From: Sulfuricurvum sp.
GTDB lineage: Bacteria > Campylobacterota > Campylobacteria > Campylobacterales > Sulfurimonadaceae
NCBI RefSeq assembly: GCF_028710345.1
Contig: NZ_JAQTUH010000001.1
Location: 62,001 to 126,000 of the forward strand
Direction: 5' to 3'
Length of the DNA stretch: 64,000 nucleotides
Positions 1-64,000 of this stretch are shown here, piece by piece. The first letter of the stretch is position 1. Every line of letters starts with the position of its first letter. The position numbers and the translations under genes are program-made. A model generated the notes under the pieces. The model searched no databases. It worked only from the letters and a program-made list of their open reading frames with translations, and was not told where the DNA came from.

Positions 1-438
1 GCCTTAGTGGCGATAAGCTTAATGGCCGCACCCTATAAAATCGGGCAATCAGTCATGCCGTTGGATTTGGAAGATCAATTTGGAAAACGCAGTACCCTCA
101 AATTGATGCCTAAAACACTCATTATGGCATTTGAAAAAGGGACGGGAGCGACAGTTAATGAATATCTTGCGCTTCAAGGTAAAGAATATCTCAAAAAGAA
201 TAATGCCGTTTTTGTTGCCGATATCTCACAAATGCCTAACTTTATTACCCAAGCGTTTGCCTTGCCTAAAATGCGAAAATACCCCCATACGGTATTGTTA
301 ATTCGTGATGAAGAGCAGGGGTTGAATTTTCCGCTTCAGGAGGAAAAAATCACTGTGATGAAATTTCGGGGCAATTTTTTAACCAAAATCGATTTCATTT
401 CAACTGCCGATGAACTCAAAAAAGCGATTGAGCAGTGA
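1..438 (+). CDS. Thioredoxin-fold-like exported protein, 5' end outside the window
   Basis: The reading frame is open from base 1, so the true start lies upstream. The first visible residues (ALVAISLMAAP) look like the end of a hydrophobic signal peptide, followed by a typical thioredoxin-superfamily opening (KIGQSVMPLDLEDQFGK) and a beta-alpha pattern ending in a helical tail. No CxxC motif is visible, so a disulfide oxidoreductase role is unlikely; a YtfJ- or peroxiredoxin-like scaffold without redox cysteines is the best description. A GTG at base 7 could be taken as a start but has no visible ribosome site. The stop overlaps the permease gene that follows (GTGA), so the two are co-transcribed. 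Function unknown. Confidence 0.55.
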   Translation, partial: ALVAISLMAAPYKIGQSVMPLDLEDQFGKRSTLKLMPKTLIMAFEKGTGATVNEYLALQGKEYLKKNNAVFVADISQMPNFITQAFALPKMRKYPHTVLLIRDEEQGLNFPLQEEKITVMKFRGNFLTKIDFISTADELKKAIEQ

Positions 439-1514
439 TTACACCCCTCAAAGCACTTCGGAAGAATCGGTTTAAGACTGCCCTCATCTTTATCAGTATG
501 AGCGTCTCCATTGCCGCTATATTTCTGATCAGCGCCATTTCGGGGGGTGTTGTGAGTATGTACAGTTCGATGCTTAAAACTGATGGAGATATTATCGTCA
601 CTCAAAAAGGGATTGCCGATACTTTTTTTAGTGATATTAACCGCTCCGTCGCCAATGAGATTGCGACGATGGAGGGGGTCAAAGAGGTGAGTGCTCTGAT
701 CTTGGGTGCGGCACCGGTCGAGCCTCTCCCTATTGTCGGAATTTATGGTGCGAGTGAAAACCGTTTTAAAAGCTATACCCTCAAAAAAGGCTCTTATCCT
801 AAAGAGGGTGAAGTGATGTTGGGATCAAAAATCTATGAAACGCTCAAGCACCCCAAAACGATCTCTCTCTCTAAAAAAGAGTTTCATGTGAGCGGGGTAT
901 TTAAAAGCCGTATCGGGTTTGAAGATGGTGGTGTTGTTATGCCTTTGCGTGATGCGGGAGAGGTCTTTCATAAAAGTGCCTCTATCTTTTTATTGGCATT
1001 GAATGATTTGGGCAAAAGCGATTCCCTTATTGCACACATTAACAAAACACACCCCGAAATGGAGGCGAAAACAACCGATGGTTTTATCGACTCGTATAAC
1101 CAGTTCAAAATCATCAAAACCAGTTCCGACGTAATCGGAGCGATGGCATTTTTGATGGGAATTTTGGGGATTGTGAGCATGATGAGTATGGTGGTGAATG
1201 ACCGCAAAGCCGAATTTGGGATTATGCGCTCTATAGGTCTCTCCTCAACCACCATTATTTTTAAACTCCTCAGTGAGACGCTGATTATCGCTGTGTTGGC
1301 GTTTGCGGTGGCGTATGGTGTCTCAGAAGCGGTATTGGAGATGATTAAACATGCCGATAAGTTTCAAGGCTATATTAACGGAGAGATCACCTTTGCCTTA
1401 GCCCTCAAGGTTTTTGTTGTTTCGGTGAGTATGGCCCTTTTTGGGACATTGCTCCCCGCGATCTATGCCGCCCGAATTGACCCTATGAGCTTGATACAAC
1501 GAGGTGGTGCATGA
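435..1514 (+). CDS. ABC transporter permease, FtsX/MacB family
   Basis: A 359-residue permease of the FtsX-like class used in LolCDE and MacB systems. It has an N-terminal transmembrane helix at about residues 15-40, a large periplasmic domain at about 45-225, and three C-terminal helices, the first containing GAMAFLMGILGIVSMMSM followed by the conserved cytoplasmic turn EFGIMRSIGLS. These systems do not import solutes but perform mechanical or lipoprotein and peptide extrusion work at the periplasmic face. The start is GTG, overlapping the upstream stop by four bases, and its own stop overlaps the ATPase gene by four bases (ATGA), so both subunits come from one message. Substrate unknown. 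Confidence 0.85.
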   Translation: MITPLKALRKNRFKTALIFISMSVSIAAIFLISAISGGVVSMYSSMLKTDGDIIVTQKGIADTFFSDINRSVANEIATMEGVKEVSALILGAAPVEPLPIVGIYGASENRFKSYTLKKGSYPKEGEVMLGSKIYETLKHPKTISLSKKEFHVSGVFKSRIGFEDGGVVMPLRDAGEVFHKSASIFLLALNDLGKSDSLIAHINKTHPEMEAKTTDGFIDSYNQFKIIKTSSDVIGAMAFLMGILGIVSMMSMVVNDRKAEFGIMRSIGLSSTTIIFKLLSETLIIAVLAFAVAYGVSEAVLEMIKHADKFQGYINGEITFALALKVFVVSVSMALFGTLLPAIYAARIDPMSLIQRGGA

Positions 1515-2143
1515 CAATCGAAGCACTAGGGCTAGAGCACTTCTACGGACATGAAAAAGTGCTAAACGGTGTCGATATTACGATCCCCTCGGGAAGTTTT
1601 ACCGCTATTATCGGGGAGAGCGGGAGTGGCAAAACGACACTCCTCTCGATCCTTTCGACACTGTTGCAACCTTCAAGCGGAAGTGTCCGATACGATGGAA
1701 AAACGTTGAATGAATTGGGAAATATCGACCGTTTTCGTCGTCACAATATCGGGTTTGTGTTTCAGTTTCATTATCTGATTTCCTATTTGACCTTGCGTGA
1801 AAATATTGCTCTTGGGGCGATGGAGGAGAGTCGAATCGAATCATTATTGCAATCACTGGGAATTGCCAAACTCTCCAGCCGTTACAGTGATGAGGTATCC
1901 GGCGGAGAGCGTCAGCGCGCCGCTATCGCTCGTGCACTGGTAAATGCCCCTTCGGTCGTGTTTGCTGATGAACCGACAGGGAATCTTGATAGCAAAAATG
2001 CCCTTGGGGTGTATGAGTTGTTTCGAGAGTTTTCACATCAGGGGACGGGTTTCGTGGTCGCGTCACATGATAAAAAAATAGCCGATTATGCGGACATAAT
2101 TATAGAGATGGAGGATGGACTTGTTAAAAAAGTTTTTAAATGA
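1511..2143 (+). CDS. ABC transporter ATP-binding protein, LolD/MacB-like
   Basis: A 210-residue ATPase that partners the FtsX-type permease immediately upstream. Walker A is GESGSGKT (about residue 36), the signature is VSGGERQR (about 128), Walker B plus catalytic Glu is VVFADEPTG (about 150), and the switch histidine lies in VASHDKK. Length and the DEPTGNLDS sequence are typical of the LolD/MacB/FtsE group. Its 3' end overlaps the next gene by 29 bases, a strong sign that the transporter and the heme-copper-like protein are made together. That suggests a role in maturing or delivering something for the downstream membrane proteins, which is inference only. Confidence 0.9.
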   Translation: MTIEALGLEHFYGHEKVLNGVDITIPSGSFTAIIGESGSGKTTLLSILSTLLQPSSGSVRYDGKTLNELGNIDRFRRHNIGFVFQFHYLISYLTLRENIALGAMEESRIESLLQSLGIAKLSSRYSDEVSGGERQRAAIARALVNAPSVVFADEPTGNLDSKNALGVYELFREFSHQGTGFVVASHDKKIADYADIIIEMEDGLVKKVFK

Positions 2144-3665
2144 TGAACTTCCTTTAGCGTTTGTTTGGTTGATTCTGGGATTATTTGCGGGGCTTGTGTA
2201 TGCGATAGAGATGTTGGGATTGGATGGCTCTATGACGCTTCTATCACCTGAGCGTGCACGGTCACTCCATATTTCACAGATGCTGTACGGATTTTTCCCG
2301 CTGATGCTCTCATTGCTCCCTTTTGCCCTTTTCGAAAAAGAGGGGATTCTATCCGAAACCGCGATAGGGCATTTACGCCGTTATTTCGTCGTTTGGAACC
2401 TCTTTTTGCTTTTTATGAGCATGGCATTGTTGTTTGGAAATATTCGGGGGTTGCCGTTTTACGATTTCCCCTATCAACTGAACTTTCTCCTTGCATTTAG
2501 CGGTCTGTTTTATCTCCTTGCTCTGCTCGATGCGCTTCGCCGCTACGAGAAACGACCGTTGTGGGTGAATGTCTCGCTCGTCGCCGTCATCGCCGCTCCG
2601 ATTGCGTTAGTGATTTTAATGAATCCCCAATACGGTCAGGTGGAGAAAACCCTTATCGGACCGCATGGGGATAATACGTTGGGGATGAGTTTTACCCTGA
2701 TACCAATCTATTATCTCCTTATTAAACTGGTAACCACACAGGAGTTTAAACCGCGCTGGCATTGGTTGTGGATTATCCCTCTTGTCGGTTACGTCATCTC
2801 TTTGGTTATCCGTAATTTTTTGCATAATCTAAGCTACAACGAAGAGTGGTTTTTCCAATATCTCACCCTCTTGTATCTGCCGCTATTGTGGGTGTGGCTT
2901 CGTGATGCAGGGGTAAGTTTTAACACCAACCCTTATTTGATTCTCTCGATTTGGGCATTTGTGTTTGTCGATGTGGAGGGAAACTTTCTCTTTATCCCTG
3001 AAATTCGTGCATTGATTCACCGTAATGATTTGGTGGTGGGACATGCCCATATCGCAATGGGACTGGGGGTCGCATTTATGGCACTTGCCATCTTGCACCA
3101 TCTTTTACCCGCCCTTTTTCGTCGAGTTTATGCTATTGCTTGGACGGTGTTAATGGCATTGATGGCACTTGCCCTCACCATAGCGGGGGTACTCGAAGCA
3201 AGGGGTGAGGGTGGTGCAATAGAGCCATTTTTAGAAATTCGTGCGTTGATTGGTGCGTTGCTTGTGGGGATAATCGTATGGATTACCGTTGAGAGGCTTA
3301 AATTCAAACTTGATTCACCGTTAAAGCTCTATCATGTGAGTGGATTTTTGAGCGATGCAGGGGGTGGGGTGATTCTTATCCTCGCAGGTGCGGCATTGTT
3401 TCCACTGCTGGGATTTCATTTTAGCGGAACGTATGAGTACATCGTTTTTGCCTTTATGATCGGGACGGGGTTAGCACACTGGTATGGGATACATCATGAT
3501 TCGCACCGATTCGCTGAGTTTACTGCATCGGTACGTGCCGTGTGCACTTCGGTATTCGTAGCGTTATACTTAGCAGGAACACTCGATGGAATTGCCCTTT
3601 TGGTAGCGTTATACGATGCTGGCTTTGCACTGGTGTACTGGTTGTTTTTACGGGGTAAACATTGA
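2115..3665 (+). CDS. cbb3-type (CcoN-like) heme-copper superfamily subunit I homologue with an altered CuB site
   Basis: A 516-residue, very hydrophobic protein with roughly 12-14 membrane helices. Aligned by eye with the CcoN encoded at 52350-53831, its segment VVGHAHIAMGLGVAFMALA matches VVGHVHDGVLGWVAFMIMA, preserving the heme b3 and second heme b histidines (H310, H312); H52 matches the first heme b ligand. In the CuB site, however, GHN of CcoN is GDN here (D186), and the GHH pair is replaced by FLH (only H237 remains). It is therefore a divergent member that probably binds heme but not a normal CuB. NO-reductase-like gNOR enzymes carrying an Asp at the active site are a possible relative. 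Its start lies inside the ATPase gene, its end overlaps the next gene (TTGA). Confidence 0.7.
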   Translation: MDLLKKFLNDELPLAFVWLILGLFAGLVYAIEMLGLDGSMTLLSPERARSLHISQMLYGFFPLMLSLLPFALFEKEGILSETAIGHLRRYFVVWNLFLLFMSMALLFGNIRGLPFYDFPYQLNFLLAFSGLFYLLALLDALRRYEKRPLWVNVSLVAVIAAPIALVILMNPQYGQVEKTLIGPHGDNTLGMSFTLIPIYYLLIKLVTTQEFKPRWHWLWIIPLVGYVISLVIRNFLHNLSYNEEWFFQYLTLLYLPLLWVWLRDAGVSFNTNPYLILSIWAFVFVDVEGNFLFIPEIRALIHRNDLVVGHAHIAMGLGVAFMALAILHHLLPALFRRVYAIAWTVLMALMALALTIAGVLEARGEGGAIEPFLEIRALIGALLVGIIVWITVERLKFKLDSPLKLYHVSGFLSDAGGGVILILAGAALFPLLGFHFSGTYEYIVFAFMIGTGLAHWYGIHHDSHRFAEFTASVRAVCTSVFVALYLAGTLDGIALLVALYDAGFALVYWLFLRGKH

Positions 3666-4615
3666 ATCTTCTCGTTTTGGTTCTCAGCTCACAGCTGCTC
3701 TATTATCTCCTTATCGCACAGACGGGGGTAGTTGGGGTATTTGATTCTCACATTCACGACCTTTACACTCTTCCCATAGGGGGGATAATCGGGAGTTTAC
3801 TGAGTGCTTATCGGAGACACACTGCTCTAAAGCGAGAGCTTTATCTTATGTTTGGCGCACAAATTGCGATTTCATGGTTTTATCCAGACTATTCGCTTGG
3901 GATGTTAATGGCATTAGGGTTTCTTGTTGGATATACAACCCCTTTGCTTCTGTATAGTTTTACCTCCCAAAGCAAAGCTCACATTGCAATAGGATTAGCA
4001 ATCTCCTATGCGGTGGGCACCGCTTTGTACACCTATCCATTTGAGGCTCGCGGAGGTATTGCACTACTTCTTCCCCTTGTTTCGATGAGTGCTTTGTATT
4101 TTACGAAGCTTGAAGAGACCCTTTACGAAGAAAAAAAACCGTTTCATGGGTGGTTGCTTGCGGTGATGATGGTGTGGATTTTTGCCGATTCAGCACTTTT
4201 TGAGACGCTGAGTCGATCGGGAGATATGGATATTTGGAGTGACTATACCTATTTGATTATTGCATCGCATTTGATAGGGGTATTTTTAGCATACCGTTAT
4301 GGCAAAGAGTTGATGAACCAAACACCGATAATTTTGGGTCTATTTCTTCTTAGTTACACATTGTATTGGGTAAAAGAGCCAATTGCCCTTGCCATTATCT
4401 ATCCGATTGCCATTTCGTATTATAATGTGCTGTTATTTAAAGCACTGATCCGTTTAGCGGATATTCGCCTTATCGGGTTATCGATGATAGGGGTTGGTTG
4501 GATTGCGACATCCATTGCCAATGCGATCGCATTAGAGCATCAGCTTTGGATTGCAGCAGTAGTTTTAGGGGTATTTACCCTTATAGTTCCATTTTATTTT
4601 AGGAGGATTTCATGA
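3662..4615 (+). CDS. Unknown polytopic membrane protein
   Basis: A 317-residue protein with about nine or ten hydrophobic helices and no family I recognise. A polar stretch near the N-terminus (VFDSHIHDLYTLP, about residues 26-38) contains two histidines and an aspartate between helix 1 and helix 2 and is the most likely ligand or active-site segment. The start is TTG, overlapping the stop of the heme-copper-like gene, and its stop overlaps the YceI start, so translation of the three genes is coupled. Its consistent packing next to a heme-copper-like subunit suggests a dedicated partner or assembly subunit; this is inferred from context only. Confidence 0.6.
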   Translation: MNLLVLVLSSQLLYYLLIAQTGVVGVFDSHIHDLYTLPIGGIIGSLLSAYRRHTALKRELYLMFGAQIAISWFYPDYSLGMLMALGFLVGYTTPLLLYSFTSQSKAHIAIGLAISYAVGTALYTYPFEARGGIALLLPLVSMSALYFTKLEETLYEEKKPFHGWLLAVMMVWIFADSALFETLSRSGDMDIWSDYTYLIIASHLIGVFLAYRYGKELMNQTPIILGLFLLSYTLYWVKEPIALAIIYPIAISYYNVLLFKALIRLADIRLIGLSMIGVGWIATSIANAIALEHQLWIAAVVLGVFTLIVPFYFRRIS

Positions 4616-5139
4616 TTAAATTAAGTATAACGGCACTGTTGTTAGCATCATCGCTTACCGCAGGAAATTTGAGTTTTGACTCAGGAATGATTAAAGCGCA
4701 TACTGAAGTTTTTGGGGATAACACAATTGATCCAATGGTTAAAAAAGCTCAATCTCGTTTGAGTATGGATGATAAAGCAGATTCATTACATGGCGTCATT
4801 GAGGTGAATGCGGCTGAACTTTTTAGTGATAATGCAAAACGTGATGAACATATGCACGAGGTTCTTGAATCAGGTGCTATTCCTAAAATCTCATTTGATA
4901 TTAAAGAGATGGTGGCAAAAGGGGGTGATAAATATACCCTTAAAGGTGCTTTGAGCTTACATGGTGTTACTAAGCCGATTAGCTTTGAAGGGAGTGTCAG
5001 TGAAGCAGGTGGCAAAGTCCATATCGTCGCAAAAAGCTCTCTCAAAATGACTGATTTCGGAATCAAACCAATCAAAATGATGTTTTTGACGGTTCGCGAT
5101 CAAGTCGATTTGAATGTTGATATCTCGTTGAAACGATAA
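4612..5139 (+). CDS. YceI-family periplasmic lipocalin-like protein
   Basis: A 175-residue protein with an N-terminal signal peptide (about residues 1-17, ending ASSLTAG) and the YceI fold signature: a repeated beta pattern with DKADSLHGVIEVNA, a FDIKEM strand, LKGALSLHGVTKPISF and MTDFGIKP. YceI proteins form an extended lipocalin-like barrel that binds isoprenoid or other amphiphilic molecules such as quinones in the periplasm. A strong ribosome site (AGGAGG, about 4602-4607) precedes the ATG, which overlaps the previous stop (ATGA). As the last gene of the operon it may supply or hold a lipid or quinone for the membrane proteins upstream; that link is inference. Confidence 0.85.
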   Translation: MIKLSITALLLASSLTAGNLSFDSGMIKAHTEVFGDNTIDPMVKKAQSRLSMDDKADSLHGVIEVNAAELFSDNAKRDEHMHEVLESGAIPKISFDIKEMVAKGGDKYTLKGALSLHGVTKPISFEGSVSEAGGKVHIVAKSSLKMTDFGIKPIKMMFLTVRDQVDLNVDISLKR

Positions 5140-5145
5140 ATATAA

Positions 5146-7416
5146 TTATTCAAGAGCATCAGGTCTTCCTGTGTAGTATCCTTGAGAATAGTCGATTCCA
5201 TACCTTTTAATGGTTTGGAATATTTTCTCATCACTGACAAATTCCGCAATGGTTTTCGCTCCCATTTTTTGTGCAAAATCGATGATTGTCTCGACGATAA
5301 TTTGATGACGCGGGTTGTCGGCAATTTCTCGTATTAGCGAACCGTCAATTTTTATATAATCGACATTTAGTTTAAGAATATGCTCAAAATTGGAATACCC
5401 CGTTCCGAAATCATCGATTGCAATTTTTCCCCCAAGCTTTTTGACCTGATCAATAAATCGGGCGACTTCACCGTAATTTTCGATCCCGTCAGATTCTAAA
5501 ATTTCAAATACGATTCGTGAAGCGGTACCGGTTTGTGTCATCGTTGAAAGAATATCCTGTACGGTAGAGGGATCATGTATATCGTCGATCGATAGATTGA
5601 TGGAGAACTCTTCACAGCGGGAACTAAAAAGATGACAAGCTTGATGGAGAACTTCTTTAGTGATGCGGGGGTAAAGTTTTGTTTTTTTGGCAATCGGCAA
5701 AAATTGCATGGGCATAATAATATTTTCATCATCATCGATCATTCGAACCAAGGTTTCATATTTATCGACTTTTCCGGTTATGACATTGACGATAGGTTGA
5801 TAATGGCAAAAAATACGTCCGTTTGCCAACGCTTTGCGTATGGTAGTCGCCATGGCAATGTTGATGTGGTATTGTTTCTCGACATTTTCCGACTCTTCAT
5901 AAAAAGCGATCGGGATTTTGCGCTCTTTCGCCGTATGCAATGCGATATCGGCACGTGTTAGCAGTTTATGAGCTCCTAATGCGATTCCGGCACTCATACG
6001 GACATCGAGGGTTTCATTTTCAACAATAAAGCGCTCTTCATCCAATGCTGATATAAGTGCTGACATACGAATGTGTAATTTCTCAGGAGTTAGATTGTCA
6101 TAAAATAACAGAGCAAATTCATCTCCTCCGATTCGGTAAGGTGAAAATCCCATTTCTCTAAACCATTCGCCAACCGCTCGCAGTAGAATATCCCCTGAAC
6201 TGATACCGAAAAAATCATTCAGCTCTTTGAAATTATCGATGTTGAATATAACACATCCACTAGGCTGAGACTGTTCCATATCTAACAAGAGCTTTTGCCG
6301 GTTTGGTAATCCTGTCAGTGTATCAAAATTACTAAGATGATAGATATGATCTTCTGCTAGCTTGCGCTCAGTAATCTCTTGAGCGAAAACGACAATTGAG
6401 GTGACGTTTTTGTTTTCATCAAAGACAGGATAATAATTAAGAGCGAAGATTTTCTCTTCACGGCAATCTTCGGTGCTTAAGGCTTCTCCGGTAGAAACAA
6501 TTTTTTCCACATTACTGCGTCGTCGATTGGCAACATCCAGAGGAAAAAAATCATAAACACAGTGTCCGATTATGTCGGACGATTTACGGTTTAATCTTTC
6601 TGCAGCAGTGGAATTCATAGTTAAAACTATGCCGCTTTTATCAAGTAAAAAAATACTTTCTTGTGTAGCATCGAGGATAGCTTGCAGTTCAATATCATTT
6701 TGTTTGAGATTTTTTTCTCGTATTTCTACCTTTTTACCCAAAACGTCATTTTCTTCTTGCAAATTGCTATTGATCCGTCGTAAACGCCAGGTAAAAAATG
6801 GGAGGCTGAGAAGGGTAACTATCGATAGATTTAGTAAGCGATTTAGAGTTCTTTCATTTAGAATGTGGTTGATAGTATCGATTCGGACATCTGCACCGAT
6901 AACGTATGTTTCCCCTTTTTGATTTTTCATAGGGATGAAGATGCTTCGAAATGTCCCCCATTTGTCAGTATATTCGGCAAATTGTTTTGTATGCATTCGG
7001 AAAACATTTTTAAGCGTATCACTAGCATCGTTATAATTGTCAAAATATCGGGTAAGATTAATCCCACTTTTGCGTTCTTCATCGGTGGCACTGGATGCGG
7101 TAAAATAAATTTTGTCGCTTTTTTGGATCATGGTGTAGACATAAACGACTTGCATCGCTTTGGCAAAGTGGCTTAACCGATCTATATTGTGTTCATCTTC
7201 GTTTGTGGAAATAGAGGATGCATCAATCGCACGCGCATAAAAATCGGTCGATAAAACCAAAGATGCCCCTTCCGCTGAAGCGAGAAGCTTTTCGTCAATT
7301 TGCCGGTACAGTTCGATTTTATTTTGTTGGTATTCATAGTAATTAAAAGCTACTACTGCAAGTGCAAAAAGGATAAAAGTTCCAATAAGAAAAAGGGTGT
7401 TTGAGCGCAATTTCAT
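5146..7416 (-). CDS. Membrane-anchored PAS-GGDEF-EAL protein (cyclic-di-GMP turnover)
   Basis: A 756-residue protein with a first transmembrane helix near residues 7-25, a periplasmic sensor region of about 170 residues, a second helix near 196-215, a short coiled coil, a PAS domain (about 245-355), a GGDEF domain with an intact RIGGDEF (about 428-434) and an EAL domain (about 530-756). The EAL motif reads ETL, a common tolerated variant, and the other catalytic signatures (NLSIDD, FEILESD, DDFGTGYS, KIDG, EFV) are present, so phosphodiesterase activity is plausible. No RxxD inhibition site precedes GGDEF. The gene ends convergent with, and 6 bases from, the yceI gene. Confidence 0.92.
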   Translation of the reverse strand: MKLRSNTLFLIGTFILFALAVVAFNYYEYQQNKIELYRQIDEKLLASAEGASLVLSTDFYARAIDASSISTNEDEHNIDRLSHFAKAMQVVYVYTMIQKSDKIYFTASSATDEERKSGINLTRYFDNYNDASDTLKNVFRMHTKQFAEYTDKWGTFRSIFIPMKNQKGETYVIGADVRIDTINHILNERTLNRLLNLSIVTLLSLPFFTWRLRRINSNLQEENDVLGKKVEIREKNLKQNDIELQAILDATQESIFLLDKSGIVLTMNSTAAERLNRKSSDIIGHCVYDFFPLDVANRRRSNVEKIVSTGEALSTEDCREEKIFALNYYPVFDENKNVTSIVVFAQEITERKLAEDHIYHLSNFDTLTGLPNRQKLLLDMEQSQPSGCVIFNIDNFKELNDFFGISSGDILLRAVGEWFREMGFSPYRIGGDEFALLFYDNLTPEKLHIRMSALISALDEERFIVENETLDVRMSAGIALGAHKLLTRADIALHTAKERKIPIAFYEESENVEKQYHINIAMATTIRKALANGRIFCHYQPIVNVITGKVDKYETLVRMIDDDENIIMPMQFLPIAKKTKLYPRITKEVLHQACHLFSSRCEEFSINLSIDDIHDPSTVQDILSTMTQTGTASRIVFEILESDGIENYGEVARFIDQVKKLGGKIAIDDFGTGYSNFEHILKLNVDYIKIDGSLIREIADNPRHQIIVETIIDFAQKMGAKTIAEFVSDEKIFQTIKRYGIDYSQGYYTGRPDALE

Positions 7417-7511
7417 CTAAACCTCACAAAAATATCTAAAACATAAATTATAAATTATTTGAATAATAGAATTTTACCCTATTTTGGCGTATTAAGCCCT
7501 ATATAAAGGGT

Positions 7512-8414
7512 TTACTGTACTTTGCTATTAAAATGATAAGTCTCCCCTATACGAAGTGTCCTCGGTTGAAAAGTAAACATATTTGTGTCGGTCAATTCTT
7601 CAAACCACTCTATTGGCTCATCCACCGATTCATCGGAGAGTTTAAATGTTCCGTAGTGGATAGGGATGAGTGTTTTTGCCCCTAAATCATGTGCCGCTTG
7701 AAGTGCTTCGGGCGGGCTGGTATGAACCAGCTTCATGATTACTTCGGGACGATAGGCACCGATGGGTAAAAATGCCTCATCGATGGCAAACTTCTCCCCT
7801 ATCTCTTTGAAATGTTCCCCATAAGCGGTATCTCCTGAGTGATAGAGGGTGTGGTCATTGTTTTGGATGACGTACCCTCCCCACAGTGTTTTATTCCTAT
7901 CCAAATAGATCCGATTGCTCCAATGCAGACTGGGGACAAAGGTGATAAACAACCCCCCAATCATCACCGATTCCCACCACTCCATCTCAAAACACCTCTC
8001 ACGATTAATCGTCCCTTTTAGATAACGCCAAAATCCGGCAGGGGCGACGATAATCGTTTGGGGATTTTGTTGGAGGAGATAGCGTATAGAGGGGTGGTCA
8101 TAGTGATCGTAGTGAGAATGGGTGATGAGAATCACATCGGCAAAAAGTTTCTCTTTTGAGATGGGGAGGGGGGAATATCGACGATAGAGGGGTAATTTGC
8201 CAAGTACTGGATCGATAGCGACAGTCGTTTCTCCAAGTTTTAACCAAAGAGTCGCATGCCCTAGCCACAGGGCGTATTCACCGCTAGGGAGATTTTCTTG
8301 GGAGATAAATGGGAGTTTGGAAGGGAGTAATTTTTGTGCATGGGGAAATTTCGACCATTGCCATTTGAGGATAGTGAGGAGTGATATTTTCGGGGAGGTA
8401 TAACGGTTACTCAT
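7512..8414 (-). CDS. Metallo-beta-lactamase-fold hydrolase (UlaG/NAPE-PLD-like)
   Basis: A 300-residue cytoplasmic protein of the MBL superfamily. The metal signature HSHYDHYDH lies near residue 100, followed by an SLHWSNR histidine, the HSGDTAYG aspartate motif near 193 and a late IPIHYGT histidine, giving a complete binuclear metal site. The arrangement and the LPIGAYRPE segment fit the branch that contains UlaG and NAPE-PLD-type phosphodiesterases; the actual substrate is not predictable. The ATG at 8412-8414 is the first in frame. It is a stand-alone gene, with about 95 bases of AT-rich sequence separating it from the GGDEF-EAL gene downstream. Confidence 0.85.
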   Translation of the reverse strand: MSNRYTSPKISLLTILKWQWSKFPHAQKLLPSKLPFISQENLPSGEYALWLGHATLWLKLGETTVAIDPVLGKLPLYRRYSPLPISKEKLFADVILITHSHYDHYDHPSIRYLLQQNPQTIIVAPAGFWRYLKGTINRERCFEMEWWESVMIGGLFITFVPSLHWSNRIYLDRNKTLWGGYVIQNNDHTLYHSGDTAYGEHFKEIGEKFAIDEAFLPIGAYRPEVIMKLVHTSPPEALQAAHDLGAKTLIPIHYGTFKLSDESVDEPIEWFEELTDTNMFTFQPRTLRIGETYHFNSKVQ

Positions 8415-8504
8415 CCAGCTCTCAATTTTTTAGGTTATTGTACCTTTTAGAGGTTTAAAAGGGGGATGTGATTACCATGTGAAAACTATTTTACAGAGGG
8501 TTTT

Positions 8505-9392
8505 TTGGAACAGTTTATTTTTATCATCGCATTATTGGCTATCGGTGTTCTTCTCCAAAAAACTCCCGCACCGGCTGATTTTTCCAAAAGTCTCAACTTT
8601 TTTATCATCTATATCTCTCTCCCCGCGACGATATTGATTCAAATACCGAAAGTCCATTTTGACAGTTCCGCTATGTCACTGATTTTGATTCCGTGGCTTT
8701 TGTTACCGATGGTGGTAGGAATTGTACTGTGGATGACCAAGCATCAGCCTACCCATGTTCGTGCCGCCTTATTGCTCGTTCTTCCACTAGGAAACACCTC
8801 ATTTGTGGGAATCCCTATCATCCATACGTTGTTGGGGGAAGAGGCGATTCCGTACGTTTTGATGTACGATCAGTTCGGGACATTTTTGATGTTATCCCTC
8901 TATGGGACGGCGGTAGTGGCACGCTATGAGAGTGGATTTTTTAATGTGCGTGAGATTGTCCAAAAATTGGTGCTGTTTCCCCCGTTTGGGTTTTTGGTGT
9001 TTGGTCTTATTTTTGGAGCAATGCCTGAAAAAAGTATCCCCTATATTACTCTCCTCTCTTCGACACTTGTACCGCTTGCACTCGTTTCAGTCGGCTATTC
9101 GCTCCGATTAGGGGGAGAATTGGATTATGGGATTTTTTCAAAAGCGTTGATCATCAAACTCATCATCATGCCCCTCATCGCCTTTGGAGGGCTATTGGCT
9201 ATGGGAACTGACCCTTTGGCATTAAAAACGGGTGTATTAGAATCGGGGATGCCCTCGATGATTACAGCAGGAGCACTTGCGATTGCATCGGGATTTGCTC
9301 CGGCACTTAGCGCGGCATTGGTGGGGTATGGAATCATTATTTCATTAGTGACATTGCCGATAATAGTGTATGTGATGGAGAGGGTATTTTAG
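8505..9392 (+). CDS. AEC-family transporter (auxin-efflux-carrier type permease)
   Basis: A 295-residue integral membrane protein with about ten helices in the two-times-five arrangement of the AEC/BASS-like fold. The N-terminal helix pattern, the NTSFVGIPI segment and the C-terminal ESGMPSMITAGALA segment match bacterial AEC permeases, which export or exchange small carboxylates such as malate. Substrate is unknown here. The chosen start is TTG at 8505, preceded by a purine-rich ribosome site (ACAGAGGG, 8493-8500); no ATG offers a comparable site. Its stop overlaps by four bases the end of the convergent double-CDGSH gene. Confidence 0.85.
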   Translation: MEQFIFIIALLAIGVLLQKTPAPADFSKSLNFFIIYISLPATILIQIPKVHFDSSAMSLILIPWLLLPMVVGIVLWMTKHQPTHVRAALLLVLPLGNTSFVGIPIIHTLLGEEAIPYVLMYDQFGTFLMLSLYGTAVVARYESGFFNVREIVQKLVLFPPFGFLVFGLIFGAMPEKSIPYITLLSSTLVPLALVSVGYSLRLGGELDYGIFSKALIIKLIIMPLIAFGGLLAMGTDPLALKTGVLESGMPSMITAGALAIASGFAPALSAALVGYGIIISLVTLPIIVYVMERVF

Positions 9393-9625
9393 CCCCCTTG
9401 CTGATGCGATCCATCACAATAGGGTTTACGGTTTGAGCGTCCGCAGCGACATAGCCATTTGTCTGTCTCGATTTCGACACTAAACTTGAGGGGTCGTTTA
9501 TCACTTCCTTCATGACTCCCATCACAAAATGGAAAGGTTTTTGATTGCCCGCACGTGCAGTACCAATACTCTTTATTCGCTTCAAGAGATGCTTTAAACG
9601 GTGAATTTTGAAAATGCGTTTCCAT
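9389..9625 (-). CDS. Double CDGSH iron-sulfur domain protein
   Basis: A 78-residue protein containing two complete CDGSH-type motifs, CTCGQSKTFPFCDGSH and CRCGRSNRKPYCDGSH. Each provides three cysteines and one histidine, the ligand set of a labile [2Fe-2S] cluster of mitoNEET type. Bacterial tandem CDGSH proteins are small soluble electron or cluster carriers; the partner is unknown. It ends convergently with the AEC transporter with a four-base overlap. The start is the ATG at 9623-9625; an overlapping frame on the same strand is a shadow. It probably forms a short unit with, or is independent of, the membrane gene ending upstream of it. Confidence 0.9.
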   Translation of the reverse strand: METHFQNSPFKASLEANKEYWYCTCGQSKTFPFCDGSHEGSDKRPLKFSVEIETDKWLCRCGRSNRKPYCDGSHQQGG

Positions 9626-9635
9626 AAATGACTCC

Positions 9636-10499
9636 TTAGGATGTAGTTCGACTTGAGAGCTTATTGTATATACCTGTTCCGATAATGAGGAGGGTTACAC
9701 CGATGATAAGATAAAAAGCATTGATTAGCTTACTGTAATCATCGAGGACTATTTTAAAGACAGCCATTAGAGACTCTATAGAGAGGGCAATAATGATGGA
9801 GGTTAAGAACTTACTGAGGATTCTGCTCTGCAAATCATTACCGTAATTAAATGTTTTAAACAGAACTTCATTCTCAATAAGGGTTTTAGCCAAATCGTAG
9901 ATTGCAAGTCCGATGGTGATAGAAATGATAGAGGTAAATATCTCATGCATAATGAGCTCTTTTGAGGTGGGAAAGATGAGCATAGAAAGAAAGATAAACG
10001 CACCGTAGAGAATCAAAAAAATAGCAACACATCCTAATAATACACCGCCACTTCCCATGATTAAACGGTTTACTTTCTCAAAGGCACTATTGTGCTCGAT
10101 TAATCGGAGCTCTTCGAGGAGTTTTAACATATCAAAATCAACAATAATATACCCATCGTGAGCTTCTTTGACAGCAGTGAGTGTCGGTAGTCCTGTTAGA
10201 TGATGGAGATATGGGTTGCTGATATGGATGGGTTCTTCGCTAAAGCTGACCCATTTAAAATAAAAGGACTTGTCTGTTCCATTACGATGTTCTTCGATAT
10301 AGTCTCTACCAAAACTTGGAGAAGATTGAAAAAAGTTACTATTGACCGTATAAATAACTTCGCTTGCGACCTCTGTTTCAAAAAATCGGCGTAAATCATT
10401 TGAACTGTTTGTTGGAGGATGAAAATCTTTCATCGTCGTACGGAGGTAGTGTTGAACACTGTTTTTGTGTTTGGTGTAGATTGTAATAATCCGTTTCAT
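9636..10499 (-). CDS. Uncharacterised membrane protein with four predicted helices
   Basis: A 287-residue protein with a soluble N-terminal half (about 1-145) and four hydrophobic segments in the C-terminal half (for instance GCVAIFLILYGAFIFLSMLI and AFYLIIGVTLLIIGTGIY). I do not recognise the family. The start is set at the ATG ending at 10499 because AGGAGAG lies about seven bases upstream; a GTG 14 codons earlier has no ribosome site. The motif AKTLIENEVLFKTFNYG between helices is the most distinctive conserved-looking stretch. The next gene on the strand, the CDGSH gene, begins 10 bases after its stop, so the two may share a transcript. Confidence 0.7.
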   Translation of the reverse strand: MKRIITIYTKHKNSVQHYLRTTMKDFHPPTNSSNDLRRFFETEVASEVIYTVNSNFFQSSPSFGRDYIEEHRNGTDKSFYFKWVSFSEEPIHISNPYLHHLTGLPTLTAVKEAHDGYIIVDFDMLKLLEELRLIEHNSAFEKVNRLIMGSGGVLLGCVAIFLILYGAFIFLSMLIFPTSKELIMHEIFTSIISITIGLAIYDLAKTLIENEVLFKTFNYGNDLQSRILSKFLTSIIIALSIESLMAVFKIVLDDYSKLINAFYLIIGVTLLIIGTGIYNKLSSRTTS

Positions 10500-10601
10500 G
10501 AAAACTCTCCTAATAGGAATTTTCAGTTTACGTTGTAACACTCAATGGATTAAAAATGGATAGAAATAGAAAAGTAAGGGGGAAGTTTAAGAAAATTGTG
10601 A

Positions 10602-10689
10602 TGGCGGGCCACTAAGGATTTGAACCTTAGGAGGTATAACCCTCGCCGGTTTTCAAGACCGGTGCAATCGACCACTCTGCCAGTGACCC
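10602..10689 (-). tRNA. tRNA-Ser (anticodon UGA)
   Basis: An 88-nucleotide class II tRNA on the minus strand with acceptor GGGTCAC paired to GTGGCCC, a long variable arm (cgagggttatacctc), a T loop GTTCAAATC and an encoded CCA end (10602-10604). The anticodon loop is CTTGAAA, giving anticodon TGA (10653-10655). It is the last gene of a four-tRNA array. Confidence 0.96.
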
Positions 10690-10719
10690 GTGAGAAAAGT
10701 GAATATTTTTTTACATTGG

Positions 10720-10793
10720 TGGAGGTGGCACCCGGATTCGAACCGGGGGTCAAGGTTTTGCAAACCAGCGCCTTACCACTTGGCCATGCCACC
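10720..10793 (-). tRNA. tRNA-Cys (anticodon GCA)
   Basis: A 74-nucleotide tRNA with acceptor GGTGGCA paired to TGCCACC, T arm GGTTCGAATCC and encoded CCA (10720-10722). The anticodon loop TTTGCAAA carries GCA. It is third in the array, 30 bases from the Ser gene and 13 bases from the Leu gene. Confidence 0.96.
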
Positions 10794-10806
10794 ACCTATG
10801 TAATGT

Positions 10807-10893
10807 TGGTGCCCGGAGCCGGACTTGAACCGGCACAGTGTTACCACCGAGGGATTTTAAGTCCCTTGCGTCTACCGATTTCGCCATCCGGGC
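10807..10893 (-). tRNA. tRNA-Leu (anticodon UAA)
   Basis: An 87-nucleotide class II tRNA with acceptor GCCCGGA paired to TCCGGGC, a long variable arm, T loop GGTTCAAGTCC and encoded CCA. The anticodon loop CTTAAAA carries TAA. It lies immediately after a hairpin-plus-T-run that looks like an intrinsic terminator of the preceding Gly gene. Confidence 0.96.
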
Positions 10894-10902
10894 AACGATA
10901 AC

Positions 10903-10952
10903 AAAAAAATATCCCAGCTCAAACATCCAAAAAAGAGTGTTTCAACTGGGAT
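10903..10952 (-). terminator. Intrinsic terminator between tRNA-Gly and tRNA-Leu
   Basis: Read on the minus strand, ATCCCAG (10952-10946) pairs with CTGGGAT (10917-10911); a second five-base stem AAACA/TGTTT lies inside a 3x3 internal loop, and the structure is followed at once by ATTTTTTT (10910-10903). This is a textbook rho-independent terminator, placed inside the tRNA array so that only read-through or a separate promoter would express Leu-Cys-Ser. Confidence 0.75.
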
Positions 10953-10956
10953 ATTA

Positions 10957-11031
10957 TGGAGCGGGAAACGAGGTTCGAACTCGCGACCCCAACCTTGGCA
11001 AGGTTGTGCTCTACCACTGAGCTATTCCCGC
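10957..11031 (-). tRNA. tRNA-Gly (anticodon GCC)
   Basis: A 75-nucleotide tRNA with acceptor GCGGGAA paired to TTCCCGC, D arm AGCTCAGTGGTAGAGC, T arm GAGTTCGAACCTC and encoded CCA. The anticodon loop TTGCCAA carries GCC. It is the first gene of the array, about 20 bases downstream of a consensus-like promoter. Confidence 0.97.
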
Positions 11032-11050
11032 ATTGTTTTTGTGGACTGGA

Positions 11051-11079
11051 AGTATAGCAAAAAAAATAGGCGGTGTAAA
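11051..11079 (-). promoter_or_regulatory. Sigma-70 promoter of the tRNA array
   Basis: On the minus strand a -35 TTTACA (11079-11074) and a -10 TATACT (11056-11051) are separated by exactly 17 bases, with the first tRNA (Gly) beginning 20 bases after the -10. Both hexamers are close to consensus, unusual for this lineage, where -35 boxes are often weak. Confidence 0.85.
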
Positions 11080-11101
11080 GAGTTTTTAGAGAAAATTTCC
11101 G

Positions 11102-11107
11102 TATAAT
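11102..11107 (+). promoter_or_regulatory. Probable -10 box for ilvD
   Basis: A perfect TATAAT lies 70 bases upstream of the ilvD start and diverges from the tRNA promoter. No clear -35 box is seen, as is common in Campylobacterota. The predicted leader contains the hairpin at 11134-11153. Confidence 0.45.
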
Positions 11108-11132
11108 CACGGTAACATAATAATATGAGCTA

Positions 11133-11157
11133 GATTCTCACCTTCGTGGGAATGACA
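11133..11157 (+). repeat. GTCATTCC-type palindromic repeat remnant in the ilvD leader
   Basis: ATTCTCAC (11134-11141) pairs with GTGGGAAT (11146-11153) around a CTTC loop, flanked by ATGACA. Read in reverse it begins TGTCATTCCCACGAAGG, resembling the short GTCATTCC...GGAAT palindromes scattered between genes in many bacteria. Here it forms an 8-pair hairpin (one G-U) between promoter and ribosome site. Confidence 0.55.
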
Positions 11158-11176
11158 AAATATATAAGGATACTTC

Positions 11177-12865
11177 ATGCGCAGTGATACCATCAAACGG
11201 GGATTTGATAAAACCCCTCACCGAAGTTTGCTCCGTGCAACGGGTCTCAAAGACGAAGATTTCAACAAACCGTTTATCGGAGTAGCGAACTCCCACATCG
11301 ACATCATCCCGGGGCACTTTTTCCTCCAAGAATACGGTCGTATTGTCAAAGAGGCGATCCGTGAAGCGGGAGGCGTTCCGTTTGAGTTTAATACCATCGG
11401 TGTGGATGATGGTATCGCGATGGGGCATGATGGGATGCTCTATTCCCTCCCTAGTCGTGAGTTGATTGCGGACAGTATCGAGACGGTGATGAATGCCCAT
11501 AAGCTCGATGGGCTTATCTGTATCCCTAACTGTGATAAGATCGTTCCGGGGATGCTCATGGGTGCACTCCGCGTTAATGTTCCGACGATTTTTGTCTCAG
11601 GCGGTCCAATGAAGGCTGGGCATAAAAAAGACGGTACCCCGATCGATTTGGCAACGGCGTTTGAAGCGGTCGGCAAACATGCTGATGGTAAAATGAGCGA
11701 TGAAGAGCTCTATGAAATCGAGTGTGAAGCGTGTCCGAGTGGCGGGTCATGTTCAGGGATGTTTACCGCTAACTCGATGAATACCCTCTGTGAAGCGATG
11801 GGGGTGGCATTACCTGGGAACGGTACGGTTTTGGCGATGACTCCTGAGCGAATCGAGATGGTAAAAACAGCGGCGAAACGTATCGTCGAGATGGTTATGG
11901 ATGAAAACTCTAGTAAATGGAATATGCAAAATATTCTAAATGAAAAAGCGATCCATAATGCGTTCGTTGTCGATATGGCGATGGGTGGATCATCTAACAC
12001 CGTATTGCATATGCTCAGTATCGCTAAAGAGGCAGGTGTTGATTTCGATATTACCCAAATCAATAAAATCTCTGAAAACGTCGCACACATCGCGAAAATC
12101 TCTCCATCCCTCTCAACCGTGCACATGGATGACATCAACCGTGCGGGTGGGGTGAATGCCGTAATGAAAGAGGTCTCTCGACGCGGTGGAATCCTCCACA
12201 CCGATGCGATGACGGTTACGGGTGAAACACTCGGTGAGCGTATCAAAGATGCGGTGATTAAAGATGCTAACATCATCCATACCAATGAAAATGCCTACTC
12301 TCCGGTGGGTGGGCTCTCTATCCTTTTTGGCAATCTTGCGGAAGAGGGTGCAGTTGTCAAAACTGCGGGGATAACGCCGAATATGCGTAAGTTCAAAGGG
12401 AGCGCGGTTTGTTTTAACTCTCAGCAAGAGGCGATTGCGGGGATTGTAGGACATAAAGTCAAAGCAGGCGATGTCGTGGTTATCCGTTACGAAGGACCTA
12501 AGGGTGGACCGGGGATGCAAGAGATGCTCGCCCCTACAGCACTCATCATGGGGATGGGATTGGGTGAGAGCGTTGCTCTTATCACCGATGGACGTTTTTC
12601 GGGTGCGACACGCGGTGCCTCTATAGGGCATGTCAGCCCTGAAGCGGCTGAGGGTGGTTTGATCGCGTTGATTGAAGATGGTGATGAGATTGAACTCGAT
12701 GTCGATACCCATCTATTACAACTCAATGTGAGTTATGAGGTGTTGGAGCAACGCCGCCTCCATTGGAAACCGATCAAAAAAGAGATTCCGTCTAAATGGC
12801 TCAAACGTTACAGCCTCCTTGTCTCGAATGCTTCTAACGGTGCTGCCCTTAAAACCGAATTGTAA
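11177..12865 (+). CDS. ilvD: Dihydroxy-acid dehydratase
   Basis: Dehydrates 2,3-dihydroxyisovalerate and 2,3-dihydroxy-3-methylvalerate to the 2-keto acids in valine, isoleucine and leucine synthesis. The 562-residue length is that of the IlvD/Edd family. Visible signatures are the N-terminal [17 protein letters not shown], the cluster-cysteine segment [12 protein letters not shown], a second cysteine motif [17 protein letters not shown] (about residue 185) and the C-terminal [11 protein letters not shown], all expected for the iron-sulfur enzyme. The ATG at 11177 follows an AAGGA ribosome site (11166-11170). It stands alone, followed by a hairpin and the LpxH-like gene. Confidence 0.97.
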
Positions 12866-12883
12866 TCATTTCGTCACCGCTTT

Positions 12884-12901
12884 GTAATCTTTCGAGATTA
12901 C
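12884..12901 (+). other. UUCG-tetraloop hairpin between ilvD and the LpxH-like gene
   Basis: GTAATCT (12884-12890) and AGATTAC (12895-12901) form a perfect 7-pair stem closed by TTCG. There is no T-run after it, so it is not a convincing terminator. It ends 10 bases before the next start codon and could modulate ribosome access or protect a processed 3' end. Confidence 0.6.
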
Positions 12902-12911
12902 ACTCTCGGGC

Positions 12912-13667
12912 ATGAATGAGGATGTACTAAATTATCGTAGCGTATTTATCTCCGACCTCCACCTAGGTACTCGTGATGCACAGTCTGAGCAACTTTTAGA
13001 TTTTATCCGTCAAGTCGAATGTGAAAATCTCTATCTCGTCGGTGATATTATCGACGGATGGGAGCTCAGGCGCAATTGGCGATGGTCTCAAGCACAATCG
13101 GATGTACTCCAAAAAATCCTCCGAAAAGCCCGTAAAGGGACAAAAATCCACTATATTATCGGTAATCACGATGAGTTTTTACGCCCTTTTTTACCGATGA
13201 TTATGGGGGATAATATTACGATTAGCCATGAAAAAGTTCATTACGGTGCAAATGGCAAACACTATCTTGTTGTACACGGCGATATGTTTGATGCGGTAAC
13301 GATGACGAAAAAATGGGTTGCCCATTTGGGAGATTGGTGCTATCTTTTTATGCTTCGTCTTAACCGACCGATTAATACTGTTCGTCGATGGTTCGGGATA
13401 TATCATTATTGGTCACTCTCTAAAATGGCAAAACAGAGTGTTAAACAAGCGGTTAGCTTTATCACCGATTATGAGGATATCCTCTCCTCTCATGCTGAAG
13501 AAAAAGGGTTTGATGGGGTGATTTGTGGACATATTCATCATGCCGAAATGCGAAATATTAACGGTGTAGAATACCTTAATTGCGGTGATTGGGTTGAATC
13601 GTGTAGCGCCATAGTGGAACATTATAATGGACGGTTTGAGATTTATGAGCACAGTTCAATCCGTTAG
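12912..13667 (+). CDS. UDP-2,3-diacylglucosamine diphosphatase-like metallophosphoesterase
   Basis: A 251-residue calcineurin-like phosphoesterase with the full metal-binding series: SDLHLGTRD (about residues 14-22), VGDIIDGWELRRNWRW, IIGNHDEFLRP, VVHGDMFDAV and CGHIHHAE. The GDIIDGWxLRRxWxW pattern and the LNCGDWVESCSA segment match the LpxH-like group that cleaves UDP-2,3-diacylglucosamine to lipid X in lipid A synthesis, and this is the likely job. A related phosphoesterase with another substrate cannot be excluded. The 3' end overlaps the start of the next gene, implying co-expression. Confidence 0.8.
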   Translation: MNEDVLNYRSVFISDLHLGTRDAQSEQLLDFIRQVECENLYLVGDIIDGWELRRNWRWSQAQSDVLQKILRKARKGTKIHYIIGNHDEFLRPFLPMIMGDNITISHEKVHYGANGKHYLVVHGDMFDAVTMTKKWVAHLGDWCYLFMLRLNRPINTVRRWFGIYHYWSLSKMAKQSVKQAVSFITDYEDILSSHAEEKGFDGVICGHIHHAEMRNINGVEYLNCGDWVESCSAIVEHYNGRFEIYEHSSIR

Positions 13668-14154
13668 TATCGTCTTTTATAAAGGGGAGGGAACCTTAGC
13701 CGAAAAGATAATTCGTCTTTGGACTAAAAGTCCGTATGCCCATTGTGAATTTAGGCGAAGTGATGGGCTATTTCACTCTAATGATCGTTTTCGATTGATT
13801 TCTCGAACGCACACTATGGAGATTAATCCCCTCGATTGGGATGTCTGTGAAATCGAGCTACCCTATGAGATTATTGCGCGGGTTGAAGAGCGACAATTAG
13901 AAAAGAACGGGACGCAGTACGATTGGATCGGGATTTTCTTTTCGCAAGTTTTTCGATTAGGATGGCATAATAAAAAACGGTGGTTTTGTTCTAAAAGTAA
14001 TGCAGATGATTTAGTCTATGCGTATCGTTTGATGAGAGATTCTAATAACGAGAAATATTGCTCTTATTTAAACCGATTAGCAGTTTTTAAAGATTTGAAT
14101 CCGCATGAATGTTCTCCCCATACCCTTTATCAAGCATTAATACGCTCTCCATGA
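13645..14154 (+). CDS. Permuted papain-like (YiiX/NlpC-P60 type) protein
   Basis: A roughly 169-residue protein with an early SPYAHCEF histidine segment (about residue 28) and a later FCSKS cysteine segment (about residue 110). This His-before-Cys order is that of circularly permuted papain-like enzymes such as YiiX and the LRAT-like group, which act on amide or lipid ester bonds. The start is uncertain: ATG at 13645 (MSTVQSV) gives a sensible N-terminus, but an ATG at 13627 in the same frame is also possible. Both lie inside the LpxH-like gene, pointing to coupled translation. The end overlaps the convergent diguanylate cyclase by 25 bases. Confidence 0.65.
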   Translation: MSTVQSVSIVFYKGEGTLAEKIIRLWTKSPYAHCEFRRSDGLFHSNDRFRLISRTHTMEINPLDWDVCEIELPYEIIARVEERQLEKNGTQYDWIGIFFSQVFRLGWHNKKRWFCSKSNADDLVYAYRLMRDSNNEKYCSYLNRLAVFKDLNPHECSPHTLYQALIRSP

Positions 14155-15239
14155 TATTCGCAAACTCGATTTTTTCCTTCACCTTTTGCACGATATAAGG
14201 CGGTATCTGCTTGATCAATAAGGGTATAAATATCCAACGATGGGTTACAGAGGGTAACGCCAAAACTGCACGAGACTGTGATATCAAGAGGAAAAATAGT
14301 TTCTTGAATTTTTTCACGAATTTTTTCAGCTAAAACCAATGCATCGATTGATGTTGTCATTGATGCTAAGATTAAAAATTCTTCTCCACCCCACCGAGCA
14401 AAATGATCAGTTTTTCGTAATATAGAGTGTGTAATATCGGCAATGGTGGTCAATACTTCATCTCCAATATTGTGTCCATAAGTATCATTGATCAGTTTGA
14501 AATTATCAATATCGAACATAATTAACGTGAAAGGGGTCGAATATCGTTTTGCTTCTTCAAAATGATTTTCCAATATTTCATCCATTTGACGACGATTGTA
14601 AAGACCTGTTAAGGGATCAGTAGAAGAGAGACGTTCTAGCTCTGTGAGATAAATAGCTTCTTTCTTCCGTACTTCCGCAAGCGTCTCATTAGCTCTAGCT
14701 ATAGCCATTTCATATACGTATACAACATAAGTTAAGACAATAGATGCGATGCTAAAGCGTAAAAAAGAACGAATATTCCATCTCCCCTCATCCCATATTC
14801 CTATATGGTAGAAAGCCATAGAAAAGAGAATTAAATAAAAAAAAGAAGTAAGTGCTAATCCCTTTTTGTGTCCCATGAGAGTGATAACAAAAATAGGAAA
14901 AAAAATCGTCCAAATAAGCCCAAAATCGCTATTTTGATTGGTATAGGAGAAAGTGATAAAAAAAAAGAAAAAATTGGCTGTCCCTATGTAGACGGTACGG
15001 TTTAATTTTTTATTGACCTGTAGGTCAATGAGTGCACTAAAAGATATGATAGCTGCGGCAGTATCAAGGGTTCCTATAAAATAGGAATGAAAAATTACTA
15101 AATTAGTGTATGCAAACGTACTAAAAGCAAGCACCCCAATCAATAAAAAAGAATTGATCATCATTAATGATCGCATCATGCTCATCTCAATAGGTTCGAA
15201 GTTGGCGGTTAAAAAACGGTAAATTGACCCCTTGAGCAC
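14130..15239 (-). CDS. Membrane diguanylate cyclase (GGDEF protein)
   Basis: A 369-residue protein with about six N-terminal transmembrane helices (residues about 20-180), a short coiled coil and a C-terminal GGDEF domain beginning STDPLTGLYNRRQ. The catalytic motif is GGEEF, and an RKTD sequence five residues before it is a classical RxxD product-inhibition site, so this should be an active, feedback-controlled synthase of cyclic di-GMP. The start is GTG at 15239 with AAGGA about seven bases before it. No other output domain is present. It overlaps the 3' end of the papain-like gene on the opposite strand. Confidence 0.92.
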   Translation of the reverse strand: MLKGSIYRFLTANFEPIEMSMMRSLMMINSFLLIGVLAFSTFAYTNLVIFHSYFIGTLDTAAAIISFSALIDLQVNKKLNRTVYIGTANFFFFFITFSYTNQNSDFGLIWTIFFPIFVITLMGHKKGLALTSFFYLILFSMAFYHIGIWDEGRWNIRSFLRFSIASIVLTYVVYVYEMAIARANETLAEVRKKEAIYLTELERLSSTDPLTGLYNRRQMDEILENHFEEAKRYSTPFTLIMFDIDNFKLINDTYGHNIGDEVLTTIADITHSILRKTDHFARWGGEEFLILASMTTSIDALVLAEKIREKIQETIFPLDITVSCSFGVTLCNPSLDIYTLIDQADTALYRAKGEGKNRVCEYHGERINA

Positions 15240-15326
15240 TTCATATCCTTGATATTGATAGATTATTATAATACATCAAACTAAAATGGAAGTGATATAT
15301 ACACTCTAAATACTATGAGGATGATA

Positions 15327-17093
15327 TTAAGAAGTGTGGTTGAACTCAGGTACAATCTCACGTAACGCTTCAATTGGAGCATTGCTTTTTATAAGCTCTT
15401 CGATATCTTCTTTTAATTGTTCAATCGGATAGTGCGTCGAACCGGCAATCAAGATAGAGTCAAAAGCTGTTTTTTGTTCGCTATCATTAATCAATAACTC
15501 TTCATACAATTTTTCTCCGGGGCGTAATCCGGTATAAACAATCTCTATAGGTTGTGATGCGTAAAGACGAATCATGGTTTCAGCCAAATCGGCAATTTTA
15601 ACGCTTTCTCCCATATCAAGGATGAAAAGCTCCCCTCCACGCGCAATAGCTGCCGCTTGAAGGACGAGCTGACACGCTTCACTAATGAGCATAAAGTAGC
15701 GGGTGATATCGGGATGGGTAAGGGTGATGGGACCTCCGCTATCGATTTGGGCTTTAAATTTCGGGATGACACTTCCGCTAGAGCCAAGGACATTACCAAA
15801 TCGGACGGCAACGATTTCGCTGTTTTTCGGATTAACATTTTGGGCATAAAGTTCAACAACCCGTTTGGATGCACCCATCACATTGGTCGGTCGTACCGCT
15901 TTGTCGGTAGAGATAATGACGATTTTAGTCACGTTGTGCTCAATGGCGGTATCGATAACATTACGGCTTCCGAGTATATTATTAGTAAGTGCGGCATTGA
16001 TATTATCTTCACACAAAGGTACATGTTTGTATGCTGCGGCATGGATCACGATATCGGGTTTGGATGAGAGGAATAGAGTATTTAGGGGCTCTTTATCTAA
16101 AATATTGAGAAGTCGTAAGGTGGCGTGAGGGAGCTTTTCTCCGATTTGATAAAGATTGTATTCACTGTGATCAACAAGTAGGAGTTTAGTTGCACCGAAC
16201 GCATGACATTGTAGGGCTATCTCACTCCCGATACTTCCTCCAGCACCGGTTATTAAAACAGTTTTATTACGGATGAAACTCTCGATAATCGGAGTATCGA
16301 GGTCTTTTGGATGACGTGCAAGTAAATCTTCGATAGAGAAGTCTTGAATCATCCTGTCTTCGAGGAGGGAAGAGCGTTTGATAGTATGAATACCAAGCGT
16401 GTTGAGTTGTTGGTAGGTGTCGCGTAATATCTCTTGTGGAAGCGTTCCGTCGATGATTGCAGCGGAAATATTTTTGGATTGTATTAATGTAGGTAGATCA
16501 TCAATCCCTGATATTTTAATGTTTCCGATGGTAGAGCGAATCATATTAAAATTCTTTGGCTGGATAGCGATAATACCGACAGGATAGTAGGTGAGTGGAT
16601 TGTCTAACAAAGTTTTGATAAGTGAGGCTGTATGGGGAGAAATTCCGATGATGAGGGTTAGTTTGTGAGAAGATTGTTTAGACTGGCTTGATAAAATTCG
16701 TTTTGATAATCTTAGTATTCCTACTAATGTTAGCGAGAGGATAAAATCAATACCGATTACACTTCTTGGCATGGGTAAGAATATGGTTGAATCCAACCAA
16801 TAGAGGATAAAAAATGCAAACGAAGAAACAATTAGGGCATAAAAAAGTCGTTTGGCATCATCTAAACCAAAAAATCGCCACGTAAGTCGATAAATACCAA
16901 AGAGATAACAACTTCCCAATTTTAAGAGTGTTAATACAAAAAATACGGTATAAAATTTTACCATGTGTTCAGTGGGAATATTAAAATCAAATCGCAATTC
17001 GTAGGCAAAACGGAGTGATAAGAAGAAAAGGATAAAATCAGCCAATAAAAAAAATACAAACCGTTTAAAAAAACTGGGGGTTAATAAATTCAT
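15327..17093 (-). CDS. pglF: UDP-GlcNAc 4,6-dehydratase, membrane-anchored (PglF/WbpM/FlaA1-CapD family)
   Basis: A 588-residue protein, the length of C. jejuni PglF. Four N-terminal transmembrane helices (about 1-130) precede a nucleotide-binding-like domain and a C-terminal SDR dehydratase with VLITGAGGSIGSE (about 275-290), DKAVRPTNVMGASKR, where Met replaces the usual active-site Tyr as is normal in this family, and GLRPGEKLYEELL. It converts UDP-GlcNAc into UDP-4-keto-6-deoxy-GlcNAc, the precursor of bacillosamine, QuiNAc and FucNAc. It is the last gene of the glycosylation operon, and its start overlaps the preceding stop (ATGA). Given its neighbours, WbpM is an equally good name. Confidence 0.88.
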   Translation of the reverse strand: MNLLTPSFFKRFVFFLLADFILFFLSLRFAYELRFDFNIPTEHMVKFYTVFFVLTLLKLGSCYLFGIYRLTWRFFGLDDAKRLFYALIVSSFAFFILYWLDSTIFLPMPRSVIGIDFILSLTLVGILRLSKRILSSQSKQSSHKLTLIIGISPHTASLIKTLLDNPLTYYPVGIIAIQPKNFNMIRSTIGNIKISGIDDLPTLIQSKNISAAIIDGTLPQEILRDTYQQLNTLGIHTIKRSSLLEDRMIQDFSIEDLLARHPKDLDTPIIESFIRNKTVLITGAGGSIGSEIALQCHAFGATKLLLVDHSEYNLYQIGEKLPHATLRLLNILDKEPLNTLFLSSKPDIVIHAAAYKHVPLCEDNINAALTNNILGSRNVIDTAIEHNVTKIVIISTDKAVRPTNVMGASKRVVELYAQNVNPKNSEIVAVRFGNVLGSSGSVIPKFKAQIDSGGPITLTHPDITRYFMLISEACQLVLQAAAIARGGELFILDMGESVKIADLAETMIRLYASQPIEIVYTGLRPGEKLYEELLINDSEQKTAFDSILIAGSTHYPIEQLKEDIEELIKSNAPIEALREIVPEFNHTS

Positions 17094-18043
17094 AGGAACT
17101 CTTTTTTCGAATCGACAAAATAGAGTAGTTTAGCTAATAATAAAAGTGTAACTCCTAAAATAACAAGAAAATATTTTTCCGGAGTTATTAGTAGTAAACC
17201 AAACAGGGTAAGATTAAAAACAAGTCCAAGTAAAACGATGTTTTGATGACTCCATTTTGCTAAGTGTAAGCGTTGATACATATGTTTCTTGTGTGCTACG
17301 GAGAGTTTTTCATGGTTTAACCATCGTCTGATAAGGGTTATGGTAGCATCAAACCAAAAGAGACTTAACACAACAAGCCATCCTGAAAAATGGAGTGTTG
17401 ATGCATCGTGTATCATATAAATTGCAAAGATAAAACCAAGAGAGGTGCTTCCGACATCACCCATAAAAATGGAAGCTTTTGGTCGATTAAAAAGTAAAAA
17501 ACCAGCGGTAGCGGGTATTATAAAGAGAAGAGTCGGCTCTTTGAAGAGGGTAAAGGCAGCTATGGATACAAAAATAGTTTGGCTTGCGGCATACCCATCT
17601 ATTCCATCAAGAAAGTTATAAAGATTAGTAAACCATACAATCATCAGGAAGGCAATCCCATTTAACCACATACCATGTAGTGTGAAAAAACCAAATTGAA
17701 TTTCATTCACCCCTCCTAAGATGAGTAATACGGTTAGTGCACTTAGTATTTGAACGCTTAAGCGTACATAAACAGGTAGTGGTTTTATATCGTCGAAAAA
17801 TCCAATAATAGCGATAGGAACCCCCATGCATATAGCCCAAAAAAGTTGAGATTCTATAAATGCATGGTAATAGAAGAAAGCGGTGTAAAAGGTAATAATA
17901 ATAGCAACTCCACCGCCTCTTGGAGTTGAAATCGTGTGGGAGCTTCGCTCGTTGGGTATATCAATCAATTTGAGCACAGATGCATATTTTCGAATGATAA
18001 AAGTGATGATAATAGAAAGGGCGAAAAGGATAAGATAGATCAT
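17090..18043 (-). CDS. Undecaprenyl-phosphate HexNAc-1-phosphate transferase (WecA/WbpL/TagO family)
   Basis: A 317-residue polytopic protein with about ten helices of the MraY/WecA superfamily. The signatures are GFFDDIKPLPVYVRL (about residue 80), NLYNFLDGIDGYAASQ, FNRPKASIFMGDVGST (about 190) and a cytoplasmic HKKHMYQRLHL loop. It transfers a HexNAc-1-phosphate to undecaprenyl phosphate, starting a lipid-linked glycan. This replaces the small monotopic PglC that begins the C. jejuni N-glycan. Its position between an epimerase/reductase and a WbpM-type dehydratase is like P. aeruginosa wbpV-wbpL-wbpM, so the sugar is probably FucNAc or QuiNAc rather than GlcNAc (inference). Confidence 0.88.
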   Translation of the reverse strand: MIYLILFALSIIITFIIRKYASVLKLIDIPNERSSHTISTPRGGGVAIIITFYTAFFYYHAFIESQLFWAICMGVPIAIIGFFDDIKPLPVYVRLSVQILSALTVLLILGGVNEIQFGFFTLHGMWLNGIAFLMIVWFTNLYNFLDGIDGYAASQTIFVSIAAFTLFKEPTLLFIIPATAGFLLFNRPKASIFMGDVGSTSLGFIFAIYMIHDASTLHFSGWLVVLSLFWFDATITLIRRWLNHEKLSVAHKKHMYQRLHLAKWSHQNIVLLGLVFNLTLFGLLLITPEKYFLVILGVTLLLLAKLLYFVDSKKEFL

Positions 18044-18906
18044 TTCTCCCCTCGAATCATCTTTGTAAATGCAAGATGGATAGGTATTTTGGCATAATCT
18101 CCCAGTTTTTCTTGTGCGTAGGAATCATCGATAATTAGGGAAGAAAAAAGTTTATAGAATGGTAATGATTGAAATTTACAGAGCCATCGAATAAGGAACT
18201 CCGGAAGTGGTAGGATGTAGCGTTTGATCTTCATGTTGAGGATTATCAGTTCGGTTATCTCTTGGATTGATGGCATAGTATGATCACGGAGTAGAATGAC
18301 CCCTTTTGGTTTAGAGCGAACTGTTGCCCATAAGGCGGTGACTAGATTATCAATGTAGATAAGGGAACGCTGATTTTTATTGTATCCTAAGGGAAGTATA
18401 GGAAGGGTACGAATGATTTTCTGGAGTTGCTTCATATTGCCTGGGGTATTGTATCCGTAAACTATTGGGGGACGGATGATTGTAACGTGAAATGTGTCGT
18501 TCTGAATGTTTTGTAACGCACTATCAGCTTCGTATTTACTTTTAGCATATAATGTGTCGGGATACTCTGCGGTTTTTAAATCAATATGCAAGGCTGTTTT
18601 ACCATATACGGCAATGGTACTCATTTGTATAAAATGTTGTATACAGGCCTCTTTTGCTTTATGTGCTAAAAATAGAGGAAGATCGGCATTAATACGATGG
18701 ATAAGATTGGGGTCTTTGATAGAATCATGAACAGCTGCGGTAAAATTTATGATGGTATCAAAACCTTTAAATGTGTCGGATGTAAGATGGAAATAATCAC
18801 GAAGTGATGAATCACGTCGTAGAATAACACATTGTATATTAGGAGGAGAACTTGCAACAAATGCTTTTGCAATTGTACTGTTCCCCCCAATAACTAATAT
18901 TTTCAT
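18040..18906 (-). CDS. NAD(P)-dependent sugar epimerase/4-ketoreductase (WbpV-like SDR)
   Basis: A 288-residue extended SDR protein: nucleotide-binding loop GGNSTIAKA (about residues 7-15, replacing the usual GxxGxxG), the SDR active site YAKSK (YxxxK), IIRPPIVYG, and a substrate loop LPLGYNKNQRSLIYIDNLV typical of UDP-hexosamine enzymes. Genes of this kind beside a WbpL-type transferase reduce UDP-4-keto-6-deoxy-HexNAc to UDP-QuiNAc or UDP-FucNAc, which I infer here. It overlaps the transferase gene by four bases and starts six bases after the oligosaccharyltransferase stop on the same strand. Confidence 0.8.
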   Translation of the reverse strand: MKILVIGGNSTIAKAFVASSPPNIQCVILRRDSSLRDYFHLTSDTFKGFDTIINFTAAVHDSIKDPNLIHRINADLPLFLAHKAKEACIQHFIQMSTIAVYGKTALHIDLKTAEYPDTLYAKSKYEADSALQNIQNDTFHVTIIRPPIVYGYNTPGNMKQLQKIIRTLPILPLGYNKNQRSLIYIDNLVTALWATVRSKPKGVILLRDHTMPSIQEITELIILNMKIKRYILPLPEFLIRWLCKFQSLPFYKLFSSLIIDDSYAQEKLGDYAKIPIHLAFTKMIRGEK

Positions 18907-18912
18907 GCACGT

Positions 18913-21039
18913 TTAAATTTTTAATCGATAAATTTTTGTCATCGGGTCAAGTGATACAGGCTCAAAAAGATTTTTATCATAATGTTCAAAAATAAACATT
19001 TGAAAATAGGTTGAATGGAGATAAAAATCATCAACTACCAAAAACTTACCATAGCTTGCTAGGTAGATTACATTAAGTCCCTCAGAAGCAAACGATTGTT
19101 CATTTGTTTGGAGTTTGTTGTCTTGAACATATCCTACTTGATAAAAAGATTTTATCGGTACTTCTTGTGCCCCTAGTTTAAGGGTGTTTTTTGCTTTGAT
19201 GATAGATATTCCCTGACCCAAATCGATACTTTCTCCATTATCATGAATTGTATCGGAAGCATAGAAAAAAGGTTGTTGACGATTATCCGGTGCTTTTAAG
19301 TCGAGATTACTAAATAATGCTACTGTTGGGAAAATTTCCATCATTCGAAGCGGTAAATAGAGGTAAACATTATGTGCTTTTGTCGGTAGTTTGTACTCAG
19401 GCAAGGCAATAGAGGTTAAAAGCTCATCGGGGTCATTATACCCTTCTTTCGTCATCATGTACTCAAAATCGGTCGAAAAAGTTTTATTGTTTTCCGTAAA
19501 ACCTTTTTCCGTATATTCTGTATAAAGTCGCATCATGTGTGCAGCGGATAGTTGATCTTGAGCAGTTAAAACAAAAGATGCCGGATAGTTGACGTCACCA
19601 GAGTGTTTACCTCCATCAACCCATGTTTTGACATCTGCGTAATAACGGATAGGATAGCCAAAATCCCACCATGTCACGACGTAATCTTCTCGAGTGGTTA
19701 TATCTTTGAGTTTTACTAAAGGAGCAACTTCATTTTTTTGCATAACAGATGGTACTTTATAATCTAGGACATGAAGGATGTTGGGAATAGTTAGTAGAAT
19801 AGTGAGTATTCCAGCTAAAAGAATTTTGACAAATTTTGATGAAACAAACTGACTGATGACGATAATAACATAACCCATACCAAGTGTAAATAGTGGGACT
19901 GCATAAATAGTAAAACGGAGCCCACCCCAAATAGCAAACATCCCTAGCCCAAATAGTGGAAGGGTAAGTAACATAAGTCGATAACGCCAAAGCAGTAAAG
20001 CGTACCCCACTAACCCGAGAAAAAAACTGATTACATGACCACTGATACGCTCTGCAAGTGTTTCGAACGGAATATGTCCTGCCTCTCGTACCGTCTCCAT
20101 AACATTATAAAAATGTAAAGTTGCTACGGAAGTTGTTGTACTTCCGTTGCGTAGGGCATAAGCATCAAAAAGGTTAATAATCGGGGTAAATCCACCTGTT
20201 GCCAAGAATACAATAAGTGTTAGTGCGAGAGCTCCGTATTCAAGGTGTTTTATACGACCTTTTTCGAAATGAAAAACAAGAAAAAGAGTTAATGAAAATA
20301 ACACTTTGAGTAAAATTGCAATTTGTGAAATCCCGATGAGATAAAACGCAATTAGTTTATAGTTGAATTTGTTCGTTCGTTCAAATATCAGTGTATATAA
20401 AAGCAGCCCAATACCAAGAGCAGCACTTAATGTATAGCTACTGTTGTACCACCATCCATAAGCAATGACCCCTAGTGTAGGAATCAGCAAATATCGGTTA
20501 CGCTGAGCTATAAGGGCAAATAGGATTCCCCATACGATAAAAAGAGGGAGCACGATATTGAGCATATCGGTATCATAGTATCCAACCATGGTTCGGTTGT
20601 AGTAGCTGTAGGTAATAGAAGCTAAAACTGCACCGATGAACCCGGCACCACTTTGACCAAAAAGACGACTGATTAAAATTATAGGAATAACTATTAACGA
20701 ACCAAGAACTGCAGGCATATAAAAGATAATAGATTCGAATGAAAAAGGGAGTGCTTTTGCAAAAATAGCTGTCAGAATTGCTGGAGCCATCTCTATTGGG
20801 CTTAGATCGTTTGGTTGGTGGGTACCGCTTAGAATATCTCTCGCCCCTTCTGCCCAGTAGTAGCCATCATTGGTATTGATCATAAATTGATCATTCCATA
20901 TAAAAGGGTCAGTTCCGTGAAATTGGTATACCCATATTAAGCGTATGGATAAACTAAATAGAAAAGCGATAATAATGAGTAAAGTAAGTTGTGCTTTGGT
21001 GATAGTATCTGAAAACTTTGGATGTAAATATTGTTTCAT
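18913..21039 (-). CDS. pglB: Undecaprenyl-diphosphooligosaccharide-protein glycosyltransferase (PglB/STT3)
   Basis: A 708-residue oligosaccharyltransferase that moves a lipid-linked glycan to Asn in D/E-X-N-X-S/T sequons in the periplasm. There are 13 or so N-terminal helices and a soluble C-terminal domain from about residue 435. Conserved features are the first acidic motif TNDGY with D58, GYYDTD at 154-158, E319 in the flexible loop and the WWDFG motif at 457-461, the same position as WWDYG in C. jejuni PglB. A sequon (E516-N-N-K-T) lies in its own soluble domain. It overlaps the GT9-like gene upstream (ATGA). It is the defining gene of the locus. Confidence 0.95.
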   Translation of the reverse strand: MKQYLHPKFSDTITKAQLTLLIIIAFLFSLSIRLIWVYQFHGTDPFIWNDQFMINTNDGYYWAEGARDILSGTHQPNDLSPIEMAPAILTAIFAKALPFSFESIIFYMPAVLGSLIVIPIILISRLFGQSGAGFIGAVLASITYSYYNRTMVGYYDTDMLNIVLPLFIVWGILFALIAQRNRYLLIPTLGVIAYGWWYNSSYTLSAALGIGLLLYTLIFERTNKFNYKLIAFYLIGISQIAILLKVLFSLTLFLVFHFEKGRIKHLEYGALALTLIVFLATGGFTPIINLFDAYALRNGSTTTSVATLHFYNVMETVREAGHIPFETLAERISGHVISFFLGLVGYALLLWRYRLMLLTLPLFGLGMFAIWGGLRFTIYAVPLFTLGMGYVIIVISQFVSSKFVKILLAGILTILLTIPNILHVLDYKVPSVMQKNEVAPLVKLKDITTREDYVVTWWDFGYPIRYYADVKTWVDGGKHSGDVNYPASFVLTAQDQLSAAHMMRLYTEYTEKGFTENNKTFSTDFEYMMTKEGYNDPDELLTSIALPEYKLPTKAHNVYLYLPLRMMEIFPTVALFSNLDLKAPDNRQQPFFYASDTIHDNGESIDLGQGISIIKAKNTLKLGAQEVPIKSFYQVGYVQDNKLQTNEQSFASEGLNVIYLASYGKFLVVDDFYLHSTYFQMFIFEHYDKNLFEPVSLDPMTKIYRLKI

Positions 21040-21980
21040 TCGGATGTTCCTATATAGGTTATTAACTTTTTTTTCTCTTTTTCATCGAGGTGAAATGGTG
21101 GATTTAAATAATTGAGCACATATTTTTGATTACATCTTAACAATCGTCCCCGAAAAAGGATATGCGAAGGCTTATTATATAGTAAAAATAGGTGCATTCC
21201 AAAGGCATCAAAGGAAACATTGTGAAGAACATTGTTGGATGCATACAAAATAAAAAGTTCTTCAACGGAAAGTTGACCACGTAAATCGATATCAACAAAA
21301 TTGTAAAACTCGGGATCGTGCAGTTTCTCTTGTTCTGTACCCGTATGGATAATCTGCATATTACCTTCATGCGCAATCTTGAGTGCGGTTTGTGCTAGGT
21401 TGTTGAGATCATTTTTAGTGATGAGAAATCGCGATGATGCAAGGTAATTATTAAAGATAAGATACTTTTTGGAAGGGTCAAGAAAATGACTTAGTGTTTC
21501 AAAAGTAGGGATAGAGGGTTTTGAGGAGGTGTTTTTAGGATTAAGTTGCAGTAGTGTTGCCACATGTTCTAAAAAATAATTACAAATAGGTTGATTGATT
21601 CTGTTCTCGGTGGTATCAAGAATCAACAGTGTTTTTGAAATTTGTTTTAAAAGAGGGTAAAACTCGATTCTGCTGATGATTAGATCATAATGAGAGGGTT
21701 CGAAATGTTTTGGAACTATAACCCCTATACGTTCAAAATAAAAGTTCATTTGAGGAAGAGGGATAATCTCAACCTCTATATGGTTGTCTCGCATGAGTCG
21801 AACGAGAGGTTCTATAAAAAAGTGATCTCCTAAATGGAACCGTTTGGGATCGTTAAAATAAAAAAGTACTTTTGAAATGATGGGAGGGGGATTGATAAAA
21901 TAGACTCCGGATACGACTTTTGATTTAGAAAGAGATAGCTTGGAAAGATACTTTTGGATAAATCGTTTCAATGTTAACAT
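21036..21980 (-). CDS. Glycosyltransferase-like protein, probably GT9/heptosyltransferase fold
   Basis: A 314-residue cytoplasmic protein with an N-terminal FHLGDHFFIEPLVRLMRD segment that resembles the GDxxxxTPxL region of GT9 heptosyltransferases and a C-terminal region IIHTGTEQEKLH and DLRGQLSVEELF like the nucleotide-sugar-binding half. The late GGx acceptor motif of true heptosyltransferases is not obvious, so the call is a divergent family member. It lies between another GT9 gene and pglB with overlapping ends, so it most likely adds a sugar to the lipid-linked glycan. The sugar is not predictable. Confidence 0.6.
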   Translation of the reverse strand: MLTLKRFIQKYLSKLSLSKSKVVSGVYFINPPPIISKVLFYFNDPKRFHLGDHFFIEPLVRLMRDNHIEVEIIPLPQMNFYFERIGVIVPKHFEPSHYDLIISRIEFYPLLKQISKTLLILDTTENRINQPICNYFLEHVATLLQLNPKNTSSKPSIPTFETLSHFLDPSKKYLIFNNYLASSRFLITKNDLNNLAQTALKIAHEGNMQIIHTGTEQEKLHDPEFYNFVDIDLRGQLSVEELFILYASNNVLHNVSFDAFGMHLFLLYNKPSHILFRGRLLRCNQKYVLNYLNPPFHLDEKEKKKLITYIGTSE

Positions 21981-22999
21981 GGTGAGCTCTTTTGTAGAGT
22001 TTGAATCATATTTAAAACGGAAGATACACTAATTTGTTTCATGCAAAGATTATTATCACATGTGTATGCACGCCCTTTTATTCCGTGTAATGGGATATAG
22101 CATGGGGAACATTCCATTGAGGATACGATTGAAAATTGGTGTTTACCTATGGGATTAGCTGCTTCAGATGGAGTTGGACCGAACAACCCTACTGTCGGTT
22201 TATCCATTGCGGCGGATAAATAGAGAAGTGAACTGTCATTACCAAGATAGAGACACGATTTTTGAAGAATTAATGCAGTTTCATCAAACGTAGTTTGATT
22301 GACGAGATTAATACAATGTGGTAACTCTTTCATAACCAAAGAGGCCAGATAGGTATCTTCCTCCCCATTTCCCAATAAAACAATCGGCATAGAGAGCTGT
22401 TTGAAAAGTTCAATATACGATTGAGTCGGCCAACGGCGATTGGGCATACTGCTATGAATATTTGAGGCACCACTTATATTACAGGCTAAAAATTGTGAAG
22501 GGAGTTGATGGGTTATCGTTGCTGTGGGAGAGGGATAATACTCTAACCCTTCCCCCATTTTTAAAGCAGGTTCAAATTTTTGTGCCAATATAAACTCTTG
22601 TACTGTTCGATTGATAGTATTGTGGTTATAGGAGATAGAGATGGTTAAAAATCTTGACATGCGGTTGTTAAACCCTATCGTTGTTCTAATTCCCGCTATT
22701 TTAGAAAGTATTTGAAAAAGTGGATGAATGTGGAGGATAAGTGCCGCATCATATCTGTCACGTCTCATGATACGAAATAGTCTCCAGATGGTTCGGATAT
22801 TTTGGAATAACGATTTTGAGGGGAAAGTATGGATGATAGCATGTTCCTTAATGTGGGGATTGTGTTGGGTGATAATCGCACAATTTTCCATGACGAGGTG
22901 ATGCACTTCATAGTTCAGGCTCGCAAAGTGGCTAAAAAGAGGTGTTGAAGCTAAAACATCTCCTAAGCTAGCAAGTTTAATAATGAGGAGTTTTTTCAT
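21974..22999 (-). CDS. Glycosyltransferase family 9 (heptosyltransferase-like)
   Basis: About 341 residues with clear GT9 features: N-terminal IIKLASLGDVLASTPLF, SSMPNRRWPTQSYIELFKQL before the donor site, VLLGNGEEDTYLA and the C-terminal YLGNDSSLLYLSAAMDKPTVGLFGPT. These enzymes use ADP-heptose or related donors in lipopolysaccharide cores; here the locus implies use in the protein glycan or a shared surface glycan. The start is placed at the ATG ending 22999 (MKKLLIIKLASLGD), with GAG nine bases upstream; an upstream in-frame extension of 21 codons would run into the previous gene and lacks family similarity. Confidence 0.85.
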   Translation of the reverse strand: MKKLLIIKLASLGDVLASTPLFSHFASLNYEVHHLVMENCAIITQHNPHIKEHAIIHTFPSKSLFQNIRTIWRLFRIMRRDRYDAALILHIHPLFQILSKIAGIRTTIGFNNRMSRFLTISISYNHNTINRTVQEFILAQKFEPALKMGEGLEYYPSPTATITHQLPSQFLACNISGASNIHSSMPNRRWPTQSYIELFKQLSMPIVLLGNGEEDTYLASLVMKELPHCINLVNQTTFDETALILQKSCLYLGNDSSLLYLSAAMDKPTVGLFGPTPSEAANPIGKHQFSIVSSMECSPCYIPLHGIKGRAYTCDNNLCMKQISVSSVLNMIQTLQKSSPC

Positions 23000-23009
23000 A
23001 ACCATTTTC

Positions 23010-23966
23010 TCAAGAACCGATAAGTCGAAAAAAGTCGCGTACTCCGCGAAACATTGCATCACGAGTTGCTATTCGACCTTGGATGCTAAAGAGGAGTGTA
23101 CGAATGAATTTAATACCGATAAAAAAGGTGAGAAAAAAGAAAAAACCTATTTTTTTCTTATGCTTATAGTGATACAAAAGCCGATTTCGTGTCCCATAAT
23201 AGTATGAAAAAGGGGCAAAATCACCACCGGTTGAACGACCAATTTTGTGATAGATTATACTCTCACGTGCTACAAAATTTTGATAACCGTTTTCACGAAG
23301 GGTAGTACAGTAATCGCTATCTTCAACATAAAGAAAGAAACGCTCATCCATAAAGCCAAATTTTTGAATTAGAGTTGTAGGTATCATCATTAAGCAACCG
23401 CTAATAAAGGGTGATTCCCGATAAGGGTTTGAAAAGAGATCAGTGGAGTGTATCGCTTCACGGTACCACCCGATTTTTCCTCCTGAAAACCAAATACGAT
23501 TTGGCTCATCGGCATATCGTATAATCCCTCCGACTATACCGGCTTTTTCTTCATAGTGATAAACATTGAGGAGGGGTTCTATAAACTTTGGTTCGACGAT
23601 GGTATCGTTATTGAGAAGAAGAACATAATCTGCACTATTATTTAGTGCGTATCGAACTCCCGTTGCATTGCCGCCAGCAAAACCATAATTTTGATTATTG
23701 TTGATGATGGTTATTTTATTGGATGATTGTTTGCTATCAGATTCATTAATCAATAAATATCCATAAGATTCTGCCCATAAACAAATCTCATGAAGTGAGT
23801 TATCGGTAGAAGCATTATCGATGAGAAGTAACTGAAAGTTTTGGTATCCATTTTTAAGGACGCTTTCTGCACATTCAATAGTGTCATACGAGTTATTGTA
23901 GTTTAAAACAATAATCCAAACAATACTATCTGAATTACAAGGCAAGATTAAACGCTTATGTGTCAT
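23010..23966 (-). CDS. Glycosyltransferase family 2
   Basis: A 318-residue GT-A glycosyltransferase: the nucleotide-binding start WIIVLNYNNSYDTIEC, LLIDNASTDNS, NQNYGFAGGNATG, and the DxD-like LLNNDTIVEP (about residue 115), followed by ISGCLMMIP and an EDSDYC catalytic segment. The pattern fits the rhamnosyltransferase-like GT2 branch, although the sugar is not predictable. A hydrophobic patch near the C-terminus suggests membrane association. It overlaps the preceding GT2 gene by 11 bases within the glycan operon. Confidence 0.87.
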   Translation of the reverse strand: MTHKRLILPCNSDSIVWIIVLNYNNSYDTIECAESVLKNGYQNFQLLLIDNASTDNSLHEICLWAESYGYLLINESDSKQSSNKITIINNNQNYGFAGGNATGVRYALNNSADYVLLLNNDTIVEPKFIEPLLNVYHYEEKAGIVGGIIRYADEPNRIWFSGGKIGWYREAIHSTDLFSNPYRESPFISGCLMMIPTTLIQKFGFMDERFFLYVEDSDYCTTLRENGYQNFVARESIIYHKIGRSTGGDFAPFSYYYGTRNRLLYHYKHKKKIGFFFFLTFFIGIKFIRTLLFSIQGRIATRDAMFRGVRDFFRLIGS

Positions 23967-24912
23967 ATTTTTTTAACTTTTTTATGATATTAATCATAAT
24001 ATTTAGCGGAAAGGAAGGAAGAATGGAAATAATGAAAAGTACAAAGATAGAATAATTTTTTAATGCTATTGAAAATATGCTCTTATATGTACTAAAAATT
24101 TTATAATTATAATAACCGTCACTTCTTAGTGTTAAAAGATTTTTGAGTTTAAAAAGCTTCGTTTTGTTGTTGTGCTGCTGTATTGCGAATAGTTTGTTTT
24201 CAAGTGTGTATTGTGGAGGTAAAGAGAGGATAAAATTGGACCAGCGTACTATCCATATATCAAATGTATAAGGTCTCCAACTTGTTTTTCTGATACCAGG
24301 CAATTGTATTTCATGAGTGTAGCATTCTTGTAACCATAAAACAAAAATATTTTTTTGTTTTGCAAGTGTTTCAAAAATAATACCTGTTTGAATAAAGTTT
24401 GTATCATAGTATCTATCAAATAATGCTTGTTCTATTATCTTTTTATTGTAAATCAAAGAGGCTATTTGGGTCATGTGCCATCCAAGATTCTTTAGCAGAG
24501 CATTTTTATCTCTAATGATCATTTCTGAAACATTAGTGACCCTAGCATTACTATTAACAATAATCATATCGTAGTCTAAATTTAACTGTTTTATGATTTC
24601 AATTAAACTTTTAGCAGGAAAAATGGCGGTATCACCTAAAAGCCAAACAAATTTTGTATTTGGATATTTGAGTGCAATTTCAAAATTGAGTTCACCTAAA
24701 TTGGTTTCATTTTTATAATAATACAGTAGGGAATATTTTTGTTGCCATTTTTCTACTACTTGTTTTGTCGAATCGGTAGAAGCATTATCGGAAATAAATA
24801 TTTGAATATTGAATTTTCTTACAAGAGGAATATGAATTTCAAGACAATAATCTAAGAAATCAGAACGGTTATAGGTTGGGATGGTAATTGATAAAAATGG
24901 ATTAGCGATCAT
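23956..24912 (-). CDS. Glycosyltransferase family 2
   Basis: A 318-residue GT-A enzyme with LSITIPTYNRSDFLDYCL at the N-terminus, QIFISDNASTDSTKQ, ETNLGE and a VWLLGDTA segment where a DxD-like acidic residue binds the metal-nucleotide. The C-terminus (about 285-310) contains a hydrophobic helix. The base composition is visibly more A+T-rich than in flanking housekeeping genes, as is usual for exchangeable glycan genes. Its start overlaps the flippase stop by four bases (ATGA). The donor sugar is unknown. Confidence 0.85.
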   Translation of the reverse strand: MIANPFLSITIPTYNRSDFLDYCLEIHIPLVRKFNIQIFISDNASTDSTKQVVEKWQQKYSLLYYYKNETNLGELNFEIALKYPNTKFVWLLGDTAIFPAKSLIEIIKQLNLDYDMIIVNSNARVTNVSEMIIRDKNALLKNLGWHMTQIASLIYNKKIIEQALFDRYYDTNFIQTGIIFETLAKQKNIFVLWLQECYTHEIQLPGIRKTSWRPYTFDIWIVRWSNFILSLPPQYTLENKLFAIQQHNNKTKLFKLKNLLTLRSDGYYNYKIFSTYKSIFSIALKNYSIFVLFIISILPSFPLNIMINIIKKLKKYDT

Positions 24913-26222
24913 AATACAGAATCTCTCTTTCTATATTTTTTAAATATCATTATAACCCAAGGTATTCCCCATAGGTAACTGCTTAAAAATGCAATAAAAA
25001 AATACTCAAAAGGTAAATACAGTGCTATGAGCCATGTTGTAGTGGTAATATAAACTCCACTTATAAATGAGGGTATTGCGAGAGGTTCCTCTTTGTGTGC
25101 ACGTATATATAAAGCCAAGCTATTTATGGTAATTTGCATTAACCAACTTAAAGAAAGTATAGTCAGTGAAAATGGGTTCACAAGTCTATCAGCAAAATGT
25201 AGATATTTTCCAAGAAATATGACGGCGATGAAAAGTACGGTTATCACTAACATATAGGTAAGAATGGCTAAACTAAGATGCTTTTTAAATATAAAATCCA
25301 GTGTTTCATAATCTTGATGTGCAACTAGTATATTTATTTTAGGTGTAATGATAGTTATCCAAATATTTGAAATACCATATATTGCAGTACAAACAGCAAT
25401 ACTAAGACCAACTTTGCCTGCTTCTACGGCACCGTAATAGTGAAAGGCTATAGGGGTAAAAATAAAAAAGATAAAATACCCACTAGCCCAACTGATAGCG
25501 TATTTACCCATAAGTGGCAATAGTTCATATTTCCAGCTATGTGATATCTTAGTACCAAGCCCATGTAGCTGTTTTAACATACGTGCATATCGATAAAAGA
25601 TAAGCATTGTACCGCTTAGTGTACCGATGCATAGTGAAACGGTTAATGCGTAAAGTCCTGAACCTATCATAAGAAAAATAACAGTAGAGATAATGGTAAT
25701 AAAAGAGATTAAAAATCGTATTTTTTGAACTTCTCCTACGCTATTGCATCCTTCGATAAACGATAGCAGAATACTATTGATAAAAGCCAATACGGAAGCC
25801 ATAACATAAATAATCCAGGGTAAACCCCACAATACTGTGGTGTATTTTTGACTGAGTATCACAAATCCTGAGAATAAAATAATTGGGAATGTTAAAAGCC
25901 CAATACCCCACGACCACTTCATCGCGAATCGAAGCAAGCTAGCTATTCTTTCTAAATGTAAGTGGTTACCGGATAACGTTTTATCGGATTCAAATTTTAA
26001 ATGAGCGAATTCATGTGCTGAGAATTGAAGAAGTATGGTTGAGAATCCCATATCTGCAAATACAGCTAATGCTGCAAGACTTGTAAATGTATACCAATAA
26101 CCTTGAGTTTCAGCATTTAAATATAAAGGAATTAAAGCAAGAAGTGCAAGTCCTGAAAAAAGTCGCCAAGTTTGATTTATAGCTGCATAACGAAAATCAA
26201 GATTTAAAACTATTTTGAACAT
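24909..26222 (-). CDS. Polysaccharide flippase (Wzx-like, MATE/PST family)
   Basis: A 437-residue protein with about 12 hydrophobic helices and no soluble domain. Its N-terminus (INQTWRLFSGLALLALIPLYL), followed by QGYWYTFTSLAALAVFADMGFSTILLQF, matches the start of O-antigen flippases. It is the first gene of the nine-gene minus-strand locus, so the lipid-linked glycan would be flipped by a Wzx protein and not by an ABC-type PglK as in C. jejuni. Sequence identity in this family is low, so substrate cannot be read from the protein. Confidence 0.82.
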   Translation of the reverse strand: MFKIVLNLDFRYAAINQTWRLFSGLALLALIPLYLNAETQGYWYTFTSLAALAVFADMGFSTILLQFSAHEFAHLKFESDKTLSGNHLHLERIASLLRFAMKWSWGIGLLTFPIILFSGFVILSQKYTTVLWGLPWIIYVMASVLAFINSILLSFIEGCNSVGEVQKIRFLISFITIISTVIFLMIGSGLYALTVSLCIGTLSGTMLIFYRYARMLKQLHGLGTKISHSWKYELLPLMGKYAISWASGYFIFFIFTPIAFHYYGAVEAGKVGLSIAVCTAIYGISNIWITIITPKINILVAHQDYETLDFIFKKHLSLAILTYMLVITVLFIAVIFLGKYLHFADRLVNPFSLTILSLSWLMQITINSLALYIRAHKEEPLAIPSFISGVYITTTTWLIALYLPFEYFFIAFLSSYLWGIPWVIMIFKKYRKRDSVL

Positions 26223-26262
26223 AATACGAAAAGGTTAATATAAAGTTTTTTCATAAGTATTA

Positions 26263-27129
26263 TTACGCATTCTTCTTATTTTGTTCACAATATCGTTTTG
26301 CTTGTAGTAACCGTTCTTTATGCTTGGCATCAGCGAGTGCTTCGGGTACGACGTTACGTAGATAATACTCAACATATTTGCAGAGGTTTATAGCTCCTTG
26401 TATTCCGGCATCTGCTTTAAACTTTTGGATGGCACTGGAGCGTTCGGAGTCTCGAAAGAGGGCTTCGTTAAATTCAAAGCCGAAATAATTAAGTGCTTCT
26501 TTGTATTGATATGTGAGCTTCTCTTTTACCTCATTAAAATAACGGATAAACTCTTCACGGTGGAGATCTTCAAAAGCTTTTAGCGTGTTATAGAGAGTGT
26601 CGAGTTCTTGACGATGGGTACCGATATAGTGGATCGTGTCTACTTGTTCTCGACGGACAAATTTTAACTCTTCTGTAAAACTTTTTTCATTATCAGGTGA
26701 AATAGTAGGTGTTTGAAGCTCCATAAGATCACGCTTGGAAGTGAGTACTTGTTCTTTGGTTATCAGCATCTGTAATTCTGCTTTTAGGGTGTCAAAGTTT
26801 TTTTTCTCAATCATATAATTCTCTTGAGCGGTGAGAAAATCTTTGGTATACACTTTCAGTGCATATTGGGTTCGTTGTTCAAATTCGCTGAACCGTTCAT
26901 GGAGAAAGCGGATCGTATTGAATTGTTTGACTAACTCTTCTTTGTAGATAGTGGGGTCAATGTCTTTAAACATCCCTGCCGCTGAGTAGATGAACTCCTT
27001 AAAAACATCAAATTTAAACCGCTCGTCAAAATCAAATCCGATGGCATTAAAATATTTTTTGACAACTTTGATATCTTCGGCAAAAAAATCAAGGACAATC
27101 TGTTTTTGAGATATGGAAATAGGTATCAT
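26263..27129 (-). CDS. Uncharacterised coiled-coil protein
   Basis: A 288-residue soluble, charged protein that I do not recognise. Residues about 65-210 are mainly heptad-rich helix (ERFSEFEQRTQYALKVYTKDF, KKNFDTLKAELQML, KALEDLHREEF-type stretches), and the C-terminal 80 residues form a shorter helical domain ending in a Lys-rich tail. No signal peptide or membrane helix. It sits between the flippase gene, 40 bases downstream on the same strand, and the divergent asparagine synthetase-like gene, so it may be the promoter-proximal gene of the glycan operon. No function is proposed. Confidence 0.7.
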   Translation of the reverse strand: MIPISISQKQIVLDFFAEDIKVVKKYFNAIGFDFDERFKFDVFKEFIYSAAGMFKDIDPTIYKEELVKQFNTIRFLHERFSEFEQRTQYALKVYTKDFLTAQENYMIEKKNFDTLKAELQMLITKEQVLTSKRDLMELQTPTISPDNEKSFTEELKFVRREQVDTIHYIGTHRQELDTLYNTLKAFEDLHREEFIRYFNEVKEKLTYQYKEALNYFGFEFNEALFRDSERSSAIQKFKADAGIQGAINLCKYVEYYLRNVVPEALADAKHKERLLQAKRYCEQNKKNA

Positions 27130-27171
27130 TATGTTTCTATTCGACCTAAATGTGTTTTTCTTATGATAGCG

Positions 27172-27177
27172 TATAAT
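27172..27177 (+). promoter_or_regulatory. Probable -10 box for the AsnB-like gene
   Basis: A perfect TATAAT ends 19 bases before the ATG, followed by a purine-rich ribosome site AAAAAAAGGGA (27184-27194 region). No -35 consensus is evident. The leader would be very short. Confidence 0.45.
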
Positions 27178-27196
27178 GTCGAAAAAAAGGGATGGT

Positions 27197-28978
27197 ATGT
27201 GCGGAGTATTTGGTATTATCGGTAACTACTCACCCCATCGCGCACGTGAAGCATTAAAAACGTTACACCATCGCGGTCAAGATCATTGCGGTATTATCGA
27301 AGAAGAGGGGTTGTTTTTAGCCCATCACCGCCTCTCGATTACCGATAATCATCCCCGTTCCCATCAACCGATGCGCCATAAACAACTCCTTTTGAGTTTT
27401 AACGGGGAGATATATAACCACAAAGCGTTGCGTCACGAGCTTGATTATCCGTGGCAAACCTCCAGTGATGCCGAAGTTGTTTTAGCGGCGTATGAGAGGT
27501 GGGGGATAGAAGCAATCCACCGTTTTGAGGGGATGTTTGCGTTCGCGCTGATTGATGGAGAGAAACTTTATTTGGTACGTGATCGATTCGGTAAAAAGCC
27601 GATGTTTTACCATCAAAACGGTGAATCATTTAGCTTTGCTTCCGAAATCAAAGCCCTCCGACCGTTTTTGAAAACTCTGCAAATGAATCGTGACGCGATG
27701 CGCTCCTATCTCTCATTTCTAGCGCCCACCCCACCCCATACGTTTTATGCGGGGATTGAAAAGCTCCAATCGGGGGAATATCTCTGTTTTGAGAGGGGAA
27801 AAATCACCAAAACAACCTATTATGACCTTTCACACACCTCTTCGACTAGCTCCAAAACACTCGAAGAACTGCTTCATGAAAGTATCCACAAACGGCTCGA
27901 TACTGAGGTCGGGGTAGCGGCACTGCTCTCCGGCGGTATTGATAGCGCAATGATCTGTGCAATCGCCTCTCAACAGGGAAAAAGGCTCCCAACGTTTACC
28001 TTGGGATACGATGAATACAGTGGATACGATGAACGGGTAAACGCTAAAGCTACGGCAGAATTTTTAGGGTTAAAAAATACCGAGGTGGTGATTTCACGCA
28101 CCGATTTTGACTCCTGTTTGGATGAGGTGTTAGATCAAATGGATGAACCGCTCAATGATCCCGCTGCATTACCCCTCTATTTACTGATGAAAAAAATTAG
28201 CTCAGATGGGTACAAAGTCGTTCTCAGCGGTGAAGGTTCGGATGAGCTATTTTTAGGGTATCGGCAGTATTTTGAGTATCTCGATATCGAAAAAGCGGCA
28301 TCACTCCATCACAAAAATTGGCTCAAAAAATATTTTCACAGTAATTTTTCGATGAATCGTGAGTGGGAGTGGTATAAGCGGATTTTTGATGAGACCCTCC
28401 TTTTTCGAACATCGGGAGAAAAATTTACCGATTTGCAACAAAATCTCTTATTGCGTGAAAATGTACGTGATAATGAATCGCTCCGATTTTTACAACCCTA
28501 TCGTGAGAGTTTTGCCCAAAGTGATTTCTCGCACCCATCGCATTGGTATAGTTTTATCGATTTGAAACTTTTTGTCGGGGAACATTTTCTGAGTAAACTC
28601 GATTCCGTATCGATGGCACATACGCTCGAAGCTCGAACCCCCTTTTTGGATCATACGTTAGCGGAGCGTGTCTTTGCTAAATCTCCCGAAGAGCGGATCG
28701 GAGAGGGTGGAACAAAATATCTACTCAAACAGTTGGGAAAAAAGTATCTAAATGATGAGATTTTAAATCGCCGTAAAAAAGGGTTTGCAAATCCCTATAT
28801 GGAGTGGCTGATTGCATCAGGACGTCTGGAATTGATACGAGAAGTGAATGAAAAAACGGGGCTATTTTATCCCGAAGAGATTGAAAAATATATAGATTTA
28901 GCACGCCGAGGGAAATTTAAACAGCATAGCTGGGGACTCTATGTCCTCAGCCATTGGATAAAGCGGGAGTTGCTATAA
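27197..28978 (+). CDS. asnB: Glutamine-hydrolysing asparagine synthetase-like amidotransferase
   Basis: About 593 residues. The start is set at ATG 27197 because class II amidotransferases need the Cys at position 2 (MCGVFGIIG) that becomes the N-terminal nucleophile. The glutaminase domain contains HHRGQDHCG, HHRLSI and FNGEIYNH; the synthetase domain has the pyrophosphate loop ALLSGGIDSAM (about residue 246), LSGEGSDELFLGY and LEARTPFLDH. It makes Asn or amidates a related carboxylate using glutamine and ATP. Adjacent glycan loci often carry such paralogues for amidated sugars, so the substrate may be a uronic acid instead of Asp. Confidence 0.88.
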   Translation: MCGVFGIIGNYSPHRAREALKTLHHRGQDHCGIIEEEGLFLAHHRLSITDNHPRSHQPMRHKQLLLSFNGEIYNHKALRHELDYPWQTSSDAEVVLAAYERWGIEAIHRFEGMFAFALIDGEKLYLVRDRFGKKPMFYHQNGESFSFASEIKALRPFLKTLQMNRDAMRSYLSFLAPTPPHTFYAGIEKLQSGEYLCFERGKITKTTYYDLSHTSSTSSKTLEELLHESIHKRLDTEVGVAALLSGGIDSAMICAIASQQGKRLPTFTLGYDEYSGYDERVNAKATAEFLGLKNTEVVISRTDFDSCLDEVLDQMDEPLNDPAALPLYLLMKKISSDGYKVVLSGEGSDELFLGYRQYFEYLDIEKAASLHHKNWLKKYFHSNFSMNREWEWYKRIFDETLLFRTSGEKFTDLQQNLLLRENVRDNESLRFLQPYRESFAQSDFSHPSHWYSFIDLKLFVGEHFLSKLDSVSMAHTLEARTPFLDHTLAERVFAKSPEERIGEGGTKYLLKQLGKKYLNDEILNRRKKGFANPYMEWLIASGRLELIREVNEKTGLFYPEEIEKYIDLARRGKFKQHSWGLYVLSHWIKRELL

Positions 28979-28982
28979 TCGT

Positions 28983-29483
28983 TTATTTTGTATTTTTTTC
29001 TATTAATAGTGCTAATTCTAATGTTCCGCTGATATAGTTGGCGAAAAAATTCATGATCCCCTCATCCGCATCGGTAAAATCACCGTTGTATTTGTTGAGC
29101 ATTTGAAGAATACCTATTACCTCTTGTTTAGAGTTTAGGATGGGAATGGCTAAAATATTACGTGTAATAAATCCGCTTTTATCATCGATTTTTGGCGAAA
29201 ATCGACTGTCTTCATACGGATTGTTCACTACAATTGGCTGTTTAGCTTTGATGGTTTCACCGACGATACCGGTATCCATCCCCAAAACAATTTTACCGAT
29301 TCCATCACTCAGTTTACTCCATACCATATGGCCTTCGTAATCAACAATAAAAATAGAGCATCGCTCGGCACTGACAATCGCTTTTGCCTCTTCTGCAATC
29401 TCAGGAAGGGTATTTTCTATACTCTCTGATTGTGCTAACCGTTTCCCAAAAACGGCGATACGTTGATATGTTTCAATACCCAT
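28983..29483 (-). CDS. GAF-domain protein (second of a tandem pair)
   Basis: A protein of about 166 residues that is essentially a single GAF domain: AERCSIFIVDYEGHMVWSKL, GIVGETIKAKQPIVVNNPYED, ILAIPILNSKQEVIGILQMLNK and a C-terminal helix. The start is ATG ending at 29483, with AAGGAAA before it; an in-frame extension upstream has no ribosome site. GAF domains bind small molecules or haem, or sense redox state. There is no catalytic output domain, so it must act through a partner, perhaps the nearby GGDEF proteins. It overlaps its upstream paralogue by 11 bases. Confidence 0.82.
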   Translation of the reverse strand: MGIETYQRIAVFGKRLAQSESIENTLPEIAEEAKAIVSAERCSIFIVDYEGHMVWSKLSDGIGKIVLGMDTGIVGETIKAKQPIVVNNPYEDSRFSPKIDDKSGFITRNILAIPILNSKQEVIGILQMLNKYNGDFTDADEGIMNFFANYISGTLELALLIEKNTK

Positions 29484-30000
29484 GTGTTTCCTTTTTAAGT
29501 AGTGTTCCTCGGGTGTCATAAGAGATAGCAAGTTCTAAATACGAACTAATATAGTGGGCAAAAAATATCATCGATTTGGCATCGTCGGCACTAAATCCAT
29601 TAGGTTTGTTAAGCAGTTGAAACACTCCGATGATTTTACGATTGGAGTCAAATATAGGGAGTGACGCAATATTTTTCGTGACAAAACCACTTTTACTATC
29701 GATAGTAGATAAAAAATGCTCATCATGATAAGGATCATTAATGAGTAATGGCTTACCTTCTTTAAGGGTGTGCCCGGCAATCCCGTCATATTCATGAATT
29801 GTGATGGTTTCTATTCCGTCGGCAAGGGTTGTCCAAAGAGTTTTATTGGTAAAGTTGCGGATAAATATAGAACACCGCTCTGCTCCACTGACGTTTTTGG
29901 CATATTCTGAGATAATAGGGAGTCCTTCATGTATGGAAGGGCGACTAAGTAAGGCTCGTCCAAAATCTGCTAATTTAGTGAAAGTTGGATGTGGATCCAT
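29473..30000 (-). CDS. GAF-domain protein (first of a tandem pair)
   Basis: About 175 residues, again a stand-alone GAF domain, with AERCSIFIRNFTNKTLWTTL, GIAGHTLKEGKPLLINDPYHD and IGVFQLLNKPNG matching its downstream neighbour almost block by block, so the pair arose by duplication. The start ATG ending at 30000 is chosen because AGGAAAT lies at the right distance. The paired arrangement suggests a heterodimer. Ligand unknown. Upstream, about 165 bases contain no other gene. Confidence 0.8.
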   Translation of the reverse strand: MDPHPTFTKLADFGRALLSRPSIHEGLPIISEYAKNVSGAERCSIFIRNFTNKTLWTTLADGIETITIHEYDGIAGHTLKEGKPLLINDPYHDEHFLSTIDSKSGFVTKNIASLPIFDSNRKIIGVFQLLNKPNGFSADDAKSMIFFAHYISSYLELAISYDTRGTLLKKETHGY

Positions 30001-30166
30001 AGTGATTTCCTGGAATAATTTTTTCACACATAAAAAAGTATGCTATCACTGCTAAGCTGAAAGTTAACTCAATGATGACAAATTGATGAAAATAAAGGGA
30101 AGAAGATTGACGATCATTGTGATTGCGGAATATCTCCGCAATCGGTGAGAGAGGTTGAAATTAAAA

Positions 30167-30403
30167 TTAGAGATCATGCTCTTTTTTGTACTCGATAATC
30201 ATCGCGTATGCTTCATCTTTGAGAAGTAATTTTTCTTTTTTTAGTTTTTCCAGCTCTAAATCGGTGAGAGGAATAGTCCCTTTTTCAGCTTCGGTGATTT
30301 GATCATCAAGCGCATTGTGGCGGTCAAAAATTTTCAAAAAATGGGCATTTGCCGCATTATTTTCTTTCATATGGGTGATAACATCACGATATTCATGTAG
30401 CAT
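30167..30403 (-). CDS. DUF465/YdcH-family small protein
   Basis: A 78-residue, highly charged helical protein with the DUF465 pattern: an early HEYRDVITHMK, a central FDRHNALDDQI and a LKKEKLLLKDEAYAMI helix. Members form short coiled-coil hairpins; the role is unknown. A clear ribosome site AAGGAG precedes the ATG at 30401-30403. It lies downstream of dcd on the same strand with a gap of about 40 bases and may share its message. Confidence 0.85.
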   Translation of the reverse strand: MLHEYRDVITHMKENNAANAHFLKIFDRHNALDDQITEAEKGTIPLTDLELEKLKKEKLLLKDEAYAMIIEYKKEHDL

Positions 30404-30443
30404 GGTAGCTCCTTAATAGGTTGGTATGAAATTCTATCATTAT

Positions 30444-31004
30444 TTATTTTAAAATTCGTGGAAGGGTAATCCCCTCTTGTCCTTGATATTTGCCGCTTTT
30501 ATCTTTATAAGAAGTTTCACACATCTCATCGCCTTGTAAGAAAAGAACCTGAGCAATCCCCTCGTTAGCGTAGATTTTAGCCGGGAGTGGGGTAGTATTT
30601 GAAATTTCAATAGTGATATGTCCTTCAAACTCAGGTTCAAACGGAGTGACGTTGACAATGATGCCGCAACGTGCATAGGTTGATTTACCCAGACAAATAG
30701 CCAATACATCACGAGGAATTTTAAAATATTCTACTGTCCGTGCCAGAGCAAACGAGTTGGGTGGAACGATACATACATCACCTACAAAATCGACAACATT
30801 AGCGTCATCAAATAATTTAGGGTCAACAACTGTAGAGTTGAGGTTGGTAAAAATTTTAAATTCATTCGTCACACGAATATCATAACCGTATGAACTGAGA
30901 CCGTAACTGACGACCCCAACACCCACTTGATCCTCGCAAAACGGGGAAATCATCCCCTCTTCGAGAGCCATTTTTCGAATCCATCCATCACTTTTGAGAC
31001 CCAT
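30444..31004 (-). CDS. dcd: dCTP deaminase
   Basis: Deaminates dCTP to dUTP, the main route to dTMP precursors. About 186 residues, the usual length, starting at [19 protein letters not shown]; a longer in-frame N-terminus to 31046 is not part of the family. Signatures are [16 protein letters not shown], the nucleotide-binding [25 protein letters not shown] with the catalytic Glu, and [10 protein letters not shown]. It is divergent from accB, with about 70 bases shared for both promoters. Confidence 0.95.
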
Positions 31005-31077
31005 GTACAATCCATTGTTAATTTTATTTATGGTAGTATAGCACATCTATTACCCTACTTTTAGGAGCGATTACCTC

Positions 31078-31530
31078 ATGGATATGAAACAAATCAAAAC
31101 ACTGGTACAAGAGTTTGACTCAAGTACTCTTTCAAAATTAAAAATTACAATGGATGCTTTTTCGATTGAATTAGAGAAAAATGTAGGTGTTGTAGCAGCG
31201 CCTGCAATGGTTGCTGCCCCTGTAGCAGTAAGTGCCCCTGTGGTTGCTTCGGCACCGGCTGTAACAGCGCCTGTCGCAACTCCGCTTAGTGGTGATGCAA
31301 TCCTCTCTCCGATGGTTGGGACATTCTACTCAGCCCCTTCTCCAGATTCAGCTCCGTTTGTAAAAGTGGGAGATCGAGTTAAAAAAGGTCAAGTTGTCGC
31401 GATTCTTGAAGCGATGAAAATTATGAATGAGCTCGAAGCAGAATTTGATTGTGAAATACTTGAGGTATTGAAATCCGATGGTCAAGCGGTAGAGTATGAT
31501 ATGCCTTTATATACCGTTAAGAAGCTCTAA
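31078..31530 (+). CDS. accB: Biotin carboxyl carrier protein of acetyl-CoA carboxylase
   Basis: A 150-residue carrier. It has an N-terminal helical region (1-40), a long Ala/Pro/Val linker (about 40-72) and a C-terminal biotinyl domain with the attachment lysine in EAMKIMNE. Carboxybiotin made by AccC is passed via this domain to the carboxyltransferase to make malonyl-CoA for fatty acid synthesis. An AGGAG ribosome site precedes the ATG. The stop is two bases from the accC start, a conserved operon pair. Confidence 0.97.
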   Translation: MDMKQIKTLVQEFDSSTLSKLKITMDAFSIELEKNVGVVAAPAMVAAPVAVSAPVVASAPAVTAPVATPLSGDAILSPMVGTFYSAPSPDSAPFVKVGDRVKKGQVVAILEAMKIMNELEAEFDCEILEVLKSDGQAVEYDMPLYTVKKL

Positions 31531-31532
31531 TC

Positions 31533-32873
31533 ATGGCAGAAATTAAACGTATTCTCGTTGCCAACCGTGGTGAGATTGCACTGCGAGCTATCCGTACGAT
31601 TCAGGAGATGGGAAAAGAGGCAGTTGCGGTTTACTCAACTGCCGATAAAGATGCCTCGTATCTCAAGGTTGCCGATGCGGCAATTTGTATCGGTGCCGCT
31701 CCTAGCTCTCAAAGTTATCTTAATATCCCTTCTATTATCGCTGCATGTGAAATTAGCGGATGCGATGCGGTGTTTCCGGGATATGGATTTTTATCCGAAA
31801 ATCAACATTTTGTAGAGATTTGTACCCATCATGGGATTAAATTCATCGGACCGACTCCTGAAGTTATGGTGATGATGTCGGATAAATCCAAAGCGAAAGA
31901 TGTCATGATTGCAGCAGGTGTTCCCGTGGTTCCGGGTTCTGATGGAGCTATCAAAGATATCGCGGAAGCCAAAGTGCGCGCGCAAGAGGTGGGTTATCCA
32001 ATCATCCTTAAAGCGGCAGCCGGTGGTGGTGGACGCGGTATGCGCGTCGTCGAAGAAGAGAGCGGTATTGAAAACGCCTTTTTAGCTGCAGAAGCAGAAG
32101 CAATCGGTGCATTCGGTGATGGAACCATTTATATGGAGAAATTCATTAAAAACCCTCGTCATATTGAAGTGCAAGTGATTGCCGACTCTCATGGTAATGT
32201 CCTTCATATCGGTGAGCGCGACTGTTCTATGCAGCGTCGTCACCAAAAACTTATCGAAGAATCTCCCGCAGTAGCGCTGACTCCTGAAATCCGTGCCGAG
32301 TTGCACGCTTCAGCGGTTCGTGCGACCAAGTATATCAAATATGAAGGTGCGGGAACGTTTGAATATCTTCTTGATGCTGATAAAAAGTTCTATTTCATGG
32401 AGATGAATACCCGTCTTCAAGTAGAACACTGTGTCTCTGAAATGGTGAGCGGGCTTGATTTAATCGAAATGATGATTCGTGTAGCGGAAGGTGAAGCTCT
32501 CCCTCCTCAAGAGAGTGTCATCCTTACTGGTCATTCGATTGAATGCCGTATTACTGCAGAAGACCCGATCAAGTTTTTACCTTCACCGGGACGTATTACT
32601 GAGTGGATTGCCCCTGGTGGACGTAATGTTCGTATTGATACTCATGCCCATTCAGGATATATGGTTCCTCCGACGTACGATTCTATGATCGGTAAGTTAA
32701 TTGTTTATGGTAAAGATCGTAATGATGCGATTTCCCGTATGCACAGAGCCCTTAGTGAATTTAGGATATCAGGAATTAGAACAACTATCCCTTTTCATCT
32801 AAAAATGATGAAAAATCCCGATTTTATCAATAACAACTTCGATACCAAATACCTCGAAAATTACAACGGCTAA
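31533..32873 (+). CDS. accC: Biotin carboxylase subunit of acetyl-CoA carboxylase
   Basis: A 446-residue ATP-grasp enzyme that carboxylates the biotin on AccB. The start MAEIKRILVANRGEIALRAIRT, the glycine-rich loop KAAAGGGGRGMRV, GERDCSMQRRHQKLIEE, and EMNTRLQVEH with its metal and bicarbonate ligands are all intact. The length is normal. The gene ends within a strong intrinsic terminator whose stem spans the stop codon, so the accBC transcript ends here. Confidence 0.97.
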   Translation: MAEIKRILVANRGEIALRAIRTIQEMGKEAVAVYSTADKDASYLKVADAAICIGAAPSSQSYLNIPSIIAACEISGCDAVFPGYGFLSENQHFVEICTHHGIKFIGPTPEVMVMMSDKSKAKDVMIAAGVPVVPGSDGAIKDIAEAKVRAQEVGYPIILKAAAGGGGRGMRVVEEESGIENAFLAAEAEAIGAFGDGTIYMEKFIKNPRHIEVQVIADSHGNVLHIGERDCSMQRRHQKLIEESPAVALTPEIRAELHASAVRATKYIKYEGAGTFEYLLDADKKFYFMEMNTRLQVEHCVSEMVSGLDLIEMMIRVAEGEALPPQESVILTGHSIECRITAEDPIKFLPSPGRITEWIAPGGRNVRIDTHAHSGYMVPPTYDSMIGKLIVYGKDRNDAISRMHRALSEFRISGIRTTIPFHLKMMKNPDFINNNFDTKYLENYNG

Positions 32874-32898
32874 TCGCTGTTGTAATTGTATATTTTTT
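32859..32898 (+). terminator. Intrinsic terminator overlapping the accC stop codon
   Basis: AATTACAACGG (32859-32869) pairs with CTGTTGTAATT (32877-32887), 11 pairs with one G-U, around a 7-base loop that contains the TAA stop, then TTTTTT at 32893-32898. The coding sequence therefore forms one arm of the terminator. Confidence 0.85.
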
Positions 32899-33045
32899 AA
32901 TTTCATAAAATATAACTATAAAACCTCTCTTTATTTTTAAATCTTTATTCTTTTGATTATTTAGTACATTTTAGGCTGATTTTATTGTCTAATAGTATTA
33001 TAATATGTCTATCAACGAATATAAAATGACATACAGGAGGGATTT

Positions 33046-35175
33046 ATGAACAATCTTAGTATCGCGCAAAAAGTCCATATTCCATTGATAGCATCAATAA
33101 TAGTTGGATTTATAGTAGTTTTAATTAACTATATTTTTTCTGTTCATGATATCCGTGACGATATTTATGCGAGTCAATCGAAAGAGATGAATACGGTTTT
33201 TGCTGAAGCAATCGAAGCTAAAAATAGTGTAGGTATAACCAATGCTATTGGTATTTCCAAGAATAGTGCTGTTGTCAACGGTCTTATGAATGGTGATCGC
33301 GAAGGGACATTAAAAAGTCTACAATCTCTTTCGAAGGATTATAAAGAGAATACGAAATTCGGGAATGTTAAAATACATGTGCATGATCGTGATGTTCACA
33401 GTTTTCTTCGTGTATGGAAACCCGAAAAATTTGGAGATGATCTGAGCAGTTTTCGCAAAACGATTCTCGCAGTAAAAGAGACAAAAAAACCTCTTGTAGC
33501 GATAGAGATTGGTGTCGCAGGATTGGAGTTGCGTGGGATTGCTCCAATATTATCCGGTGGTGAATATGTTGGATCGGTTGAGTTTATGCAAGGGCTTAAT
33601 TCAATTATCAAAGATATGCATAAAAATTTTGGAGATGAGGTGATTATAGCGCTTGATAATCGTTATTTAGAGAATGCAAAAGAGCTCAAAGATTCACCTA
33701 AAATTGGTAAAGATTATACATTGGCAGTTAAAGAGGATGCTGTAGACAAAGAATTTTTGGCTGAATTGAGCAAAAGTGAATTTGACCCAAAAAAAGGCTC
33801 TTTTGTAACGGATAATTATTATATAGAGCCGATTGTAATTAAAGATTTTTCGGGCGAAGCGGTAGCCTATGCATTTTCAGCAAAGAAGTTGGAAACGGTT
33901 GAAAATCTGATTAATCAATCGAAAGATTCACTATTGCGTCAAGTGGTTATTATGACGGTTTTAGATGTAATTATTTTGGTTTTACTTATTCTCATTGTTC
34001 GCCGAGCGGTGACTGATCCGATTGAGAATCTTGATTTAATTGCCAAAGAGTTAGCAAGCGGTGATGCGGATATGAGTAAACGTTTGGATGTCACTTCGAA
34101 TGATGAGATAGGAAAGGCAGCAAAAAGCTTTAATATTTTTATTGAAAAAGTTGAAAGTATAGCGTTGCTTGCTGAAGAGCGTGCGAGAGAAGCGATAAGT
34201 GCAAAGTCTAAATCAGAAGAGCAGGTTGCACAAAATGAGATGTCATTGAGATTAGCACATCAGATGATTCAAGGTGCAATCCATAATGCTGGAAACCTTC
34301 GAGGTTCACTGGAGAGTAGTGTACAAAATCTTAATGAAGTAAATACTCTCAATCACGATACGGGCAATGTGGTTGATACGGTAAGTGATCAAACCGATGA
34401 GATAATGAGTAGTATGTCTAAAATTACCGAGATGATCAATGATTCTCGAGCAAATTCTGAGCAACTGAACCATAATGTCAGTGAAATTTCGAATGTCATT
34501 ACGTTGATTAAAGATATCTCCGATCAAACCAATCTATTGGCTCTTAATGCTGCGATTGAAGCGGCGCGTGCAGGTGAACACGGGCGTGGATTTGCGGTTG
34601 TTGCCGATGAGGTTCGAAAGCTTGCTGAAAGAACACAAAAAGCGACCAGTGAAGTGGAAGCGAATATCAGTATACTGAAACAAAACTCGGTCGGGATGTT
34701 AGAAAACAGTGAACGGGTTGAAGAATATGCAATGGATTCGACACAAAAACTCGATCAATTTAAAACAGTTATGGGACAACTAATTCGTAATGTTGAACAG
34801 ATAAAAGAAGACAGCCAATCGATCAGTTATGAGATATTTACCAATATGGCTAAAATTGACCATATGATTTTCAAAAACAATGCGTATGCTGCCGGCTTTG
34901 AAGGCAATACCAATAAAGAATTTAGCGATCATCATGCATGTGCGCTCGGAAAATGGTATGAATCGGGTGATGGAAAATCGGTATTTTCCTCCAGCCCTTC
35001 GTATGGAAGATTGTTAGAACCGCATAAAAAAGTGCATGACGAGGTAAAAAAAGCGGTGCAATTACTGAGTGAAAATCCAATGAAAAATTCTAAAGCAATT
35101 GTAGAATGTTTTGAGAAAGCTGAGAGAGCGAGTGTTGAGCTTTTCGATATCCTTAATGCTATGGTAGATTCATAA
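33046..35175 (+). CDS. Methyl-accepting chemotaxis protein with C-terminal CZB zinc-binding domain
   Basis: A 709-residue chemoreceptor. Helix 1 lies at about 16-35, a periplasmic Cache-like sensor (with [12 protein letters not shown]) at about 40-290, helix 2 at about 300-322, then HAMP, a signalling hairpin with the strongly conserved tip [20 protein letters not shown] (about 486-510) and a C-terminal CZB domain: [23 protein letters not shown] and [10 protein letters not shown] supply the His/Cys zinc ligands. CZB receptors in this group have been linked to sensing of zinc or chlorine oxidants. An AGGAGG ribosome site precedes the ATG. No che genes nearby. Confidence 0.93.
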
Positions 35176-35189
35176 GCAGATTGTGTGTT

Positions 35190-35211
35190 ACCAAAGGATT
35201 AGCCCTTTGGT
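35190..35211 (+). terminator. Hairpin between the chemoreceptor and the convergent SurA-like gene
   Basis: ACCAAAGG (35190-35197) and CCTTTGGT (35204-35211) form an 8-pair stem with a 6-base loop, 15 bases after the chemoreceptor stop. The downstream T-run is weak and begins only about 12 bases later, so its efficiency is uncertain; the location suits a bidirectional barrier. Confidence 0.5.
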
Positions 35212-35228
35212 GTCAGTAAAGCATTTTA

Positions 35229-36065
35229 TTATTCAGGAAGGCGGACTACTTGAATATCTGCATTGAGACGTAGCCGCGTGAAATAGTCGTTTAATACTTG
35301 ATTACGTTTCTCTCCCATAATCATATTATCTAGTTGCGGTCGTAGTGAATCAATCGATTCAGTTATAATATTAGGCTTGTCTTTCATATAAAAACTCATG
35401 AAACCATTTTTACCATTGGGGAGTATCGGACCAAATTTTCCTACTTCTATTTTATTGAGAATTTGAGAAAATTGGGGATTGATATTTTTAGAAGGGATGC
35501 TATCATCTTTGGAAACGACATTTTCTATATTACGCATTGGATCATCAATTTTTGCTTGCAATGCTTCCGCTGAATTAGAGAGATAGGTGGTGACATCATA
35601 GCGTTCCGGTTGTGAAAACTCATCAAGATGAAGTTGATAATACTCCTCCTCTTCGGCGGAAGTTGGTTGAGCAATCTTAGAAAAGGCGATAGTACTGTAG
35701 AGTTTTTGTCCTAAAATGGACTCTTCCACTCTGGTTTTGAGTTCGCTTTGTGTTACTCCGCGTGCGGTTTGCATGGCATCTAAAAATTGCTCCATTGAGA
35801 GATTGTTTTGTTTTGCCATTCTCTCAAGCTCCTCTTGTACTTCGGCAGCAGAGACGGTAATTTTTTTCTCACTTGCTTCAAGCTGTTCAAGTTTTTTGCG
35901 GATAAGGGTATCGGCGCTTTGTTGTGCGGAAGTTTTGCTTTGTTTCATCTCTTGTTGAACTTCATAGAGGGTGATAGGGCTATTTTTAACCATGATGGCA
36001 ACACCTCCTATTGGGGCACTCCACAATGATGTCAGAAGAAGAGATGAGAGAACTAGTGAACGCAA
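35229..36065 (-). CDS. SurA-like periplasmic chaperone / peptidyl-prolyl isomerase
   Basis: A 278-residue protein with a signal peptide ending SLWSA (about residue 16), a SurA_N-type helical domain (about 20-130; VKNSPITLYEVQQEMKQ, LIRKKLEQLEASEK) and a C-terminal region where the parvulin domain should lie (about 150-250, QPERYDVTTYL and NKIEVGKFGPI). The parvulin part is divergent. Such proteins escort outer-membrane proteins through the periplasm; homologous chaperones are well known in Campylobacter. Divergent from gltX with about 90 bases between. Confidence 0.82.
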   Translation of the reverse strand: MRSLVLSSLLLTSLWSAPIGGVAIMVKNSPITLYEVQQEMKQSKTSAQQSADTLIRKKLEQLEASEKKITVSAAEVQEELERMAKQNNLSMEQFLDAMQTARGVTQSELKTRVEESILGQKLYSTIAFSKIAQPTSAEEEEYYQLHLDEFSQPERYDVTTYLSNSAEALQAKIDDPMRNIENVVSKDDSIPSKNINPQFSQILNKIEVGKFGPILPNGKNGFMSFYMKDKPNIITESIDSLRPQLDNMIMGEKRNQVLNDYFTRLRLNADIQVVRLPE

Positions 36066-36154
36066 TATATGCTCCTAAAGGGAAAGTCCTTTATTTTACC
36101 CGCTTTTAACCTAGTCTTAACTAAAATTTGATAATTGTAAAAAAGGATTTTTTG

Positions 36155-37537
36155 ATGATAGTAACACGCTTTGCTCCAAGTCCCACGGGATATCTACATA
36201 TCGGCGGTTTGCGAACGGCATTGCTCAGTTATCTTTGGGCACGTCGTAATGGGGGGAAGTTTTTACTTCGGATAGAAGATACCGATTTTAGCCGTAATGA
36301 TGAAGCGGCAGCCCGCGCGATAGTCGAAGCGTTTAAATGGGTCGGACTGGAACATGATGGGACTATAGAGTACCAATCGAGCCGTTTGGCAATTTATCAA
36401 GAATACGCGCAAAAGCTCCTTGATAGTGGAAAAGCGTATAAATGTTATATGAGTCGCGAAGAGCTTGATGCTCTGCGTGAAGAGCAAATGGCACGTAAAG
36501 AGCGGGCGAAATATGACAACCGCTACCGCGATTTTACAGGGACACCTCCAGAGGGTCGTGAAGCGGTTATCCGTATCAAAGCACCGCTTGCAGGTTCTAT
36601 TACGGTACACGATGGAGTGAAAGGGGACGTGGTTTTCAACGTTGAGGATATTTTGGATGATTTCATTATCGCCCGCGCTGATGGAACACCGACCTATAAC
36701 TTTGTTGTCGCCGTCGATGATGCCCTCATGGGAGTTACCGATGTTATTCGTGGGGACGATCACCTCTCGAATACCCCAAAACAGATTGTTGTTTATGAGG
36801 CTTTAGGATTTCCACTTCCTCGCTTTTTCCATGTACCGATGATCCATAACAGCGAGGGGAAAAAGCTCTCCAAGCGTGACGGTGCGACCGATGTCATGAT
36901 GTATAAAACTCTTGGGTACACACCGCAAAGCTTGCTCAATTTCTTGGTTCGTTTGGGATGGAGTCACGGCGATCAAGAGATTTTCTCGATGGAAGAGATG
37001 TTGGAGCTGTTCGATCCGAGTGATATTAACCGCTCGGCATCGGTGTACAATACTGAAAAACTCGATTGGCTCAACAGTCACTATCTTAAAAATATGTCCA
37101 ATGATACATTGTGTGAATTACTCGAATTTCACGGGGTAATGCTTATTAGCCACGATAAACGGGAGATTCTCCTCGATGCTCTCAAAGATCGTGCAAAAAC
37201 ATTGGTAGAGATGGCAACGTTGGTGAGTGAAATCTTGGTTGCACCGGCTGAATACGATGAAGCGGCACTGAAGAAAGGGTATAAAGAGGAGAGCAAAGGG
37301 ATATTAGAAGCGTTTGCTCTTGCTTTAAAAAATGCCCCTGAACTCCATTTGCCGACCGATTATCACCATGTGATGGAAGCTGTCGTCGCGCAGCTCGAAA
37401 TCGGATTTGGAAAAATCGGTCAACCGCTCCGTATCGCATTACTCGGTAAGCTCTCAGGTCCGGGGCTCGATACCGTGATGGCGATTATCGGTCTTGATGA
37501 GACATTGGCACGGATTGATGCGTTAATTCAACGATAG
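36155..37537 (+). CDS. gltX: Glutamyl-tRNA synthetase
   Basis: About 460 residues. The ATG at 36155 is chosen (AAGGA six bases before it; first residues MIVTRFAPSPTGYLHIGG); a start nine codons earlier lacks a ribosome site. The HIGH-type motif is HIGG (about residue 15) and the KMSKS motif is KLSKR (about 237). It charges tRNA-Glu and, if this lineage uses the indirect pathway as relatives do, also tRNA-Gln for later amidation; Campylobacterota often carry two GltX paralogues and I cannot tell which this is. Confidence 0.95.
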   Translation: MIVTRFAPSPTGYLHIGGLRTALLSYLWARRNGGKFLLRIEDTDFSRNDEAAARAIVEAFKWVGLEHDGTIEYQSSRLAIYQEYAQKLLDSGKAYKCYMSREELDALREEQMARKERAKYDNRYRDFTGTPPEGREAVIRIKAPLAGSITVHDGVKGDVVFNVEDILDDFIIARADGTPTYNFVVAVDDALMGVTDVIRGDDHLSNTPKQIVVYEALGFPLPRFFHVPMIHNSEGKKLSKRDGATDVMMYKTLGYTPQSLLNFLVRLGWSHGDQEIFSMEEMLELFDPSDINRSASVYNTEKLDWLNSHYLKNMSNDTLCELLEFHGVMLISHDKREILLDALKDRAKTLVEMATLVSEILVAPAEYDEAALKKGYKEESKGILEAFALALKNAPELHLPTDYHHVMEAVVAQLEIGFGKIGQPLRIALLGKLSGPGLDTVMAIIGLDETLARIDALIQR

Positions 37538-37540
37538 TGC

Positions 37541-37546
37541 TATAAT
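37541..37546 (+). promoter_or_regulatory. Probable -10 box for the TonB-dependent receptor gene
   Basis: A perfect TATAAT four bases after the gltX stop, 28 bases before the receptor start codon. A TTGATG at 37515-37520 lies 20 bases upstream, too far for a good -35. No Fur-like operator is visible around it. Confidence 0.4.
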
Positions 37547-37573
37547 TGTTTATCAAACCATAAGGAAATTGTC

Positions 37574-39643
37574 ATGCCAAAAAGGTTAATCTTATTGTGC
37601 GTACCATTTTTCTTATCCGCTCAGACATTTGAACTCGAAAAAATAGAAATAACCAATGAGACAAATCAAACCATAGGAAACACTGTAATCTCGAAAGAGA
37701 GTTGGCTTAACGATTCCGGACTTATCCAAAAAGAAAACTATCTCCAATCTGCTCCCATGCAAAAGCAAATTTCTGTCAAAAATGCACTTGAACAAGCTGG
37801 AAGTAATGGCGATCCGCTAGGGTCATTAAAAACTTTTGCAGGTGTTGCAAGTAAAGGTGATAGTGCCAGTGAACTTTATATTCATGGTTCTAAACCTTAT
37901 GAAACACAGTACACTATCAACCATTTGCCTATCGCTTATCTCTATCATTTAGCAGGGTTTTATTCGATAATTGCACCTGAAGCTACTGAACAAATTGATG
38001 CGTATCTTGGGGGATTTGATACGACCTATTATGCCATGGGTGCAGTAGTTGATATCACACCAAAGTACCCAACTGGGAGTGGAAAAGGGCGGGTGCATAT
38101 CGGGATGTATGATGCTGATTTTGCCTATGATGGGAAGATTAATGAATCAACCAATTTTTTTATTGGGGGAAGACGAAGTTATTTTGATCTTATTGCCGAC
38201 AAAGTGGTTAAAGAACTTAATAAAGACGAGAATGATCCAACGAAAAAAACGACATTTACCCTTTTCCCACAGTTTTATGATGCTCAACTTATCGTTGTTA
38301 AAACACTGGGGCATCATGCTTTTTCGCTAGAGGGATTTTTGGCCAATGATAAATTCAAGCTCAATGATACCATGCAAAAAAACAAAGATCCTATCGCTCA
38401 AGGTAAGATTAATTTTGCTCAGGACTCTCAAACCTTAGGTGCTCGGTGGATGGTTGCCGCAAATAATTACAGTGCGAACACCCTTTTGTATCTTTTGAAC
38501 AGCAGTGCAAATTCAAATTTTTTTGATGCAGATTATTATGTCAATCAAACTAATACTAAAATGGGTCTTTATCATGAAAGTATTTTTGAACTTAAGAATC
38601 ATAAACCTACCGTTGGATTTGAAGTAACCACTATAAAAACTGATCTCGATGCATACGTTGTCAATCCTCCTATGGAAGATTATGATCCGTTGCTAACCGA
38701 CCAAACACCCATTAAGCTTACCAAGACTTTAAAGGCAAATTATGGTGTCATTTTTGTACAAGATTTGTGGGATGTGACAGAAACCGATCATCTACGCTAT
38801 GGAATTAGAACGTGGGATATGAATTTTCAAAATTTTGGTAGTGGAATGGATCCTCGAATTGCGTATGTGCATGATTTTTCTAATGCTCTAAGTGTTTCAG
38901 CATCTATAGGACGTTATTCGCAGATGCCTCAGCCTATCACCGTCATTGATGAATTTGGAAATCCACTAATCGATACTTTTGAGTTTGCTAATCACTTTAT
39001 TCTAGGTATGCAAATGAAGTTTGTTGATGGTTCCAGTTTGAGTGTTGAACCATATTTTAAAAAATTTGATAATTTAGCGATTAGTGATAATTTACATAAT
39101 TATGAAACCGTTGGAAAGGGTGAAGCTTACGGCGTAGACATAACCTATAAGAAAAATATCGACAATCTCGATCTTATTGCAGCGTATACGTTTATCAAAG
39201 CAAAGCGACAGTTAAATACCGACTCCCCTCAACAATATCGTTTCTCGGGAGATATTCCTCATACGTTACAATTAAGCGCCAATTATCGCTTTCATAATGG
39301 ATGGCGTACAAGTGGCTATTTTAAATACAGTGATGGTTCCCCTTATACACCTATCATTAACACAGAAAATTATAACTATAATGGAAGTACTTATGTACGT
39401 CCAATCTATGGTGAACCATACTCTGAACGATTACCTTATACCTTTGATGTCGATCTTCAAATAGCCAAAAAACTAAATTTGGCTAATGATAAAAGTGTTG
39501 AGTTTTCACTTGAGTTGATGAATCTTAATGCCATTTTTAGAAAAAATGCGATTGGAATTAACTACAATGATTCTTATCAAAACGTAGGTTATGATGAGGC
39601 ATTAGGTTTTTTACCTGCATTCCATGTAACCTATCGATTTTAG
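37574..39643 (+). CDS. TonB-dependent outer-membrane receptor
   Basis: A 689-residue protein with a signal peptide (cleaved near FLSAQ, residue 17), a plug domain (about 50-165; LKTFAGVASKGDSASELYIHG, AYLGGFDTTYYAMGAVVDI) and a beta-barrel ending in the Phe-terminated HVTYRF expected for outer-membrane insertion. It takes up a metal complex or other large solute using TonB energy. No clear TonB box, no Fur box and no transport partners are adjacent, so the ligand is unknown. An E-T-N-Q-T sequon lies near the mature N-terminus. It ends 11 bases from the convergent mqnA. Confidence 0.9.
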   Translation: MPKRLILLCVPFFLSAQTFELEKIEITNETNQTIGNTVISKESWLNDSGLIQKENYLQSAPMQKQISVKNALEQAGSNGDPLGSLKTFAGVASKGDSASELYIHGSKPYETQYTINHLPIAYLYHLAGFYSIIAPEATEQIDAYLGGFDTTYYAMGAVVDITPKYPTGSGKGRVHIGMYDADFAYDGKINESTNFFIGGRRSYFDLIADKVVKELNKDENDPTKKTTFTLFPQFYDAQLIVVKTLGHHAFSLEGFLANDKFKLNDTMQKNKDPIAQGKINFAQDSQTLGARWMVAANNYSANTLLYLLNSSANSNFFDADYYVNQTNTKMGLYHESIFELKNHKPTVGFEVTTIKTDLDAYVVNPPMEDYDPLLTDQTPIKLTKTLKANYGVIFVQDLWDVTETDHLRYGIRTWDMNFQNFGSGMDPRIAYVHDFSNALSVSASIGRYSQMPQPITVIDEFGNPLIDTFEFANHFILGMQMKFVDGSSLSVEPYFKKFDNLAISDNLHNYETVGKGEAYGVDITYKKNIDNLDLIAAYTFIKAKRQLNTDSPQQYRFSGDIPHTLQLSANYRFHNGWRTSGYFKYSDGSPYTPIINTENYNYNGSTYVRPIYGEPYSERLPYTFDVDLQIAKKLNLANDKSVEFSLELMNLNAIFRKNAIGINYNDSYQNVGYDEALGFLPAFHVTYRF

Positions 39644-39654
39644 AAGTAACATAT

Positions 39655-40338
39655 TTAACGATAACGTATTTCCCTCATCGAGGGATTTAACCCCCTCTTT
39701 TTCGCCTCACTCACAAACCGTTTATACCCTCTCTCTTCTTTCACACCCACTTTGTAACTGATAAATTTTAGATAATGGGTGATTTGAGCGGGGCTTAGGT
39801 TGCTTTTACGAGATGCTTCCATCAGGATATAGTGGGGAATTTTCACTTTCTTAGCAATAAACGCACGACTGAGACGGCGAAGTTCGTCGGTGTGATGGTG
39901 AGTACACAGTAGGGCAAAGACGAACGGAAGGTCTGTTTTCTCATGCCAAACTTTCCCCAAATCGATATGTTCTCCACCAGCATAATAGTATCGCAGTGCC
40001 TTATCGCCGATGAGTACTTCTCCGTGAACGTCAAGGATTTGAGCGAGGAGATTGGAACTTGCTGAATCCTCATCGGCTTTGTCGGCATTGGGGAGGGAGA
40101 GGACACTGAGCACTTCGCGTTGTGCGACGATACCGACCCCGAAATGTCTGCAATTTTTGGCGGTGATGCTGGAGATAAACGCCGCATCGATTCGACGCAT
40201 GGCAAATTCGAGGTTGAGTGCGGAGGGGACACCTTTGTGATAATGGAGGCTTTGGTGAGACTGGGTGCTTCGGACATAACGTTTTATAAAAACATGAAAC
40301 GGCAGAAGATTTAAAAAATCAATTTTCCCAAAAATCAC
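39655..40338 (-). CDS. mqnA: Chorismate dehydratase, futalosine pathway of menaquinone synthesis
   Basis: A 227-residue MqnA-type protein of the periplasmic-binding-protein fold, acting in the cytoplasm to convert chorismate to 3-enolpyruvylbenzoate. The N-terminal GKIDFLNLLPFHVF and the serine-rich GVPSALN and DAAFISSITA blocks are characteristic. The protein is short for the family (often 240-280 residues), with the C-terminus ending in a Lys/Arg-rich SMREIRYR. Menaquinone via futalosine is the normal route in Campylobacterota. Stand-alone gene, divergent from the molybdopterin operon. Confidence 0.88.
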   Translation of the reverse strand: MIFGKIDFLNLLPFHVFIKRYVRSTQSHQSLHYHKGVPSALNLEFAMRRIDAAFISSITAKNCRHFGVGIVAQREVLSVLSLPNADKADEDSASSNLLAQILDVHGEVLIGDKALRYYYAGGEHIDLGKVWHEKTDLPFVFALLCTHHHTDELRRLSRAFIAKKVKIPHYILMEASRKSNLSPAQITHYLKFISYKVGVKEERGYKRFVSEAKKRGLNPSMREIRYR

Positions 40339-40400
40339 ACGAACTCCTTATAACTAAAGATAAAATTATACTCAAAGGCTCTGTTAGTTCTCTTTTGATA

Positions 40401-40595
40401 TAATTAAAAGAATGTATAGATAGCTCTTAAATTCTCAAAAACGTAGTTTTTGTAGCTTTAGGGGATTGCAAAGGACTTTAGTCGTTGCCACTAAAACAAG
40501 CATAGCGCTTTTTGTGAAACAAAAATGTTTCTTCAGAAAACGGATGCATTCATTTTAGTGCATAATATTTAATAGAACCAAAAAGGGGAATTGTC
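40401..40595 (+). promoter_or_regulatory. Promoter and structured leader of moaD-moaE-moeA
   Basis: A perfect TATAAT (40401-40406) would give a leader of about 180 bases. Within it are several competing stems: GCAA..GAC/GTC..TTGC (40469-40489) against TTTAGT/ACTAAA (40478-40496); TTTTTGT/ACAAAAA (40510-40526) against GAAACA/TGTTTC (40517-40532); and ATGCA/TGCAT (40545-40564) just before the ribosome site AAAAAGGGGA (40580-40590 region). ACTAAAA (40491-40497) can also pair with TTTTAGT (40554-40560). The layout is riboswitch-like, although it does not match the Moco motif as I know it. Confidence 0.5.
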
Positions 40596-40817
40596 ATGGT
40601 GACAATCGAATTTTTAGGCCCGATTCAAAAGGCTCCGTTAACGTTGGATGCGGCATCTTTGCATGATGTTGCTAAAGCATTAAAGCAAGATAGTGAGATG
40701 GCGCAATGGTTAGAAAGTTGTGCGGTAGCGGTCAATGATACGCTGGTTGCATCGCTCGATACACCGCTCAAGTCGGGCGATAAAGTATCCTTACTCCCTC
40801 CGGTATGTGGCGGATGA
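40596..40817 (+). CDS. moaD: Molybdopterin synthase sulfur-carrier subunit
   Basis: A 73-residue ubiquitin-fold protein that ends in the essential Gly-Gly (VCGG) whose thiocarboxylate donates sulfur to cyclic pyranopterin. The pattern VTIEFLGPIQ at the N-terminus and SLLPPVCGG at the C-terminus is typical. It works as a heterotetramer with MoaE, encoded directly downstream and overlapping it. A good ribosome site (AAGGGGA) precedes the ATG. Confidence 0.93.
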   Translation: MVTIEFLGPIQKAPLTLDAASLHDVAKALKQDSEMAQWLESCAVAVNDTLVASLDTPLKSGDKVSLLPPVCGG

Positions 40818-41266
40818 GTATGGTAGAACTCTATAATGGGGCATTGAATGTTCCTGAAATCATTACCCGCTGGTATGCTGAGGAATCGGAGTATAACTAC
40901 GGTGCCTATATCCCTTTTATCGGGACGGTACGTGAGGAAGATGGGATTGAGGGGCTGAGTTTCGATGTGTATGAGCCGATTTTGTCGAGTTGGTTTGCTT
41001 CATGGCAAGTAAAGGCTGAGGCTCTTGGGGCAAAGCTCAAAATGGCGCACAGTCAAGGGGATGTATTGGTACATGAGAGCTCTTATATCGCGGCGGTATT
41101 CTCTCCGAAACGGCGTGTGGCATTGGAGATGATTGAGCAATTTGTTGAAGATTTTAAAGCCTCAGCCCCTATTTGGAAATACGATTTACGTGGCGGTGAG
41201 AGACTCTATGCGCGTGAACGCTCTACCGCGATTAGCGGTTTTGGGTTATTAGGGAGAGATTCATGA
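40814..41266 (+). CDS. moaE: Molybdopterin synthase catalytic subunit
   Basis: About 150 residues, the catalytic partner of MoaD, making molybdopterin from precursor Z. The family blocks are YGAYIPFIGTVREEDG, HSQGDVLVHESSYIAAVFSPKRRVALE-type helix-strand region and the C-terminal IWKYDLRGGERLY. The start is probably ATG 40814, which overlaps the moaD stop (ATGA); ATGs at 40805 and 40820 are alternatives. The moeA gene begins on its stop codon (ATGA). Confidence 0.93.
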   Translation: MSMVELYNGALNVPEIITRWYAEESEYNYGAYIPFIGTVREEDGIEGLSFDVYEPILSSWFASWQVKAEALGAKLKMAHSQGDVLVHESSYIAAVFSPKRRVALEMIEQFVEDFKASAPIWKYDLRGGERLYARERSTAISGFGLLGRDS

Positions 41267-42462
41267 TTTCGTATGAAACGTCTCAAAATATGATTAGTCT
41301 CCTCAGTATCGGCAATCTCCGAAGCGAGCGTGTTTTTTTAACGGCGGCATTGGGGCGTGTGTTGGCAGAGGATATTATCGCCGATAGTGATTATCCGCTG
41401 TATCCGACATCGGCGATGGATGGATACGCAATCCTCCACAGTGATTTAGGGGAATTTGATTCGCTCGAAATATGGGGAGACAACCCCGCAGGTGCCGATG
41501 AGGTTGGTGGGGTGATGAGCGGAATGTGCATTAAAACCTTTACGGGCTCATTAATGCCGCAGGGAGCCGATACGTTAATCCCTATCGAAAACGTCCGTGT
41601 TGAGGAGTCGCAAATCATTATCGAAAAACCGGTTCCACGTGGGTTTGCGGTTCGTCCAATCGCTGAGAGTTACCGTGAAGGGGAGATTTTGATTCCGCGC
41701 GGAACGACTCTCGGATTTGCGCAAATCGGTGTTTTAGCGGGGATTAACCGCGTTATGATACGTGTTGCTCAACGACCTCGTGTCGCGGTGATTGCTACAG
41801 GGAGTGAAATTCTCGATGTCGGTGAGACGATGCGTCATGCGGGGCAAATCCGAAGTTCCAACAGCTACACCCTCCAATCGTTGGTTCAACAGCTCGGAGG
41901 CGAACCGTTACAGATGGGGATTGTCGGTGATGATAAAAATGATATTATGGAACGGTTTGAAGAGGCATTGCGCTCAAGCGATATCGTTGTCAGTACCGGC
42001 GGTGTGAGTGTCGGCGATTACGATTTTGTCAAACACATCGTCCCAAAACTCGGTGCCGAAGTGATTTTTAAAGGTGTCAATATCAAACCGGGTCAACACG
42101 TGATGGTAGCGCAGAGAGGGTCAAAATTTATCGTCTCTCTCCCTGGATTTGCCTACTCTTCTACCGTTACCTTTATCCTCTACGCCGCACCGCTTATCGC
42201 ACGGATGTTAGGGGTAGCTAATCCGTATGACGTGATCGAAGCGACGCTCAAAGTACCATTTGCCAAACGTTCCAACAAAAGCGAATTTACCGCGTGTAAT
42301 CTGACGTTTGAAGATGGGCGTTATTGGGTCGATTTCGAGGGGAAAAAGACAGGCAGTTCTGCTATTTTGACCAATCTTCTTGGTAACTCGGGATTGATGA
42401 TTTGTGGTGAAGAGGATGGGGATTTGGAAGCGGGGACACTCGTTCGCGTTATCAAACTATAA
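41263..42462 (+). CDS. moeA: Molybdopterin molybdenumtransferase
   Basis: A 399-residue MoeA protein that inserts molybdate into adenylylated molybdopterin. Signatures are AMDGYAI (about residue 47), FTGSLMPQGADTLIPIE, VAVIATGSEI (about 173), the MPT-binding STGGVSVGDYDFVK and KPGQHVMVAQ. The gene completes the moaD-moaE-moeA operon and is the final step of the pathway held here; moaA/C/B are outside the window. A palindromic repeat follows the stop. Confidence 0.95.
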   Translation: MISYETSQNMISLLSIGNLRSERVFLTAALGRVLAEDIIADSDYPLYPTSAMDGYAILHSDLGEFDSLEIWGDNPAGADEVGGVMSGMCIKTFTGSLMPQGADTLIPIENVRVEESQIIIEKPVPRGFAVRPIAESYREGEILIPRGTTLGFAQIGVLAGINRVMIRVAQRPRVAVIATGSEILDVGETMRHAGQIRSSNSYTLQSLVQQLGGEPLQMGIVGDDKNDIMERFEEALRSSDIVVSTGGVSVGDYDFVKHIVPKLGAEVIFKGVNIKPGQHVMVAQRGSKFIVSLPGFAYSSTVTFILYAAPLIARMLGVANPYDVIEATLKVPFAKRSNKSEFTACNLTFEDGRYWVDFEGKKTGSSAILTNLLGNSGLMICGEEDGDLEAGTLVRVIKL

Positions 42463-42466
42463 TTTT

Positions 42467-42537
42467 GTCATCCTGAACTAGATTCAGGATCTTAGATTGC
42501 GGATCTACCCAAAAGGGCACGTGCAGTCCGCAATGAC
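42467..42537 (+). repeat. 71-bp GTCAT...ATGAC palindromic element between convergent genes
   Basis: The element begins GTCAT and ends ATGAC. It contains two perfect 8-base stems, ATCCTGAA/TTCAGGAT (42470-42490, 5-base loop) and ATTGCGGA/TCCGCAAT (42496-42534), the latter enclosing CCC/GGG and a GCACGTGC palindrome. It fills almost the whole gap between moeA and the MFS gene. It resembles the short GTCATCCTGA...TCAGGATC repeats found dispersed between genes in many bacteria; no terminator T-run is present. Confidence 0.7.
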
Positions 42538-42540
42538 CAA

Positions 42541-43863
42541 CTATTTCACTATCTTCGCTTTAATCGCCTCTTCTTCAATCATGTCTTTACGGTATTTGAC
42601 CGCGACGATATTTTCAGTTTCATTGATAAACCATTCCGCGATATGCTCATGTTCCAAGCTATTTAATTTCTCCATATCGACATGATCCATCGAGATATAG
42701 AGATGGGAATATCTATGCGGGTTTTGCATTTTGAGTGTCCACAACAACCACAGCGTAGTGATTACGATCAACGCGATGGTGAACACTTCGCGGCTGGAGT
42801 ACTGCAACGCAATTCCCGCCGCCGCTCCTCCGACAAACGTCATAAAATAAGCAAATCCGTTGGCGATACCGAGAGCGGCACCCTTTTGGTGTACTTTGGC
42901 GTATTTGGAAATCATCGATTGAACCAATGGTTCCATCATATTAAATGCCATAAAAAAGCTCACCACTCCGACGATAAATTCCCACCCTTTGGTCGCAAAG
43001 CCCATGAGGGTAAATGAGACGATGAAGAGGACGATGGAGATGAGGAAAATTTCACGCGGTTTATTGTATTTTTCGCCAAAAATAGCGGCGGGTCCCATCG
43101 CCAAAAGCCCCATCACCATTGCGGGGACAAATGCCTGCCAGAGATCTTTTTTATCCCATAAAAAACCGTATTCGGGATTGGTCAAAAAGATAGGGATAAG
43201 GACGAAAGAGACGGTCATCAGCCCTTTTTGCATCCCGTTGGTGATAATCATACTAAAGAGATTTGGATCTTTGAGAATATCTTTGGTCGTTGTGGTGGAA
43301 TGGTAGATATGACGGATACGCGGAGGGGTCGGGACATTGGTAAAGAGGACGATCATCGATACAATCGACAAAACAGCTGCGATCCAAAACAATGATGAAA
43401 ATCCAAACCCTGCGGCAAGGACGGGTCCGAGTGCCATTGCGGCGGCGAAACTGATTGCGATAGTTCCCCCCATAAGAGCCATCGCTTTACCGCGTGACTC
43501 TTCATTAACCAAATCGCTGATCATCGCGGGAATAACGGCACCGATAGCTCCTGCTCCTTGTAAAAATCGCCCCGCCATCAGAGTGTAAATATCGTTACTT
43601 ACCGCACAGATGATGGAACCGACCAAGAAGATAACGAGTCCGAGGAGCAGTGTCGGTTTGCGACCGATTTTATCGCTCATGATTCCAAAAGGGACTTGAA
43701 AAATCGCCTGCGTCAAGGCGTATCCTCCGACGATAACACCGATAAGAAGTGGTGTAGCACCTTCAAGATTTAGCGCATAAGCCGATAGAACCGGAAGGAC
43801 GAGAAAAAGACCAAAAAAGCGTAGCGATAAAATCGCGGAGAGTGGGAGAACCGTTTTAAACAC
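42541..43863 (-). CDS. MFS transporter
   Basis: A 440-residue major facilitator protein with 12 predicted helices and a C-terminal cytoplasmic extension (about 400-440). The loop 2-3 signature is GIMSDKIGRKPTLLLG (about residue 60), followed by helix 4 AGRFLQGAGAIGAVIPAMISD as in the drug/H+ antiporter 12-TM group (YajR/Bcr-like). The C-terminal SLEHEHIAEWFINETENIVAVKYRKD-like segment suggests a small ferredoxin-fold regulatory domain as in YajR. Exported substrate unknown. Convergent with moeA. Confidence 0.88.
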   Translation of the reverse strand: MFKTVLPLSAILSLRFFGLFLVLPVLSAYALNLEGATPLLIGVIVGGYALTQAIFQVPFGIMSDKIGRKPTLLLGLVIFLVGSIICAVSNDIYTLMAGRFLQGAGAIGAVIPAMISDLVNEESRGKAMALMGGTIAISFAAAMALGPVLAAGFGFSSLFWIAAVLSIVSMIVLFTNVPTPPRIRHIYHSTTTTKDILKDPNLFSMIITNGMQKGLMTVSFVLIPIFLTNPEYGFLWDKKDLWQAFVPAMVMGLLAMGPAAIFGEKYNKPREIFLISIVLFIVSFTLMGFATKGWEFIVGVVSFFMAFNMMEPLVQSMISKYAKVHQKGAALGIANGFAYFMTFVGGAAAGIALQYSSREVFTIALIVITTLWLLWTLKMQNPHRYSHLYISMDHVDMEKLNSLEHEHIAEWFINETENIVAVKYRKDMIEEEAIKAKIVK

Positions 43864-43963
43864 CGTGCAACCTTAAATACGTTAAAATTTTCAGTATTAT
43901 AATATACCCTTAGATGAAACGTCGGGTAAACACAGAACGTTAAAGTCTACTGTAAGGAATGAA

Positions 43964-44590
43964 ATGAAAATCGTCTTGGCAACGTCAAATAAAGGGAAAG
44001 TTCGAGAGATAATTGAACTATTGCACGATCGGGAAGTTTTCCCTTATACCGATTTGATAGAAGGGTTTGAGATTATCGAAGACGGTGATACCTTTAAAGC
44101 CAATGCTTTGATTAAAGCGCGCGCTGTCTATAGGGCATTAGGGGATGAAAATGCGATTGTTGTTGCCGATGATAGCGGTATCAGCGTCGATGCATTGGAC
44201 GGTGCTCCGGGGATTTACAGTGCTCGCTACGGCGGTGAGGGCTCGTGTGATCGGGATAATCTCCTTAAACTCGTGGAATCATTACAAGAAAAAGGGTTAA
44301 ATACTTCTCCCGCTCACTATACGGCGGCGATTGCGATTGTTTCGCGAGAAGGGGAGAATTGCGTTCACGGGTGGATGCACGGGGATGTTATCACTGAGCT
44401 ACGTGGCGAGAACGGATTTGGATACGATCCGATTTTTATTCCTGATGGATTTGAACAAACATTGGGTGAGTTGCCGAACGATATAAAAAAAGGGCTATCA
44501 CACCGCTCTAAAGCGTTGGAATTGGCGAAGATTTTGATTGATCAGATCAAGTTTTTACGCTCTCACACCGGAAGCGCACTAACAAAATAA
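43964..44590 (+). CDS. rdgB: Non-canonical purine NTP pyrophosphatase (RdgB/HAM1)
   Basis: A 208-residue housecleaning enzyme that hydrolyses dITP/XTP to monophosphates. SNKGKVREI at residues 8-16, the catalytic DDSGISVDALDGAPGIYSARYG region, and GFGYDPIFIP are canonical. The ribosome site AAGGAATGAA precedes ATG 43964. The last 28 bases overlap the convergent uppP gene, so the C-terminus (GSALTK) is translated from the antisense of the uppP C-terminus. Confidence 0.95.
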   Translation: MKIVLATSNKGKVREIIELLHDREVFPYTDLIEGFEIIEDGDTFKANALIKARAVYRALGDENAIVVADDSGISVDALDGAPGIYSARYGGEGSCDRDNLLKLVESLQEKGLNTSPAHYTAAIAIVSREGENCVHGWMHGDVITELRGENGFGYDPIFIPDGFEQTLGELPNDIKKGLSHRSKALELAKILIDQIKFLRSHTGSALTK

Positions 44591-45342
44591 AAGAAGATAA
44601 TCCCGACAACGATTCGGTAAATCGCAAATGGGACAAATGTATGACGGCTCACAAAACCGACAAACGCTTTGACGGTTGCAAATGCGAAGACAAATGCGGT
44701 GATAAAGGCGATGATGAGCATCGACCAATCATCCACGACAAGCTCATGGCGGTGTTTGATCAGATCATACGCGGTGGCGATAAACATCGTCGGAATCGCG
44801 AGGAGAAACGAAAACTCCGCTGCGCTTTTGCGGTTCAACCCCATAAACAACCCGCCGATGAGGGTGGCACCTGAGCGGCTTGTCCCCGGAACCATCGAGA
44901 GACTTTGGAAAAAGCCGATGGTAAATGCCTCTTTGATCGTTAGCTCGCTCAGATCTTTCCCCTCATCGATCGCTTTGTCCCGACGAAAATACTCGATAAC
45001 TAAAAACAGAACCCCTCCCGCGATCAGCATGATACTCACTGTTTCAACACCGAAGAGGGCTTTAATATGTTTGTAGAGCAAAAATCCGAGTGCCCCTGTC
45101 GGAAGAAAAGCGATGGCGATTTTAAACCAAAGGGTTTTGTCTTGCATGAGGCGCTGTGCATATAAAAATAAAACGGCGAGGATGCTTCCGAGTTGAATGG
45201 AGACCTCGAACGCTTTGTGGGCGGCGGTTTGTTGTAATCCTAAAAGTTGTGAGGCTAAGATAAGGTGTCCCGTCGAAGAGATAGGCAAGAATTCGGTTAT
45301 CCCCTCTAATGCACCCAAAATCAGCGAGTCAAATAATGTCAT
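44563..45342 (-). CDS. uppP: Undecaprenyl-diphosphatase
   Basis: A 259-residue membrane enzyme of the BacA/UppP family with about eight helices. The two active-site blocks are ALEGITEFLPISSTGHLI near the N-terminus and SMVPGTSRSGATLIGGLFMG near the middle. It recycles undecaprenyl diphosphate, the carrier used for peptidoglycan and for the lipid-linked glycan of the locus at 15327-26222. The start ATG at 45340-45342 is the first family-conserved Met. Stand-alone gene. Confidence 0.95.
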   Translation of the reverse strand: MTLFDSLILGALEGITEFLPISSTGHLILASQLLGLQQTAAHKAFEVSIQLGSILAVLFLYAQRLMQDKTLWFKIAIAFLPTGALGFLLYKHIKALFGVETVSIMLIAGGVLFLVIEYFRRDKAIDEGKDLSELTIKEAFTIGFFQSLSMVPGTSRSGATLIGGLFMGLNRKSAAEFSFLLAIPTMFIATAYDLIKHRHELVVDDWSMLIIAFITAFVFAFATVKAFVGFVSRHTFVPFAIYRIVVGIIFFYFVSALPV

Positions 45343-45454
45343 TAATACTCTTTTTCGTAGAATTTTAACACATGATTATTAACCTTAAACCTCCCCTAAC
45401 CTCAACTAGGGTAAAATGCGCGGATTTATGACACTTTCCTCAAGGAATTTTTGA

Positions 45455-46558
45455 ATGTTACTTTTTACTCCAGGCCCTACCCCTGTTCCTGAATCTGTTC
45501 GCGTTGCGATGGCAGGTGAGACTCTTCACCACCGTACTCCGGAATTTGAAGCGATTTTTGAGCGCACTCGCACATTGTTGTTTGAACTTCTCGGTATGGA
45601 TGAGGTGTTGATGCTCGCTTCATCGGGCACGGGAGCGATGGAGGGGGCAGTGATTAACCTCGCACATTCTAAACTTCTCTCGATTAATTCGGGAAAATTT
45701 GGTGAGCGTTTCGGTAAAATCGCCGTAGCTCACGGGATCGCCAATGTGGAGATCAAACACGAATGGGACACTCCTGCTACAGTAGAGGAGGTGCAAGCGG
45801 CACTCGATGCAAACCCTGATATCGATGCGATTGCGATTCAAATCTGTGAAAGTGCGGGTGGATTGCGCCACAGTGTTGAAGCGATTGCACATGCGGTAAA
45901 AGCACACAACCCATCTATCATGGTAATTGCTGATGGTATCACGGCGGTGGGTGTTGAGAAAATCGACATAACCAATATCGACTGTTTGATTTCAGGGAGC
46001 CAAAAAGCGTTGATGCTCCCTCCGGGGCTTGCGATTATGGGTCTCTCCAATGCGGCGATTGAAAAAATGGGAAGCGGTAAAGGGTATTATTTTAACCTCG
46101 TTACCGAGATTAAAAATCAGCGCAAAAACACGACCGCATGGACGGCGGCAACGACGATTACCATCGGTTTAGAGTCGGTACTTAACCGTATCAAAGCCGA
46201 AGGCGGTTTGGATAAACTTTACGCCGATACGGCACGTCGCGCAAAAGCGACCCGTGAAGCGATGATAGCAATCGGTCTCTCTATCTATCCAACAGCTCCC
46301 GCTGATTCGATGACGACGGTAGGGGACGCAGAAGCGAAAAAAATCCGCTCAACTCTTAAAGCGTTCGATGTAAACGTCGCGGGTGGACAAGACCATATCA
46401 AAGATTCAATTTTCCGTATCAACCACATGGGTCTGATTGCTCCGTATGAAGCGTGTTGGGCAGCTAACGCGGTGGAATTGGCACTCGATAAAATGGGACG
46501 CCGTACCTATGACGGAACCGCTAACCGCGTGTTTAACACCGTTTATTTTGGACTCTAA
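45455..46558 (+). CDS. Class V aminotransferase (serine/alanine-glyoxylate type)
   Basis: A 367-residue PLP enzyme of fold type I. It opens with LLFTPGPTPVPESVR and HHRTPEFEAIF, and has SSGTGAMEGAV for phosphate binding, DGITAVGVE and the PLP lysine in SGSQKALMLPPG (about residue 188). It belongs to the group annotated as serine-pyruvate/alanine-glyoxylate aminotransferase and, historically, soluble hydrogenase small subunit; the physiological substrate is unproven, but phosphoserine-independent serine or glycine metabolism is likely. It starts a run with hisZ-like and purA. Confidence 0.9.
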   Translation: MLLFTPGPTPVPESVRVAMAGETLHHRTPEFEAIFERTRTLLFELLGMDEVLMLASSGTGAMEGAVINLAHSKLLSINSGKFGERFGKIAVAHGIANVEIKHEWDTPATVEEVQAALDANPDIDAIAIQICESAGGLRHSVEAIAHAVKAHNPSIMVIADGITAVGVEKIDITNIDCLISGSQKALMLPPGLAIMGLSNAAIEKMGSGKGYYFNLVTEIKNQRKNTTAWTAATTITIGLESVLNRIKAEGGLDKLYADTARRAKATREAMIAIGLSIYPTAPADSMTTVGDAEAKKIRSTLKAFDVNVAGGQDHIKDSIFRINHMGLIAPYEACWAANAVELALDKMGRRTYDGTANRVFNTVYFGL

Positions 46559-46562
46559 TATT

Positions 46563-47408
46563 ATGGTATTTGAACACGAAATCCCTGAGGGTTCCAAGCT
46601 CTACTTTGCCGCTACGGCAAAGACTAAACGACTCATCGAAACCAAAGCGAGCACACTTTTGAGCGATGCCGGATTTGAAGAGATCATTACACCGCTGTTT
46701 TCATATCATCAGCACATGAGTGTTTGCGATCAGCGTGAATTGATCCGAGTTAATGACAGCGAAAATCATCCGATCAGCCTCCGTGCTGATTCGACGATCG
46801 ATGTCGTCCGTATCATCAACAAACGCCTCGGCGGTAATACGGAACACAAAAAATGGTTCTATATTCAGCCGGTGTACCGTTATCCTGCTGATGAGCAGTA
46901 TCAAATCGGGGTTGAGATCATTGATGAGTCCAATCTCTCAGTTGCCCTTACTCAAGCAACGCGGATTTTAAACGTGTTGGAGATGAAGCCGTTATTGCAA
47001 ATATCTAATATTAATATTCCACGACTCCTTACCGAGATGTTGGATTTGAATTTGGATGATTTTCGTCATGTGAACATCGAGAAATTTTTGTCCTTGAAGA
47101 TTGATTGGCTTACCCGATTGGTTTACATGCAGCATGCTGATGAGATCGATGCTGTTGCCGCAATCGTCCCAGACGCGATCAAACCGGAGCTTTTGAAAAT
47201 AAAAGAGCTCTGCGAAGGGCTCGAATATCCGAATGTAGTCATAGCCCCTTTGTATTACGCTAAAATGCTCTATTATGATGAGCTTTTTTTCCGTGTTATC
47301 GAGGCGAATGAAGTCTATGCGATGGGCGGACGCTATAAAAGCGATGAAACCGTTTCAGTCGGATTCGCCATTTACACCGATGCGTTGATTGACGCATTAC
47401 ACCAATAA
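46563..47408 (+). CDS. hisZ: HisRS-like protein, probable ATP phosphoribosyltransferase regulatory subunit (HisZ)
   Basis: A 281-residue class II synthetase-core homologue: motif-2-like WFYIQPVYRYPADEQYQIGVEII and motif-3-like YAMGGRYKSDETVSVGFAIYTDAL without an anticodon-binding domain. Such catalytically silent HisRS paralogues are HisZ, which pairs with short HisG to start histidine synthesis. The start is the ATG at 46563, four bases after the aminotransferase stop; the ribosome site is weak, implying coupling. The hisG partner is not in the window. Confidence 0.75.
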   Translation: MVFEHEIPEGSKLYFAATAKTKRLIETKASTLLSDAGFEEIITPLFSYHQHMSVCDQRELIRVNDSENHPISLRADSTIDVVRIINKRLGGNTEHKKWFYIQPVYRYPADEQYQIGVEIIDESNLSVALTQATRILNVLEMKPLLQISNINIPRLLTEMLDLNLDDFRHVNIEKFLSLKIDWLTRLVYMQHADEIDAVAAIVPDAIKPELLKIKELCEGLEYPNVVIAPLYYAKMLYYDELFFRVIEANEVYAMGGRYKSDETVSVGFAIYTDALIDALHQ

Positions 47409-47421
47409 CATATTACTATAG

Positions 47422-48678
<1,257 letters not shown>

Positions 48679-48734
48679 ATAATAGGGGTAATTTATCTCG
48701 TAAGAAGCTTATCTAACTCCGAAGGAGTGATTCG

Positions 48735-49154
48735 ATGAAGTCAAAATACACTCCATTGGTCAAGCTCAAAAAAAAAGAGCTTGACCGTGTTGAGCGTGAT
48801 CTTATTGCCGCTAATAATCGTATCAAGCTTGCTACCAAACTTTGTGAAGAAGCATACATGCTTCTCCAGTCTCTTTCTTTGCCTACCAGCGGTAGTATCA
48901 GTGAATTTACCCAAGCACAAATGTTATTTCAAGCGCAACATCAAGAGATAGAAAACTGCAATCTTAATCTTGCAAAAGCTCAACACTATCAACTCTTAAT
49001 CCAACAACAATTTAAAGAGGCGATGATTGAGTATGAAAAGTTTAAATACCTTGAAATGCAAGAACTACAAGCCCATAGTGCAAAAATTAAAAAAGAAGAG
49101 GCTAAAATGCTCGATGAAATCGGGGTGATGACCCACAAAAGAGAGCCTTTATGA
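48735..49154 (+). CDS. FliJ-like coiled-coil protein
   Basis: A 139-residue protein that is almost entirely heptad helix: an N-terminal PLVKLKKKELDRVERDLIAANNRI followed by a second helix after a short turn at LPTSGS. Length, helical hairpin form and the L-x-x-K-K opening resemble FliJ, the flagellar export chaperone stalk; the fit is by pattern only. It overlaps by four bases (ATGA) the MotE/PDP-like gene. AAGGAG precedes the start. In Campylobacter a hypothetical protein sits at the same place after purA. Confidence 0.6.
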   Translation: MKSKYTPLVKLKKKELDRVERDLIAANNRIKLATKLCEEAYMLLQSLSLPTSGSISEFTQAQMLFQAQHQEIENCNLNLAKAQHYQLLIQQQFKEAMIEYEKFKYLEMQELQAHSAKIKKEEAKMLDEIGVMTHKREPL

Positions 49155-49675
49155 AAATTTTACTTCTCCTTATAGCGGCTTATGGGATTGTTTTTGGTGC
49201 CCAAACAAAATCATACGAATGTACAAAAGTATTTGAATCTCGAAAAAATGAGCTTTTATTGGAGCTTGAAAAAATTGATGAGCAAAAGCAATCACTTGAT
49301 GCATTGAAGCGGGCAACAGAAGATTTATTAAAGAAAAAAGAGGCAATGGTTCAGGGGAAAGGGTCTGCGGTTGACCAAAAGCTTGCTGAAATCAAATCAC
49401 GTGAAGAGTCAACCAAAAAAATGGTTGATGAAAACAAAAAAGTATTAGAAGAGATGAAGCAACTTAAAAGTGATAAAGTCTCTCAAACCTTTGCGAAAAT
49501 GAAACCGGGTGCAGCAGCAGCTATTTTTGCCGATATGAAAACCGCTGATGTAGCGGAAATCATGGGGACATTAAATTCTAAAGTTGTTGGGCAAATATTA
49601 GCGAAAATGGATCCGAAAAAAGGGTCTGAGATAACAGCCGCCTTGCGTGCCTTGCCACCAGAAAAGAAAAAATAA
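49151..49675 (+). CDS. MotE/PDP-like periplasmic coiled-coil protein with an MgtE-N-type tail
   Basis: A 174-residue exported protein: signal peptide (about 1-17, ending IVFGAQ), a long coiled coil (about 25-110) and a C-terminal helical repeat KMKPGAAAAIFADMKTADVAEIMG / LNSKVVGQILAKMDPKKGSEI that is the MgtE-N/FliG-middle-like motif. This architecture is that of MotE-type motor chaperones and of C. jejuni Cj1496c, recalled as a glycoprotein next to the same genes. It probably acts at the flagellar motor; unproven here. Its stop overlaps the next start by one base. Confidence 0.72.
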   Translation: MKILLLLIAAYGIVFGAQTKSYECTKVFESRKNELLLELEKIDEQKQSLDALKRATEDLLKKKEAMVQGKGSAVDQKLAEIKSREESTKKMVDENKKVLEEMKQLKSDKVSQTFAKMKPGAAAAIFADMKTADVAEIMGTLNSKVVGQILAKMDPKKGSEITAALRALPPEKKK

Positions 49676-50358
49676 TGTGGAGAAAACTGTGTGGTCATTT
49701 TGACTATACTGATACGCACTCATTCGGTAAAAACTTACTGTATCGCTTGTGGGTATGGTGGTGTTTAAAAGCGGTCGGATCAATGAGTTTCATCACCCTA
49801 TTTTTTGTCCTTTACTTTTATCTATTAACGCACCATTATTTTTATGTAACAGTTATTCCAGCTACTGTGATGGACGAATGGATATCGTTTAACGGCTCAT
49901 GGCTCTATTTTTACCTCTCATTATGGGTTTATGTATCTTTGCCGCCAGCATTAACTAAGAGCAAAAAAGAGTTATTACAGTACGGAGTGTATGCTGCAAT
50001 CCTCTCGTTAATCGGGATATTTTTTTATATCTTTTTTCCTACGACAATCCAGCAAAACAGTGCTGATTGGGGGGGATCAGCCGATATGATTTGGCTTAAA
50101 TCAATGGATATGGGGGGGAATGCATTCCCTTCGATGCACGTAGCGAGTGCTTTCTTCTCTTTTATTTGGCTCAATTATCAGTTAAAACAGATGCGGGGCG
50201 GTAAAATATTGTATGCACTTAGTTTCCTTTGGTGTTGCGCAATAATCTACTCCACGTTAGCGGTAAAACAGCACCTTTTTATTGATGTTATCGGAGGGCT
50301 TATTTTAGGGGGAAGCGTTGCTTTGGTGACATTGCGTTATCACACAAAAACTTTCTAA
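49675..50358 (+). CDS. PAP2-superfamily membrane phosphatase
   Basis: A 227-residue protein with about six helices. The two C-terminal PAP2 motifs are intact: GNAFPSMHVASAF (PSMH) and KQHLFIDVIGG (HxxxD). The first KxxxxxxRP motif is absent, as in the PAP2_3/inositolphosphotransferase-like subset. It probably removes phosphate from a lipid such as phosphatidylglycerol phosphate, undecaprenyl diphosphate or lipid A; which one cannot be told. The ATG overlaps the previous stop in TAATG. It is an insertion relative to the Campylobacter gene order. Confidence 0.82.
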   Translation: MWRKLCGHFDYTDTHSFGKNLLYRLWVWWCLKAVGSMSFITLFFVLYFYLLTHHYFYVTVIPATVMDEWISFNGSWLYFYLSLWVYVSLPPALTKSKKELLQYGVYAAILSLIGIFFYIFFPTTIQQNSADWGGSADMIWLKSMDMGGNAFPSMHVASAFFSFIWLNYQLKQMRGGKILYALSFLWCCAIIYSTLAVKQHLFIDVIGGLILGGSVALVTLRYHTKTF

Positions 50359-50417
50359 GCCATTTTAGAGGACATCTTTAGTACAATACCAAAAAAGTAT
50401 CATCATTAGGGCAAATC

Positions 50418-50969
50418 ATGAAAGTTTCACTCGCGCATATTCCCCATATTTCAAGTCGCATTGCCGTAGATCTCACCCGTAGCGGATTGGTTACGATGAC
50501 ACATGGTCTTGAGGCAACAGCACATGAAGCTGAAAAGATCTTAATTGAGAGTGTTAAGCGTGAAATGGCACTTGAAGAAAAAGTTAAAGAGATTGTTAAT
50601 GCTAATGGAGAGCAAATCGATTATTATCTTGCCGATGAGCGACAACTCTTTTTTATGATCAAGAAAAAATTAGCCCCTGAATTTGGGGTTATTTTGTCGT
50701 ATGAAGATCGTTACTCCGATATTGCACACAAAATTCTTGATCAATTATATGAAGAAGATTTGATTCACTATGATGTGAGTGAAAATCGTATAAAAAATAT
50801 TATTTACGATGCAATGACCACGTTTATCGCCGATGCGAGCGAGATTGAAAATGCGGTGTATGAGAAAATCAAAAGCTATAAGCGTCGTCTCATTCCAGGG
50901 ACGGATGAATATGAGATCATGTATGAGAAATTATACAAAGATGAATTAACGAGAAGAGGGATGGCATGA
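50418..50969 (+). CDS. DUF507 family protein
   Basis: A 183-residue soluble helical protein of the DUF507 family, with the repeated hairpin pattern KILIESVKREMALEEKVKEIV and KILDQLYEEDLIHYDVSENRIKNIIYDAM; the family has no assigned function. It overlaps carA by four bases (ATGA), an arrangement conserved in Campylobacterota, so it may be related to carbamoyl phosphate synthesis or merely co-transcribed. The ribosome site is AGGGCAAATC before the ATG. Confidence 0.85.
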   Translation: MKVSLAHIPHISSRIAVDLTRSGLVTMTHGLEATAHEAEKILIESVKREMALEEKVKEIVNANGEQIDYYLADERQLFFMIKKKLAPEFGVILSYEDRYSDIAHKILDQLYEEDLIHYDVSENRIKNIIYDAMTTFIADASEIENAVYEKIKSYKRRLIPGTDEYEIMYEKLYKDELTRRGMA

Positions 50970-52096
50970 TGCGAAATGTGTGGATTTATCTCGAAAACGG
51001 TATCTATTTAGAGGCAAAAAGTTTTGGAGCGGATACAACCAGTGTCGGTGAAATCGTTTTTAATACGTCGATGAGTGGGTATCAAGAGATTATTTCTGAT
51101 CCATCGTATGCGGGACAATTCATCACTTTTACAATGCCGGAAATCGGTAACGTCGGAGTAAATAGTGAAGATATGGAGAGTGCTCATGCCCATTGTAAAG
51201 GGGTGCTTGTTCGTCAGTACCAGCCTCACCACTCCTCTTTTCGTGCAGAAGAGGCATTGCATACGTTTTTAGAAAAACACGGTGTTATCGGTATTTGTGA
51301 TATTGATACCCGTTATTTGACTAAAATGCTCCGAACTGAGGGGGCAATGATGATGGTTGCATCAACACAAGTTTCAGATAAAGAAGAGCTCAAAAAGATT
51401 TTAGAAAACTCACCACGTATCGAACAGGTAAACTACATCGAAGAGGTGAGTACTAAAGCAGCCTACAAACATACCAGCGGTGTGTATGATCCGTTTAGCT
51501 TTCGTTACAATGATGCACCTGCACCAAAAGCACGTATTGCGGCTATTGATTTCGGTGTAAAACGTAATATCCTCAATGAACTCACTCAAGCAGGTCTCGA
51601 AGTTGAAGTGTTGCCGAATAGTTTTAATGGCGATGAGTTGATAGCACGCTATGAGAATAAAGAGATCGATGGAGTTTTCCTCTCGAACGGTCCGGGAGAT
51701 CCATTGGTCTTAAAAAAAGAGCAAGATGAGATCAAGAAACTGATCGCACATAAAGTTCCATTATTTGGTATTTGTTTAGGGCATCAGTTGCTCAGTATAG
51801 CTCATGGGCACGATACTCATAAACTTAAATTCGGTCATCACGGCGGGAATCATCCAGTCAAAAATCTTAAAACAGGGATGGTTGAGATTACTGCACAAAA
51901 TCATAATTATAATGTTCCTGAATCAGTCCGTGAGATTGCCGATGTAACCCATGTAAATCTTTTTGATAATACAATCGAAGGGCTTCGTTATAAAGATGCT
52001 CCGGTATTTTCGGTACAGCACCATCCAGAATCAAGCCCGGGTCCTAAAGAGAGTCGCTATATCTTTAACGAATTTCTTCAACTTATTCAACGCTAA
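50966..52096 (+). CDS. carA: Carbamoyl phosphate synthase small (glutaminase) subunit
   Basis: A 376-residue class I glutamine amidotransferase that feeds ammonia to CarB for pyrimidine and arginine synthesis. The N-terminal CarA domain (FNTSMSGYQEIISDPSYAGQ) is followed by the triad: Cys in GICLGHQLL (about residue 268) and His/Glu in QHHPESSPGP (about 350). FLSNGPGDP is the oxyanion segment. No carB in this window. A GGGG/CCCC palindrome follows the stop. Confidence 0.97.
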   Translation: MMRNVWIYLENGIYLEAKSFGADTTSVGEIVFNTSMSGYQEIISDPSYAGQFITFTMPEIGNVGVNSEDMESAHAHCKGVLVRQYQPHHSSFRAEEALHTFLEKHGVIGICDIDTRYLTKMLRTEGAMMMVASTQVSDKEELKKILENSPRIEQVNYIEEVSTKAAYKHTSGVYDPFSFRYNDAPAPKARIAAIDFGVKRNILNELTQAGLEVEVLPNSFNGDELIARYENKEIDGVFLSNGPGDPLVLKKEQDEIKKLIAHKVPLFGICLGHQLLSIAHGHDTHKLKFGHHGGNHPVKNLKTGMVEITAQNHNYNVPESVREIADVTHVNLFDNTIEGLRYKDAPVFSVQHHPESSPGPKESRYIFNEFLQLIQR

Positions 52097-52107
52097 TACA
52101 ATATATA

Positions 52108-52121
52108 GGGGAAAATTCCCC
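52108..52121 (+). terminator. Palindrome after carA, possible terminator
   Basis: GGGGAA and TTCCCC flank AA, a perfect 14-base palindrome 11 bases after the carA stop, followed by a pyrimidine-rich CTTCCTCT and not a pure T-run. It is a plausible but not strong intrinsic terminator ahead of the cco regulatory region. Confidence 0.45.
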
Positions 52122-52194
52122 TTCCTCTGAGATACACAAACTTTCAAGTGTTACTTTTTCACCTCTATTTCTTTAATAAATCTTAATATTATCC

Positions 52195-52318
52195 ATTTGT
52201 TACAATAGTGTTAAGAAATTTTAATTTTTTAAGATTAGTTAAAAGAACCCATTGCTATCATTAGAGTGTCTAATAGCCTATAAATGTTACATTTGTGTTA
52301 AGAAACATAATATAGGCT
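52195..52318 (+). promoter_or_regulatory. Regulatory region of the cco operon: 24-bp direct repeat and flanking inverted repeat
   Basis: Two 24-base boxes, 52195-52218 and 52282-52305, share 20 of 24 bases (core TGTTACA-n3-GTGTTAAGAAA) at a spacing of 87 bases. The second begins with the palindrome AAATGTtACATTT (52282-52294) and is enclosed by AGCCTATA (52275-52282) and TATAGGCT (52311-52318). They probably bind a transcription factor controlling oxidase expression; the outer inverted repeat followed by TTTTAT could also form a hairpin in the transcript. No strong -10/-35 pair is clear. Confidence 0.55.
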
Positions 52319-52349
52319 TTTATGCTTTGAATCTTTAAGGAGGTCGTAA

Positions 52350-53831
52350 ATGGAGAATCGTCCATTGGAGTATGATTACACGGTTGCTAAGTGGTTTATG
52401 CTTGTAACTGTTGTTCTCGGTATTGTCGGGATGCTTGTCGGCGTAATTTTGGCGTGGGAAATGGCATTTCCTGCTGTTAATACCATTGCGGGATCAGGAG
52501 TGGCAGAATATACAAACTTCAGCCGTCTTCGCCCGCTACACACTGACTCAGTCATTTTTGGATTTACCCTAAGTGGTATTTGGGCAACATGGTATTACGT
52601 CGGTCAACGTGTACTAAAAGTATCTATGGCAGAATCAAAATTTTTGATGTTTCTTGCTAAATTGCATTTTGCACTTTACATGGTAGTCGTAGTTGCTGTT
52701 GTCGGCACATTGTTACTTGGTGTTTCAACAGGTAAAGAGTATGCTGATTTTGAATGGCCAATTGATATCGGAGTGGTATTGGTATGGGTTATTTGGGGTA
52801 TGTCAATTTTTGGTTTGATCGGAATTCGCCGTGAAAAATCATTGTACATCTCTATTTGGTATTACATTGCAACATTCCTTGGGATTGCAATGTTGTATCT
52901 TTTCAATAACATGGAAATTCCAACCTATTTTGCTTCAGGCGGAGTTGGTGCGTGGTATCACTCAGTTTCAATGTACTCAGGTACTAATGATGCGTTGGTA
53001 CAATGGTGGTATGGACACAATGCGGTTGCGTTCGGGTTTACTGTACCTATCGTTGCAATGATCTATTACTTCCTTCCAAAAGAATCAGGCCAAGCGGTTT
53101 ATTCGTATAAATTGTCTCTCCTTGCGTTCTGGGGATTGATGTTTGTTTACCTATGGGCAGGCGGACACCACTTGATCTACTCTACAGTACCGGATTGGAT
53201 GCAAACCATGGGTTCTGTATTCTCGGTTGTATTGATTCTCCCATCATGGGGTTCTGCGATCAATATGCTCTTGACAATGAAGGGTGAATGGCAACAAGTA
53301 GCTGCAAGTCCATTGATTAAATTCATGATCTTGGCTTCTACATTCTATATGTTCTCTACTCTTGAAGGTCCGATCCAAGCGATCAAATCAGTTAATGCTT
53401 TGGCGCACTTTACAGACTGGATCGTTGGTCACGTACATGATGGTGTTCTTGGATGGGTTGCGTTCATGATTATGGCTGCATTGTTCCACATGGCTCCACG
53501 TGTATTCAAACGTGAGATCTATTCTAAATCGTTGATGAACACACAATTCTGGATTCAAACTCTTGGTGTTGTATTGTATTTCACCTCTATGTGGATTGCA
53601 GGTATTACACAAGGTATGATGTGGCGTGCACACGATGAATTCGGTAACCTTGCTTACTCATTCATCGATACAGTAACTGTATTGCATCCATATTACACTA
53701 TTCGTGCTGTTGGTGGTACATTGTATCTTGTAGGTATGTTCTTGTGGGCGTACAATATGTACAAAACAATGACAAGTGCTCGTCGTGTTGAAGAGAGTGA
53801 ACTTCAAAACGCATCGCCTATGGGCGCATAA
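52350..53831 (+). CDS. ccoN: cbb3-type cytochrome c oxidase subunit I
   Basis: A 493-residue catalytic subunit with about 12 helices, reducing O2 with high affinity while pumping protons. All ligands are visible: H64 and H363 for heme b, H361 for heme b3, and H223, H273, H274 for CuB, with Y277 as the cross-linked tyrosine in HHLIYS. A perfect AAGGAGG ribosome site (52337-52343) is seven bases upstream. It begins the ccoNOQP operon and serves as the reference for the altered homologue at 2115-3665. Confidence 0.98.
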   Translation: MENRPLEYDYTVAKWFMLVTVVLGIVGMLVGVILAWEMAFPAVNTIAGSGVAEYTNFSRLRPLHTDSVIFGFTLSGIWATWYYVGQRVLKVSMAESKFLMFLAKLHFALYMVVVVAVVGTLLLGVSTGKEYADFEWPIDIGVVLVWVIWGMSIFGLIGIRREKSLYISIWYYIATFLGIAMLYLFNNMEIPTYFASGGVGAWYHSVSMYSGTNDALVQWWYGHNAVAFGFTVPIVAMIYYFLPKESGQAVYSYKLSLLAFWGLMFVYLWAGGHHLIYSTVPDWMQTMGSVFSVVLILPSWGSAINMLLTMKGEWQQVAASPLIKFMILASTFYMFSTLEGPIQAIKSVNALAHFTDWIVGHVHDGVLGWVAFMIMAALFHMAPRVFKREIYSKSLMNTQFWIQTLGVVLYFTSMWIAGITQGMMWRAHDEFGNLAYSFIDTVTVLHPYYTIRAVGGTLYLVGMFLWAYNMYKTMTSARRVEESELQNASPMGA

Positions 53832-53845
53832 TTAAGGAGGGGAAA

Positions 53846-54538
53846 ATGTTTCACTGGTTAGAGAAAAACCCGTTCTTTTTTGCGGTTGCGGTGTTCTTAA
53901 CGATTGCGTTTGCAGGTCTTATTGAGATCTTGCCAAACTTTGCACAGGCATCACAGCCTGTAGTTGGTACAAAACCATATACAACTCTTGAGTTGGCTGG
54001 ACGTCATATCTATATTAAAAACAACTGTATGGGATGTCACTCTCAACTCGTTCGTCCGTTTAAATCAGAAACTGACCGTTACGGTCACTACTCTTTGAGC
54101 GGTGAGTATGCGTATGATCGCCCATTCCTTTGGGGTTCAAAACGTACTGGTCCGGATTTGATGCGTGTAGGTAACTACCGTACAACCGATTGGCACGAAA
54201 ATCATATGAAAGATCCAGCAGGAGTTGTCCCTGGTTCAATCATGCCGGCATATAACTGGATGTTTAAAAATACTGCTGATCTTGATACAGCATATGCTGA
54301 ACAAGTAACAGTAAATAAAGTGTTTGCTACACCTTATAACACTGAAATTCCAATGGCTGATGGTTCAAAAGCAACTGTTGCTTTGGCAGATTCAGTTGAG
54401 GGTGCTCGTGCGGCAGCGTTAGAAGAAGCGAAACTTGTTGCAGCAGATATGAAAGATCAAGATGTTAAAGATGCGGTTGCAGCGGGACAGGTTCCTGAAA
54501 TCGTTGCACTTATTGCGTACCTTAACAGTTTGAAATAA
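53846..54538 (+). CDS. ccoO: cbb3-type cytochrome c oxidase subunit II (mono-heme c)
   Basis: A 230-residue membrane-anchored cytochrome c. One N-terminal helix (about 10-30) and a single heme c motif NNCMGCHSQL (about residue 59), with a late Met ligand probably in SIMPAYNWM. It relays electrons from CcoP to the CcoN hemes in the periplasm. The ribosome site AAGGAGG lies eight bases before the start. A C-terminal Ala/Asp-rich region (about 170-215) is slightly longer than usual. Confidence 0.97.
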   Translation: MFHWLEKNPFFFAVAVFLTIAFAGLIEILPNFAQASQPVVGTKPYTTLELAGRHIYIKNNCMGCHSQLVRPFKSETDRYGHYSLSGEYAYDRPFLWGSKRTGPDLMRVGNYRTTDWHENHMKDPAGVVPGSIMPAYNWMFKNTADLDTAYAEQVTVNKVFATPYNTEIPMADGSKATVALADSVEGARAAALEEAKLVAADMKDQDVKDAVAAGQVPEIVALIAYLNSLK

Positions 54539-54546
54539 GGATTGAC

Positions 54547-54753
54547 GTGGACATTGCAACACTTCAAGCATACGGTTACTTTTTCTTCACCGCCTTCTTG
54601 GTGGCAGTGTTGTATGGGTATATTTATCACCTATACAGCTCTCAGAAAAAAGGGGAACGTGATTACGAGAAGTATGGCAATCTAGCGCTAAATGATGAGA
54701 TCACCGATCAGCCGATCGAGGAGATCTCAAAAAACGATGAGACAAAAAAGTAG
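54547..54753 (+). CDS. ccoQ: cbb3 oxidase small subunit
   Basis: A 68-residue protein with one transmembrane helix (about residues 9-30, YGYFFFTAFLVAVLYGYIYHLY) followed by a charged cytoplasmic tail, fitting CcoQ/FixQ, which stabilises the oxidase complex. It starts with GTG at 54547 eight bases after ccoO; AAGGATTG is the ribosome site. It is followed after nine bases by ccoP. Confidence 0.9.
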   Translation: MDIATLQAYGYFFFTAFLVAVLYGYIYHLYSSQKKGERDYEKYGNLALNDEITDQPIEEISKNDETKK

Positions 54754-54762
54754 GAGGCATAA

Positions 54763-55692
54763 ATGAATAAGACAGTATTAGCTGCTATCATAGTTGTAAT
54801 TGCAATGCTTGGCTTCACATACGTTGCTGTTGGTTCTGCCGGCGGTATGGGTGGAGAAGGTGACTGGGTAAATAAACTCGCTGTTCTTGGTGCGGTTGTT
54901 CTCGTTATCATTACATCATTTGTAGTTACTAAATATGTTCGCCAAATGCAAAACGATCGGGCAGGTGGTAAACTTGCGGATGAAAACTGGGATGGAATCG
55001 GTGAATATAAAAACGAACTTCCATTTGGTTGGGCGATTATTTTCTTTGGTTTGGTTATTTGGGCGATTTGGTATTTCCTTGCGGGATATCCAGTTGGTAC
55101 GTATTCACAAATCGGTGAATACAATGACGAAGTTGCGGCACATGATGCAAAATTCAATGAGCAGTACAAAAATATGGATGATGCTACATTGAATGCAATG
55201 GGTGAATCTGTATTTATCGTTCAATGTGCACCATGTCATGGTTTACAAGCTGACGGTATGAATGGAAAAGCAGCAGATTTACATGTACGTTTGGCTGAAA
55301 AATCAATCAAACATGTTGTCATGAACGGTTCAAACAATAACCTTTTGGGAACCAATATGCCAATGCCGGATCGTAATGGTTTGATGAACTCAAACACTAG
55401 CGCTCTTATTACTGATGCAGAGATCGATGCAGTAACAAAATATGTTGCTGGTGGATTAAAAGGTTCTGTGGGTGCTGATGTATTCGCAGGAACATGTGCG
55501 GCGTGTCATGGACCAGATGGTAAAGGTATGGATATGGTTGCTCCAAATATCGCTGAAATGTCTCCAGCAATGGTAGATATGGTTCTTCATCACGGTAAAA
55601 AAGGTGCGATCGGTGCAATGCCAGCATTCACTAACCTCACAGAAGTTCAATATAAAGCTCTTGGCGCATACGTCAGTAGCTTGAGCAAATAA
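54763..55692 (+). CDS. ccoP: cbb3-type cytochrome c oxidase subunit III (di-heme c)
   Basis: A 309-residue protein with two N-terminal helices (about 5-25 and 40-62), a third at about 90-110, and two cytochrome c domains with CAPCHG (about residue 155) and CAACHG (about 247), the Met ligands probably in MPMPD and AMPAF. It receives electrons from the bc1 complex or a soluble cytochrome. An AGGAGG ribosome site precedes it. Confidence 0.97.
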   Translation: MNKTVLAAIIVVIAMLGFTYVAVGSAGGMGGEGDWVNKLAVLGAVVLVIITSFVVTKYVRQMQNDRAGGKLADENWDGIGEYKNELPFGWAIIFFGLVIWAIWYFLAGYPVGTYSQIGEYNDEVAAHDAKFNEQYKNMDDATLNAMGESVFIVQCAPCHGLQADGMNGKAADLHVRLAEKSIKHVVMNGSNNNLLGTNMPMPDRNGLMNSNTSALITDAEIDAVTKYVAGGLKGSVGADVFAGTCAACHGPDGKGMDMVAPNIAEMSPAMVDMVLHHGKKGAIGAMPAFTNLTEVQYKALGAYVSSLSK

Positions 55693-55702
55693 GGAGTAAA
55701 GA

Positions 55703-55909
55703 ATGGAAGGTCGTAGTATTTTTTCTATTCATGGGATCACAGGAATGTTGATCGCTACTGTTCTATTACTCTCTATCCTCGCAGGCTTAACGGTCTGGGG
55801 ATTGGGCGTTCAACAAGCAAACTCAGGTAAGTTCTACACAGTAGAAAAAGAAAAAGAGATCAAGATGTTTAGCACCGAAAATGCTGCTCATCGGGTCGAA
55901 GTAAAGTAA
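55703..55909 (+). CDS. DUF4006 family membrane protein
   Basis: A 68-residue protein with one transmembrane helix (about 13-34) and a charged tail, matching DUF4006, a family found beside ccoP in Campylobacterota. It probably is an accessory to the cbb3 oxidase; function unknown. AAGGAG precedes the ATG and the gene follows ccoP by ten bases. Confidence 0.85.
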   Translation: MEGRSIFSIHGITGMLIATVLLLSILAGLTVWGLGVQQANSGKFYTVEKEKEIKMFSTENAAHRVEVK

Positions 55910-55919
55910 GGGGTTTAAT

Positions 55920-56021
55920 ATGGCAAGTATCATGGATAAACTCATCACAATAGCATTGGTGGTTTCTGCAGCGGTAACGTTGTGGGCGGTTTTAACTCCG
56001 AATCACCTTTACGTCGGATAA
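55920..56021 (+). CDS. 33-residue single-helix membrane microprotein in the cco operon
   Basis: ATG at 55920, stop TAA ending 56021, with ribosome site AAGGGG nine bases upstream. The peptide has a MASIMDKL polar start, a hydrophobic helix over about residues 8-26 (ITIALVVSAAVTLWAVL) and a short polar tail ending NHLYVG. It lies between the DUF4006 gene and the TPM gene, spaced by 10 and 9 bases, in step with the operon rhythm. Its size and form resemble small oxidase subunits such as CcoQ/CcoM, but it has no name I know. Confidence 0.7.
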   Translation: MASIMDKLITIALVVSAAVTLWAVLTPNHLYVG

Positions 56022-56030
56022 GGGTAGCTT

Positions 56031-56726
56031 TTGTTATTCTCACGAGGGCTTGCGGCCCTCATCCTAGCAGTAACTTTTTTCTCACCACTTCATGCTGAAT
56101 TTTTATATAAAGACGATGTTGTAAAAAATCCAAATTTTAAAGATCAAATCGAGTCAATAGGTAAAGAATTAAAAGCTAAAACAGGTGTAACTCTTTATTT
56201 GGTAATGGTTCGTGATTTGGAAAACAATGAATCGATTAGTGATTACGAAAAGCGTATTAGTGCAGAGTCGAATGATTCTGTCGTTATTATGACGTTCGTG
56301 GAATTACAAAAAGAAGTTGATATTTTAGCGCGTCCTGCGTCTTTATATAAAGATTTTAATAAGGCACAAATATTAAGTCCTAATGCGACATTTGTTGGAG
56401 CTATGGTAAGTTCGGTTATGTTTGCACGATCATGGAATGATGCTAAAGAGCTGCTTTCAAATAGCGGAGGGACAGTTTTGCCGATTTTAGCCGAACGTGC
56501 TAAAGGGGATGAAATTATTTCGAAATACTCTGTTGCAATGTATAACGGATATGCCGATGTTGCTGAACAAATTGCGGCTTCTCATGGGCAAACGCTGAGT
56601 TCATCTGCTGGAAGTGGAAGTCAAATTTTTATTGATATTATACGTTTAATTTTTTACGGTACTATACTCTACGCTTTGGGTATCTATTTCTGGAGACGTT
56701 TTTTTAAAAAGAGAGAACAAAAGTGA
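56031..56726 (+). CDS. TPM-domain membrane protein
   Basis: A 231-residue protein: signal peptide or anchor (about 1-22, ending PLHAE), a TPM-like (Psb32/YgcG type) domain over about 28-150 with KTGVTLYLVMVRDLEN and NDSVVIMTFVELQKEVDI, and a C-terminal transmembrane helix (about 205-225) followed by a Lys/Arg tail. TPM proteins assist repair or assembly of membrane complexes; here the oxidase is the natural client. The start is TTG at 56031 with AGGGT before it. Two D/E-X-N-X-S sequons (N66, N81) lie in the periplasmic part. Confidence 0.75.
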   Translation: MLFSRGLAALILAVTFFSPLHAEFLYKDDVVKNPNFKDQIESIGKELKAKTGVTLYLVMVRDLENNESISDYEKRISAESNDSVVIMTFVELQKEVDILARPASLYKDFNKAQILSPNATFVGAMVSSVMFARSWNDAKELLSNSGGTVLPILAERAKGDEIISKYSVAMYNGYADVAEQIAASHGQTLSSSAGSGSQIFIDIIRLIFYGTILYALGIYFWRRFFKKREQK

Positions 56727-57238
56727 GTAATATAGATAAAAGTGCCGGTAAAAAATGGCCATGGATTATTGGGATATCCACATTAATCGTTATTGGATTT
56801 GGTGCTTCAACAATCAAAGTAGCTATCAATAATCCGGTTGAATTGTCGGACTATGGGATGCAAACTTACCAAAGCTACGATTCACATGCTAATGATATTA
56901 TCAAAGCCAAGATTGCATTTGATCAAAATTATACACTCTCTTTTTTAACTCCTCAGATTACAGAAAAAGGGACGGTTATCCAATATGCTCTTACGGACAA
57001 ATCGGGTAAAGCGATTAATGATGCACAATTTGAAGTTGTTATGACCCGTCCCGATACAACAAAATGCGATATCAATATAACAGAGCCAACGGTTGAAAAT
57101 GGAAAGTATACCTTTAAAGCGGTAGACCTACCAAAAGTAGGTCGATGGGATATTCTTGCAAAAGTTTCGGTTGGAAACAACCAACGTTTTTACAATATCA
57201 AAGCCGATACTCGCAATCCAAGCACGTTCGAGTTTTAA
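56723..57238 (+). CDS. FixH-like membrane protein
   Basis: A 171-residue protein with one N-terminal helix (about 12-33, WPWIIGISTLIVIGFGAST) and a periplasmic immunoglobulin-like domain with the FixH pattern NYTLSFLTPQI and GRWDILAKVSVG. FixH/CcoH helps oxidase assembly and here ends the cco operon. The start is GTG, overlapping the TPM stop by four bases. Two sequons (D-Q-N-Y-T at N69 and D-I-N-I-T at N118) are present in the periplasmic domain, so it may be a glycoprotein. Confidence 0.82.
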   Translation: MSNIDKSAGKKWPWIIGISTLIVIGFGASTIKVAINNPVELSDYGMQTYQSYDSHANDIIKAKIAFDQNYTLSFLTPQITEKGTVIQYALTDKSGKAINDAQFEVVMTRPDTTKCDINITEPTVENGKYTFKAVDLPKVGRWDILAKVSVGNNQRFYNIKADTRNPSTFEF

Positions 57239-57251
57239 GCTATCTTCTCTC

Positions 57252-57271
57252 TTCCGTGTTCACTCACGGAA
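57252..57271 (+). terminator. Hairpin after the cco operon
   Basis: TTCCGTG (57252-57258) and CACGGAA (57265-57271) form a 7-pair stem with a 6-base loop, followed by CTTCTCTATTTTCTTTC. Placed 13 bases after the last gene of the cco operon, it is a likely terminator. Confidence 0.55.
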
Positions 57272-57325
57272 CTTCTCTATTTTCTTTCAAAATGACATAA
57301 TTTTTTATTACTCTAAATTTTTGCG

Positions 57326-57354
57326 TATAATGAGGCTCATTGATAATCATTCGT
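57326..57354 (+). promoter_or_regulatory. Promoter of addB with a Fur-like half-palindrome
   Basis: A TATAAT (57326-57331) is followed by CTCATTGATAATCATTCGT (57336-57354), which matches 12 of 19 positions of the E. coli Fur consensus by eye, chiefly the central TGATAATCATT. The match may be chance in AT-rich DNA. The predicted start of transcription would lie inside it, about 80 bases before addB. Confidence 0.3.
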
Positions 57355-57419
57355 AAAAATACAATATTATAAAATTTACAAAGTTTATTGTCTATATTTT
57401 GTTATTTAGGAAAGTTGAT

Positions 57420-59756
57420 ATGCAATCACAACTCATTGTTTTTCCAACATCCCGTTCAATCCGAGAAACACTGCGTGGGTATGGTGATGGATTTTTGCCT
57501 ACCACTCTGGGGATGGGCGATTTTTTAGATCGCTCTGTTCGCGGGGGTGGTAAGATTGTCCCTGATGATGATTTGAGACTTCTCGCCCTCCATGAAGCGA
57601 CCAATTTTTCTGCGTTTGATACGTTGCACATTGAGCGAAACTTTTTTACGTTTATCCAAAATTCAACCTATATTTTCCGTTTTTTCGAAGAGCTTAGTGG
57701 TGAGATGGTCTCGATAGAGGCGTTGGAGGGGGCGGATGTATACGGTGAATACGAAGAGCATATCGCTATCTTAAAAAAACTCTGGTGTGAGTATCAAAAG
57801 ATTGTTGATTCACGAGGGTGGAGTGATCCAATATTTTCAAAATCCATTATCGAAATAAACGAGGGGTATCTTAGGGGATTTGAGAAGATAACACTCCATG
57901 TAGAAGGGTATTTAAGCCGATATGAGTTGGAGGTTTTAGAGGCGTGTTCTCATGAAGTAGAGGTGGAGTGTCTCTATCATGCTACGACGTACAATGAAAA
58001 AATGTCGAGTCGTTTTCGTGAATATGGTTTGGAGGTCGAGGAGGGGTATAGCTATCACTGGAGCCTCTCCACTCATGAAGTAGTGAGTAAAGTGCCATTA
58101 GCTCCACTCAAAGAGATGTCGTGTGAGATATTTCAACACCGACTGACTCAAATCGGATTTATCAAAGCTCAGATACAGATGATGGTAGAGGGGGGAATTT
58201 CACCGGATCAGATTGTGGTGGTCGTCCCTGATGAATCGTTTGTTCACTATTTGAGAGTGTTTGATACTGAGGGAAATCTGAATTTTGCGATGGGGGAGTC
58301 GTTAGAGCGTGAGAGGGTGGTGATGGATATCGAAGCGGTGGAGCTTTTTATCAAAGAGCCAAGCGTCGAAAACAGTGCCCGATTATCGCGTATCGATACG
58401 GAATTGGTGGAGTGGCTTAAGGGGCATTATTATCAGCCGTTTGTCCTAGATGATTTACGGATACTCTCGACGATGATGATAGGCTCAGCGACACGCGACG
58501 AGGTAAAAAGTCTCATCCAAGAAGAGGTTGAGAAGTTTAAATCGATAGCCGAGGCGTTGCGCGAGCATGAGTTTAAATCGGGATTGCGGATTTTTTTGAG
58601 TCGGCTCAAAAATCGAACCATCGATGATGTCGGTGGGGGAAAAATTACGGTTATGGGGTTATTGGAGACGCGCGGTGTCTCGTATGATGGGGTAATCGTG
58701 GTCGATTTTAATGAGGGGTATGTCCCCCATCGTAGCCAAAAAGATCTTTTTTTAAATACCAAAACGAGACGGATTGCCGATTTACCCACCAGCTATGAGC
58801 GTGAATCACTCCAAAAACACTACTACTGGATGTTGTTTCAACGTGCTCAAAAAGTGGCGATTGGGTGTGTTCAAAATACCGAAACGATTCCATCACGTTT
58901 TTTACTCCAGTTGGGGATTGCGACCCATCCTGCCCAAAGCGATTTTGGAGAAATTGTATTTGGTACGGTATCACTACGAGGGGTTGAGCCGCGAGAGATT
59001 GAGGGGAGATACGATTTTCGTGCACATCCCCTCTCATCGAGCGGATTAAAGAGCTTTTTAACCTGTAAACGGCAGTTTTATTATAAATACATTGACAAAA
59101 TAAAAGAGCATGAACAGCTTCAGGATTTGAGTAAAGAGCGTGATATCGGCAATGCTCTCCATAATGCCTTAGAGAGGGTATATGCCGATAAATCAAGCTA
59201 TGAGAGTGCCACAGACATTAAAGAGGCACTACGAGCGGTGTTGGATGAAAAAGGGGAAAAAGATGCGATGGAGCGTTACACCAAAGCGTTATGGATTGAA
59301 AAACTGGACCCTTTTTATGAGCATGAGATAGCGCGATTCGAGGAGGGGATACGGGTAGCGTATCATGAGAAAGAGGCTCGAAAAGTAGTCGAGGGGATAG
59401 AATTGGTCGGGCGGATTGACCGAATCGATAGAAGTGTAGAGGGGCTAGAGGTTTTGGATTATAAAACCGGTCAATTTGCCGATACCAAGCGTGAACCCAA
59501 AGAGGAGGATAGTGATTACCAGCTCTCCATCTATGCCCTTTTAGCAGAAGAGTTTGGTAAGGTGAGCCGTTGCGGTTATTATGACCTCCAAAACGGGACG
59601 ATTCATTATGAGCAATTTTTGGAGGAAAAAATAGCGAAATTACGAGAAATTCTCCAAACTTTAGCAGGGCAACAAGAGTGGAATTGGATGATGTGCGAGG
59701 AGCTCAAACATTGCCGTTATTGCCCCTATGCAACCTTGTGCCAAAGGGATTTGTAA
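57420..59756 (+). CDS. addB: AddB-like nuclease/helicase-like subunit of the AddAB recombination complex
   Basis: About 778 residues. The start is ATG 57420 with GGAAAG before it. An inactive helicase-like N-terminus (LIVFPTSRSIRETL) lacks Walker A, a central region is as in AddB, and a C-terminal PD-(D/E)XK nuclease shows GRIDRID and DYKTGQF (about 660-685). Four cysteines for an Fe-S staple are present: one in FLTCKRQF (about 547) and CRYCPYATLC at the very end. It processes double-strand ends with AddA for RecA loading. It ends on the addA start (TAATG). Confidence 0.85.
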   Translation: MQSQLIVFPTSRSIRETLRGYGDGFLPTTLGMGDFLDRSVRGGGKIVPDDDLRLLALHEATNFSAFDTLHIERNFFTFIQNSTYIFRFFEELSGEMVSIEALEGADVYGEYEEHIAILKKLWCEYQKIVDSRGWSDPIFSKSIIEINEGYLRGFEKITLHVEGYLSRYELEVLEACSHEVEVECLYHATTYNEKMSSRFREYGLEVEEGYSYHWSLSTHEVVSKVPLAPLKEMSCEIFQHRLTQIGFIKAQIQMMVEGGISPDQIVVVVPDESFVHYLRVFDTEGNLNFAMGESLERERVVMDIEAVELFIKEPSVENSARLSRIDTELVEWLKGHYYQPFVLDDLRILSTMMIGSATRDEVKSLIQEEVEKFKSIAEALREHEFKSGLRIFLSRLKNRTIDDVGGGKITVMGLLETRGVSYDGVIVVDFNEGYVPHRSQKDLFLNTKTRRIADLPTSYERESLQKHYYWMLFQRAQKVAIGCVQNTETIPSRFLLQLGIATHPAQSDFGEIVFGTVSLRGVEPREIEGRYDFRAHPLSSSGLKSFLTCKRQFYYKYIDKIKEHEQLQDLSKERDIGNALHNALERVYADKSSYESATDIKEALRAVLDEKGEKDAMERYTKALWIEKLDPFYEHEIARFEEGIRVAYHEKEARKVVEGIELVGRIDRIDRSVEGLEVLDYKTGQFADTKREPKEEDSDYQLSIYALLAEEFGKVSRCGYYDLQNGTIHYEQFLEEKIAKLREILQTLAGQQEWNWMMCEELKHCRYCPYATLCQRDL

Positions 59757-62464
59757 TGGGACATTTTGAACCTTTTTTAGCCTATGAGGCGAGTGCGGGA
59801 TCGGGCAAAACGTTTAACCTCGTCGTCCGGTATTTGAGTTTATTGTTTATGGGGGAAGATGCCGGATCGATTACGGCGTTGACCTTTACCAACAAAGCGG
59901 CAAACGAGATGCGTCAACGGGTGATTGAGACATTACGCTCCCTAGAGAAGCGAGGTGAGCTTACTGAGATTTCCAATGTGAGCGGTTTAAGTAGTGATGA
60001 GATACTCAAAAGACGGGATGGAGTTCTATGGAAATTACTCCGCTCCGATATGAAAATTTCGACAATTGATACCTTTTTCGGGACGATTTTGCGAAAATTT
60101 GCCCTTAATGCGGGGATTATGCCTACGTTTAGTGCTCTAAATCAACACCATGAGGTGAAATTTCTCAAACGGTTTCTCCATGAGATAGAGACACAGCATC
60201 AGATGGAGCCGTTAATCCAACTCTCACTGCTGAGCTCCAAACGACTCAACGATATTTTTAGCCTCCTCTCATCGCTCTACGCCAAACACAAGGAGCTAGA
60301 GGGGGTATCGTTAACTCCTTATAGGGTAGATGATACGTCGATTGAGAAAGCGATGGAGTGTGCCTATGCTCTCGCAAAAATGATGGAAGACAAACCTCTC
60401 AGTGAGCGTGCTCGAAAAACGATGCAGTTTGAGAGTTATGAGGAACTACTCCAAAAGACATGGGTATTTAAGCCCTCGATGGAGTATTGGGATTTTAAAA
60501 AGGTGTACGAACCCCGTATGGATGGTTTATTGCGGGAGATACAAGAATCGATTGCGTCGCAGATGCAAACCTATGAGGGGGAGTTTTTAGAGGCACTGTT
60601 TCGGATTTTAAAAATCTATATCCACAGCCGTCAAAATTTGATACGGCAAAATAACGAGCTTACCTTTGATGATATTACCCTCATGGTGCATGATTTATTG
60701 CGTAGAAAGTTAGAGAGTGAATTTCTCTATTTCAGACTCGATGGGGAGATGAAGCATCTGTTGTTGGATGAGTTTCAAGACACCAGTGTGTTGCAGTTCG
60801 ATATTTTGCGTCCCCTTATCGAAGAGATTGCCGCCGGAATCGGGATAAACGAGGGGGGAAGTTTTTTCTTCGTCGGAGATGTCAAACAATCAATTTACCG
60901 TTTCCGAGGAGGGGTGAGTGCCCTCTTTTACGAAGTGGCGGAGTGTTTTAATGTACAAGTAAAGGCGCTGGAAGTCAACTACCGCTCCGCTTCTTGTATC
61001 GTGGAGTTTGTTAACCGCGTATTTGAGAGTTCAATGAAACGGTATATTTCCCAAAAATCACCCGAAGAAAAAAAAGGTGGATACGTCGAAGTAGTTGTGG
61101 ATGAAGAGCCGCTACGTGCGTTGTTAAAAGAGATTACTATCCTTTTGTCATTGGGGATATCGTACAACGATATTGCGGTGTTGTGTGTGACCAACTCCGA
61201 TGCCTCACGGGTGCAAGAGCTTTTAGAAGAGCACCATATCCATGTGGTGAGTGAAGCAACCTCTCTGCTGATTCATCAACGAAGTGTCCAAGCGGTGATT
61301 GAGTATTTACGTTATTGTTATTTCAATCATGAGATTTATCGTCACAACTGCGCGACACTGATTGGGTGCGAGGTAGAGAGTATTGAGCGTCATAGTATTG
61401 TGGATGTGTTGAGCCAATCCATCGACTTTATCCGACACCACGCACTCGGAGATAAAAGTGCCCTTTTGTTTATCGAAAAACTGAGTCAGTATCGTGATAT
61501 CGAAGCGGTCATCTTTGAGATAGAGAGGCTTGAAGCGACGTCGGCACAGAGTGATTTGGAGGGTGTCCGTATTATGACGGTTCATAAATCCAAAGGGTTA
61601 GAGTTCGAACACGTCATCGTACTGGATCGTTTGGGGCAGATGAAAAGTAGAAATAATCCGCTGTTGTACGAGTATGACGGGGTGAGTTTAACCCATCTCT
61701 TTGTGCGGACAAAAGGGCGCGAAGTTTTGGATCAAAACTACCAAAGGGCTCTCGAAAAAGAGGAGGCATTGGCAAACGAAGATCAGCTTAATGCCCTCTA
61801 CGTTGCCCTAACTCGAGCGGTTGAATCGTTGGTAGTGATTGCCAAACCTAAATCATCATGGTTTGAGCCGTTACAACTCACACCAAACCATTGGGGAGAG
61901 CGGGAACACAAACACAAAGAGAAAAAAGAGATAGTACCGCTAAAACCGTTTGATTACCACCACCTCTCATATGGGAACCAAGAGGAGTTTGTCGCATCCC
62001 TGCAAGCCGATGAACACGATTATGAGGCGATACAATACGGCTTGGCACTTCACTATGCATTGGAGATGATGATTCAATTTGACACTCAATCAATACCTCT
62101 GTCCGTAGAAGCGGCTAAAAAACGTTTCGGAGCTTTTATCGGTGGGGATAAACTGGTTTCATTGGAAAAAACATTGAGTGCGCTTGTCTCGAATGAGACA
62201 TTTAAGAGATTGACGCGTGGGAAACACTACAAAGAGCAACGGTTCTTTTTTAAAGAGCAGATGCGGGTGATTGATTTATTGGTAGAGGATGAAGCGGGGC
62301 ATTGGGTCGTTATCGATTATAAAAGCGGTAGTGAGAAAAGTGGTGAGCACGAAGCGCAAGTGCGTGGATACATGGAAGCGGTCAAGGCATTAAGCGGGGG
62401 GGAGGTATCGGGCTATCTCTGTTATCTCTCCGAAAATGATGTCCTTATAAAAAACTTAATTTAA
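59756..62464 (+). CDS. addA: AddA-like UvrD-family helicase-nuclease
   Basis: About 902 residues with the complete SF1 set: Walker A ASAGSGKT (about residues 12-19), TFTNKAANEM, LLDEFQDTS, GDVKQSIYRFRGG, VNYRSA, MTVHKSKGLEFEHVIVLD and YVALTRA, and a C-terminal PD-(D/E)XK nuclease (MRVIDLLVE, VVIDYKSGS, about 835-865). It is the motor of the double-strand break repair complex with AddB. The start ATG overlaps the addB stop by one base; AAAGGGA serves as the ribosome site. Confidence 0.93.
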   Translation: MGHFEPFLAYEASAGSGKTFNLVVRYLSLLFMGEDAGSITALTFTNKAANEMRQRVIETLRSLEKRGELTEISNVSGLSSDEILKRRDGVLWKLLRSDMKISTIDTFFGTILRKFALNAGIMPTFSALNQHHEVKFLKRFLHEIETQHQMEPLIQLSLLSSKRLNDIFSLLSSLYAKHKELEGVSLTPYRVDDTSIEKAMECAYALAKMMEDKPLSERARKTMQFESYEELLQKTWVFKPSMEYWDFKKVYEPRMDGLLREIQESIASQMQTYEGEFLEALFRILKIYIHSRQNLIRQNNELTFDDITLMVHDLLRRKLESEFLYFRLDGEMKHLLLDEFQDTSVLQFDILRPLIEEIAAGIGINEGGSFFFVGDVKQSIYRFRGGVSALFYEVAECFNVQVKALEVNYRSASCIVEFVNRVFESSMKRYISQKSPEEKKGGYVEVVVDEEPLRALLKEITILLSLGISYNDIAVLCVTNSDASRVQELLEEHHIHVVSEATSLLIHQRSVQAVIEYLRYCYFNHEIYRHNCATLIGCEVESIERHSIVDVLSQSIDFIRHHALGDKSALLFIEKLSQYRDIEAVIFEIERLEATSAQSDLEGVRIMTVHKSKGLEFEHVIVLDRLGQMKSRNNPLLYEYDGVSLTHLFVRTKGREVLDQNYQRALEKEEALANEDQLNALYVALTRAVESLVVIAKPKSSWFEPLQLTPNHWGEREHKHKEKKEIVPLKPFDYHHLSYGNQEEFVASLQADEHDYEAIQYGLALHYALEMMIQFDTQSIPLSVEAAKKRFGAFIGGDKLVSLEKTLSALVSNETFKRLTRGKHYKEQRFFFKEQMRVIDLLVEDEAGHWVVIDYKSGSEKSGEHEAQVRGYMEAVKALSGGEVSGYLCYLSENDVLIKNLI

Positions 62465-62486
62465 GTATATTATAAGTTTATATGGG

Positions 62487-62492
62487 TACAAT
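62487..62492 (+). promoter_or_regulatory. Probable -10 box for rplM-rpsI
   Basis: TACAAT preceded by TGGG, 36 bases before the rplM start and 23 bases after the addA stop. No convincing -35 box. A ribosomal operon of this kind would be expected to have its own promoter. Confidence 0.4.
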
Positions 62493-62527
62493 TTCGCCAC
62501 TATTTAGACTACAAAAGGAGGCTCACA

Positions 62528-62950
62528 ATGAAATTTACTAAAATTGCAACACCTGAGCAAATCGAACGTAAATGGGTTTTGATTGACGCAGAGGGGAAAA
62601 CATTCGGTCGTATTATGACGGACGTTGCAACTCGCCTTCGCGGAAAAGACAAACCTTACTTTACCCCAAATGTTGACTGTGGTGACTTCGTTGTTATCAT
62701 TAACGCTGAAAAAGCAATCATCAACGGTAACGGTAAAACGGCTACTAAAACGTATCACCGTCACACAGGTTACTTTGGTAACGTAAAAAGCGAAAAATTT
62801 ACTGAGCTTTTGGCAACAAACCCAGAAAAAGTTTTCAAACTTGCCGCTCGCGGTATGCTTCCTAAAACAAAATTGGGTCGCGCAATGATCAAAAAATTAA
62901 AAGTCTATGCAGGTGCGGAACATCCACACTCAGCACAGATTTCTAAGTAA
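62528..62950 (+). CDS. rplM: Large-subunit ribosomal protein uL13
   Basis: A 140-residue ribosomal protein. The conserved blocks WVLIDAEGKTFGRI, DVATRLRGKDKPYFTP, TYHRHTGYFGNVKS and AARGMLPKTKLGRAM are intact. AAAAGGAGG lies seven bases before the ATG. The rpsI gene follows after nine bases, the universal L13-S9 pair. The codon use differs from the preceding AddAB genes, as is usual for highly expressed proteins. Confidence 0.98.
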   Translation: MKFTKIATPEQIERKWVLIDAEGKTFGRIMTDVATRLRGKDKPYFTPNVDCGDFVVIINAEKAIINGNGKTATKTYHRHTGYFGNVKSEKFTELLATNPEKVFKLAARGMLPKTKLGRAMIKKLKVYAGAEHPHSAQISK

Positions 62951-62959
62951 GGATAAACG

Positions 62960-63349
62960 ATGGCAAAAACATATGCAACCGGCAGAAGAAAAACATCGAT
63001 CGCAAAAGTATGGTTGACTCCAGGTACTGGTAAAATCACTGTAAACGGTCTTTCACTTGATGCATGGCTTGGTGGTCTTGAAGCGAAAAAATTGCGTGTA
63101 ACGCAACCTCTTTCATTGGTTAAACAAGACACTTCAGTTGATATCAATGCAACTACTACAGGTGGCGGTTTCTCAGGTCAATCTGATGCACTTCGTCACG
63201 GTATCTCTCGTGCACTTTGTACTTACGATCCTGCTTTCCGTGCGGTTCTTAAACCATTCGGTATGCTTACACGTGACTCACGTATCGTTGAGCGTAAAAA
63301 ACCAGGTCTTCGCAAAGCACGTCGTTCTCCTCAATTCTCAAAACGTTAA
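62960..63349 (+). CDS. rpsI: Small-subunit ribosomal protein uS9
   Basis: A 129-residue ribosomal protein. [17 protein letters not shown] at the N-terminus, [19 protein letters not shown] in the centre and the C-terminal [19 protein letters not shown] that reaches toward the P-site tRNA are all present. It follows rplM by nine bases with AAGGA as the ribosome site and ends the operon, followed by two hairpins. Confidence 0.98.
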
Positions 63350-63420
63350 TGGTTCCTTGGGAACTATTAAAAGTTTCCTCGAAAACGTTAATCGTTTACT
63401 CTTCCCTTCTTTGGGGAAGA
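63350..63420 (+). terminator. Two successive hairpins after rpsI
   Basis: The first, 63350-63366, pairs TGGTTCC with GGAACTA around TTG (one G-U). The second, 63400-63420, pairs TCTTCCC with GGGAAGA around a 7-base loop and is followed by AATTTCTTCT. Neither has a perfect T-run, but together they are a likely end for the ribosomal transcript. A TATAAT at 63458-63463 may start the next gene. Confidence 0.5.
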
Positions 63421-63563
63421 AATTTCTTCTAAACATTCTCATCTATTTTCACAAGATATAATTATATTTATTTTATAACTGAAAGTTATTCTTTATGAAT
63501 TAATTTTATAGGCGATTATCCGAAATTTATGTATCATTCGTTACTTTTTTTATTGGAGATTCA

Positions 63564-64000
63564 TTGTTTTCTCGTAAATCCAAATCATCAGGCGTGAAAT
63601 CACGTACACTTATCCTCAGCGTTGCTTTATTTTTAACCCTTGCTACAAACGGAGCTTTTTTTAAACACGTATTAGAGGTCTATCCATGGACACTTCATAC
63701 TGCACCTATGATTATCTCATTAGGGGTTGTTTTAATGGGGGCTATTGTCATATTATTGACTTTGTTTAGTTCCCGTTATCTGCTAAAACCATTTTTGATT
63801 ACTGTTTTATTATTGTCTTCGCTGGTTACCTATTTTATGAATAGTTATGACATTATTGTTGATACCCATATGATTGAAAATATTTTACAAACCAATATCC
63901 ACGAATCGAGCGATTTGTTGAGCATTAAACAAGTGTTGTATTTTCTCATTTTGGGTGTTATCCCTTCGATTGTTGTCTATCGTGTGAAAATTGCCAAAAC
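63564..64000 (+). CDS. Phosphoethanolamine transferase, EptA-type, N-terminal part
   Basis: The frame runs open to the end of the window (145 codons). The start is TTG 63564 with GGAG five bases before its spacer (63555-63558). Four hydrophobic helices are visible and then the family-diagnostic segment NSYDIIVDTHMIENILQTN followed by ESSDLLS, corresponding to the N-terminal domain of EptA/MCR-like enzymes that add phosphoethanolamine to lipid A; in Campylobacter the homologue also modifies the flagellar rod and N-glycan. The catalytic sulfatase-like domain lies beyond the window. Confidence 0.85.
   Translation, partial: MFSRKSKSSGVKSRTLILSVALFLTLATNGAFFKHVLEVYPWTLHTAPMIISLGVVLMGAIVILLTLFSSRYLLKPFLITVLLLSSLVTYFMNSYDIIVDTHMIENILQTNIHESSDLLSIKQVLYFLILGVIPSIVVYRVKIAK

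Follow-up and report, generated by a model that had tools for sequence, protein, structure and literature searches.

PglB recognises the reducing-end sugar of its donor, and the product of PglF is a common precursor of diNAcBac and of QuiNAc and FucNAc. In S. aureus, the dehydratase CapD, the reductase CapN and the monotopic transferase CapM provide the FucNAc start of a capsule, and GlcNAc is the sugar with which WbpL starts the CPA of Pseudomonas aeruginosa. The P. aeruginosa O antigens are begun by WbpL with D-FucNAc or D-QuiNAc (PMC3726653), and the CPA polysaccharide is also initiated by this enzyme (PMC6804347). Campylobacter jejuni PglB can transfer glycans whose reducing-end sugar is FucNAc or QuiNAc (PMC3866875), and a native PglB glycan that does not start with bacillosamine is already known from H. 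pullorum, where the PglB1 N-glycan has a HexNAc at its reducing end (PMC6025236). Functional PglB has also been described in the non-pathogenic Campylobacterota Nitratiruptor tergarcus and Sulfurovum lithotrophicum (Mills et al. 2016, as summarized in PMC6025236), and related genera carry a wbpL module in the present comparison. We found no description of PglB coupled to a polytopic initiator in the literature searched, the coverage of which excluded the Mills et al. 2016 vent study.

The stretch of DNA analyzed here (64,000 nucleotides, referred to as the window) belongs to a 3.01-Mb Sulfuricurvum sp. genome in 46 contigs (100% complete, 4.5% contamination). It contains an operon that resembles C. 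jejuni pgl in having a PglB with all of its motifs, a PglF, and successive transferases for a lipid-linked oligosaccharide that would be transferred en bloc; however, the genome has no PglC, PglD or PglE but a polytopic phosphoglycosyltransferase (PNPT) and a reductase instead, and the operon has a Wzx rather than PglK. The reductase, polytopic transferase and membrane dehydratase follow the order of P. aeruginosa wbpV/wbpK-wbpL-wbpM. Unlike that O-antigen initiation system, the window module is predicted to feed PglB and not an O-antigen polymerase and ligase, its dehydratase appears to be a resident PglF, and its reductase is divergent. The predicted glycan would share a non-diNAcBac reducing end with that of the H. 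pullorum PglB1 pathway, although in H. pullorum the initiator is PglC and the start is a HexNAc (PMC6025236). We think it likely that the window operon is a functional locus for N-linked protein glycosylation with an exchanged initiation module.

Organization of the operon and its oligosaccharyltransferase

The nine genes at 15327-26222 lie on the minus strand and are packed as one operon, with neighbors -53 to +6 bp apart; families were assigned by Pfam and NCBIfam profiles and by matches to solved proteins. All of the genes named in a first-pass annotation of this DNA were found there. In transcription order, the operon begins with a Wzx-type, O-unit flippase-like protein of 437 residues (24909..26222; NCBIfam NF041503 WZX_like, E-value 4.6e-25, under the cut-off), which is 69% identical to the Wzx of two loci (L168 and L169) that carry reductase, wbpL, wbpM and pglB. 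It is followed by two GT2 glycosyltransferases with Pfam PF00535 matches, the first weakly PglI-like (23956..24912; a weak NF050050 match) and the second rhamnosyltransferase-like (23010..23966; TIGR01556, under the cut-off), and by a GT9 heptosyltransferase-like glycosyltransferase (21974..23062; PF01075), whose real start is probably ~60 nt further in. The fifth gene (21036..21980) encodes a 314-residue orphan, a possible glycosyltransferase, which had no Pfam or NCBIfam match and no homologues among the 298 other genomes of the order; its single-sequence fold model was useless (pLDDT 38.6). An expectation of about four further sugars on the glycan thus agrees with the gene content as far as three recognizable transferases (GT2, GT2 and GT9), and the fourth would have to be this orphan.

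The remaining genes are pglB (18913..21039), a divergent SDR-family reductase in the position of wbpV/wbpK (18040..18906), the WbpL/WecA-type PNPT, which is the predicted initiator (17090..18043), and the PglF, a WbpM-type membrane UDP-GlcNAc 4,6-dehydratase (15327..17093). The last three overlap one another by 4 bp on the one strand. Beside the operon, ilvD (11177..12865, plus strand) is a conserved flank by which the corresponding site can be recognized in the chromosomes of relatives. We rejected mis-binning, as the contig around the window is no shorter than 460 kb and its ilvD synteny is that seen in the genus.

The 708-residue PglB, the only copy in the genome, scored above the cut-off for the Pfam STT3, STT3-PglB core and C-terminal domains and matched C. 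lari PglB (5ogl) over its full length with an E-value of 1e-147. Alignment to 5ogl together with motif reading bore out the earlier claim of a complete set of active-site motifs: TNDGY, YYDTD at 154, WWDFG at 457 and MMEI at 566 are present, as are the equivalents of C. lari E319 and R331, so that the protein has the three domains, DxD-type loops, WWDxG, M-x-x-I and R331 of the STT3/PglB class. Since both the R331 and E319 equivalents are retained, a sequon with an acidic residue at -2 would be expected. In the PglB tree the window protein fell in a clade of its own genus, with 22 bacillosamine-type and 7 reductase-plus-PglC' rows (SH-aLRT 100), which indicates on phylogenetic grounds that it descends from the PglB of that genus.

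The 288-residue reductase was harder to place. It is an SDR with Y120xxxK124 and retains the family block RSxxYIxNL, but its dinucleotide motif reads GGNSTIA versus GANGFIG in the family. It was a long-branch outlier in the tree (branch 4.27, 26-36% identity), where its placement is not firm. Its NCBIfam and PDB matches were mixed SDRs, and its model (pLDDT 85) resembled the GDP-4-keto-6-deoxymannose reductase RMD (TM 0.74), RmlD and also epimerases; from these resemblances a 4-ketoreductase is plausible. A search of five sister genomes that have WbpL-WbpM beside PglB found no homologue of this reductase at an E-value of 1e-20 or less, and many sister WbpL loci are without such a gene, so WbpL is not always accompanied by it and the first sugar is not readable from the PNPT clade as a whole. 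Other SDR families could provide a reductase that was missed at the threshold used.

Exchange of the initiation genes beside ilvD

No pglC, pglD or pglE was present at the locus, in agreement with the first-pass annotation, and overlapping genes left no space for remnants of them, which we therefore rejected. Whole-genome searches for the three genes, a check which that annotation had proposed, likewise turned up no canonical set elsewhere. The PglC superfamily (PF02397) had 0 matches in the 3.01-Mb genome, and the same search was positive in 110 of 151 relatives; the genome therefore has neither PglC nor an initiator of the WcaJ/WbaP type. For PglE the best match in the genome was 33% identical and we regard it as no orthologue, as the same query finds proteins of 57-66% identity in most relatives of the genus. 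The best PglD match in the genome spanned 84 residues only, and again no orthologue was found. A search with the PglK-like protein from a relative's locus returned generic ABC transporters among its top full-length matches (24-29% identity). The operon does have the Wzx-type flippase that had been noted, but finding Wzx instead of PglK does not tell a non-bacillosamine locus from the others because, by our reading, a Wzx-like flippase is encoded in L084, a locus of the bacillosamine type.

The one canonical enzyme besides PglB that we did find was PglF. The 588-residue dehydratase has an M-xxx-K active site and matched C. jejuni PglF (5bju, WlaL/PglF) over 338 residues with an E-value of 4e-120, as expected for the PglF of a canonical pgl system. 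In trees it nested inside a six-row PglF clade of the genus (support 96 in the first tree and 100/98 in a more careful one) and did not group with the dehydratases from the remaining WbpL loci. This placement argues that the apparent WbpM of the window is the genus's own PglF, retained from a bacillosamine-type ancestor. The proposed WbpV-WbpL-WbpM-like cassette accordingly stands as a gene order of reductase, PNPT and membrane dehydratase, but not as an imported triplet.

Comparison with ~160 related loci was consistent with this. Beside ilvD, the relatives L127 and L133 carry pglB-pglC-pglD-pglE-pglF, and L084 does likewise with a broken pglC. By this comparison of gene orders, reductase and PNPT appear to have taken the place of pglC-pglD-pglE in the window while pglF stayed, and keeping PglF while swapping the middle makes chemical sense because its product serves both pathways. 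Seven loci of the genus have a third module, with a reductase, another monotopic transferase, pglB and a dehydratase but without pglD or pglE; S. aureus CapD-CapN-CapM is an analogue of this third module and not of the window module, and serves a capsule rather than an N-glycan. Two loci, L050 and L070, have PglB proteins that are 91% identical and IlvD proteins that are 97.5% identical, but their initiators are only 46% and their dehydratases 68% identical. This contrast indicates that module exchange has been recent and repeated, and that there the dehydratase was swapped too.

The WbpL-type transferase and the first sugar

The 317-residue PNPT has a Glycos_transf_4 domain (PF00953) with DD, NFLDGIDG, GDVGS and an H-rich loop. 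These are the conserved Asp and His motifs of a PNPT, and the protein is distinct from MraY and WecA; the genome has three PNPTs, namely MraY, a WecA-like protein on contig 22, and the window protein. In a first tree of 49 homologues, in which a PNPT was scored as PglB-linked if pglB lay within 10 kb, the window protein fell in a supported clade with PglB-linked members only (97/89; 99/88). This clade lay in a wider one of 12 rows (100/99), 11 of them PglB-linked. The O-antigen WbpL clade, a larger group mostly without pglB within 10 kb, branched separately. Adding 18 rows and an outgroup gave 23 of 25 PglB-linked in the window's group versus 10 of 38 in the other; one of the exceptions in the former group is cut by a contig end. 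Named-genome matches were to Sulfurovum, Sulfurospirillum and Campylobacterales, and in 16 of the 19 closest of these loci, picked by PNPT similarity alone, pglB stood beside wbpL. The tree thus points to an N-glycosylation-linked WbpL lineage that spans several Campylobacterota families, and we are highly confident both that the cassette was replaced and that the PNPT clade is a dedicated one. In three genomes (G001, G039 and G059) pglB is present, PF02397 is absent, and the sole PNPT apart from MraY is a WbpL encoded away from pglB in another locus; with no other candidate PNPT, WbpL would have to initiate there too.

The chemistry of the reductase, the sugar that the PNPT takes as donor, and the nature of glycan and sequon are inferred from these genes. 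PglF would convert UDP-GlcNAc to UDP-2-acetamido-2,6-dideoxy-4-keto-hexose, and the SDR would yield UDP-QuiNAc or UDP-FucNAc by reduction at the 4-keto position, replacing amination by PglE and acetylation by PglD. The WbpL-type transferase, in the stead of PglC, would then transfer the sugar phosphate to undecaprenyl phosphate, three or four transferases would extend the lipid-linked sugar, Wzx would flip it, and PglB would move the glycan onto D/E-X-N-X-S/T sequons. QuiNAc or FucNAc is on balance the likelier reducing-end sugar, judging from gene content, and GlcNAc or a 4-keto sugar is possible. With a GlcNAc start, the PNPT would transfer GlcNAc-1-phosphate like WecA, and the sugar made by PglF and the reductase would be internal. 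Such a start is possible because WbpL also initiates P. aeruginosa CPA (PMC6804347), and it is consistent with the PNPT matching WecA best among NCBIfam profiles (far under the cut-off), with the reducing-end HexNAc of the H. pullorum N-glycan (PMC6025236) and with the occurrence of sister loci that have no reductase. However, almost every locus of the PNPT clade has this gene next to PglF/WbpM, a pairing that is hard to explain for an enzyme making no use of a PglF-derived sugar, and the WecA-like enzyme on contig 22 is already available, so we regard a GlcNAc start as unlikely.

We were more doubtful still that the PNPT loads the 4-keto sugar from PglF on the lipid and that the SDR reduces it there, with another C4 form starting the glycan where there is no reductase. 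With WreU/WreQ of Rhizobium etli, a 4-keto sugar is reportedly transferred to lipid and then reduced, and the five genomes with WbpL-WbpM pairs in which the reductase was not detected could be read in this way, but SDRs of other families may act in them below our detection threshold. It is very improbable that the operon builds a lipopolysaccharide O unit with pglB as a mere passenger: the same wbpV-wbpL-wbpM-like block does occur in polysaccharide loci of many relatives without pglB within 10 kb, but Pfam searches of the nine co-directional genes found neither wzy nor waaL, pglB sits mid-operon with a 4-bp overlap with the preceding gene and 6 bp to the reductase, and the PNPT clade is PglB-linked. 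It is scarcely credible that genes outside the locus still supply diNAcBac for the PNPT to transfer, since the further DegT aminotransferases of the genome include no better PglE match than the one at 33% identity, and PglD and PglC are absent.

Possible modularity of the first sugar

We would give an even chance to a broader reading in which the first sugar of the Campylobacterota N-glycan is modular: PglB and usually PglF would be constant, and three modules (pglC-D-E, reductase plus WbpL, and reductase plus a second monotopic transferase) would be swapped at one chromosomal site. A polytopic WbpL lineage specialized for N-glycosylation would span several families, and some of its reductase-less members may start with a sugar new to PglB substrates. 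Natural changes of the first sugar, with PglB and PglF coming from bacillosamine-using kin, would offer a view of how oligosaccharyltransferase specificity evolves. Such systems would also be a source of PglB enzymes that are matched by nature to glycans of the QuiNAc/FucNAc type; these glycans are frequent in O antigens, and the enzymes may be useful for glycoconjugate engineering.

Initiation modules in related loci

Two loci from close species, L050 and L070, occupy the same site beside ilvD and have PglB proteins that are 91% identical; their initiation modules, which hold the genes for the first sugar of the N-glycan, differ, and the pair represents a recent natural module swap. PglB, WbpL and WbpM occur together in L075, L078, L126, L135 and L140, and in the corresponding genomes (G004, G043, G025, G401 and G268) no 4-ketoreductase of the window reductase's family was detectable at E ≤ 1e-20. 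Elsewhere among the relatives, in-frame stops interrupt pglC of L084 (10576-11190), the remainder of that locus being canonical, and in L128 of genome G034 pglB appears as two ORFs with stops between them (9414-11534).

Genes flanking the window operon

In relatives pglF almost adjoins ilvD, whereas in the window two genes separate ilvD from the operon (13627-15239), one for a small protein (+) and the other for a GGDEF diguanylate cyclase (-), as assigned by reading. The operon's divergent neighbour encodes an AsnB-type amidotransferase (27176-28978, +), which by analogy with WbpS of H. pullorum may form a uronamide sugar. Genes resembling it are found within pgl operons in L127 (3249-5054) and L135 (11522-13336).

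Wzx and probable shared glycan parts

The window Wzx is 69% identical to those of L168 (15609-16919) and L169 (16050-17357), loci from another family that use the order reductase-wbpL-wbpM-pglB, and in both wzx is adjoined by a GT2 gene with ~45% identity. The glycans of the window and of these loci likely have parts in common.
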